From Selaginella tamariscina (lineage: Eukaryota > Streptophyta > Lycopodiopsida > Selaginellales > Selaginellaceae), in assembly GCA_003024785.1 (NCBI GenBank), contig PUQB01000495.1, positions 107,497 to 171,496 on the forward strand: a stretch of DNA of 64,000 bases, in the 5' to 3' direction. Positions 1 to 64,000 of the stretch are shown piece by piece (within the stretch, counting starts at the first letter, position 1; the number at the start of each line of letters is the position of its first letter). The notes under the pieces are model-generated. The model was not told the DNA's origin. It saw only the letters and a list, made by a program, of their open reading frames with translations, and searched no databases. Both the position numbers and the translations under genes were made by a program.

Positions 1-1197
1 AATGTATATCTTTAGTTTATTTTTTTTCTTCATTTTAAATTTGAAGTTAAACATATATTTATAATATATTTATTATGTATCTATGATATATTCATTATAT
101 ATGTTTAAACTCAAATCATCAACTTTGTTTATATATGTTACATATGTTATATATATATATATATAATTTAGTGAGATATTATTTCAAACATAATTGAATT
201 TGAAGGATAATATATTATATTATTATAATATTGTTACAAGTTATATAACAATTTTACTTTCAATATTATAATAATGTTTATACTATATAATAATTTTAAT
301 AATAAAATTAATTATTAATGCCCATTTGTGTAGACACAAAATAATAGAATACAAAAATTTAGAAAACATATCTTTTTAAATACTTTATACACATAACATA
401 AAATATAAGAATTCTTAAAAAATAAAATTATACATATATTTACAATTTTTTTATAAATACTTTATGCTTTCAATTGTACATAAACACATATATATACACA
501 TGTATATATATAGTGAGTGTGTGTATGCGTAGACAGACACACACACGCAATCTTATATGTACATGTTTGCATATGTACACATAAATGTATAAACTACTAT
601 TAAAAAGAAATAAAATGAAAACAATAAAGATATGTACGTATATACGTATGTATACAACACAAACAAACATTTAGGTATGCATACAAATGTTTTCTCAATA
701 GAATATCTAGTTAATAATGCTCGGCCACGTCACATTTCGTAGTATATTCTGTATGTACTTTAAGATAATAACCGTCGATTTCATCTACATCAAACCGTCA
801 ATGTCAATTAATCACAGTTAATTAAGTTATTTATTTTAATAATTTTATATACATTTAGATAATATAAATGAAAAAGACCTTCGGGATTAATACATATTTC
901 ATTTACATACACGATTTAATATATATAAATTTTCTTTATAAATATATGTTTTTTCCTGGTTTATACATATCTCATTTATATACATTAATTTGATATATAT
1001 AAATTTTCTTTAAATATATATAATATTTATCAATTAAATAAATTTTAATTAATTACCACTAGTCCTCATAATTAGAATAACCTTGATAAGTAAACAGATT
1101 AATTATTTAATAAATTGCGCAGGGGTTATCTTAATTAGGGCTCTTCGCCATTTTAGGGTTAGGGTCTTAGAGAGCAGGAGCGAGCGAGAGAGGCAGG
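1..1197. other. AT-rich upstream region of YJU2
   Basis: No coding sequence is supported here. The stretch is very AT-rich with short TA and CA/TG microsatellites. A degenerate tandem duplication of about 65-70 bp lies at roughly 888-949 and 960-1024; both copies contain an 'acatat..catt' block and a 'tatataaattttctt' block. The last 60 bp before the YJU2 start become richer in GC and hold a telo-box-like motif. The region probably contains the YJU2 promoter and 5' UTR. Confidence 0.6.
1151..1164 (+). promoter_or_regulatory. Telo-box-like motif upstream of YJU2
   Basis: TTTTAGGGTTAGGG lies about 35-50 bp before the YJU2 ATG. Telo-boxes (AAACCCTA or its complement) are known plant promoter elements common near the transcription start of housekeeping genes. 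Similar motifs precede the UCHL5 and WDR70 starts in this window. The regulatory role is inferred. Confidence 0.5.
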
Positions 1198-2733
1198 ATG
1201 GGAGAGCGCAAGGTGCTGAACAAATACTATCCGCCGGATTTCGATCCGGCGCTGATTCCACGGCGGAAGGAGCCCAAGAATCAGCAGATGAAGGTGCGTA
1301 TGATGCTCCCAATGAGCATCAGATGCAACACTTGTGGGAATTACATATACAAAGGTACCAAATTCAACTCACGCAAGGAGGATGTTGTGGGGAAGACGTA
1401 TTTGGGCATTCAGATATTCAGATTCTATTTCAAGTGCACCAAGTGCTCGGCTGAGTTGTCTATGGTTACGGATCCACAAAACAGTGATTATGTTATGGAG
1501 TCTGGGGCTACTCGTAATTTCGAACCTTGGCGTGCCCAAGACGAGGTATGTTCATATGATACACATTTGCCATAATTTAGTATCATTATATATTGCATTT
1601 ATATATACATTTATGTGTGTGTATACGTATGTCTCGTATTAAATACAATATCTTATGTAAAATCTACGTTCTGGGTGTATATATGTACGTGTATTCTAGC
1701 CTAATTATGAATTCATTTTATGCTTTCTGTGTTATCAAATAATTTTGTTAAGCTTAATTATAATAATCTATTAGAATCGTTAATGTTTATTTACATTATT
1801 TGTTTGCTTAATTACTAAGCTAATTAATATGTTAGGCCCTCGAGAACGCAAAGAAACAGCGAGAAAGTGAAGAGATGGGGGATGCAATGAAAGCACTTGA
1901 AAACAGAACAATGGATTCGAAACAGGTTCGATATATATTATATATTACACATATCGCGAAAGCTGTAATATATTAAAAGCTGTGTTTACTAATATATATA
2001 AACTTAACAGGAAATGGATATATTAGCAGCACTAGACGAGATGAAATCTATGCGTGCAAGGCATGCTCAAGTCGACATAACGGAGATGCTCAAGGTCTTA
2101 CAACGGACGGCCGAGAGTAACAGGGAAAAAGAATTGGACGAGGCAGATGAAGCCATTCTACGGTCGGTAGTTTTCAGAAATTCCGAGTTCTATGTGAAAC
2201 GCTTAAAGGACGAAGACGATGATTCAGAGGAGGTAAGCAAACATTAAATATATATGTACGGAGAGAGGGGGTAGACATCCTTTAACACATTACCACATTA
2301 GCACAGGTATACGATATAGGCATTTGTAATGTTAATGTCATATATAGCTAATGTTTAACTTCAATACATAACCCTCCATCTCCCTCCCTCCCTCCCTCCA
2401 TCACTGTTTGCATACACACCCGCACACACGCACACACGCACACACAGATGGATACTGAATGTTTTTCTATTAATATTTATTATTTCTAATTATTTTTGAA
2501 ATTTTTAGGATGAGTCTCCTGCAAAAATAACTAAAGTAGAAGAAAAGGAGCCATTAATTAACGGAAAGAATAAACCAGCACCAACAAAGAAAACTGTATT
2601 AGCTCCGAGGTTTGTTGTTAAACCCAAGACAGTGAAAACGGGTATTGCACAGTTGAAGGATATTCCTGAGAATATCCCGCAATCAAGTGGGCTTGCATCC
2701 CTTGCGGGCTATGGTTCTGACGATGATGAGTAA
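1198..2733 (+). CDS. YJU2: YJU2/CCDC94 splicing factor (CWC16 family)
   Basis: The product is a homologue of yeast Yju2 / human CCDC94, which joins the Prp19-associated spliceosome and promotes the first catalytic step of splicing in the nucleus. Four exons join cleanly: 1198-1545, 1836-1925, 2011-2232 and 2509-2733, all with GT-AG borders, giving 294 residues. The N-terminus [17 protein letters not shown] is the family hallmark. Two CxxC pairs (CNTC near residue 43 and CTKC near residue 80) form the zinc-binding part, followed by a charged coiled-coil (EEM...KALENR...[11 protein letters not shown]). The acidic C-terminus ends in DDDE. The start is fixed by the conserved N-terminus. No frame breaks were seen. 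The neighbour downstream is a Ty3 LTR about 590 bp past the stop. Confidence 0.95.
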
Positions 2734-3322
2734 CTGTAAGTTTATGAAATATGTAAAACAAATATTATTTTAATGTGTATATATTTCTGAATTTTAAGTA
2801 TATAAGATATAAAGTATTAAATACTATCATATCATGGTTTTATCTCAGTTAAATAGTTCAAATTATAATAATGTTATATAAATTAAAATATATCATTATA
2901 AGAATATTAAAAAATAATTACTTAATAAAGACAGAAAATATAAATATAATGCGTATATCTATAATGAGAAACATATTTATATAAACATATGCATATGTGT
3001 ATAAAAGAATATAAACATTATATGGCATTGCAAGTAATAAAAACTCCACATTATGGTTTTTATAAATACACAAATGTAATTAATGATTATCAATTACACT
3101 AAACTAAAATATTAATCTTGAAGAAATATAATATATAATGCATATATCTATTAATGAGAAACATTTATATAAATATATGCATGTGTATAAAAGAATATAA
3201 ACATGATTATTTAATAATATATAATATTGTAATAAAATAAGAAAAGACTATATTTGGTTTTTATAAATACCAAAGTAATTAATGATTATCAATCTTACAA
3301 GCTAATTATAAATATTAAAAAT
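2734..3322. repeat. AT-rich intergenic stretch with degenerate tandem duplication
   Basis: No gene is visible between YJU2 and the Ty3 LTR. Two diverged copies of a unit of roughly 170-190 bp lie at about 2947-3118 and 3136-3300. Both contain 'atctat.aatgagaaacat', 'gtataaaagaatataaacat' and 'gtaattaatgattatcaat' blocks in the same order, with indels between them. The YJU2 3' UTR and polyadenylation site should be in the first part. Confidence 0.65.
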
Positions 3323-3550
3323 TGTAAGATTCATGTGTACGGTTGCATGTGCATAAACTATTGTTAGCATAGTGAATTTTGATAGTTGTCGGATTGAATT
3401 TAATCTGGACCATTCATTCTTGTATATAAGTTTAACATAGTGGATTTTGATAGTCGTTGGATTGGATTTAATCTGGACCATTCACTTTTGTATATAAGTT
3501 AAGGTTTTTGAATTAATGGATATACACATTTTTATATATGAGCTCTTACA
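3323..3550 (+). repeat. 5' LTR of the decayed Ty3 element, with an internal promoter duplication
   Basis: The LTR begins TGTAAGATTCATG and ends GAGCTCTTACA. It is 68 bp longer than the 3' LTR because a unit is present twice in tandem (about 3371-3438 and 3439-3505). Each copy ends in the TATA-box-like TGTATATAAG, so this LTR carries two potential core promoters (about 3421-3430 and 3488-3497). Confidence 0.85.
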
Positions 3551-3701
3551 TTGGTGGAGGTGAGGGCATCTCTAATTATCCCTATGGAGTGTTTGAATTT
3601 GTGTTTGTTTTTTAATTAATTTTCTTTGTCTTCTTAGGTTTAACTTTTTTATTATCTAGATCTATTCCTTTCTTATAGATTCTGTCTTTTTTTCGTCCAT
3701 G

Positions 3702-5030
3702 AATTCACAACAGGCAAATCCCTTGTTTGTGGAATAGTTACTCATGGAGTTGTTGGATGCCATGCGTGTGCAACTGAACAATCATTCTCAGTTGATGGCA
3801 GCATTCAGTCCAGGGTACTCCTCCTACTCATGTTGCAAACCCCGTGTCCGGCCGGATTTCTTTCGGAAATCCTGGAGATGATGTGTACCATTGGTTTGAC
3901 CACTTCATTGTGGTTGCCACATATCATTCGTGGGACGGTGCTCAGTGTTTGCGCGAGTTTCCTACTTGTCTTCAAGGGACGGCGTTGCAGTGGTACAATG
4001 GTCTGGACGTTGCAACTCGTGGAGATTGGAATATTCTTCCAGAGATCTTCAAACGTGCATTTGGGCATGCGGACATGACAGCAGTTGCATCGTATTCGTC
4101 AGGAGCCATCTGAGTCGGTGATGCAGTTTGGTGTTCGCTTTCGAAGCCTTTTGCTGCGTGCAGAACCTAACATGTCGGAACGCATCAAGTTAGGTATGTT
4201 GTGGCCAGCACTTCGTCAAGACCTTGTGGGGCTTGTGCATGCACTAGCTCCAGTGACTCTTGACGATGCTTTGAGGCTGGCACAACGATATGAGTCGTCA
4301 CCTCTCCCACTTGCGCCTTCACGTCTCGTTCCACTCATGTTGGGGATGGACCTGCTCCGATGGAGGTTGAGGCTGTTGCCGCTCGTGTACCAGCACAAGG
4401 TGGGGCCCGTGGACGAGGACGTGGACGTGCAGTTCGTTGTTGGGCATGTGATGAGGTTGGACACACGTATCGGCGCTGTCAACGGTTTCCCGATTGGCGT
4501 CCCCCATTTCCAGGATGGAGGCCATGGCGTCAACAACGTCTGCAGTGGAAGGTTGTGATGCGGTGGATCTTCCGGGAAACGACGAATCGCACGAGTAGAG
4601 GAGGGTCCTCGTGCGAATAAATTAGTGACCCCTCCATCTTTCTTTCGGGAGTATCATCAAGGGGTTCACTCGGCACCAAATCATCCGGTTTTCACTTTTC
4701 AAGCTCGTTTAATCACACGCCACGTCCTGTTTTCCTTTCAGTGTTGGTGGATACAGGTTCAAGTTTGTCCTCTGTTTCTCAATCTGTTGCTACACGTTGC
4801 AGCCTTCATTTGCGTCGTGGGTAGAACCAGTCTTCATTCTGTACGGCAACGGACATACTCATGCTTGTTCGCGGGATGAAGTGGACATTGTTGTTCGTGT
4901 GGATGATTGTGAGCTCGAGCTTCAATCTTTGCGGGTGGTGCCGAGTCAAGCTTTTCACCTTATTCTTGGTATGGATTGGTTAACTCGCAATCATGCCAAG
5001 TGTGACTTTGAAAAGTCTCCCCCTTGTTTG
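3702..5030 (+). pseudogene. gag and protease remnants of the decayed Ty3 element
   Basis: The open pieces shift frame several times. The 3844-4080 piece has a retrotransposon gag core (residues such as YHWFDHF and LQWYNGL). A CCHC zinc knuckle, CWACDEVGHTYRRC, lies at about 4438-4480. The protease active site LVDTGSS is at about 4744-4764 and its C-terminal hallmark FHLILGMDWL at about 4948-4980. In-frame stops occur soon after the probable gag start near 3702 and between gag and protease, so no complete polyprotein can be read. Confidence 0.8.
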
Positions 5031-5179
5031 ACTCTCCCTCGTTTTCTTCCATTCCTCTTACTTCTATTCCACTTCGTCCATCTGCTTCCACCTCTGCTTC
5101 CATCACTTTTGTCTCACCCTTATTTCCAACCATTTTCCCTTCATGCTCTTCCTTTTCTTTGGATCCATCAGATGATCGT

Positions 5180-6060
5180 CGTGCTGTAGTTGTTGATCAA
5201 CTCAAGAAGGAGTATGCTGATCTTTTCAACTTCGACTTGTCATCTGGGGCCAAGATTGCGACACGCCACCCTATTCCAACTGGAGAGCTAGGCCAATCAA
5301 GGTACCTGTTCGGCGTGGTCACCAAAGGAGCTCAAGATCTTACGAGCGAATGTCAAAGAGATGTTGGAGAAGGGTGTTATCCGGAATCTCGAAGTCCTTG
5401 GGCGTGCGAACCTCACCTTGTGACGAAGCCTGATGGGAGCGTTCGATTCTGCATTGACTATCGCCCATTAAATGAGGTAACCGTCTCAGATGTGTACCCA
5501 CTTCCTCATACTGCAGACCTTTTGGATCGACTGGGGCGGAGCCGTTGGTTCACCAAGTTAGATCTCGCATCTGGATATTGGCAAGTTCCGATGGCTGACA
5601 TGGACATTCCCAAGACTGCTTTTCGGACACCATTTGGCCTGTACGAGTTCTGGTGATGCCTTTCGGTTTGAGCAATGCTCCAGCAACTTTCCAGCGTATG
5701 ATGGACGAGGTTCTTTGCGACATGCCGGAGGTGACTGCCGATTTCATCGATGATGTTTTGATCCATTCGGATGGAACGTGGGAGGAGCATGTGGTGATGT
5801 ACGTAAGGTTTTGGATCGGCTGCGGGAAGTTGGTTTGAAGTTGAAGCCATCTAAGTGTATGTTTGGATCAAAGGACACCACTTATCTGGGTTATCGCATT
5901 TCACGTGAAGGTTTGCAAGTCGATCCTGACAAACTAGTTGCAGTTTTGAAGTTCCTACGCCAAAGTGTGTGAATGATGTGCAACGCTTTCTTGGCAAGGT
6001 ACAATATCTGGGTCGTTTTGTGGATCATTTTTCAGATCGTACTGCATCGTTGCGCGCATT
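5180..6060 (+). pseudogene. Reverse transcriptase remnant of the decayed Ty3 element (5' part of split pol)
   Basis: RT motifs are easily read: LVTKPDGSVRFCIDYRPLN, a KLDLASGYWQV block, and PFGLSNAPATFQ. The catalytic box reads FIDD at about 5743-5754 instead of YIDD, at the expected place. One frame shift falls at about 5650 and another near 5825. The reading stops at 6060, where the GTTGA target duplication of the nested element begins; RNase H resumes at about 13259. The insertion therefore lies just after the RT thumb/connection region. Confidence 0.85.
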
Positions 6061-6065
6061 GTTGA
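6061..6065 (+). other. Target-site duplication, left copy (GTTGA)
   Basis: GTTGA at 6061-6065 is repeated exactly at 13254-13258 directly after the right LTR. A 5-bp duplication is typical of Ty3-class integrases. Removing the element plus one copy rejoins the split pol of the host element. Confidence 0.92.
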
Positions 6066-7758
6066 TGTCATAGTTTTTACTATGACTCAACCCTTTACTT
6101 TGGACGTTGATTGTTGTTACCTACTGTACTATGTTGATAAGCCCTAGGTGTAGAAGAAACAGGCCTGCTTAGTGCACTTGGATATTTAGTGATGGTTCGG
6201 CCGGGTGTCATTAGGTATTTGCAAGAAACTCTGGGCGAAGCTAGCACTTCCATCTAGAAAACTCTTACCTTGGTTTTCCATGTCCCGGTTGGGTTAATGG
6301 CTAGTTCTGGTGAGTTCAGCATGTTGGATATGCTTAGAAATACCCCCAGGTTTGACAGGTTAGGGTTTAGGGGTCGATGGATAACTCACCAAGTATGTTC
6401 CCTCTGGGAATGAGATTTCAGTGCTAGCCCACTTATGTAAACAGGAAAACAAGGGGGGGGGCCTCTGTCACATAAATAAGGTAGTATATAGGAGTGAGGG
6501 TTCCTGGGTTCATGACTGAGCTCGTTACTCTTCTCCCGGTGCAAGCTCCTAGCTTGTGTCGTTAAGGCACAACCCTCTGTTGTGCCGCCCTAACTTCCAG
6601 ATGCTAGGGGTACGTCCCACCTTCGGGGTAGCTTACCCTTAACGTTGGCGAATCCATGCCTGGGAGGTCTTGTCGGAATGCACGTTCCAAGAGGCAGAGG
6701 TTGAGGCTTGTCTCCAGCCTCCTCCTCCACGTCAAGCTAAGTGTAGCACTCACGGCCAAGCAAGGCACATCCGTGTCCTTGCCCAATTGTGAGTGTGGGA
6801 TCTTGTTTGACAGGTTCATGTTACTTGGTTCCTGAGGGTTCGTTGAGGGGTTCTAGAGTCAACACTTAGGAGCCACGTTTGTGGCACTTGGTGCAACTCT
6901 TGAATCTAAAGGCTATGGCATGATAGCCCACATCGGGGAAGGCAGTGTCACATGGAGATGTGACACTGGGCTAAACATCACATGGTACAACGCCTGAGGC
7001 ACGCCCTTTGGGGTTATGTCATGGGCTTATTGCCAAAGGGTTGGATACTTTAGCAAACAGACATGCTTGTGCTTGCACTAGGGTGCTAAGCCTTGGGCAT
7101 CCGCTCAAGGGAGGTTAGGTCTCATAACTAGGTGTGCTTTGGCACACTTGGCTAGGGGAGTGTTCTCCTTGGAATTCAAGGGTTGAACAACCTAAACATG
7201 TTAGCAGGAGCCCTTTCGTGAGGCACTCGCAAGGTCATGTGCTTAGGGTTATCCCAAACCTAGCCTTAGGGAGTTTGCTTAGCAGAACACTCGTGTCCGC
7301 CTATGGCGCACACTAAGTACTTGTTGCCCTAAAGGGGTTGTACTCTCGGATGAGGGTGATTTCTCAAGGGGTAAGAGACGATGCCTTAGCTCTGTCACGG
7401 GGGTATGTGTGGAACACACGTCTCCTTGATGGGGGTTAGGGCATGAGCCTGTCTAGGTCTTCTAGGGCAAGACCCTAAGTCAACTAGGGTTATCCCTCAA
7501 GGGTTTTGGGGGCAGACACTCTAGGGAGACTTAAGCTAAACCCTAAGTCAACTAGGGTTATCCCTCAAGGGTTCTGGGGGCAGACATTCTAGGGAGACTT
7601 AGGCTAAACCCTAAGTCTCCTGTCCACTTGGGCATTAAAGTCTAACCCTAGGGGTCGTTGGGGTTGTTCTGGGAAACTTAGCGTTGCTCACACAGGGTGA
7701 TGACGCCAAATGGCCACTTGGCAGCCACGTGTTGGCCCTTTGGATTAAAACTCTAACA
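6066..7758 (+). repeat. 5' LTR of the non-autonomous element
   Basis: This LTR is 1,693 bp, TGTCATAG to CTCTAACA. Features seen: an 8-bp terminal hairpin (GTCATAGT at 6067-6074 pairing with ACTATGAC at 6079-6086); a G run near 6451-6460 followed by a promoter-like CACATAAATAAGGTAGTATATAG stretch at about 6471-6491 and a GC-rich probable leader; an 11-bp perfect hairpin (CAGTGTCACAT 6943-6953 with ATGTGACACTG 6958-6968); further hairpins at 6542-6556, 6566-6586, 6911-6928, 7132-7147 and 7161-7189; and two 68-bp tandem units. Compared with the 3' LTR it lacks about 60-70 bp near 7313. Confidence 0.9.
7472..7620 (+). repeat. 68-bp tandem repeat in the LTR with telomere-like words
   Basis: Units at 7472-7539 and 7540-7607 are followed by a partial third. 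Each starts ACCCTAAGTCAACTAGGG, carries CCCTCAAGGG and a GGGGG run, and ends before the next ACCCTAA. The 3' LTR has the same two units plus a start (from 12968, 13036 and 13104). The reverse-oriented relative at about 56633-56840 has three. Copy number is therefore variable between family members. Confidence 0.85.
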
Positions 7759-7760
7759 AT

Positions 7761-7775
7761 TGGTACCGGAGCCTA
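7761..7775 (+). other. Primer-binding site of the non-autonomous element
   Basis: TGGTACCGGAGCC starts two bases after the 5' LTR end. It differs at two positions from TGGTATCAGAGCC, the usual plant sequence complementary to the initiator-Met tRNA 3' end. The autonomous relative has TGGTATCGGAGC at the same place. Confidence 0.8.
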
Positions 7776-9243
7776 TTCTCTGCGGTCAGTAGGACTACCT
7801 AAAGTGTAGTGTATTTTAGGGTTTAGTTAGTTCTAAATTCTTGAAGTACTCTATCACTTTCGGCTAATGTCTGAATTCTGCGTGGAGAGTTGGTCTTGAG
7901 ATCTATAACTCTTCAGAGTACACCTACTTCATAAGTGGGTGTGGGTTATGGACTTAGAAGGTAGCACTTGGAAGTCAGCTTCCAAGTTGTATGCCAGGTT
8001 ATTTTACCTTATAGTTGTCCGGGTTACTTTACCATTTACTTCCACAAGACAAGGCATGTTAGTTTGTTCTAGCTTACAAACTAAGTCTTGTGAGATGGGC
8101 CTTGTGATATCCTATTCTACACATTATTGAAAATTTTTCTTTTTTCTTTAAGGTGTTTGAATTTGGGATAACACATGATTTGAGAACGTGGCTATGTCCA
8201 TTGAGTTTTGGCTTAGGTCAAGATTCAATATCGTTTCCAGCAATAGTGTTCAAACGGGGAAAGACTTATGTTCAGAAGTGCATCTTTGACTTCGGGAGAA
8301 GGGGCATATTCAAACATAAGAATGAACACTACATTTTGATATAAAGTGTAAAATAAGCTCTTATTATAGTGCATGTTTCCGAGAGTGTAACTCTAGAAGC
8401 AGACTATGGTGATGAACTTATAATACAACGGAAAGTCAAATATTAACATATGATAAATATGTTAAGCAATGGGTTTGAAGATCCAATGTAGTTAAAGTAT
8501 TGTATGATGTTCGCAATATTTTAATGATGCTAGCTGCAAGTAACATTAGGTGGAATAGTTTACTAAATTCAAGTCCCTTGATTTGAACAAAGTATAACAT
8601 GAAACCTTAGTTAGTTGTAAGCGCGCACTCTGTATTCAAGTTAGCTAGCTCGACTAACTTGATTATGAAGTTGTCTCATATGGGATCATGAGAGAGACTT
8701 GGAATAACAGCTTGAGGATTTCGGTTTCTTATCGATATAGTTTTGGGATAGATGGCATAATCTATCACAAAGAGTAATGTTGGAAACATACGTTTACATT
8801 TCAGTTTACTGAGTATTAAGGACATGCATAGTGAAGGCGTTTGGCGCACACTTGTACATTTTCATTGTTAACTCTTTAATCTTGAAATCTGTAACGTTGT
8901 TTGCAATGTAGGGATAAGCTCTTGAACAAGGGTGATTCCTTGGTTAAGAAGAGCATGATTTGGGATTCTCCATTTGTTATTGACTAAGTAAGGAAACTTG
9001 CTAAGTTTAATAAGTTATGTTGGTTGTCAATGAGTCAAGTTAGTCGGATCATTGGAGGTTTAAGTGCATGTACCTCCTCAGAGAGTCGGTGTTCGATGAG
9101 AATTGAAGTTGATATTGATTTTCAATATCAATTTCATTTTAGAGTCGAATACGATTATTCAAAAGACGGTTTCTTGACTCTGCATCATGGTCGCAAATGT
9201 GGGCACTTAAAGAACAAATAAAGTATGTATCTTCAATCTTTCG

Positions 9244-9354
9244 GAATATTGAAAAATAGAACTATTCTTGACTCAAGGTTTGATTGTATTCCTTGGGTTA
9301 GTTGTTAGTTCTATCTCAAGGTTTGATGGTGTTCCTTGAGTTGGTTCAATATTC
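9244..9354 (+). other. Three-way-junction-like module in the hairpin array
   Basis: An outer 10-bp stem (GAATATTGAA 9244-9253 with TTCAATATTC 9345-9354) encloses two arms. Arm one is ATAGAACTA (9256-9264) with TAGTTCTAT (9306-9314), which itself encloses ACTCAAGG (9271-9278) with CCTTGGGT (9291-9298, one G-T pair). Arm two is CTCAAGG (9315-9321) with CCTTGAG (9334-9340). The two inner hairpins have similar loops (tttgattgtatt and tttgatggtgtt), so they look like a duplicated hairpin whose stems have stayed paired. Confidence 0.7.
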
Positions 9355-9697
9355 TTGTAAGTATGATATTGTGTAGCGGATTAGCTCAAGAAGATGGTGT
9401 CCCTTCTTGATGATTGTAGTTCAAGGTTCGTCCAATATCCGGTTCGAGAATATGAGGTTTCCTATCACCTCATCTGTTGAGATATTTATATTTAAACTTT
9501 GGCAGAATTTTGACAATCTTTTCAAGATTGGTTATAAATGACTTGTCAAAGTATGGTATGATATCTCTTCAATATTGAGTTTGGAGCGCTCAATATCAAA
9601 CTTGGTTATGATCACATGAGGTGGCCGTAATCATATAATATAAAGACTCAAGTGGATTTGAGTCTGACACTTTGGTAAGGCACTACCTTAGTGTTAT

Positions 9698-9767
9698 AAC
9701 TTGAAACGTGTTTTCAAGTTAGTTGAGAAATGAGACATTTCTCAATACATTGCTTGAGGGGCAATGT
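9698..9767 (+). other. Three back-to-back perfect hairpins
   Basis: AACTTGAAA/TTTCAAGTT (9698-9706 and 9712-9720, loop cgtgt), TTGAGAAATG/CATTTCTCAA (9723-9732 and 9736-9745, loop aga) and ACATTGC/GCAATGT (9747-9753 and 9761-9767, loop of 7) follow one another with spacers of only 1-2 nt. All stems are perfect. Confidence 0.8.
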
Positions 9768-10080
9768 GATACTTTCTGGATTGCTAGGTGTCTAGAGTGA
9801 ATAATGTATCTTAGTTCAATGTACTGAACTAGATATTTTATTCATGTTTGGGGAGATCTATTGAATTATAAGGTATGACTAAACATGAAGTTGATATAAC
9901 ACTTCAGTGTATGATAACATTTATGTGGAATATCTTACTAAATCAGTTAGATGAACCAGACACTAGTTCATGATTCCTCTTAGTCTCTGAACAAAGTTCC
10001 TCGAAATACTGTCATAACATTATATTTCCGTCTCAAAATTGAAGTTCGGTTCATGTAAACTAAGACCATATCTATATTAT

Positions 10081-10213
10081 AGTTGTAGCATTTCGATAAA
10101 TTGATATGATTGTAAGTTTATATCGCTAGTATAACAACTAGTTGATAAACTTAGGATTTGAACGTTAAAACGATCATTATCCATTCAAGAGTATCAATAT
10201 CGAAATTACAACT
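10081..10213 (+). other. Long bulged stem with an internal hairpin in the array
   Basis: A 22-bp helix with two 2-nt bulges can be drawn: AGTTGTA (10081-10087), gc bulge, ATTTCGAT (10090-10097), aa bulge, ATTGATA (10100-10106), paired with TATCAAT (10192-10198), ATCGAAAT (10199-10206) and TACAACT (10207-10213). Inside it lies TAAGTTTAT (10113-10121) with ATAAACTTA (10145-10153), itself capped by CTAGT/ACTAG (10126-10130/10137-10141). The hierarchy is that of a folded RNA domain. Confidence 0.7.
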
Positions 10214-10254
10214 GTTTATGAATAAGGATTAGTTTAAAAAGATGTTTATCAAAA

Positions 10255-10297
10255 CACTAATTGCTTGAATTAGTGAAAATGCTATACTTCGGTATAG
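10255..10297 (+). other. Hairpin pair, one capped by a C(UUCG)G tetraloop
   Basis: CACTAATT (10255-10262) pairs with AATTAGTG (10268-10275). It is followed by CTATAC (10282-10287), loop TTCG, GTATAG (10292-10297). As RNA the second has the exceptionally stable C(UUCG)G tetraloop well known from rRNAs, which is a hint that the RNA form matters. Reading from DNA alone cannot prove this. Confidence 0.65.
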
Positions 10298-10377
10298 TGT
10301 TGAGAAACATTTACAAATCAATTTAAGTTGGAAATAAATATAATGTTATGGAGGCGTGCAGTATTGAGTTCAGAGAG

Positions 10378-10433
10378 ACTCTTATCGTGAAACTAAGTTT
10401 AAAATTTGTATTTTAACTTAGTGAGATAAGAGT
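10378..10433 (+). other. 22-bp near-perfect hairpin
   Basis: ACTCTTATC (10378-10386) pairs with GATAAGAGT (10425-10433). Inside, ACTAAGTT (10392-10399), one bulged t, then AAAAT (10401-10405) pair with ATTTT (10410-10414) and AACTTAGT (10415-10422), closed by the loop ttgt. This is the longest local hairpin in the array. Confidence 0.8.
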
Positions 10434-11130
10434 TAGGAAGTATTGAATGGCATCTAGTATGATGTGCTCTTTGGGAATGAGTACAATGAGACAATTAAGA
10501 GACGTGTTATCTAAAGATTGTCGATTGAGGCACTAGAGATGGGTTGAATTTCCTGGTTTCCACATTAGTTTGTAAGAAAGGTATGTTAGCTTATCTGGTC
10601 CCTGAACTGGTCGGTGTTATGAAAGAGTACAAAGATGGTTGCGAAAGACAATGGTAAGGCTATCACACTTGGTCGCATTTGACTGAATTTGATTCCTATC
10701 GGGAATAAATTTATGTTAATAACACACCAAGTGAATGGCATTGGTAGATTGGCAAGACCTTGTTGTTACATGTGTACAGCCATGCGCCTCTGTGATCGCC
10801 TCTGGCCAGATTGACATGTTTACAAAGAACAGGGTTTTACGACTTGTACTCTTATATCGGAAAAGAGCTTGATTCCGATAAAAGTCTCATACTTAGTCTG
10901 GCGTAGCTATATACTAATGAGAGATAGGTATAGTAGCAGACCCTTATGAAAAGGGGTAATGAGAAGCACCGAGGGATGCAGAGATGTAAGCTATAATATC
11001 GTAACATGTGGAGATGTGGGACCATTGGAAAATCAAAAGAAATGCGAAGGTGTTTGGTCAAGCATTTGAGAAGTGCTTGTTGTGGTTAGACGACAGAGGT
11101 CGTCAACAGCATTTAATATTAAGGAATAAA

Positions 11131-11503
11131 GCAAGTCTTTATTTCTTGTTAACCAAGGGGCCGGCAACAACACTAACTAGAGGCCTCCAATATAAATTCT
11201 AGTTAAGTAAAGAAATTAACCATTGTGTTGTGTGCGTCGGGTGACAGACTTTGCAGACGTGCAAAAGGTCTCCAAGTGACTTCATGTCGCAGGTGGTGCC
11301 TCCGGCAGCTGGTTTAGACTCAGTGAACGACGGTTCTGAAGTACTTGGTTTCGCGTAATGCAAGGGGGGTAATAAAACTTATGTGAACTTTTGGCTGACT
11401 CCGCATAGAGTGATATGTTAGTTTTGGTTAGTTTTCTCTAACATTATCTAGTCTTGGAGTTGGACGTCAACGAGGACGTTGACATTTTCAAAGGCGGGGA
11501 GTG
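11131..11503 (+). other. 3' region shared with the autonomous element, and polypurine tract
   Basis: From about 11131 (aaggaataaagcaagtc) to the LTR, the sequence matches the region after the pol stop of the autonomous element in reverse orientation (58518-58890). The polypurine tract AAAGGCGGGGAGTG (about 11490-11503) immediately precedes the 3' LTR. Hairpins are here too, for example GTCAACG/CGTTGAC (11466-11472/11477-11483) and TTTGCA/TGCAAA (11250-11255/11260-11265). Homology starts almost exactly at the helper's pol stop codon. Confidence 0.85.
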
Positions 11504-13253
11504 TGTCATAGTTTTTACTATGACTCCCTTTACTTTGGACGTTGACTGTTGTTACCTACTGTACTATGTTGATAAGCCCTAGGTGTAGAAGAAACAGGCC
11601 CGCTTAGTGCACTTGGATATTAGTGATGGTCCGGCCGGTGTCATTAGGTATTTGCAAGAAACTCTGGGCGAAGCTAGCACTTCCATCTAGAAAACTCTTA
11701 CCTTGGTTTTCCTGTCCCGGTTGGATTAATGGCTAGTTCCGGTGAGTTCGGCATGTCGGATATGCTTAGAAATACCCCAGGTTTGACAGGTTAGGGTTTA
11801 GGGGTCGATGGATAACTCACCAAGTATGTTCCCTCTGGGAATGAGATTTCAGTGCTAGCCCACTTATGTAAACAGGAAAACAGGGGGGGGGGCCTCTGTC
11901 ACATAAATAAGGTAGTATATAGGAGTGAGGGTTCCTGGGTTCATGACTGAGCTCGTTACTCTTCTCCCGGTGCAAGCTCTAGCTTGTGTCGTCAAGGCAC
12001 AACCCTCTGTTGTGCCGCCCTAACTTCCAGATGCCAGGGGTACGTCCCACCTTCGGGGTAGCTTACCCTTAACGTTGGCGAATCCATGCCTGGGAGGTCT
12101 TGTCGGAATGCACGTTCCAAGAGGCAGAGGTTGAGGCTTGTCTCCAGCCTCCTCCTCCACGTCAAGCTAGGTGTAGCACTCACGGCCAAGCAAGGCACAT
12201 CCGTGTCCTTGTCCAACTGTGGGCGTGGGATCTTGTTTGACAGGTTCATGTACTTGGTTCCTGAGGGTTCATTGAGGGGTTCTAGAGTTGGCATTTAGGA
12301 GCCACGTTTGTGGCACTTGGTGCAACTCTTGAATCTAAGGGCTATGGCATGATAGCCCACATCGGGGAAGGCAGTGTCACATGGAGATGTGACACTGGGC
12401 TAAACGTCACATGGTACAACGCCTGAGGCACGCCCTTTGGGGTTATGTCATGGGCTTGTCGCCAAGGGGTTGGATACTTTAGCAAACAGACATGCTTGTG
12501 CTTGCACTAGGGTGCTAAGCCTTGGGCATCCGCTCAAGGGAGGTTAGGTCTCATAACTAGGTGTGCTTTGGCACACTTGGCTAGGGGAGTGTTCTCCTTG
12601 GAATTCAAGGGTTGAACAACCTAAACATGTTAGCAGAGCCCTTTCGTGAGGCACTCGCAAGGTCATGTGCTTAGGGTTATCCCAAACCTAGCCTTAGGGA
12701 GTTTGCTTAGCAGAACACTCGTGTCCGCCTACGGCGCACACTCGTGTACTAACCCTAGGTCTAGGGTATAACTTGGCCACTCAAACCCTTAGGGGTTAGT
12801 CGTGGTTCAGGGTACCCCTTGTCGCCCTAAAGGGGTTGTACTCCCGGATGAGGGTGATTCCTCAAGGGGTAAGTGACGATGCCTTAGCTCTGTCAGGGGT
12901 ATGTGTGGAACACACGTCTCCTTGATGGGGGTTAGGGCATGAGCCTGTCTAGGTCTTCTAGGGCAAGACCCTAAGTCAACTAGGGTTATCCCTCAAGGGT
13001 TTTGGGGGCAGACACTCTAGGGAGACTTAGGCTAAACCCTAAGTCAACTAGGGTTATCCCTCAAGGGTTCTGGGGGCAGACATTCTAGGGAGACTTAGGC
13101 TAAACCCTAAGTCTCCTGTCCACTTGGGCATTAGAGTCTAACCCTAGGGGTCGTTGGGGTTGTTCTGGGAAACTTAGCGTTGCTCACACAGGGTGATGAC
13201 GCCAAATGGCCACTTGGCAGCCACGTGTTGGCCCTTTGGGTTAAACTCTGACA
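11504..13253 (+). repeat. 3' LTR of the non-autonomous element
   Basis: This LTR is 1,750 bp, TGTCATAG to CTCTGACA, and collinear with 6066-7758. It keeps a segment (about 12740-12817, tgtactaaccctagg... to ...gggtacccc) that the 5' LTR has lost. It has the same terminal hairpin, G run, hairpin pairs and 68-bp tandem units. Confidence 0.92.
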
Positions 13254-13258
13254 GTTGA
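13254..13258 (+). other. Target-site duplication, right copy (GTTGA)
   Basis: This is an exact copy of 6061-6065, directly after the CTCTGACA end of the 3' LTR. Confidence 0.92.
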
Positions 13259-15220
13259 AATCGTTAATGATTTCTTTTGTTTGGTCTAAGGATTGCAAGT
13301 AGGCATTTGCAGATCTCAAAGAGTTGTTGACGACTCCTCCAGTTTTGGCGTACCCGGATTACATCCGTCCTTTCATCTTGCGTGTAGATGCTTCTGACAT
13401 TGGCCTCGGGGGCGTATTGATGCAGGAGAGTACGAGCGTTCCTGGCCAACGACATCCCATTGTGTACATTAGCCGTAGATTGCAGCCAACAGAGGTGAAT
13501 TACTCCACGACATAATAGGAGTGTCTAGCAGCAGTTTGGGGTTTTGAGAAGCTCCATGCCGCGGACGTTGTTGGAAGGCGATCATGCAGCAGTCACTTCA
13601 TTGTTGAAGCAAAAGAATTTGATTGGGCGTACTGCTTGGTGGGCCTTGAAACTTCAAATTTACGACTTTGAAGTTGTTCATCGCCCATGAAGTTCTATGG
13701 CTGATGCTGATGCTCTTTCTTGGGCTCCTCTTCCACCGTCTCTCTCTTTTGTTGCCCCATAGGAACCAGTTGTTCCAGCTTCAGTGAACTTTTTGGACGA
13801 AGATTCCGTACCATCAGTAGTTGCTGTGTTTGACATTCAGTGTCCATAGAATGCAGAGTTAGATTTGCCGTCTTTGGATGAGGTTCGGGAAGCTCAAAAT
13901 GTTGATCCGTGGATTCGAAGGCTTCGTGATGGGTTTGAGAATCCTGCATCACTTGCTGATGACTTGCCTTTCAGGCATTTACATTCGTAGTATCGCCTTC
14001 ATGATGACCTTCTTTATTTTGTGGGGACTGATCCAGATGATCCTTTACGGTTGGTGGTGCCTTCAATCTTCATTCCACGCTTCCTCCATGCTTACCATGA
14101 CTCTCCTATTCTTGGCGGGCACATGGGACATCGTCGGGTGATGGAGAAGCTGCGCAGATCTTTCTATTGGCCGGAGTTGCGAGGAGATGTGATTCGGTAT
14201 GTGCGTAGTTGTGTGTGGTGCCAAGCTCGCAATACTCCCCCATGTGCTTCGGAAGGACGGTTGGAGTCAATTGCAGTTTCTCGTCCGTTTGAATTGGTGG
14301 CATTTGATTTAATGGGACCTTTTTCACGGTCAACTGCTAGCAACGAGTACGTTAGTATTGCTTCTGATTACCTAACTCATTGGGTAAAAGTTGGTGTTCT
14401 TGCTAGTGCGACTGCTTCTGCTGTTGGTCAGTTTCTCCTGAATCGGGTCGTGTTTCAGCATTCTTGTCTGGAGCGAATTCTCTCGGATAATGGTCATGCA
14501 TTTATGGTTGAGGCATTTCATGTTTTGACATCTCGATTAGGGATACGCCACACTTTCACAAGTACTTATCATCCTTAGACAGATGGTTTAATGGAACGGC
14601 TCGACAGAACCTTCAAAGGGATGATCGCGAAGTATGTGAACTTTCAACATTTGGATTGGGATGGTTATGTGCCGTTTCTTCGATATGCTTATGTCATTGA
14701 GTTCAAAGTTCCATTGGTACTTCCCCATATAAGCTCTTGTATAGTCATGACCCGTGTTGCCAACGGAGTTGGGTTTGCCTTCTCGGTTACCACGAGCTGC
14801 TGATGCTAGGTCGTGGGATCGGTATCTAACAAGCATTCTTCCATTAGTTCGTGCGGAGTAAGCAGAACACTTGGGCTGCGTACAAGTAGGACAACAACAA
14901 CGCTACAACTCGCATCATCGTCCTCCTACGGAGTACAAGGTTGATGAACTGGTGTTGGTTTGTTTTCCTAAGCTTACGGTACGTGGTTTAGTTAAGAGTC
15001 TCCTTCCTTAGTGAAAAGGAATGTATCGAGTGCTACGGCAAGTAGGGCCACAGGTTTATGAGGTTCGACACGACATTCAACCCGATCCTCCGGAGATTGT
15101 ACATGTACAATGGTTGAAGCATTTTGTGCAACAGGAACAAGTTGTGCCGCCTACAGATCCACCAGTGCCTCCTCATGATGTTTCTCCAGATTCGGGCCCG
15201 TCTACAAGAGAACCCTAACC
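13259..15220 (+). pseudogene. RNase H and integrase remnant of the decayed Ty3 element (3' part of split pol)
   Basis: This continues pol after the nested insertion. RNase H begins with ILRVDASDIGLGGVL (about 13375-13420). The integrase zinc region (HMGHRRV ... SCVWCQ, about 14120-14225) and catalytic core (FDLMGP, LSDNGH, then MERL after a stop) give the D, D, E triad. The C-terminal GPY/F-like tail (RVLRQVGPQVYEV) runs to about 15218. Stops within RNase H (about 13513) and before the catalytic Glu (about 14577), plus frame changes, make it inactive. Confidence 0.85.
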
Positions 15221-15250
15221 AACTTACACCCTTCCGAGAGGAGGGGATGA

Positions 15251-15410
15251 TGTAAGATCCACGTGTACGGCTGCATGTGCACATACTATTATTAATGTAG
15301 TGGATTTTGATAGCCGTCGATTGGATTCAATCTGGACCACTCGTTCTTGTATATAAGTTAATGTTTCTAAACTAATGGATATACACATTTCTATATTCCG
15401 AGCTCTCACA
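15251..15410 (+). repeat. 3' LTR of the decayed Ty3 element
   Basis: This LTR is 160 bp, TGTAAGATCCACG to GAGCTCTCACA, with a single TATATAAG (about 15350-15357). It is preceded by a purine-rich AGAGGAGGGGATGA tract (15237-15250). It ends only 224 bp before the UCHL5 start codon, so its TATA element could act on that gene. Confidence 0.87.
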
Positions 15411-15602
15411 AAACCTATTTAGAATTTCATTTTTATATACATTATATAAAAGCATAAATTTCTACGTATATATGATCTAATTATTTACATATTTAAATAT
15501 ATTTTAAACATATATTTATAACACAAATAATAGCCGTTGATCTGGTATCAAGAGAATATGCTAGAATATAGCCGTCAGAAGCATAAATTATAAACATGCC
15601 CT

Positions 15603-15622
15603 GTTTTAGGGCTTGTTTAGGG
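15603..15622 (+). promoter_or_regulatory. Telo-box-like pair upstream of UCHL5
   Basis: GTTTTAGGG and GTTTAGGGTT occur within the 31 bp before the ATG at 15634. This resembles the motifs before YJU2 and WDR70. The function is inferred from plant promoter knowledge. Confidence 0.45.
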
Positions 15623-15633
15623 TTCTTGCAGCC

Positions 15634-15879
15634 ATGTCGTGGTGCACAATTGAATCCGACCCAGGTACGCAATCTCTCCTAATGAAAATGCTGCGTGTAT
15701 TTTGCGTGTATGCGCGCGCGTGTGTATTCGTGTGTATTTTGAGTGTATGCGTGTGTATGTGTAGCGGGATTTGATACTGTAGTTATAGGTGTTTTCACGG
15801 AGCTCATACAGCAGATGCAAGTGAAGGGTGTACAGGTAATACAAAATGCGTATCATTTTTCCCTTTATGTATTTGCTAA

Positions 15880-15944
<65 letters not shown>

Positions 15945-18259
15945 AAATATATATATTCATTCCTGTGGCGTAGAACTTATATTATTAACAATGGTTTCCT
16001 ACATATATCTTACTTGTTTCAACGACAATCAAAACGTATTACGAAAACTGTATGTGTACGTATGTATATGCATATATACATATATATGTAATGCATATAC
16101 AATATATATGTATTTATACGTATACATAACAACTTTCTTGAACAAAATTTCTTTTGCAGGTTGAGGAGCTCTATAGCTTGGACTTAGAGTCCCTTCAATT
16201 GCTCCGGTACGTTCTACACACACATATATGCACACACACATACATACGTATGTACTTTTGTGCCTGTGTATATCTCATACGTAACAACACGCCTATATCT
16301 TTGTAACTTGCTTACTGAGATTTAATAAGCGTGGTATATATCTATGTTACAGGCCGGTTTATGGGCTAATCTTTCTGTTTAAGTGGCGACCAGGAGAGAC
16401 CGACACTCGACCGGTCATCAAAGACCACAAATCAAACCTCTTCTTTGCAAGCCAGGTTCACACATACATATACACATAAATATAATACAAGCTGGTTGTT
16501 ATCTTTCATATAGTTACTCAACCGCGCACTTACAAACACACACAAATATGTATATATACATATGGGTTATGTAGTTTTCTCACAGGTCATAAATAATGCG
16601 TGTGCAACACAAGCAATACTTTCAATTCTAATGAATGGACCGGAGATTGACATTGGTCCAGAACTAACCATGCTACGCGATTTTACTAAGGAGTTCCCTC
16701 CAGAACTTAAAGGTATATACACATAAATGCATACATACGTATATGTGTGTGTATATTTTATGTGTACAGGTTTAGCGATAAACAACAGTGAGGCAATACG
16801 GACAGCCCATAATAGTTTTGCACGGCCTGAGCCTTTTGTACCAGATGAGCAAAAACCCGCTGAGAAAGACGACGATGTTTATCACTTTATTAGCTATTTA
16901 CCTGTTGACGGAGTTTTATATGAACTCGACGGCCTCAAAGAAGGTGCAACATATACAAACCTTGATATCATATTTCTATAACTTACATATTCATGTGTAT
17001 TCAACTTCTCTCTCTCTCTCTCTCGTGTGTATGTACGCTTGTGTCCCTGGGTCTGTTTCTAGGCATTATTACATGTATGCTTTATGTAACTATAACACGC
17101 TTGATACACACACACTCCACACCCGAGAGAGAGAGAGAGAGCACACAGTCCAATATCTTTGCGTGTATGTATTATATGCATATATCTAACTTAGTTGTGA
17201 AGATATATAACACGCACGCACTATTAACAGGGCCAATAAGTTTGGGAGAGTGTGGGGACAGTGGACCGGATAGTATGGAGTGGCTTAGGATGGTTCAGCC
17301 AGTAATTCAGGAGAGGATTGAGAAGTATGCAAAGAGTGAGATCAGGTTTAACTTAATGGCCGTGATTAAGAACAGGAAAGATATGTATAACGAGCAGATT
17401 GCTGAGCTGGAGAAACATAAGGCCGAGATTGAAGAGTCCATGGACATCGACGGTCAGTAACTTTTCATACATACAAGTATTCTACACACACACGTGTGTG
17501 TGTGTAGAATACTTGTATGCATTGTAGATATTCATGCATTCAGTATATATAAGACATGCTTAAGTTAATGCATACAGAAGAATGTTTATATATTTAAATT
17601 TAGTTGCACTCTCTCTCCACATATTTCAACTATGTTTATATATATATATATATATATATCCGGCATCTGCTGTATGCATGTTAATCTCTATGTTTATCTC
17701 TGGAATTGCATAATAATTATCTAATGTAACTTATAAGTATATGAGGTTATGCTAATGTTTGTATATATTATGGACACACACACACACATTTGCACATAAC
17801 ATATGTACAGCTCACATACACTCCACTATATATATAGCTAATTGTGTTCAAATAACCTCTCTCTCTCTCACACACATATATATACACACATTGTTCTATA
17901 AATATATATATCCATGCATATATGAAAATCCGCATGTACACGCACATATGCATAGAAACTAATATATAGCATATTGTAACGTGAAAAGAAATGTTAATCA
18001 TAAATAAATAGTCATATCTAAATATAATTGATTTATTAATTTCTGTAATTTAGGAAATACGGAAGTACACGAGATGGAAGCAGAGATTGTGAGGTTAACA
18101 GAGAAGATTGCAATGGAGGAGGAGAAGTTTAAGAAGTGGAAGACGGAGAATATTCGGCGTAAACACAATTATATTCCGTTTTTGTTTAACTTCTTAAAGA
18201 TTTTAGCTGAGAAGAAACAGCTTAAGCCCCTTATTGAAAAGGCCAGGCAGAAAACATAA
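15634..18259 (+). CDS. UCHL5: Ubiquitin C-terminal hydrolase, UCHL5/UCH37 type
   Basis: This is a cysteine protease of family C12 that removes ubiquitin. UCH37 homologues act on the proteasome cap, and plant UCH1/UCH2 affect auxin-related growth. Eight exons join in frame: 15634-15664, 15789-15835, 16160-16206, 16353-16455, 16586-16712, 16770-16943, 17231-17452 and 18054-18259, giving 318 residues, close to the family length. The oxyanion Gln is in FFASQ (about Q76) and the catalytic Cys in NNACATQ (C82). The catalytic His is in VYHFISY (about H157) and the Asp in LYELDGLK (about D172). The coiled C-terminal half carries the UCH37-type ULD end ([16 protein letters not shown]...LKPLIEKA). No frame break was found. 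A Ty3 LTR ends 224 bp upstream of the start. Confidence 0.95.
15882..15941 (+). repeat. (AG)n microsatellite in UCHL5 intron 2
   Basis: An uninterrupted run of about 30 AG units lies 46 bp after the exon 2 donor. Purine-pyrimidine mirror tracts like this can form triplex DNA. Similar tracts recur in other introns of this window. Confidence 0.95.
17470..17519 (+). repeat. 24-bp near-perfect inverted repeat in UCHL5 intron 7
   Basis: Starting 18 bp after the exon 7 donor, CATACAAGTATTCTAC plus a CA run pairs with a GT run plus GTAGAATACTTGTATG. The arms are 24 nt with a 2-nt centre. It has grown from a short CA/GT core but extends 16 bp into unique sequence on each side. In pre-mRNA it would form a strong hairpin near the 5' splice site. 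Confidence 0.9.
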
Positions 18260-19025
18260 TGTTTAATTTAATTTATGTTTTAATTAATTAATTTCATTAA
18301 TTTGTTTTAACTAATTTACAATTTATATATGGAGGGAGTATTAACATAAACTATATTTTTAAATTTTGTAAATATCAATATTTATATACAATCCACTCTG
18401 GTTTAAATAATTATCTTACATTTACATCCGTAATGAGTATATTAATAGTTAATTAAGTTAATATATTATTAATTTTAATTAATTTGTTTAAAAAATCATT
18501 TTATTATTTCTTTTTATATTTCAAAAAATCCATCAATACGTATATACTTATTTTATTAAGTTTTTTTTTAATTAATTTCATTAGAATACATTTTAAAGTG
18601 TTAACTAATTAATATATTTATTGAATACATAAAATTATATTATTTATGCGGTAACTATATAACTTTTATAAATAATTGAATTGAATTGAATATTAAATAT
18701 ATAATTAAATAATTTGGTTAACTTTCAATATTTTAGCTTTATTAAATTAATTTTTCTTAGAATAAATAGCATTCTTTATTTTAAGTATAACTACTAGGCA
18801 AATAATGTATGAATAATGTATATATATAATAATAATAAATTAGATTGTAAATTAAAAGAATACATATACATATATTTTAACGTGCAAAGGAATTCCATTT
18901 TTAAATACTCCTAAGAATAATCATAGTTATGCATACATATATAATTTATTTATTTATATAATTTTATTTCGTATAAGTAATATTTTAATATTTGGTAATT
19001 TAGTAATTTATACCAATATATATGT

Positions 19026-19070
<45 letters not shown>

Positions 19071-19205
19071 TTATGTTTATAACATAAAGCGCTTGTTTAA
19101 TAATAAGCTTTTTCCCTTTATTAATATATATTACTGGATTAATGTATTTAATAATTAAATATTCTATAACAGAGTTTAGGGTTTTTTCTAGGGTTTTCTC
19201 TCGAG
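18260..19205. other. AT-rich intergenic region between UCHL5 and WDR70
   Basis: No gene is visible. It holds the UCHL5 3' UTR, a (TA)n run at about 19030-19067, and the WDR70 promoter. Two telo-box-like motifs (GTTTAGGGTTTTTT at about 19174-19187 and CTAGGGTTTTC at about 19189-19199) sit just before the WDR70 ATG. Confidence 0.6.
19174..19199 (+). promoter_or_regulatory. Telo-box-like pair upstream of WDR70
   Basis: Two AAACCCTA-complement motifs in the 32 bp before the ATG at 19206 match the arrangement seen before UCHL5 and YJU2. The role is inferred. Confidence 0.5.
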
Positions 19206-21702
19206 ATGTCTTCCGATGAGGACGACGCGCAGGAGATGGTAAGTCCCTCTCTCGCACACACCATGCACGCACACACAACCTCTAATTTCTTCAACTGCAG
19301 GCTCAAATGCGTGCAATGGCCAAAGCACAGAATCGATCCAATGGTATGTCTGTAAACAATCCAGCGGCAATGGTAAGTCCAAAATTCTTGTAATGGACAA
19401 TAGATAATATACTTGATATAATAAGCTATTTGTGAACTAATGTATATGTATATACACGTACAATTGAATTATATATCAAATATTCGGTAACCTATATTGC
19501 AAACACACGAAAGTTCTATACGTTGGTAACCATATGATCTTTATATATGGTATTACCCATATAGTTCATTGTGTGTATGTGTGGCGCGTGTGGAGTTATA
19601 ATCTAATACGTTCGTAGCATATAATCTTTATTTTTATTTTAATGTATATATATATATATATATATATATGAGTGAGAATACGTTCGTGGATATATATATG
19701 TACGTATACCTCTCTCTAAATAAATCTCATATAAAGTGAATAGGAGAAGTCCACAAAAACTGACCCAACTTGTGTTATAGGAAGAGTTTTACGAAGAAGA
19801 CCAGTTAAGAGCATTCTTCCCAACGTCCTTCGGTAGACAACATGAGGAACAAGCACCGGAAGAAGTTCACTCACGGACAAGACGTGAAGAGAGTCTGGAG
19901 AGATCATCTAAGGAATCAAGACAGCGAATATCCGAGGATCTGGAGTGAAAATATCCGCAGGATCCAGTCAACAAGAAAGTTCCCGAGGTTGGTCCACCTA
20001 GGCCTCCTACGAACGAAGGTGAAGATCCTGAGCCGACAAACGAAAATGGAGAGCTGGTTGGTCCCTAGGTCTCCCGATGACGAAGATGAAGTGTTGGTTG
20101 GTCCACTAGGCCTCCCCAAGTGACAGGCAAGCGTTATACTTCAGTGCAATATACATTTAAACTCATATTGCTAGTTATGCTTACTAAGTACATAGACAGT
20201 ACTTACGAATCAACTAATAACTACTATTTTGTGTTCAGAGACTTATTGGACCTCAACTACAAGAGAGTAGTGATGAAGAAGAGGACGAAGATGAGTATTT
20301 CGTTCCTTTGAGTAATGAAGTTACATTGGGAGGACATACCAAGGTAAAGTAATGCTTATATAGGTCATGGTATATATTACTGTCCCTATAATATGTATTC
20401 TAATGTGATTAATTACTATACATGTGTGTTCAAGAGTTACAAGCTTGTGTTAAATTATGTTTATTCAAACATAGTAACACCTGTATGTTTGAAGGTTGTA
20501 TCTGCACTGGCTATTGATCCATCTGGATCCAGAGTATTGACAGGAAGCTACGATTATACGATCCGTATGTACGATTTCCAAGGAATGGATGCCGTCTAAA
20601 CTCATTCAGGCAAGTTGAACCCTTTGAAGGCCATCAAGTTCGAGCAATAAGCTGGAGCCCGTCCGCAGACCGATTCCTTGCAGTAACTGGTTCGGCAAAA
20701 GCAAAGGTAACTTATATATATTCATAAACATGCATATTTATATATAGAGATGCACTATAAGCAGTTCTTATGCAAGCATACGTGTGTGCATGGATAATAT
20801 ATAATGCATATACACATACGCATAATAACTAGATGAAGATACATACATATATGGAGCGTGTAGACATTAAAGTATTTTATATATATGTATGTACTGTATA
20901 TATTTGAATGTAGAGAGTATTTTTTAATATGCTTACACCATTATACCTCCTTTTTACAGATATATGACAGAGACGGACTTACACTGGGGAGTTTGTGAAA
21001 GGGACATGTATATACGGGATCTCAAACACACTAGTGGGCACATATCCGGTTTGACGGCTGGTCATTGGCATCCAAACGAGAAGAATACAATCTTAACCTC
21101 TTCAGAAGACGGCTCAATACGTATATGGGACGTCACAGACTTCAAAGCTCAGAAACAGGTACAAGATATATACAATAGACGACAACATCACCATATATAC
21201 ATTATTATGTAATTTATTTTAACTTTCTGTTTTCCATATATTAGGTAATAAAGCCTAAGCTTGCAGGCCAGGTCGAGTTGCTGTGACTACTTGTGCATGG
21301 GGATTAGAAGGGAAGTCCGTTGTAGGCGGCTTAGCAGATGGTTCTATTCAGGTGACGTGTCTTTGTATATGTATTATATAAAGTTACCCTCTTATATCTC
21401 TGTATTGTCAATGTTCAAGAAATTACACTGAAGGGAAGGATGTTTAACACGGTTAAACGATTGCAGATTTGGAATATTAAATCGGGTTGGGGAACACGGC
21501 CGGATAAATACATAGAGAAAGCTCATGCACCAGGTGAGGAAGTGACTGGAATATGCTTTTCACCGGATGGAAACACAATGGTTTCAAGAAGCACGGACTC
21601 TACTATGAAAGTAAGTATATATAAAATCTAATGTATAGCTGTAACACACACACACACACACACACAAAGGGGTGGGGGAGCAAATACACATATATAGTGT
21701 TT

Positions 21703-21750
<48 letters not shown>

Positions 21751-23171
21751 GGTTTGGGACATACGTAACCTAAAGAGTACTCTCAAAGTGTTCACAGGAC
21801 TACCATGTTTCTACTCACGGACAAATGTATGTTTCAGTCCTGACCAGAAGCTTATTTTGACGGGTACTTCAGTTGAAAAGGGCGGAAAGGCTGAAAAGGG
21901 CGGTCAACTCATCTTCTTTGACAAGACACGACTCGAGCTCGTTAGGAGAACTGCAATATCCTCCTCAGGCAGTGTTGTGTGCTGTTACTGGCATCCCGAC
22001 TTAACCAGGTATCTAGTGTATACCTATTTTTACATGTATACATACATAATAGTATACAATATATATAAGTGTATAAGTATATGTATATGTGTCTCAACGC
22101 GCGGGGGACACCTGTGTAACTAATTATATACTTTGCAGATATTTGCAACAACGGGGGATAAGAAAGAAGGGAAGACACACGTATTCTACGATCCGATATT
22201 AAGTAAAAGAGGAGCATTGGTGTGTGTTGGTAGAGCTCCACGTAAGAAATCCGTGGACGATTTTGAAGCAGCACCTGTTATCAGGTATAACACATACAGC
22301 CTACATATACACATACACATGCACATACATACATACATATGTCTATATATATATGTGTGTGTAAATAATTAGTTTAAATCGTAATCCGTGTTATTATTAG
22401 GAATCCACACGCATTGCCGATGTTTAGAGATGAACCGAGTCGTAAACGACAAAGAGAGAAGGCTCGTAACGATCCTATCAAGTCTAAGAGGCCTGATTTA
22501 CCAATTAATGGACCTGGTCATGGTGGTCGTGTTGGTACTACCAAAGGCAGCTTGCTCACCCAATACTTGCTCAAGGTACATTATCTATCTATGCGTGTGT
22601 GTGTGTGTGTGTGCAGAATGATATGTTATAATGAGTCTGCATATATGATATGCACATGTCACAAATACTTCTTTATGTTAATATAAGTTTTATCGTAGAA
22701 ATACTGGTTTAGTAGCCCTCATAGCTACGTACACACGCGTTCACCCGCATTCACACACATGGATGCACTATGCATTAATACCTAATGTTTTATCATAAGC
22801 AGTAGTCGTGTGTAATGTATACACGTACATGTGTGTTTGTGTCTGCATGTATTCATGTATATAGGAAATTACTGTTTAGTTGCCTTCCAATATCATTATA
22901 GTATATACCACATTTCATACTATATTGCTATGCACCTATAACACACACACACATACATATACACATTATGATATATATACTAAATATAAATAATATTCTT
23001 TCAGGAGGGAGGAGCTATGACAGAGAATTGGGCAGAGGAGGACCCGAGAGAGGCCATACTTAAATACGCAGAGATTGCAAAGAAGGATCCCAAGTTTATG
23101 CTCCTGCTTATGCTCAAACACAACCTGAGATCATCTTTGACACTACTGCCTCCGACGATGAAGAAAACTGA
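19206..23171 (+). CDS. WDR70: WDR70-like WD40 repeat protein
   Basis: WDR70 is a conserved nuclear WD40 protein linked to CRL4 and DNA-damage/chromatin functions in other eukaryotes; the plant role is poorly known. Exons: 19206-19238, 19301-19372, 19781-about 20126, 20239-20343, 20495-20706, 20960-21158, 21245-21351, 21467-21610, 21752-22008, 22139-22284, 22401-22575 and 23005-23171. An acidic N-terminus precedes WD blocks such as GHTKVVSALAIDPSGSRVLTGSYD, TSSEDGSIRIWDV and GICFSPDGNTMVSRSTDST. The C-terminal tail contains RKRQREKARNDP and GSLLTQYLLKEGG. Single-base losses break the frame near 20590, 20985, 21003, 21265 and 23105, with further slips in exon 3 (about 19945, 20065 and 20107). 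Each is repaired on paper by one or two bases, usually in a short homopolymer. Exon 3 seems to end at a GC donor (GACAG/GCAAGC). Confidence 0.88.
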
Positions 23172-24550
23172 GTACGTATATCGTATCGTATATACACACA
23201 CGTCTGTATACCATACGTATATATTCATTCGTCTGTGTGTGTCATACTATAAAAAAACTTATGAAAAACAGAATAAATCTTCAAGTTTCTGTTAGAAAAT
23301 GTTCACATTACTAATAATGAAAATATTAACATTAAGAACCTCAAATACATTTATATATTTATTAAATAAAAATTGAATTCTCAATAATTAAATCTTAATT
23401 CGTAGATATTTATAAATGCATTGAGTTGCTATAACGTTATATCTGAAAGCACGTTATTATAGTAAGCTTTCTTCATCAAATTTATAATGTGTGTATCCGT
23501 CCGTATATAATTCATTCACCACATACAAAATATTAATAGAGCAACGTACATGGTTCATATGAATATATTCTATACATGTACATACTGATTAAAGACAATG
23601 TAACACATCAATAAAAGCATATATTTATAAATATATTATCATAAATATAGAAAATTATACAATATAAAATGATAAAGCCCCTTCCTATTGATCATAATGT
23701 TTAAAATTTGAATTGCATATAAAGTTTAATGAATAGATTATACTACGTTATGTACAATAATATTAACCAAAAAAATTATATTACATTTATCTAAGAATGT
23801 ATAATTAACAACGTTTTATAATTATTTAGTATATACCCAGAAGACGGTGTTGCAAGGCTTATTCTCGATAGGTTGAAGAAAAGGCTTCTTAGGGTATTAA
23901 ACTTTTAATTTTTTTTTAACATTATTTACTTTTAAGCTTTTCAGGTGGTTATTTAAAAACTATTGGTATGTTAATCGGGATGTTTTTAAATATGTTATGT
24001 GTTAAATATGTAATGTCTTAAATGGTTTTAGCAATTGTTGAATGTTTTTTCACATATATTAATAATAATATATTTAGCTTTATTATGTTTTGTTTTCCTT
24101 TTTAAATATATGCATTAACTAGATTAATATTATTATTGTTTTAAGGTATTTATAAGTTTTCAAAATAACATTTTTATATTCATTAACAAAATACCTCTTG
24201 AAATGAGTGTTATCAATAATTTGTTTCTTTTTAATATATGCATTAACTAACGATAATCTAAATCATTGTTTATAAGATTCCGAGCTAACATTTTTACTGT
24301 AGTTTAATATGTATATACATGTTAAGGGTATTATTAATATTAATTCCTCAAGAATAATATTTAGCTCTGTTATGTTTTTTCTCTCTTTCATTGTGTGGAT
24401 TAACTAACGATAATCCAAGTTAATATTATTATTTATAAACAATAATATATATTAATTATCTATTAATTTTAATAAGCGCTAAATTAACTAAATTAATAGC
24501 TTAGCTAGTTAACATCTTTACTATAGTAATACGTATTGTACATGTTATAA

Positions 24551-24582
<32 letters not shown>

Positions 24583-24670
24583 ACATTCTTGTTCAATTAA
24601 GATTTAAACATTACAAATTATAATTTACAAGCCAATCAAATATGTTATTTTACATATATATATATATATA
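23172..24670. other. Convergent intergenic region between WDR70 and the VPS62 gene
   Basis: This is AT-rich sequence holding the two 3' UTRs. No gene is supported. A short coding-looking fragment at about 23830-23893 (readable as PEDGVARLILDRLKKRLL, followed by a GT) is noted but has no partner exons. (TC)n and (TA)n runs occur at about 24552-24581. Confidence 0.55.
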
Positions 24671-26384
24671 TTATCTTTCATCTCCACTCCAGAAGTTCTT
24701 TACTTTGGGTCCTGTAGGCCCTTCTTCACCAGAGAGTTCATTAGGAAACTTATCGAATATTTCCTCTACAGACCTCCGAATCTTCTTGGGGAGCCGTCCG
24801 ATTATCTTCTCAAGTTCTGATCTGGAATTATATTCAATCTTCGGTCCCCATTCTCTCATGAACTGCAGCCACGCTGGCTCTTGTATACCCAGATAATCCG
24901 CAGAGATTATCTCGTAATTACTACTTAAATTCCATGCAAACTTGCTTTTCTTTGTTTCGTTTTGTATCCCGATTCCACGACCTTCATCACCTAATCACGT
25001 TATATATATATAGGTAAATATATATAGATATAGATATAGATATATGTGTGTGTGTGTGTGTGTGTATATATACCTATGCACTAGTATATATACTATGCAT
25101 ATATACATATGTACATAGTATACATATGTGTAGTCAAACCCGGTCTACGTGGAGCCTATATACGCCTATGCATTAATATACTATAATATGCACACACACA
25201 CACACTGTATACTATGTATATATTCATTGTATATACATCACCAGATAGATATATGCATGTGTGACGTTTAACGTTATTAATCGGAGTACGAAACGATACT
25301 ATGAATATTCATAATATCCATATGTATATATAACTATGTAATCAAACTCGGTCTACGTGGAAACTATGTAGTTGTGTGTGTATATATATATATATATATA
25401 TACACAGTACCTTGTAGATTAGCTCCGGGATGAGCATACGTGGCATGTCCATGTTTAGAGGCATACACACGCATCTGCGTGGTATCTTTGTCATATTCCA
25501 GATCCGACGGTTGAAACCACGTGCCCTTACTGTGCTCGCTCAAGTAAACCCTTGATAAAGTACCACTGAAGTTATCAATACGTAGTGTAAGGTGCTCCCA
25601 GTCCGACACGTGTCGCCCGATCTTATCCAGTTTAATATTTAACGGACCCACTTTAAGTGTAGCGGGTCCGTTAAAAGGATAGAATGTGAAAAACTGAAGG
25701 TCTGTGTAAGTACCACGAGCATCGGCTTTACATGTAGATATCCAACGGCTGTGGTTAAATCTCCTTGACGGACTAACTCCGCTTGTGAGGAATCTGACGG
25801 CAAGTCTAACCAATAACTTCCGTCGTTACTACCGCCCTGTGGTAAGTTTGAGCCGTCAGGCTCCACGTGGACCGGGTTTGACACGTCAGATTTACTGTAG
25901 AGGAGTGCTCCGTTCTTGAAGAACCAGGTTACTGAGGATGGGAAATAGGCTTCATCTGGGTGGAGGTAAAGTAGCGGTCCATATCTCTTAACTAAGTTTT
26001 CCACTTGTTGCTTATCTGGCATTCCTGTAAATATTAAATTAATATTTAAAGTTTAATAATTATCATTAATTCTATATGATATATTCATAACTGCAGTTAG
26101 CTGGAAGCTATTTGAAATCAGATAAATTAAGATATATATTATATTTTATATTCAATATAACTCAAAAATTATATAATAAAATGTATTGAGGAAGTTTACT
26201 ATTCTGAAACACACACACACAGAGCTGAATACGAAGTAAGGTCTCATATGATATTTCAAAATATCAGTAATAGATTGATATGATACAAAGAATATCTTCC
26301 TGTATAGAGAGAGAAGGTAATACGTATGTACACTTACACACACACACACACACACACACACTATATATATATATATATATATAA

Positions 26385-26418
<34 letters not shown>

Positions 26419-27016
26419 GTGTGTGAATTATTTCGTATTTATATGTACACACACATATGTGTGTGTGTACATATGCATTACCTGCTTCCGGCTGTAAGTT
26501 TTGGAGTGTGCTGATCACCAACTCATTACTACTCACTGACGAAGCCGAGCAATAGAAGGTTCCTGTGGATATACCTCTGGAAGATTCTGAGATATTCCTG
26601 GGCCGTGTCTGATAAACAAACAAGTCGCTTGTATCTCGGAAACAGGCTGCTTGTCTCTCCTCCAGTTGAAGAATATGCTCTGGACCAACACGAAAGCATA
26701 TTCGAGGAATTCTGAGGAGGCTGTAGTTTCCACGCCAGCTTAGAGATGGATGAGTCAGTGGTTAGATCTTCGCGAACACAGACAATGTCTTCAGTGGACG
26801 GTTTGGATTTGCTGACTAGGAAGCCGACAGGTTTGTACCCTGTCGGGGCTACAGGGAGCCAGAATGTTACTGGTTTCTCCGTGCTGCTACTCCACACTTG
26901 CTTGAAGTCCACAGGCGGAGATAAAGCTCTGGTTTTACCATCTGTGAAGTACAATATGTTAGATTATTGTATGCATATGTGTGTGTAGACGAAATAATAT
27001 AGATAAGATTCGTTAA

Positions 27017-27056
<40 letters not shown>

Positions 27057-28425
27057 TACGCGTGTCATTGAAGAATGCCTGATCATCTATTTCTAGCCAC
27101 GCATGCTGACACAAAGTAATATGCATATAAAAGTATATTTAAAAAACACAATGTTACAGATATACAAAAGCTACAGTACATTGTTTTCAACTCCTGCTCA
27201 CACACACACACACACACACATCATACGTGGAGATAAACTCTGGTTTTGCCATTAAGTAAATAAGTTAGATTATTGTATGCATGTAGACAAAATAATATAG
27301 ATAGATCTATTAGATTACACATGCAGACACCCGTTAAGTGTGTGTGTGTGTGCATGAGAGAGAGAGAGAGAGAGATACGCGTGTCATTCAAAACCTGATC
27401 ATGTATTTGTAGACACGCAGGCTGACACAATAGCAATATGCATATTTAAGTATATATATATATATTTATTGTGCAAGCATACACCCATACACACACACAC
27501 ACCATTCGCGGAGACAAAGCTCTGGTTTTGCAAGTAAACATGTCAGATTATTGTATGAAAATCTAGTTACGATATGCGCGTGTGTAGACAAACTAATATA
27601 TATAAACTTTATTAGATTACATACGGGTTATTGTTGAAAAAAATATGTATACAAATTGAGAAACATATAAAATTATGACAATATTGTATATTATTAATGA
27701 TAACTGTACGCGTGTCATTGAAGAATACCTTGTAGACAGGCACGCTGACACAAAAGCAATATGGCATATATAAGTATATATAACAAACACAATGGTACAG
27801 TACATTGTTTTCAACTCCTGCACACACACACACACACTAAAAGTATATATAATATATATATTATGTGTGCAAGCATAAATATATACAAAAGCTACAGTAC
27901 ATTGATTTGTGCAAATGGTATGTGTGTGTGTAGACAAAATAATATAGATAAATTTATTAGATTACACCCGTTAGAGAGAGAGAAGTTATTTAAACGGAAT
28001 TAGCTATATGTGCGTGTGTGTGTATGTTGAAAAATACATATATAATTGAATGCACGCACACCCTATTGTACGCGTGTCATTGAAGAATATATTTGTAGAC
28101 ACGCACGCTGACACCAAGCAATATGCATATATAAGTATACATATATACAAAAGCTATTGTTTTCAACACACACCCACGCGCACACATACTAACCACGCTG
28201 CTGGTGTTCACAAACAACAAGGACGCCATCGAGATTGTCCAATACAGCATCTCTGATCTCCGCACGGTGACCTAACAGACGGAACCAGGCGGGATTACAG
28301 ACGGCTTGTAGAAGAGGGCTTTCCCATCCGGCGCCTCCCAAATCAATTCAAGATCTTGTACTCGGACTACCTGTAGCTCTCCTATTGTAATCACCCCGCT
28401 TGCAAATCCTGCATTCTTCGCCATG
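24671..28425 (-). CDS. VPS62 / DUF946 family protein
   Basis: This is a member of a plant-expanded family named for similarity to yeast Vps62 (vacuolar sorting); its biochemical role is not established. Four exons on the minus strand: 28194-28425, 26482-26941, 25411-26024 and 24671-24990, about 540 residues, the usual family length. Hallmarks are KPVTFWLPVAPTGYKPVGF (exon 2), RYGPLLYLHPDEAYFPSSV and SNLPQGGSNDG (exon 3), a GDWEHLTLRIDNF block and SKHGHATYAHPG (exon 3), and FMREWGPKIEYN (exon 4). The frame slips by one base near 28273, twice in exon 2 (about 26725 and 26607) and near 25720, between HVKPM and GTYTDLQFF. Intron 1 is built from four tandem copies of a unit that includes part of exon 2. 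Confidence 0.88.
25130..25366. repeat. Direct repeat in the last VPS62 intron
   Basis: A block of about 30 bp with CGGTCTACGTGGA (about 25130-25160) recurs at about 25336-25366 with few differences, spaced about 206 bp, among TA, GT and CA runs. It is probably the remains of a tandem duplication. Confidence 0.6.
26337..26412 (+). repeat. Compound CA/TA/GT microsatellite in VPS62 intron 2
   Basis: A (CA)n run, a (TA)n run and a (GT)n run follow directly, so the whole tract is self-complementary and could form a long hairpin or cruciform. Confidence 0.9.
26915..28190 (-). repeat. Four tandem copies of a ~330-bp unit carrying an exon edge
   Basis: The marker GTACGCGTGTCATTGAAGAA occurs, with variation, from 27057, 27376, 27716 and 28068, spaced 319-352 bp. 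Shared blocks include 'ttagattattgtatg', 'tagacaaaataatatagat', 'acgctgacac' and 'agctacagtacattg'. Units also contain a copy of the exon 2 5' edge: the true exon at 26915-26940 (GGCGGAGATAAAGCTCTGG), and decayed copies at about 27228-27250 and 27508-27532. The duplicated exon edge lacks an open frame, so it is probably spliced over. Confidence 0.8.
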
Positions 28426-29567
28426 ATCAAACGAATCACCCTTCCTACCCTTTTATATGCTCGATTTGCCCTTTCTTGCCCTTAGCTAATGTGAGGTTTT
28501 TTCCTGTATTTACTAGGGTTTTATAGGTGCGAAACGTGTTTAGCTTAAGTGCTGTGCCGACAGACGATGGTACGTGGCAATTTTTGGACGCTTTGGGTTT
28601 TTAGATTATTATACAAGTAATTAATTATGTTCTTTGACTTATTAAGACGTGCCTAATTTTAATCAATGGATATTCGAAGAATAAGAGAAGATATCCATAT
28701 ATAGAATTTGCGTATCCGCAATCGTTGAGTGTAAACAATAGAATATGACGTGGAACTAATTAATTTAATTTAATAACATCTAATTTAATATTTAACGGAC
28801 TATATAGAGAGAGAAATGTGAATCATCTAAAACACATGTCAACGTCAGCAAATTATTTGATTATTATATGAATTACTTAATTTGACTTATTAAGACGTGC
28901 TAATCAACGGATATTCGAAGTATAAGAGAGAGAATATCCATATAGAGGAATTTCCGTATCCGCAATCTACTGAGTATTCTATATAATATTAACATGTCTA
29001 ATTTAATAATTAAATTTTTAAACTGAATATATATAATTTCGTAAAACTCATCTACAAAGCGAAGTACATATAAACACAAGGCCCGCCACAGACAGCAATT
29101 TCTACCTGAAACACAAAACATACACGTCCAGCGTGTGCGTGCGTGCGTGCGTGTGTGAGAGAGAGATCTGTACAAATGCATGGATATATATTTTGTGTAT
29201 AGAATTATAGGTATATACCTGCGAATGGCGATGATACACACATAAATGTAAACCCCACCTCCGCCTCACTATGTTCAGCTCTCCTCAACCTGAAAGATTA
29301 AAGTAATAAACACCTGTGTGTGCATGTGGGTGCGTGCGTGGGTGCGTGATGCCTCACGAGTCAGGTAAGATGGATAGAGATCCAGATAAGAAACAAATAT
29401 GGATGCTTAAATATATGCACAGACTAATAAAAGAGATATATAATAACAAACAAATTAACTAGGGGAGGGTACAAGGGGAGAACATACACACGTGACGTGA
29501 GTGCATATACGTATGATGTGTGTAGATATAGATACAGATATCCCATACTTACATGTGAGCATTGAGT
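28426..29567. other. Intergenic region upstream of VPS62 and downstream of ABCC
   Basis: No gene is visible. It holds the VPS62 promoter (ATG at 28425, minus strand) and the ABCC 3' UTR. A degenerate tandem duplication of about 250 bp fills much of it (about 28605-28856 and 28857-29040). Both copies contain 'gacttattaagacgtgc', 'atcaa.ggatattcgaag' and 'tatccgcaatc' blocks. Confidence 0.65.
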
Positions 29568-41112
<11,545 letters not shown>

Positions 41113-42662
41113 GCTGCTTCGCCTTCAGATTCTGGCGTTCTCTCTACAAAAACACGATCTTTTAGAGAAATCGCTACGGATTTTCATAGAAAAACAGGCA
41201 TTTCTTTTCAAATTTTGGTGTCCTTGCATGAGGAACAGGACTTTTATGAGAAATCGCTACGTTTCTAAGCAGATTTTATATGAAAAGCTTGCGGAATAGC
41301 TAGAAGAAAACAGGCATTTTTCTTCACGGATTTTCATAAAAATCTTGCGGAATAGCCAGATTTTCATCGGGAACAGCTAGAAATACCTGCGCCGGGTGCA
41401 GATTCGTAGTCTGATGCGGATAAAATCGCGGTTCTGCTTCAGATTCGTCTCCTACAGCGTCGTCCCTGTTCTTGTTCCGCATGAGATGAACAAAGAATGC
41501 CCTAGCGCCTTCACGAATCCATAGTGACGATTAGGGATTAGAATCGAAGGTGCAGCAGCGGCAGTGTACCGATCCGGCAACAAGGAACCGACGAAGAGAG
41601 AGTGAAGAAATGACGGTGGCGGCTTAGGATAGAGCTATCTTCATCCTCCTCATCCCCTGTCTCCTCCTGCCTCATGCCTCTAAAATGCAAACAAAATTGC
41701 CACGTCGATCACTTGAGCTTCGTCCACGTCATCTCCATGTCACCATAATTGTTAAATTTAAATGATTGTAGGAATTTATATTGTCAGCTTTACATTTTAA
41801 ATGCCAAATATTTATAAATCATAAAGACAAGGTATTTTCAAAATAATAAATAAATAAAATTAATATTTATTGAAATATATATATTTGGGTGCTTACCAAG
41901 AACAGAAAGGGGAATGCTACCATTCCACGTGCCTTTTGCAGACCTGCCACACCCGCCAAATTTGAATTTGGATTAGCATTGTCGTTTCGTTGCCCTAGTT
42001 TAAATAAATAATTAATTAATTTTTAAATTAAAATATTTTGGATGGTATAGATACCAAGGAATCTATTAAGTGGTGACATACTAGTGGCTGGGAATACTTT
42101 AGAATATCCTTATTGGGATTTGATTTGAATATTCTAGAATATATATATATATTACTGTGCAGAATTCACGTCATTATATTGGGAAGAGCACGGGGTTGAC
42201 AGGGATATTTTATCTAATTAACAAATTAATATTTAATTTTTAATTTCTTAAAATTAAATAATATTTATTTAAAGACCACTCATATGATTAATATATTAAT
42301 TTAAAGTTAAATAACTAACAAAACTTCTTAAGAATCTAACTATATAAAATGATACATTAGCTAGATCGTCGGTTTGACATGTATATATATATTAAGTATA
42401 CTTCTACGTCATCAGTATGTCAATATCAACACATCGTATATGATATTATTATTAAACACTAGTTATATCATTAAACTATTATAGTTTAATTAAGTTATAC
42501 ACCATGCATGTGAGCACACCTGTGACGTGCTGTTTTCAAAGAAAAATTATACTTAATGTTAAAAAATTAAACTACTAAATTAATTCTATAGAAATTTAAA
42601 AATTTATAACAAGATAATGAAATAACTAAATAATTTATATTGAAATATTTTATATATACAAT
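41113..42662. other. Region between the ABCC start and the receptor kinase 3' end
   Basis: No gene is supported. The part next to ABCC (41113-41650) is more GC-rich, contains duplicated short blocks ('gagaaatcgctacg', 'cggattttcataga', 'cttgcggaatagc') and is probably promoter and 5' UTR. The rest is AT-rich and includes the kinase gene 3' UTR. Confidence 0.55.
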
Positions 42663-43076
42663 TTAATAATAATAATTACTACCAAAAGATGAAGACCCAG
42701 CACCAAATAAATACAAGCTTTTGTTGCTGTTCAAAGATGGAAGTGTAGCTGCAGAATGAACAGAGACAGAAGATACGGACCCCATATCATCAGATGCATA
42801 TCTCTCGTACTTCATGGGCCCTGTATTAAACATATAAAATAAGTAATTATTTATTATTTATTACTAAAATGTATATTATCATATTAATCATGTGCATATT
42901 TGTATTTTAATATAATAATAATCTTAAAAAATAAATAAACATGTGTAGGTGTGTATCCATCTGTATACTAAGACAAATTGTACCCTTGTAAAAGACAAAC
43001 ATGAGGATGTGTTCTAGTTATCTGTGAAAACTTTATATATATATATATATATATTATTACTATGTTTTACACAGCT

Positions 43077-43113
<37 letters not shown>

Positions 43114-46052
43114 ATACCTGTTGTTGTAAAGCAGAGTGGGGGAAATGAAACACTATTGTTATCCAAGAGGAGATTAACAACTTGCTTCATACTTGGTCTT
43201 AACTTAGATTCTTCCTGTGTACATAACCTCGCGAGTTTAATAATTTTTTTTAACTCATCAATGTCAAACCTCCCTGCTAGTTTTACATCAACTATTTGCA
43301 TAAGTCTTGTGTCTGAAATATAGTACTCGTGTGCCCAGTCCAATATATCCTTAAACGTTAAAATTAATTAATTAAATTATGCTATATTTAAAATATAATT
43401 AATTAAACTAACCTTTGAATCTTTTCCAATAACTGGTCTTGCAGAAATAAGCTCAAGTAGAAGAACTCCATAGCTATATACATCACTCCTGTCTGAGAAT
43501 ATACCGGTTATAGCATATTCAGGATCAGCATAACCTGTAAGTATATATATTAACATCAACACACACATACACGTGTTGTATACAAGAGAGTCCACAAACA
43601 CACACACACACACATATACATACCTGGTGTGCCCGAAAACTCTGTTGTTGAAAGCCGGAAGTCTCCTACCTATAAGATATGTATATATCAATGATAAAGA
43701 ATATACACACACGCGCACACGCACGCATGCAGGCACGCTGGATATACAAAGTATATACTTTTACGTACTTTGGATACCAGTTTATCATCCAGCAATATGT
43801 TGCTTGATTTGATATTGCCATGACTAATTGGAGGCTCACAATAGCAGTGTACATATTCCTGTAATATACATAATGAGCTCTTCTATATAGATATAGTTAA
43901 ATACATGTTATTTATTTACTTATTTGGCGTATGATACTCATTAAATATATTAGTTATATATAATATTACCAAGCCTGTTGCAACTTCAATAGCTATTTGC
44001 ATCCGCCTTCGCCATGATAATGTACTGCTCGAAACTGTAATACAAATGTTAAACTTATTAAACCACGTTTAAGCAAACTAGAGGTTTTTAAATAGTTTAA
44101 CATACGTTAACATATGTATATATGCATATCCTCTGACATAAATGTTTTATATAGCTATTAACTAAGTTTAATAATTATATAATAGTAAAATAATCAACGT
44201 TTTCTAATACATACAATGCAAATGCTCCATAAGGCTGCCATTTTCCATATAGTCATAAACAAGAAATCTGGAAAAGAATCAATAAATATTAATTGTAACA
44301 GAAGTAAATAATAACTAAATAATTTAATAAAAAATAAATAATAAAAACCTTTCATGCTTATGAATGCAAAATCCTCGAAGGCTCATAAGGTGTCTGTGAT
44401 GAAGTCGTTTAAGAAACTGTATTTCATTCTTAAACTCTCGATAATCCTGATTATTAAACCTTAATCTCTTCACTGCTGCTACTAATCCGTCTTTGAAACG
44501 TGCTTTGTATGTAATACCACCTTTACATTCTCCAATTATATTTTGAAAATTATATGTAGCTCTTTGAAGCTCCTTATATTTAAAACTCCTCACTGCATAC
44601 ATCAATTTAATATAACACACACACACACACACGTATATATACTCATGTCTTTTAACAACTATACATCTACATACATACAGGGTGACTATACATACAGACA
44701 TACCGATATGCATGCATATATCAACCCGCAAATGCACACACATCTCTCTCTCTCTCTCTCGTACAAATATATACACATATATAGCATACATATTATACAC
44801 ACACGTATACGTACCTTCGGTAAAATCATCAGAAGACACCTTACTCCATAAGGGCGTAGAATCTACCCTTTTCCGTTGCATGAGCAACAAAAGAAATAAA
44901 AGGGCAACTGAGGCACTTGTAATAACAATTCCAATAACCAAAACAACCGTAATTACTGGAAACGAACGTGTTTTACTTGTTAATGAAATAGGCATCAAAG
45001 AATATCCCGGTGAAGGTGGATATGCCGGTGAAGATACCTCGTCCAGTGCATCCTCAACTGGAGGCATGTAAACTGTTTAAAATTTAGTATTATCATAGTT
45101 AAAAGTATGTAAATACATTAACTAATATAATGATGCGCATTAGTATTTAAGATATACATCGCTCTCTCTCAAACTATTATATATTGTTAACTAATTACCT
45201 GGTATATCATATAAACAAGCAGCTATTTGAGAGGCCACAGTTAATGATGAGGTTAAGCTTGATAACATAATAAATGTCAAATCCATACAGCTGTGTATTG
45301 TGTTAGCATCCAGGTATGCCAATGCTGCTGCGTATGCTGCGTCCATGGCAGCTCTTCTACACTCTCCACATAACTGCGTTCCCTGGCCTATAAATGTATA
45401 CATAATATATATACAGCATTCCATTAGTATGTGTATGTATTATAATAATGTGCGTGTGTGTATGTATTGAAAACATGTATACAACACAGCTAAAGAACTT
45501 CCACACACAGTAATATGACTTATGAATACATGAGGTTTATATGCATATAACCATCAGAAAAAATTAAACTATACATATAGAGAATATTCATCACTTTGAA
45601 GTGTGTGTGTGTGCGTGTGTATACACACACACACCTGAGTGCATCAACACACACACGCGCACGCACACACACACATGTAAGTATGTACATACCGCATAGG
45701 CTGAGAATATATGAAAAGTTGACATTGGGATGATTCTGTCGGAGTTGATTAGCCGTCAATATATTGTTGCACCCTCTACGTGGGACATTGAATATGCTGT
45801 CGGCTGAAATGGGGCATATTCCATGTCTACCAGTATGAGACATGAAATCGCTGATGCATATTCTTGCCTGTTTTTGGGAGACAGAGAATATCCCAGAGGA
45901 CCTGGTCCACCTCGAAGCAGATATTCTGAGAATAAGTAAGGATAATGAACAGCATGCCTGTGTGGATCCTGACTTGCACACACTTTCTACGTTCTCAAGT
46001 TGCCATGGTGCAAATTCCAGTGGACAATCTGCAATAATGTGTGTGTGTGTGT

Positions 46053-46109
<57 letters not shown>

Positions 46110-47963
46110 ATATATATATATGTATGTAAGTATGTATGTATACACACACACACATTACATATACATATATATATATGTGTGTGTGTGTATGCATGTACAA
46201 ACCTGACTGTTTTAGGCAGCTCATTTGATGAACTGCACTATGAGAGTCTGCAAGCAAAGAGATAGAAACACCCTCACGGCAAGCTCGATATGACGAATTC
46301 AAACTAGATGCGAATCTTCCAATCGAATATGCACACCTATCACAGTTCGTAGTTTCACGATTGCAGCTATACAGAATATCCTTGTATCCTTCTTGCTGAA
46401 TCATGCCCATACATATACACATCAATTTATGTATAATCTGGACTATATGCATACATCTATCAGATATATATGCACACATGTATATTGTAACGTGTGTGTG
46501 TGTGTGTGTGTGTGTCGAGAGAGAGAGAGAGAGAGAGAGACACGTATATACTTTTACATACAGAAACGTTACATTATGTATAAACCAGTATCATATATAT
46601 GTGTTGGGTATGATCCATACGATACCTGTATATGACAAGTATGTATACTAATAAATGCTATATGTACTGACCTGGAGGGTAGTGATATTGCCACAGTGAG
46701 GACAATGAAGTGCGTATATTTTACAACTCTGGAGGCTTCAGGATGAACACCATTGGAATCAAGAGCAGAGAATATACGGTTTAAGCATAACGTCTCCGAT
46801 TGTTTAGTTAAACACAGATAACCACTAGCGTTTGCATAACGTGAGGCTGCTATTGCAACCAAGCTGTCGATTTGTCTGCAGCAACTAGAGTTTGGTTCTT
46901 CACATGCGGTGGCAACCCGTGCGAAGTCGAGGCCAGTCAAATTGTACGGACACTCTGCAGATATACATGTATAAACGTGCATAACATATATGTATGTGTA
47001 TGTTAATGCAAGGTTATCTATGAAAAATTAAACTTGAAGATGTAAAACGGTGTGTATTTATGTCTCATGTGTTTATATGTATCCATGTTGAGCAAAAGTG
47101 TGTGCGTGCGTGTGTACATGAGTCTTATATGTTTATACATACACATCAAGTATACCCACATTATATATGCATACATATCTATGTATGTGTGTGTATACAC
47201 ACATATTGTATATGTCTCGATTGTATACACGTCTGCATATTGTAAGTACATATATATATATAAACGTATGTTACACACGTAAATGAACATACTTGAATCA
47301 TATTGATGTATTTTGTAGATGTTAGACTACATACTTTGTGTATAATGCATCGTATTACTTATGTTATACATAACTATTCACAAATAGACATACATTGTAT
47401 TATAGCTTTAACAATGTATGTTATTGCTTACACCGTTTATTAATTATGCTAAAAATGTATAGGATATATTTACACTAGATATATATAATATATGCAAAAA
47501 TATAACCTTGAAGCTGTAGGTACAGCGGACAGATATAATATACTGCTGGAAAATAACAACTGTAGTAATATCTATATCTATCTATTTCTCTATCTACCCA
47601 TCTACATACATACATACATATATATATATACATTAGTGATATATATACAACATTGCATAATGTATAATGCTCACAAACGTACTCTTTAGAATTCCACAAC
47701 CTCATTAACTATTAAATCAAGTAAATTAACTAGTTCAATTCAAAAAAGAATACCCAGGAATGGAGTTTTCAGTGTATAGTTTTAGAATACAAGATCTGCT
47801 GAGTACCTTGAAGAAGATGAATAGCTTGTAAACTGGATACGCAAATCACTAGAATATACAATAATTCTGTATAGAATCCATAGCCCAGTGTTCTTCCTGT
47901 TACTCCTTCCATCATAAGGCCAAAAGATAAGAGGGTATGGTATATATTTTTATGTTTTGACAT
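42663..47963 (-). CDS. SPARK-domain receptor-like kinase with degenerate catalytic motifs
   Basis: This is a single-pass membrane receptor-like kinase, about 808 residues in 14 exons: 47807-47963, 46672-46954, 46203-46395, 45693-46028, 45199-45387, 44815-45072, 44349-44592, 44215-44267, 43970-44034, 43769-43858, 43624-43669, 43413-43534, 43118-43349 and 42663-42820. A signal-like hydrophobic N-terminus precedes two Cys-rich modules with CPYNLT...SCC and CPLEF...ACC patterns, resembling tandem SPARK domains. A transmembrane helix follows ([20 protein letters not shown]). The kinase keeps AVK (VAIK lysine) but reads [10 protein letters not shown] where HRD is expected and GDFRLS where DFG is expected; the glycine loop is GECKGG. 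It is therefore likely a pseudokinase. One single-base slip breaks exon 2 (about 46715). The remaining exons join in phase. An alternative start is the second Met pair (MMEG) 16 codons later. Confidence 0.87.
46053..46122 (+). repeat. CT/TA compound microsatellite in the kinase gene intron
   Basis: GT, CT and TA runs lie just beyond the acceptor of exon 4 (minus strand). The polypyrimidine content on the plus strand means a polypurine tract in the transcript. Confidence 0.9.
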
Positions 47964-48533
47964 GATAAGAATTTATTACATGTTTGTCAATAAAGGGAAA
48001 GAAAAAGTACCTGACATGCTTTTATAGCATACACTTCCTCGAGAGCTCCCGTTTCCTCGTGTATCTGAAATCCTCTGTCTCGCTTCATTTATTCATTAGC
48101 AGGGTTTTGCTAACTAAATAAACACTAGTTTAATTAATTAATCATTATTAAACTCAATGAGGCATATAGATGAGTGAACAGATGGAATATACACAAGGAG
48201 CATGTATTAAGGTATCTTAATCATCTCTACGCACGCACGCACGTAGCACAGTCATACACACAACAGACACAGGCACACGTTGAAGCAAGTTCATTAAAAA
48301 CGAATATATTGATTGAAATAAAATAAGCATATAATAGTAAATGAACTATTGCTGAGAAAAATCATCCAAAAATAAAAGAATCCCACTGCAAAAGCGGAAA
48401 AATAATGGTAAATAAATATGGAAACAAAATAGATAACTAAAGAATGTGTGTGCGTCCGTGTGCGTGTGTGATATAGTATGTAGATGATATTATACAAGAT
48501 TCGTACCTTATAGTTTTAATGTCTTCAAAATCT
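47964..48533. other. Short intergenic region upstream of the receptor kinase
   Basis: No coding exon is supported. A probable 5' UTR exon of the kinase gene lies at about 48011-48095 (minus strand), ending at a donor-like CAG/GTACTT. The remainder is AT-rich and must hold the NAA25 3' end. Both genes are on the minus strand, 570 bp apart. Confidence 0.5.
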
Positions 48534-51500
48534 TCAACCTGATGGAACATATCTCTCCAAGCTAGTTAGCTCGACCGCGACTGCTAACAACGCTTTTCAC
48601 CAATCCTCACCGTTCCATTTTTTACCACCGGCTAAGATGCAACCTCCCTCCAGAATATTCAGCACACCACATGACGCATTCCTCACTTGTGACATTATTT
48701 TGTCTGCAGATAAACACATGTTACACATATACACGTGTTTTAAGTGTATAACAGTAACTATTACAATAGCGTACATTTCCAGTTAACACGGACAGTCCAT
48801 ATGTATATAATATATTTGTAAAATAAGTGAAACATGTGTACAAGTACAATCATATGTTACAACCCCATATACATATATATTTTATATATGGAATATGTTT
48901 ACCTCCTGTTGTTCACTAGTTTGCGTGGATATCCACATCATCAGGCTCTCCAGCTCATCAGAAACACAGCCAGCGAGAGTTCGAATTCCCTCCAAAACCT
49001 TAATTGCATTCTTTCCTCAACAGGCTTCCTTTTCCTCTTAACCACCGTCTGGAGATGTTTTAACCAGCCTTGTAAGCAAATTAACAGCCAACTGACCGGC
49101 TCCGTTAAAAATTTAGCCAACGAAGCGGTCGCTGTTCCGAGTGTTGGCCCGTCTGAAGTTGACTGCTCCACCAGCTGTTTGATCGCTGCTGAGAACGCTT
49201 TGCAGAAGATTGCTATGGTGTCCATTGTGTTATCTGATGAGAGTTGTACTGCTAACCAGAAAACAAGCGCTGAAAACTCTTCAATCTGCAAATAACACAA
49301 GTAAGCTCTCTGTCTGTCTGTCTGTCTCTCTCTCCCTCACACACACACATGCCTATTAAATAATTAACTTAATCTCAGCTATAAATAGCTGAAGAAGAGA
49401 TTTATATACATGTGCACCTGTTATGTATAGTATAAAAAATATACTGGACCTTTTATTGGTTAATTTGTTGTAAAACCGAGTTTAGTCAACACACTTCAGT
49501 ACAATGCAGTGTAAGTTAGTGTGCACCTGTTATGTATAGTATAAAAAACATACTGGACCTTTTATTGGTTAATTTGTTGTAAAACTGAGTTTAGTCACCA
49601 CACTTCAGTACAATGCAGTGTAAGTTAGTGTATACACATGTATATATTAACCGGAATCTCTCTTCTCTCTCTCTCTCTCTCTCTCTCTCACAGACACAAC
49701 ATGGCGCGTACACACCACACTCAGATGCTTATATATTGTCGTATCCGCTAAAATCAATAGAGTGGAGCAATTTCATGTATAACATACATTATCACACATG
49801 TATATGCATAATGCATAGTACCATAGATAAGCTTACATTTGATGATGGGGAGATTAAGTCTAAAACAGATTAAATCCCCTTAAGTAGGATTCAAAAAGCT
49901 CTTTTAATTCCTCGCGTCGGTTCTCCTCTTTTAAAAGAGTGAATGCAAAGCAAGAAAGAGTAGTCGTGGAATTGAACTCCTTTGCTTTATAATTGCCCTC
50001 CACCTCTTCTGATTTTCCTAAAAGATATTAAATTAACCGTGTGTGTGTGTGTGTGTGTGTGTTTACATATATGCATACATACATAAATTTAGATGTTGTA
50101 AGCATTTCAGTTACCTTTGAATCAATGTCGTTCTTCAGAGGGGAGCCTGCAAAGAAAAATAAAAGAATTGATGCGTAAAAGTAAATGCATATGATATACG
50201 TATATGCACATTATATATATATATATATAATACATACAGGAACTGTATAACGTAACATACCAGTTACAAAGTTTACATCAGGAAGTGGTGACCACCATGG
50301 TCGTGTCTCGAGGTCTTCATTGAATGTCAAACTAGAAAGAATATTCTCATCTCTCCATTTGAGAAACTCCCTACCCTCCTCCATCTGTAAAAGAATGTCC
50401 TGCATGTCTACAATAAGTCTACACTCTTACCCAGAGACATACATGCATACAAACAGCACACATATAATAAAATATCTATTGTGTGGTGTTATATATCAAT
50501 ATATCACCTCTATGGCATCAAGGCTGTCGGTTTTTTGCTTTAGTGATAATATTCCCATCTCAATCCTTGAGAGCGCATAATGATGTGAACTTCCAAGGTT
50601 TACCTTTAAATCCACAAATTCAAATATCTAAAACAAAAACCAAAACAAATATTGAGTTCATTGATTAATTTCTTACATAATGATACACACACATATATAC
50701 ATCGTACCTTTGCATAGTTGCCGTGTCTATAAGCCAATATAACCATGTCTGCCTCCTCGTTTTGATAGTCTTTATGAAATCGGATAGATTCACTTAGTAC
50801 ATGCTCCAGCACAGGCCAGTTTGATGACTCAAGTAGACTCGGTAATATGTGGTGTGATGAAACCTCAAAAAGAATATTCTTCACGTCTAAACTCTTAAAC
50901 CTTCGAAAAACATAATGTTTACAGATATATGTATGCGTAAACTTAATATGAATACACTATAAAACATATAGAATATTGATGCATATATAAAATAATGTAT
51001 ATATGTATGTATCTTCGCATACGCATGGAAACACAGATTTACCTATCTGCCGCAAGACTGATACAGCAAATGCTAGAGTACAAGCTAACAAGCATAACCT
51101 TAAACTGAGAATTAAATCTGTAAGAAAATTTATTAGAGTATTAATCCAATCTATAGAAGTAATAACACGTGTTTCTATAACACACAGACACGCCACATGA
51201 GTGCATACCTTCTTAAGCTCAAACCATATTCGGAGAATAAACAGTGCTTCCACATATAACCAAACTGATTCATTTGAAGAAGAGCTGAATGGAAAAGAAA
51301 CAGTTTAAAAACAGTCGAAATTTATTTATCATATATATAATGTGTATGTGCTTAACTCTACCTTAACCAGGAGATTAGCAGCCATAACAAGAAGCTCTTC
51401 ACCAATTATGCTCTCTTCAGGATCCAGCTCCACAGAGTATTTGAGACTCTCCGTATACAGATTAACCATTTTAAGCACGAGTTCACCCTATAAATTTTCA

Positions 51501-52461
51501 TAAATGTTTATATAAACACACACACACAATTTAAGTACCTGCACAACCAAAGTAATCGAAATGTTCTTCGACTTGATAAGCAGAAATTTGCCTGCGTAAG
51601 GCATTTACATCTACTACAGAAGAGAAGAGCTTCACGTAATTCATTCACGAGCCACTCTGAGAAGTCTTATCTAAAGTAGATAAATAAACTTTCACATCTT
51701 GGTAGAAACTTGATAAGTGACGAACCTGTAAATAATAGCAGAAAAAATATTATACAGAGTAATAACTAATAGTAGATAATATACTATACAATATATATCG
51801 TGTGGACGTGGAAAGAGAGGAGTACACAGACGTGTGTATCTATATAGTGTGTAAACTTATGTATAAATAACTGGCCTTTTGAAGTAGTCTAGTATGTTTG
51901 TTGCCAGACATAGGCTTTGAGCCGTATCTGTAATTAATTTCCAGATCGCAGAAACGGTCCCCTTTTTAGCTCTTTACTAATTTGTTGTTGAAGGCTATAT
52001 ATGAAGTTTGTTAGTTGCTCGAGCATCATTTTTCTGCAATCAAAGTATATAAATGATTTACACAGTACACATTATTATAAAATAATACACAAGAATACAT
52101 ATATATACATAACATAGACATAAAGATCGCACATACATATATACTACTCATGGTATACACACCAAAATCAAGATGTATGCCAGTTATATTGCCATTGTTA
52201 TACATGTGTAGAGATTAGTATATATACTAGCATTTATGTTAGTATATCATATTGCTAACCTACGCATACATATATTACCTGCTCCATTGAGATGTTCAAA
52301 GACGATGTATTATCACTGGTCTCTAGAGAAGCATTTATTAATTCAGTGATAGCCATCCAGTCGTCTGAGCTGCCAGCACATATCATATTAGCTATTATGT
52401 TAATATAATACATTTGCAAAATCCATTATAATGTTATACACACACCACACACACACACACA

Positions 52462-52497
<36 letters not shown>

Positions 52498-52498
52498 T

Positions 52499-52579
<81 letters not shown>

Positions 52580-54024
52580 GAAGGATATAGAAGCAGACGA
52601 ACCTTATCTCTAAGATCTCTTTATAAGTTGCAAATGCTTCCGAATATTTATGCAGATGCATAAGAATTTCTCCCTGCAGTACACGAAAACAGATTATAGT
52701 GTATTACAGAGTGTATCCGTCCACATACACAACTGTGTACACACACACACGCAAACCTGTAGTCTCAAGCGATCAACAGGATTATTAAAGAGTAAGCCCA
52801 GTTCTCCGGTAACAACTGCCAAAGCATCGGCATGCTTGTCTTGGTCTCGTAGCAAAGAAATATAGACTCTAAGTGCTGTAAGAAGGAAAATGTTAAATAA
52901 TAATTCATATACGAAATTATGTATGCATATGCAATGTTTAAACGTACCTTCAGAATTAATGCTCTTCGAATCAATCAACTTTTTCAAAAATCCCTCTGCA
53001 AGCGTGAGCAGCTTTCTCTCTACATTTGGGGGTCTAACCTACATAACGGTTAAGCCCCAAATATATAAACTCAAACTAAGGTTGTTCATTAGCATAGTTT
53101 ATACTATAAACCTCTTGGTTTTAATAGATAATGAACTATACCTGCAAATATATGCTGCACACAGCCCAGATAAGGTACTTAGAATCTCCAGAAAGCTTGT
53201 AAATCTTCATAGCCGTCTAGATTGTAAACATAAAGTTAATATTATAGCTAATTCATATATATAAACACATCTGTAGGAAATAAGTACCTGCTGTTGTTTC
53301 ACATAGTTGTACTGTCTAACGTAAGAGCCAAACAGAGCACCCAAAAGCTCCAGATTTCCCGGGAGCTTAGAACACGCGGTCTCGAAAACCTGCGTAGCTT
53401 CTTCCTGAATAATAACAAGGCAGGTGTCAACGGTGTATAGATGCATCTATTCCTAGTAATGTATACATCCATGGATTTTACAAGTATTTTAAGAGTGGGT
53501 ATATAGTGATGATGCATAATAATATGTACATGTTTATATACATTACGTACAGAACCCAAGACGTTGGTACACCATTTGCAAGGTGTTCAAAGTGTTTTCC
53601 TCAACAGGTTGCATATCCTTGGCTTGACGGCATAAAAGGAGAGCTTCTTCAGGCTTTCCTATTTTTCCATAATTAATGCCTTCAGAGCCTGTGCAAATGT
53701 AAATAAACCACTGTTTTAATCCTTAATAAATTTACAGTATTTCAGAGCTCTCTCTCTCTCTCTCTCTCTAGACACACACACACACACACACCAGAATACT
53801 ACATATATAAACAATATGCAATTTGTATCAGATTCTCATGTAAAAATGTATGAATCCATACATTCTGTATATAATCTAATTTAGTGTGTTACCAGAATGT
53901 ATGGTGAATCGGGATGCTTCTTGTGGAGATTACTGGCGAGCTTGAGAGCCATCTTCCATTGCCGCAGATCAATCGCCTCCCACAGCGGCTGCAAACGGCG
54001 TTCCATCACTGCCCCGCCTCCCAT
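48534..54024 (-). CDS. NAA25: NAA25, auxiliary subunit of N-terminal acetyltransferase NatB
   Basis: NAA25 is a TPR-like scaffold that binds ribosomes and the catalytic NAA20 to acetylate Met-Asp/Glu/Asn/Gln N-termini (Arabidopsis TCU2). About 20 exons: 53893-54024, 53547-53688, 53288-53404, 53142-53216, 52948-53038, 52757-52874, 52603-52673, 52279-52369, about 51879-52033, 51539-51725, 51362-51487, 51209-51284, 51043-51117, 50709-50899, 50508-50627, 50261-50384, 50115-50146, 49837-50018, 48903-49285 and 48534-48703. Diagnostic blocks: MERRLQPLWEAIDLRQWKMAL (N-terminus), DPEESIIGEELL, LETRPWWSPLPDVNF and RSSIPRLLFLALH. One-base slips occur in exons 2 (about 53663), 9, 10, 18 (about 49935) and 19 (about 49010). 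The exon 9 donor is unclear, and an in-frame TGA follows GEDW in the last exon. The start could also be the second Met (MERRL) six codons on. Confidence 0.87.
49412..49629. repeat. Tandem duplication of 109 bp in NAA25 intron 18
   Basis: Two nearly identical copies, 49412-49520 and 49521-49629, start GTGCACCTGTTATG and end GTAAGTTAGT. They differ at only a few positions, so the duplication is recent. Confidence 0.92.
52442..52577 (+). repeat. CA/TACA/TA/GA compound microsatellite in NAA25 intron 7
   Basis: (CA)n, (CATA)n, (TA)n and a long (GA)n tract of about 70 bp follow one another. The transcript carries the complementary (UC)n, a strong polypyrimidine tract in the intron after exon 7. 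Confidence 0.93.
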
Positions 54025-55451
54025 AGCTACGTATAAACCTAACCTAAAACCTCCCTTATTATTCAAATATGATTACCTTAAAAATACGAATATTCTTTCG
54101 AAATATAAGTATATACCTTGTTATTTGATGTTCTTTAGATTATAAATTAATTTGAGTTTTATTAAAAAAATTATTTTATTTAATATTAATTATTATTATT
54201 ATTATCTTTATTAATAAGACTTGTAAATTTTTTAAATATTCGTAGTCGTAAACTCTAAAGAAATCGGCTTATAGTTTTACAAATTTGGTTTTGAACCGTT
54301 ATAATCTAATATGTATTAATTTAATTAATTTTACTTAATTGATTAATAAATCGCTATAAACTAAATAAAAATATGTATTTAAAAAAGTTTATTTATAATA
54401 AATCATTTGTTAAAATAAAATATATTAACCCCAAACAATTTTTTTTAATTTAAATATTTAAAATATATATAAAATAAGGCCTTACTAAAATATATATTCT
54501 TTAAAATACATATTAAAGTGTACTTAATTGAAATTTTATGAAATTCATATGTATATATAGTGTTTTAATTTCTATTACGTAGAATATACTTATATATCAT
54601 ACCATATACGTATGTTTGCATAAAACATAAAATTTTAACTAATATCCTGTTTATATATTTTCCCCTAAATTACTAAACTTAAAATTTAATATTATTATTA
54701 ATCAATTTAAAAATAGAATTTACTCTTAGATTGTAAAGTATATTAATATTGTTATTTTGTTTTAATCCTAAGAATATTCTTAATTAAAGCATATTTTAGA
54801 ACTAAATTCTTAGCCGTAATCATTAACAATATTTTACAATGCTAACTTATTAAATAAATAACGATATAAACAAACTTTTATGCCGGGAGTTTTAATATAC
54901 GAAAAGACTACATGATTTTAAACTTATAACTTAATACTTATATATAGCTATATATTTATTTTCTTATATGACTAATGTATATTGCTTCAAGACTATATAT
55001 GTTTGTATGTAAGACTATAGTTTCATATTTAATCTTTTTTTATTCGACTATAATTAATTGATTAGCTGATGTTATTTATATATATATAATATATATATAT
55101 GAAAATTAAATATAATACAATTTTAATTTATGTTGGTATAATATAATTAATAATCAATTATAAGTTAAAATATTATTATGACTACATATAACATGCATGA
55201 GCATGTACACAACACGGGTACATATATAGGGTGGATGCACTAGTAGTGGACATGTCCCACCCATACTAGTGAGCGTACACACATACATGTGTTTGTGTCT
55301 ATGTGTGTATTTATTTATTTATTTTTATTAAAATTTGTACATCAATAGTTTATAGTGTAAATCTAAACTTAATTTACTTTGAAATTTTAAATTAGTCTAA
55401 TTACTATATATATTTTAAAAATTATTTTAAAAAACCATTTTTTAATAATGT
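54025..55451. other. AT-rich intergenic region upstream of NAA25
   Basis: No gene, RNA or recognisable element is visible apart from TA runs. The first 100 bp hold the NAA25 promoter (minus strand). The far end borders a heavily decayed LTR. Confidence 0.6.
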
Positions 55452-56476
55452 GTTGTATCATCGTATAATAGTTTTTATTATTATTTTCTTTTATTTGGGA
55501 CATTAACTGTTGTTGCCTATCAAATAAGTTTTAAGTATTGAAAAGACATGCATATTAGTGCACTTGGGTATTTAATAATGATTCAATCGGATGTCATTAA
55601 ATATTTGTAATAAATTCTAAGTAAAACTAATATTTTTATTTAGAAAACTTTCCCCTTGGTTTAATGTCTCAATTGGGTTTGGTGGTTTAAAAACACATTT
55701 AAGGTTAACCTTATATGGGTTATTAGGTTAAACTCACTACATTTTATATTAATCCACTTTAAAAAAATAGAAAAAACAAAGGGGCTTAACTTATATTGCT
55801 AAAACACCCTTAACTTTAAAAACGGTAAGATAAATGTGCCCAAGTATGCCGCATCCAAAATTAGGTAACTCTTTTCGGTAACCCGATCACACATTTGAGA
55901 GGTCTTGTCAGAATATGTGTATGGTAAGATAACCTACATCATAGAAAATAGTGTCATATGAACATGTGACATTAAGTTATTTAGCACATAGTACAACACT
56001 TGAGGCATGTCATTTGAGGTTGTGTTATGGATTTAAAGTCGAGAGGTTAAATACTTTAGCAAGAAGGTGTGTTTGTGCTCGTATCGACATGTTAAATATT
56101 AAGTATTTACTTAAGAGAGGTTAAGTCTTATAATTAGGTGTGTTAGCAAGTATAATTGGCTATGATGTTTTTCATATGAGTGTGTGAACATGTTCAAGAG
56201 TTAAACAATTTAAGCTCATTAGCATCATGAGGCAATCACATAGTTGCATACTTACGGTTTTTTAAAAATTTACTTAGCATAGTACTCTTAATCGCAAGTT
56301 AAGGTACTTGTTGCCTTGGGAAAGTTACAATACTTTAATTCTATTACGTGTGCAAGGTATTTCTCCTTGGTAGGGTTGGGACATGAGGTTGTCTAGGTCT
56401 CATGAGGTAGAACTGTAAAGTTTTCTTGAATTATTCTTTAGGGTTTGAAAAATTATCGTTGTAAAGGATTTATAAT
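55452..56476 (+). repeat. Ancient, transition-decayed LTR of the non-autonomous family
   Basis: Collinear with the 6066-7758 LTR in the same orientation but strongly AT-shifted: for example 'gttgttgcctatcaaataag' against 'gttgttacctactgtactatgttgataag', 'tagtgcacttgggtatttaataatg' and 'gagaggttaagtcttataattaggtgtg'. Most differences look like C-to-T and G-to-A. This is the decay expected from long-term cytosine methylation. The right end is cut by the reverse-oriented LTR piece at 56477. The left boundary is approximate. Confidence 0.75.
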
Positions 56477-57547
56477 TGTCAAAGTTTTAACCCAAAGGGC
56501 CAACACGTGGTGACACGTGGCTGCCAGGTGGCCATTCGGCGTCATCACCCTGTGTGAGCAACGTTAAGTTTCCCAGAACAACCCCAACAACCCCTAAGGT
56601 TAGACTCTAATGCCCAAGTGGACAGGAAACTTAGGGTTTAGCCTAAGTCTCCCTAGAATGTTTGCCCCCAGAACCCTTGAGGGATAACCCTAGTTGACTT
56701 AGGGTTTAGCCTAAGTCTCCCTAGAATGTTTGCCCCCAGAACCCTTGAGGGATAACCCTAGTTGACTTAGGATTTAACCTAAGTCTCCCTAGAGTGTCTA
56801 CCCCCAAAACCCTTGAGGGATAACCCTAGTTGACTTAGGGTCTTGCCCTAGAAGACCTAGACAGACTCATGCCCTAACCCCCATCAAGGAGACATGTGTT
56901 CCACACATACCCCTATGACAGAGCTAAGGCATTGTCACTTACCCCTTAAGGAATCACCCTCATCCGAGAGGACAACCCTTTAGGGTGACAAGGGGGTACC
57001 TGAACCACGACTAACCCTTAAGGGTTTGAGTGGCCAAGTCATACCTTAGACTTAGGGCTAGTATTTAATGAGGACGCGAGTGTGCGCCGTAGGCGGACAT
57101 GAGTGTTCTGTTAAGCAAATTCCCTAAGGCTAGATTTGGGATAACCATAAGCACATGACCTTGCGAGTGCCTCACGAAAGGGCTCCTGCTAACACGCTTA
57201 GGTTGTTCAACCCTTGGATTCCAAGGGGAACACTCCCCTAGCCAAGTGTGCCAAAGTACTCTTAGTTACAAGACCTAACCTCCCTTGAGCAGATGCCCAA
57301 GGCTTAGCACCCTAGTGCAAGCACAAGCATGTCTGTTTGCTAGAGTATCCAACGCCTTGGCGACAAGCCCATGACATAACCCCAAAGGGCATGCCTTGGG
57401 CGTTGTACCATGTGACGTTTAGCCCAGTGTCACATCTTCATGTGACACTGGCTTCCCCGATGTGGGCTATCATGCCATAGCCCTTAGATTCAAGAGTTGC
57501 ACCAAATGCCACAAACGTGGCTCCTAAATGCCAACTCTAGAACCCTC
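56477..57547 (-). repeat. Partial LTR of the long-LTR family, reverse orientation
   Basis: Read on the minus strand this matches the distal 1 kb of the 1.7-kb LTR (compare 12271-13253) and ends ...AAACTTTGACA at 56477. It contains three 68-bp tandem units (about 56633-56840) and the same 11-bp hairpin CAGTGTCACAT/ATGTGACACTG (about 57424-57449) with a loop that differs by one base. It stops exactly at 57547, where the chromodomain element begins. The missing remainder should lie beyond the window's right end. Confidence 0.82.
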
Positions 57548-58517
57548 TGTCAGAGTTTTTACCTGGTGCCACAAAGGCGGCTTGCCAGGTGCCAACCCTG
57601 GAATCCCCTCTTGGAAACCCCACGGAATCTGGTAAATAACCCGTATTAGGAACCCAAGCCTTAGGAACTCAAACCCCTAACTGACTAAGCCCACGAACGA
57701 GACTCACCTTGTGGATCAGGATACACGGACTAGCCGAGCTTTAGGTGTCGTTCCTAGCTTGGCGTGGTTGAGGCGGCCGGAGCAAGGCCTCAACCACTAG
57801 TTTGCGGAACGTGAACTCGGGCAATGTCTTTGAGCTTCGGGCAGGTTTTCGGACCAAGGAATCTGACTAACTCCTTGGAAGTGACGTGCCCCTATCTCAA
57901 AGGCAAGATCCTGCCAACGATAAGGATAGTCTAACCCTAGGGTGGGTTGTACCCCTGTCGTGTGGAAGTTTGGGCGGCACAACGGAGGGTTGCACCTTGA
58001 CGACACAAGCTTAGCTTGCACCGGTAGGAGGTTAACGAGCTCTCTTTTGAACCCAGGAAGCCTCACTACATATACTCTACCTTATTTATGTGACGGACCC
58101 CCCCCCCGTTTACCTAAATGAGTAAGTGGGCTGGCACGGAAATGCCAGCCCTTAGAGAAAATGGTTGTCCTAACCTAACCCTAAACCTAACCCCTAGGGG
58201 GGGGTATTAGGGCGTGGGGTTAGGGCAACCCTAGGGTTAGGTCAACCCTAGGGGTGTCCCTAACCCTTTTTGACAAGCTATATTTAAGAAAACCTATCTT
58301 TTGTAACGTCAAACTGGGGGAGAGTTTTCTAGAGGGTAAGTACTACCTTCGCCTAGAGTTTCTCGAGGTACCTAGTGACACCGGCCGGACTATCCCAAAC
58401 ACCTAAGTGCACTAAGCGGGCTGTTTCTCACTACAACTAGGGTTCGCCACACAACTCGGTAGGTAACAACAGTCAAACCCCAAAGTAAAGGGTCGAGTCA
58501 TAGTAAAAACTATGACA
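57548..58517 (-). repeat. 3' LTR of the chromodomain element
   Basis: The LTR is 970 bp. It shares its first several hundred bases with the 1.7-kb LTR family on the minus strand, including the terminal hairpin, C run (58088-58098) and CACATAAATAAGGTAG promoter-like block, and ends in the same CTCTGACA. Telomere-like CCTAAC words cluster at 58160-58265. Confidence 0.88.
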
Positions 58518-58532
58518 CACTCCCCGCCTTTG
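58518..58532 (-). other. Polypurine tract of the chromodomain element
   Basis: On the minus strand AAAGGCGGGGAGTG directly precedes the 3' LTR, identical to the tract at 11490-11503 of the non-autonomous element. Confidence 0.85.
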
Positions 58533-58887
58533 AAAATGTCAACGTCCTCGTTGACGTCTAACTCCAAGACTAGATAATGTTAGAAAAAATTAACCAAAAC
58601 TAACATCACTCTATGTGGAGTCAGCCAAAAGTTCACAAAGTTTTATTACCCCCCTTGCATTACGCGAAGCCAAGTACTTCAGAACCGTCGTTCACTGAGT
58701 GTAAACCCAGCTGCCGGAGGCACCACCTGCGACATGAAGTCACTTGGAGACCTTTTGCACGTCTGCAAAGTCTGTCACCCGACGCACACAACACTGGTTA
58801 ATTTCTTTATTTAACTAGAATTTATATAGGAGGCCTCTAGTTAGTGTTGTTGCCGGCCCCTTGGTTAATAAGAAATAAAGACTTGCT

Positions 58888-59115
58888 TTATTCCTTATCA
58901 TCATTACTAACAGTTTGAGACCTTGCCTCAAACTCCTTCACTATCTCCATCGCGTTCTGTAGATTATCCAATGGTTCCCATGTCGACTCGCATGCCGGGT
59001 AACCTTCCACTTACAAGATATTCTTTTACGTTTTCGCGTCCCTCGGCGTTTAATATCCTTTGCATCCAATATCGACTCAACTTCGAACTTTCATATCGCC
59101 GACCAGCTCAGGAAG
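58888..59115 (-). CDS. Chromodomain at the integrase C-terminus
   Basis: Minus-strand reading gives VESILDAKDIKRRG, then after a one-base slip KEYLV, and after another slip GYPACESTWEPLDNL, then AMEIVKEFEAR and a stop at 58888-58890. The order (VESILD, YLVKW-like, TWEP, N) is that of a chromodomain, which in chromoviruses guides integration to methylated histone H3 in heterochromatin. The frame is broken twice within about 60 bp. Confidence 0.75.
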
Positions 59116-61803
59116 CGGACGTAAGTTTCATATCTCTGCGGATGTTTCTCATCCTTGTGGAATGGCTCGAGTAAATTGACATGAAACACATTGTGTATTG
59201 TTCCCAACTCCGGAGGAAGATCTAACTCATAAGCCACTTTCCCTACTTGCTTCACCACCTTGTATGGACCTATGTAGTGCGATAGAAACTTCCTCGAAAG
59301 AGTCGTTGGAACCTTCAGGTTTTTGGTACTCAACAATACCATATCCCCAACCTGATACTCTACATCCCGCCGATGTTTATCGTACTGCTGACGATACCTT
59401 TCCTGAGCTGCAGCCATCGCTTGACGAGCAGCTTCCCATGTTCGATACAATTGTCCCGTGAACTCTGCTACAGATGGAACTCGATTGCTATCGTCTTTCG
59501 GTAACACCATACTCTGAGGAATACCACCCTTATTCCCAGTTAACACTTCCATCGGGCTACATCCGATTGCAGTGTGGTCGAGTTATTGTAACATATCTCA
59601 GCCATATCTAAGTGTTCAGCCCAATCAAGTTGATCACCTTGAACATAGCATCTGAGATAGTCCTCGACTTGTCGGTTCACCCTCTCCGTTTGACCATCAG
59701 TTTGCGGATGGTAGGCTGTACTGAACTTGAGCATCGTACCAAACTGCTTAAACAATGTCCCCCAAAACTTCCCCGTAAACCGAGGATCCCGATCTGAGAT
59801 CATGGTTTCCGGTAGTCCGCGCACTCTTATGACTTCGTGGAAGAACAACTTCGCTTTGAATTGCATTCACTGTCTCTACAGTTGGAATGAAATGAGCAAC
59901 CTTTGAAAACCGATCGACTACCACCATGAGCGCATTAAAACCACAAGATTTTGGCAATCCCATGATAAAGTCCAAAGTAACACTTTGAAATGGCCGCTCT
60001 GGAATCGGTATACACTGCAACTTCCCAGCTCGTTTTTGCGATCGGCTCTTTACTTGTTGACATGTGGGGCATGTCTTGACATATTTGGCAACATCATCTA
60101 TCATACCCGGCCAATAGAATCCCTGCTTCAACAAAGCCAACGTCTTATGCCTTCCACCATGTCCTGCCAAAGGAACATCGTGATGCTCTCTTAACAGCCT
60201 CTCCCTCCATGTCCCTTCTGGAACATAGAGTCTCTTTTCTTTATAATAAAGAACTCCATCTCGTACCGCAAAATGCGCCTGTTTGAGTGCATCCATTCGA
60301 CTTTCTATTCCTGCTGGAATATTACCATCTCTTCGTAACTGATGAACTTGTTTCCTCTTTGCCACCAGGCTCAAAGCCTCCTTAGCAAACTTGTCCTGAG
60401 GATACGCCGTCACAAATTCATCCACTAAAGTTGAAATGGGTGCTGACATAATTCGCAGATGACCCTTCCTACTGAGTGCATCAGCTACCACATTGTCCTT
60501 TCCCGCTTTATGTTTGATTTCAGGCTGAAATCGTGCCAACTTCTGCTGCCATCTAGCATACTTCGGCGATAGCTTCGGCTGCGTTTCAAAATACCTTAGA
60601 GTTACACTATCTGTCCAAACCACAGTACCATGACTTGGAAGATAATGACGCCAATACTCCAAGGAAGCAACAATAGCATACATCTCCTTTTCGTGAGTAG
60701 GCCATCGAGTTTGCGCGGCATCTAACTTCTTCGAGAAAAAGGACACTGGATGTCCTTTCTGTTGCAATACACCACCAATTGCAAAGTCGGAAGCGTCACA
60801 TTCTACTTCAAAGGGATCTTCAAAGATGGGCAACTGCAAAACTGGCTCAGAAGAGATAGCCTCTTTGAGTTTGACGAACGCACGTTGGCACTCTGGAGTC
60901 CAATGCCATGGAATGTTTTTCGTAAGATCTGTCAATGGGGCCGCTATTTCCGAGTAACCCTTTATGAATCTTCGGTAATACCCTGTCAGACCAAGAAATG
61001 ATCTAACTTCATGCACATCTTTTAAAGTCATCCACTCGTAATAGCTTGAATTTTCTTTGGGTCCATGGCAACCTCCCCACCTGAGATCAAGTGTCCCAAG
61101 AAATCTATCTTGGTTTGACCAAATGCGCACTTGCTTTCTTTAGCATACAATGGTTCTCTCTCAACCTCTGAAACACTTTTTCTAAGTGTTCCACATGTTC
61201 CTCAATTGTCGAACTGAAAATCAGAATGTCATCAATATACACCACTACGAACTCGTCTAGATAGTCTCTAAACACATCATCCATCATTGTGCAAAAAGTT
61301 GCTGGAGCATTGCACAACCCGAATGGTAAGACTAGAAACTCAAATGATCCATAACGCGTTCGAAAAGCGGTCTTCTCAATGTCATTCTCTGCTACCCGAA
61401 TCTGATGGTACCCCGATCTCAAGTCTATTCTTGAAAAATACTTTGCTTTCGATAGCCTATCAAATAAGTCGTCCACTCGTGGAAGAGGATACTTATTTTT
61501 GATAGTTATCGCGTTCAGCGCTCGATAGTCCACACACATTCGCATCGTACCATCCTTTTTCATTACGAACAAGATAGGTGCACCATACGGCGATCGACTA
61601 GGTCGAATGTGTCCTCGACCTATCAATTCTGTCAGCTGTCTCTTCAATTCTACTAACTCTTGAGGATTCAACCGATATGGGGCTCTTGCCGGTGGAGACG
61701 AACCTGGCAAAATCTCTATCCTGTGGTCCACAACTCGACGTGGAGGTAACTCGGGCGGCAAGTCTTCTGGCAACACATCCTTAAACATGTTCAAGACTTC
61801 CAA
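59091..61803 (-). CDS. Reverse transcriptase, RNase H and integrase of the chromodomain element
   Basis: This is read as overlapping open pieces with one-base frame changes near 61110, 59850 and 59545. RT (61803-61105) has [22 protein letters not shown] and the YIDD box (about 61229-61246). RNase H has [16 protein letters not shown] and the YARWQQKL...ADALSRK end. Integrase has the H...H...CPTCQQ zinc region, the core TLDFIMGLP and ISDRDPRF, with the Glu in TERVNRQ. It continues to a GPY/F-type region ([18 protein letters not shown]). All catalytic residues are visible, so the copy is recent even if the present frame is broken. Confidence 0.88.
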
Positions 61804-61949
61804 AATAGGTTAGCGAACAGATTCTTGACCATCTCCTATTTTGACTTCACCAGTATCCAAAACCATTGCAAGAAACACACGTTCCCGATGTCTAACTGCC
61901 TTACGCAACTGAGTTAAGGTAAGGAACATAGGATTCCAATCCTTATCAG

Positions 61950-63598
61950 TTAGCGTTTCCATTTTGAGCGTCTTTCTAATGCTTCTTTATCTGCTGCAAG
62001 CGTGATTCGATTATCTCCAGAACCCCTCATTTCGATTACATGTTTATGGAACCATTCCATACCCAAAACAAAGTCAAACCCCGTCATATTCAAGACTAAG
62101 TCTAGCTTAGCCTTCCAATCTTTGATTTGGACAGGAACTGCCCTTGCTATATTATTAGTATTTTGAGAACCTTTGCCAAAATTGATCTTTATTTCACACA
62201 TCTTTATTACATCCAAATTCAATCGACGAGCTAGACTAGTCGATATGAAGTTGTATGTTGCTCCAGTATCGATCATCATTCGGACTCGGTCCCCTCGTAT
62301 CCTTCCTGTCAAATATAGCAAAGGGTCAGTTTTGTCTTGAATAGCGAATAAGGCAGGTTGTGTCTGGCACAACATTACCTCTTCTGACTCATCTTCCGGA
62401 TCTTCAAGCGTTTCTGGTTCAGCAACTTCCTCTTCTACCATCGCCTTGAAATGTCCTGATTGTTGTGAGGGTGCCGGACACTCTTTAGCAAAATGACCAG
62501 GCTTGTTACAATTATAACATTTCACGACCCCGCCTGCGGAACGCGGGGGAGCAGACTTTGGAGCCGATCCTTTGGTCTGCTGAGGAGGTGGTAACGCCAA
62601 TGGTTTCCGAAATCCGGTGGGTCTTGATGTGTCCGAAAACTTGACTGCCAAAAAGGGACTTGCACTTCGAATTGATGGCGATTGATCTGGTCGCCTATCA
62701 AACCTTCTGAACCCAGACTTTGGAGGAAACTCCTTGGTTTAGGTTTTGCTTCCTCCCCTTTGTACAAGTCTTCTAACGACATGCCATAAGCAACCTTTTG
62801 AGCTGCCTCTTGACATTCCCGATAGCTTGTTGGCTTGTACCTTAAGATTTCTCTTCGCGTTTCTCATTCAAGCTAGCCATGAAGCAACTTCGAGCTTCAT
62901 CATCATCATATTTGGCACCAATCGCCGTACACTTTCGAATCGATAAACGTGGTCCATAGGACTTCCCCGAACTCCCTGTTGACAAAGTGCCAGGTCAGCA
63001 CGCAATCGCAAACCGAGATCATCCGGCATATACTGCTTTTTGATCTCCTTTTTCATGTGCTTCCAGCTTTTCGGTATCCACGTTCACCTTCAACAATTCG
63101 CCACCAAGTCTTAGCTTCTTCTTTAAGAAACTGCTTGGCACATGCAACCTTTTCTGTCTTTCTCACGGAAGCAGCCTCGAAATAGCTTTCCATATCATAC
63201 AACCAGTCATCCAAAACCTTGTAATCCTTTGAACCCATGAAATTCGAAGGCTTTACCGGTTTGAATTTACTGGGACCTCCACCACCTACTTCCGTCGAAG
63301 AATCTGATTCAGAGGAACCTGACTCTGAGTCATGCTTCTTCTTCTTTTTCCGTGTGTCTGGTTGCGGAACATCTGGCACTGCGTATTCGTTGGAATCCGA
63401 ACGGCAACATTATCGATTCGTCGTTCAACCCCAAAACATCCCCTCGAAGTTCGTTTAGGGCATCCATCATTATTTCTCGCCAACCAGGTCGTTGTCTAAC
63501 CTAGGGGGTCGACCTGGATCAGCCTCATCCATCTCCTCATTTTGAGCCTCTGCGACAGCCCTCTCTGCCTCAGGCTCTGGTTGCTTTCTCTTGCTCAT
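61950..63598 (-). CDS. Gag and protease of the chromodomain element
   Basis: The start MSKRKQPEPEAE lies at 63598 (minus). An acidic, KKKKK-containing N-terminal part and a gag core (DWLYDMESYFEAA, AKTWWRIVEG, MPDDLGLRLRADL) run with several frame slips to about 62660. The open piece 62651-61950 has a CCHC knuckle CYNCNKPGHFAKEC (about 62480-62519). The protease active site MIDTGAT follows (about 62258-62280) with its later FDFVLGMEW hallmark. Confidence 0.83.
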
Positions 63599-63907
63599 CG
63601 TATTGAACCCTAGTGTCAACACTCGGAGAATATGCTTGGAATATTCCCAATGTGAAACTGGAAACACCCTGCACAGGTTGTACACCCACACACATCAGCT
63701 TAAACTAGCATAAGACTTTCGGACATACCTAGAATCTCACGCCGACTCACTGAGCAAGTGTTCTCCGAAGTTTGACAACTCACAGGATCAAACTCTCTGC
63801 GCAGAATACAGACATGTCAACCGAAAGCAATAGAGTATATCAAGAATTTAGAGTTATCTAAACATTGAAACACCCTACTTAAGGCAGTCCTACTGACCGC
63901 AGAGAAC

Positions 63908-63921
63908 TTGCTCCGATACCA
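63908..63921 (-). other. Primer-binding site of the chromodomain element
   Basis: On the minus strand TGGTATCGGAGC follows the 5' LTR after two bases. It differs at one position from the usual initiator-Met complement TGGTATCAGAGC. Confidence 0.85.
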
Positions 63922-63923
63922 AT

Positions 63924-64000
63924 TGTCAGAGTTTTTACCTGGTGCCACAAAGGCGGCTTGCCAGGTGCCAACCCTGGAATCCCCTCTCTGGAAACCCCAC
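63924..64000 (-). repeat. End of the 5' LTR of the chromodomain element (truncated by the window)
   Basis: TGTCAGAGTTTTTACC onward repeats 57548 onward almost exactly through the last base of the window, showing that a second LTR starts here. Confidence 0.93.

Follow-up and report, generated by a model that had tools for sequence, protein, structure and literature searches.

The window, by which we mean the whole stretch of 64,000 nucleotides of Selaginella tamariscina DNA analysed here, harbours an LTR retrotransposon at 6066-13253. A perfect 5-bp target duplication, GTTGA, can be read from the sequence on both flanks (6061-6065 and 13254-13258; the element and all its parts are given on the plus strand). 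The hairpin-rich 5' LTR (6066-7758), which runs from TG to CA, and the 3' LTR (11504-13253) were delimited by sequence and LTR alignment. They differ by 34 transitions and 4 transversions in 1680 positions, i.e., by a K2P distance of 0.023. The interior between them measures 3745 nt (7759-11503). It begins with a primer binding site, TTGGTACCGGAGCC at 7760-7773, which we take to resemble the 3' end of initiator-Met tRNA, and closes with a purine-rich tract just before 11504; both align with a coding relative described below. Among 20 genomic copies of the element, 16 were listed and 13 had both LTR ends delimited; the 5-bp flanks were identical in eight of the 13 and different in five. In the window, the element sits between pieces of a reverse transcriptase (RT; 5012-5656) and an integrase (13991-14578), which look like an older gypsy element. 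Further coding sequence, from a Vps62 exon and part of a protein kinase, is plant-like in look. A tandem duplication of about 110 bp with 97% identity is found at 49411-49631.

The interior is non-coding by ORF scan and tblastn: 7759-11503 holds no stop-to-stop ORF of at least 150 aa and gave no tblastn match at E ≤ 1 to the four ORFs of the coding relative. A decayed gag-pol was rejected on the latter ground. The element had been predicted to be non-autonomous, and this is borne out; it lacks gag-pol, and a helper-like relative lies within the same window. Known RNA families did not reach their gathering scores anywhere in the window, the five matches in the interior (E 1.1 to 3.2) all falling far below them.

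The coding relative occupies the minus strand from 57548 up to the end of the window. Its 3' LTR (57548-58517, 970 bp) contains five stems of at least 8 bp. Its interior (58518-63923) shows zinc knuckle/protease, RT, RNase H and integrase pieces by ORFs and domain matches. These lie in several separate frames, so that this particular copy looks broken. The family, however, appears to have been active recently: when 40 of 1555 candidates from a search with the 324 nt 3' of its primer site were scored, all 40 places, the window itself included, were 98-100% identical, which means at least 39 other places. The two elements are related at their ends. Their LTRs are 82% identical over the first 197 nt and 79-81% over 375-605. 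The last 380 nt before the LTR of the coding relative align as almost the same sequence as 11120-11503, the 384-nt 3' interior segment that ends in the purine-rich tract by the 3' LTR, and BLAST over 11120-11698, which includes the LTR start, gives 91.5%. The segment after the primer site (7747-7923) is 77.8% identical by BLAST. That the termini of the interior are common to the coding relative is suggestive of mobilisation in trans, as far as can be read from the sequence. The same terminal hairpin, an 8-bp stem with a 4-nt T loop, forms the start of all three LTRs that begin within the window, in both elements (6067-6086, 11505-11524 and, on the minus strand, 58497-58516). Moreover, the 3' part of an LTR of the large-retrotransposon-derivative (LARD) type, at 56474-57547, abuts the 3' LTR of the coding relative at 57548, as if the relative had inserted into a LARD LTR.

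The peculiarity of the interior is its hairpins. The original prediction, made by eye, was that 7921-10890 holds at least 13 perfect stems in 3 kb where about one is expected by chance, and that these exceed the range of dinucleotide-shuffled controls, a check set beforehand. With a minimum of 8 bp and loops of 3-20 nt, the count of perfect stems is indeed exactly 13; 100 dinucleotide shuffles of the same stretch averaged 1.18 and never had more than 4. Nor do the listed stems share sequence, as had also been noticed, and a tandem or shared-sequence repeat is thereby rejected as their source. Six other stretches of the window, counted unmasked, yielded 59 (19000-22000), 19, 16, 13 (in a 2-kb stretch), 4 and 3 stems; that four of the six reach or exceed the array is due to microsatellites. 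With simple repeats masked, the array has 4.38 stems per kb and the whole interior 3.74, compared with 2.36 and 2.86 in the LTRs, 2.24 in 1-6065, 1.11 in the interior of the coding relative and 0.87 in 14600-55400. The stretch 56474-58517 reaches 3.99 per kb, but it mixes two LTRs, which, taken apart and unmasked, have 5 stems in 970 nt (coding relative) and 3 in 1074 nt (LARD-type). In masked 3-kb windows moved by 500 nt, the richest was 7501-10500 with 13 stems. The AT-rich start of the window comes near the level of the array (in 501-3500, 11 stems among the 2559 bases left unmasked); there, chance stems should be commoner.

Folding of 150-nt tiles, which had been proposed as a check, agrees with the counts. 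The interior (24 tiles) has a mean z of -2.01 on the plus and -1.86 on the minus strand, as compared with -0.41 and -0.14 for 16500-55000 (89 tiles). One point of the original account needs correcting: the interior is densest, but the LTRs at 2.4 and 2.9 per kb are hairpin-rich too, so that within the element the interior does not stand alone. The LTRs of both elements are rich in hairpins, and the coding interior of the relative is not. Masked densities and folding scores together thus describe the array as a trait common to the non-coding parts of this family of elements and most pronounced in the interior of the LARD.

The interior is conserved among many copies. A first search of the 300.7-Mb assembly gave at least 51 matches (40 of 4369 candidates were scored), and the window and 34 copies were aligned. 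To these were added L043, found via a divergent LTR, and then six copies from a search with L043, four of which later received their 5' halves. The final alignment has 42 rows: the window and 41 copies, 35 closer and six old. The closer ones are mostly about 91-96% identical to the window by BLAST. The old ones (L036, L043, L044, L046, L047 and L049) are 79-88% identical to it over 9573-11503, and the 5' part of L044 is 77% identical. Left out were the first part of L050, which is inverted, those parts of L052 and L053 that lie upstream beyond the interior, and L043 to the left of window position 9573; the interrupted or rearranged copies L034, L035, L036, L039 and L040 and the partial copies L041 and L042 were kept with gaps. 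L001-L008 are the same as the window and the places of L009-L015 and were not counted. The old relative L043 (1153-5376 of its locus, G000:C1040) has an LTR that is followed by an inverted LTR; two more places, on C1379 and C1191, are 99% identical to it and are perhaps a segmental duplication.

Variation was counted in 28 stems of at least 7 bp with loops up to 40 nt, 458 sites in all. Expectations took base and methylation context into account, and the 35 closer copies were used with the window copy left out. Stem sites carried 20 shared variants where 57.1 were expected (0.35) and 51 singletons where 84.1 were expected (0.61). In the loops the numbers were 33 vs 40.1 (0.82) and 61 vs 59.7 (1.02), respectively. 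Circular shifts of the stem set gave counts as low as observed in 0 of 530 cases for shared variants and in 1 of 530 for singletons. A stricter choice of stems (8 bp, loops of 20 nt at most) behaved alike, with 11 vs 28.2 shared variants and 31 vs 42.5 singletons in stems, and so did a looser one (6 bp, loop up to 30) with 39 vs 84.7 and 76 vs 124.0; in the looser set the loops, too, were depleted (48 vs 71.1 and 97 vs 105.3).

In the five pairs of old copies other than L043-L044, stem differences of the 7-bp set amount to 0.63-0.83 of expectation, and the looser 6-bp stems of older pairs are only slightly conserved (0.79-0.94). The two oldest, L043 and L044, show no stem conservation when compared with each other (47 vs 46.0 expected, 1.02). 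Among fully aligned stems, at most one pair is broken in 17 of 21 in L046, 22 of 25 in L049, 19 of 22 in L047, 15 of 21 in L044, 12 of 14 in L043 and 25 of 28 in L036; fully paired are 14, 16, 10, 13, 6 and 20 of them, in the same order. The stems at 9697-9721, 9747-9767 and 9812-9831, for example, have kept all pairs or all but one in each of the six, some of the loops having changed.

Alternatively, the hairpins could have been inherited with whatever sequence replaced gag-pol and be unselected now, their conservation being only apparent because stems were picked in the window copy and hold few CG/CHG sites, which mutate fast. CG/CHG sites are in fact rare in the perfect stems (14 of 458 vs 270 of 2981 elsewhere), and the pair L043-L044 is what such a history would leave behind. 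The depletion in stems, however, survives standardisation for context and exclusion of the window copy, and it affects shared variants more than single ones. We consider this explanation unlikely. The hairpins, then, are genuine and old, and the constraint on them is weak to moderate.

If pairing as such is kept, compensatory changes should be in excess. A compensated pair was defined by two doubly different paired states, each in at least two rows, and the null was obtained by re-pairing sites of like base-pair type inside 300-nt blocks. Compensated pairs numbered 18 vs 11.1 (1.0% of 200 re-pairings); before the 5' halves were added they had numbered 16 vs 9.3 (1.0% of 300), and for all predicted pairs 26 vs 16.1 (0 of 300). 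When three rows were required, there were 7 vs 3.46 (3.5%) or, for all predicted pairs before the 5' halves, 10 vs 6.28 (7.3%). Pairs with any compensatory cell were not in excess overall (42 vs 40.2; 37% of re-pairings) nor in the six older copies (33 vs 34.6; 70%); in the closer copies they were (10 vs 5.5; 3.3%). Broken cells lay below the null overall (850 vs 956; 0 of 1000); among the older copies the shortfall was not clear (283 vs 293; 9%). Re-pairing without blocks gave a larger excess (42 vs 19.1), on which we do not rely because variation differs by region. Controls with slid partners likewise overstated the excess, since slid pairs are seldom complementary; in one of them the double changes themselves were hardly raised (11 vs 9.1). 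The view that pairing is what is kept therefore stands on the conservation of stem sites, compensatory change lending it weak support. The weakness of the covariation also suits inherited, unselected hairpins.

As to strand, pairs specific to the sense fold show no covariation (6 vs 6.2), those common to both strands do (12 vs 7.2; 1.5%), and pairs of the antisense fold under their own rule yield 15 vs 9.6 (3.0%). The covariation is thus modest support for kept pairing, short of proof, and does not single out the sense strand. Across 61 tiles, neither sense and antisense folds (p = 0.40) nor folds with G.U allowed and forbidden (p = 0.56) differ significantly in strength. Such equality, together with covariation confined to pairs that both strands can form, is what one would expect if the hairpins mattered as single-stranded DNA or as double-stranded RNA of two strands, be it in cDNA folding or as a source of small RNAs, and not as a fold of the sense RNA. 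Yet in one-sided transitions at complementary pairs, shared variants favour G.U over A.C (44:19 vs a 55% baseline, p = 0.012), while singletons stay at baseline (76:52 vs 59%, p = 0.51). An excess in shared but not in singleton changes is the pattern expected from RNA-level selection in an active lineage. The ratio in older copies is 307:209 (p = 0.052, the cells not being independent), and in strand-neutral stems the bias is not significant (9:3, p = 0.15; 15:8, p = 0.24). An earlier transition-only comparison of shared with single variants on the folded structure (38:4 vs 37:16 in helices of at least six pairs) was replaced by these strand-neutral and baseline-corrected versions because its structure had been predicted from one copy with G.U allowed. 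Also, the perfect stems are short (7-10 bp), unlike the long hairpins that small-RNA precursors would be expected to have. We therefore regard a role as DNA or two-stranded RNA as distinctly unlikely. The bias toward G.U leans weakly to RNA as the level of selection; RNA as opposed to single-stranded DNA as the selected form is only hinted at.

Another proposal made for this array was mutational: switching of templates in the course of reverse transcription would have perfected imperfect inverted repeats. Mutations of this kind have been reported for yeast quasi-palindromes (PMC3820800). In the copies there is little sign of them. Only 3 of 131 stem-by-copy cells had at least three changes in one arm while the other arm had none; arms with at least three changes made up 5.3% of 262, as against 16.5% of 2337 control windows; and in copies 77-88% identical to the window, the majority of stems lack one pair at the most. 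The rarity of one-arm blocks argues against an origin of the stems by template switching after the divergence of the copies, earlier events being possible, and as a general explanation we deem it very improbable.

LARDs have been known for two decades, and the element fits this known, little-understood passenger class; it is not a new kind of thing. Kalendar et al. (2004) are said to have described Sukkula of the Triticeae as a LARD, reportedly with an interior of about 3.5 kb and LTRs of about 4.4 kb. To our knowledge, conserved non-coding interiors of LARDs have no tested reason on record. We do not treat an interior size of 4 kb as defining, because that of Sukkula also falls short of it. 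The likeness to Sukkula is one of description, and the LTRs differ in length (1.7 kb here vs about 4.4 kb). Genome-scale ordered RNA structure (GORS), known from some positive-strand RNA viruses, likewise consists of many dispersed local stems over kilobases, but it extends across coding viral genomes, whereas the sequence here is a non-coding passenger.

GORS has been linked with persistence. The 4-kb cut-off stems from a review (PMC9033089), and our interior of 3745 bp lies under it. LARDs such as Sukkula likewise have LTRs around a large conserved non-coding interior and are assumed to be mobilised in trans; as a difference, variation was here counted at the level of stems, and a related coding element lies nearby. 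The original prediction knew of no described hairpin-array interior like this one. That was overstated: conserved RNA secondary structure is already named as a LARD feature in PMC7215508, which cites Kalendar et al. 2004. A literature search, with subscription papers mostly outside its coverage, found no hairpin-array interior described in titles and the beginnings of abstracts. The genomic RNA of yeast Ty3, also an LTR retrotransposon RNA, has a well-folded core with cis elements; Ty3, however, is autonomous and coding, and its structure was probed experimentally (PMC11381356). A parallel is seen in grass pararetroviruses, where partner and passenger share non-coding regulatory sequence (PMC5491270). 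What is added here is copy-level evidence of constrained stem sites and a coding relative in the same window.

The element is, by a slight balance of probability, a LARD-type passenger of a Ty3/gypsy-like element whose hairpins are retained for an RNA function, in the particle of the helper or against translation or silencing. The full-length transcript would be packaged and copied by Gag-Pol of the coding relative. Having no protein to encode, the interior would evolve freely as structured RNA; its local hairpins may be kept because they aid the genomic RNA in the particle by compaction, Gag binding or dimerisation. Alternatively, they might shield the transcript from translation and silencing. 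Packaging or compaction in helper particles appears to be the likeliest candidate role. A bolder version, which we regard as possible and rather doubtful, sees a selfish element with RNA shape as its sole heritable product: unrelated hairpins over kilobases, kept through about 20% divergence, would make a protein-less transcript good cargo. Since a single genome contains copies by the dozen, a graded series of older relatives and a coding relative whose 3' cis sequence is nearly the same, it becomes directly testable whether the fold is selected, and for what.

Finally, variation among the 35 closer copies is uneven. Within 9259-9858, pi is as low as 0.003-0.008 in four of six 100-nt bins, among them the three from 9559 on; 9559-9858 is hairpin-dense and the least variable block (pi 0.003-0.006). 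Among the six older copies, neither stretch is low in variation. A recent sweep, gene conversion or a young constraint may account for the low values in 9259-9858 of the closer copies.
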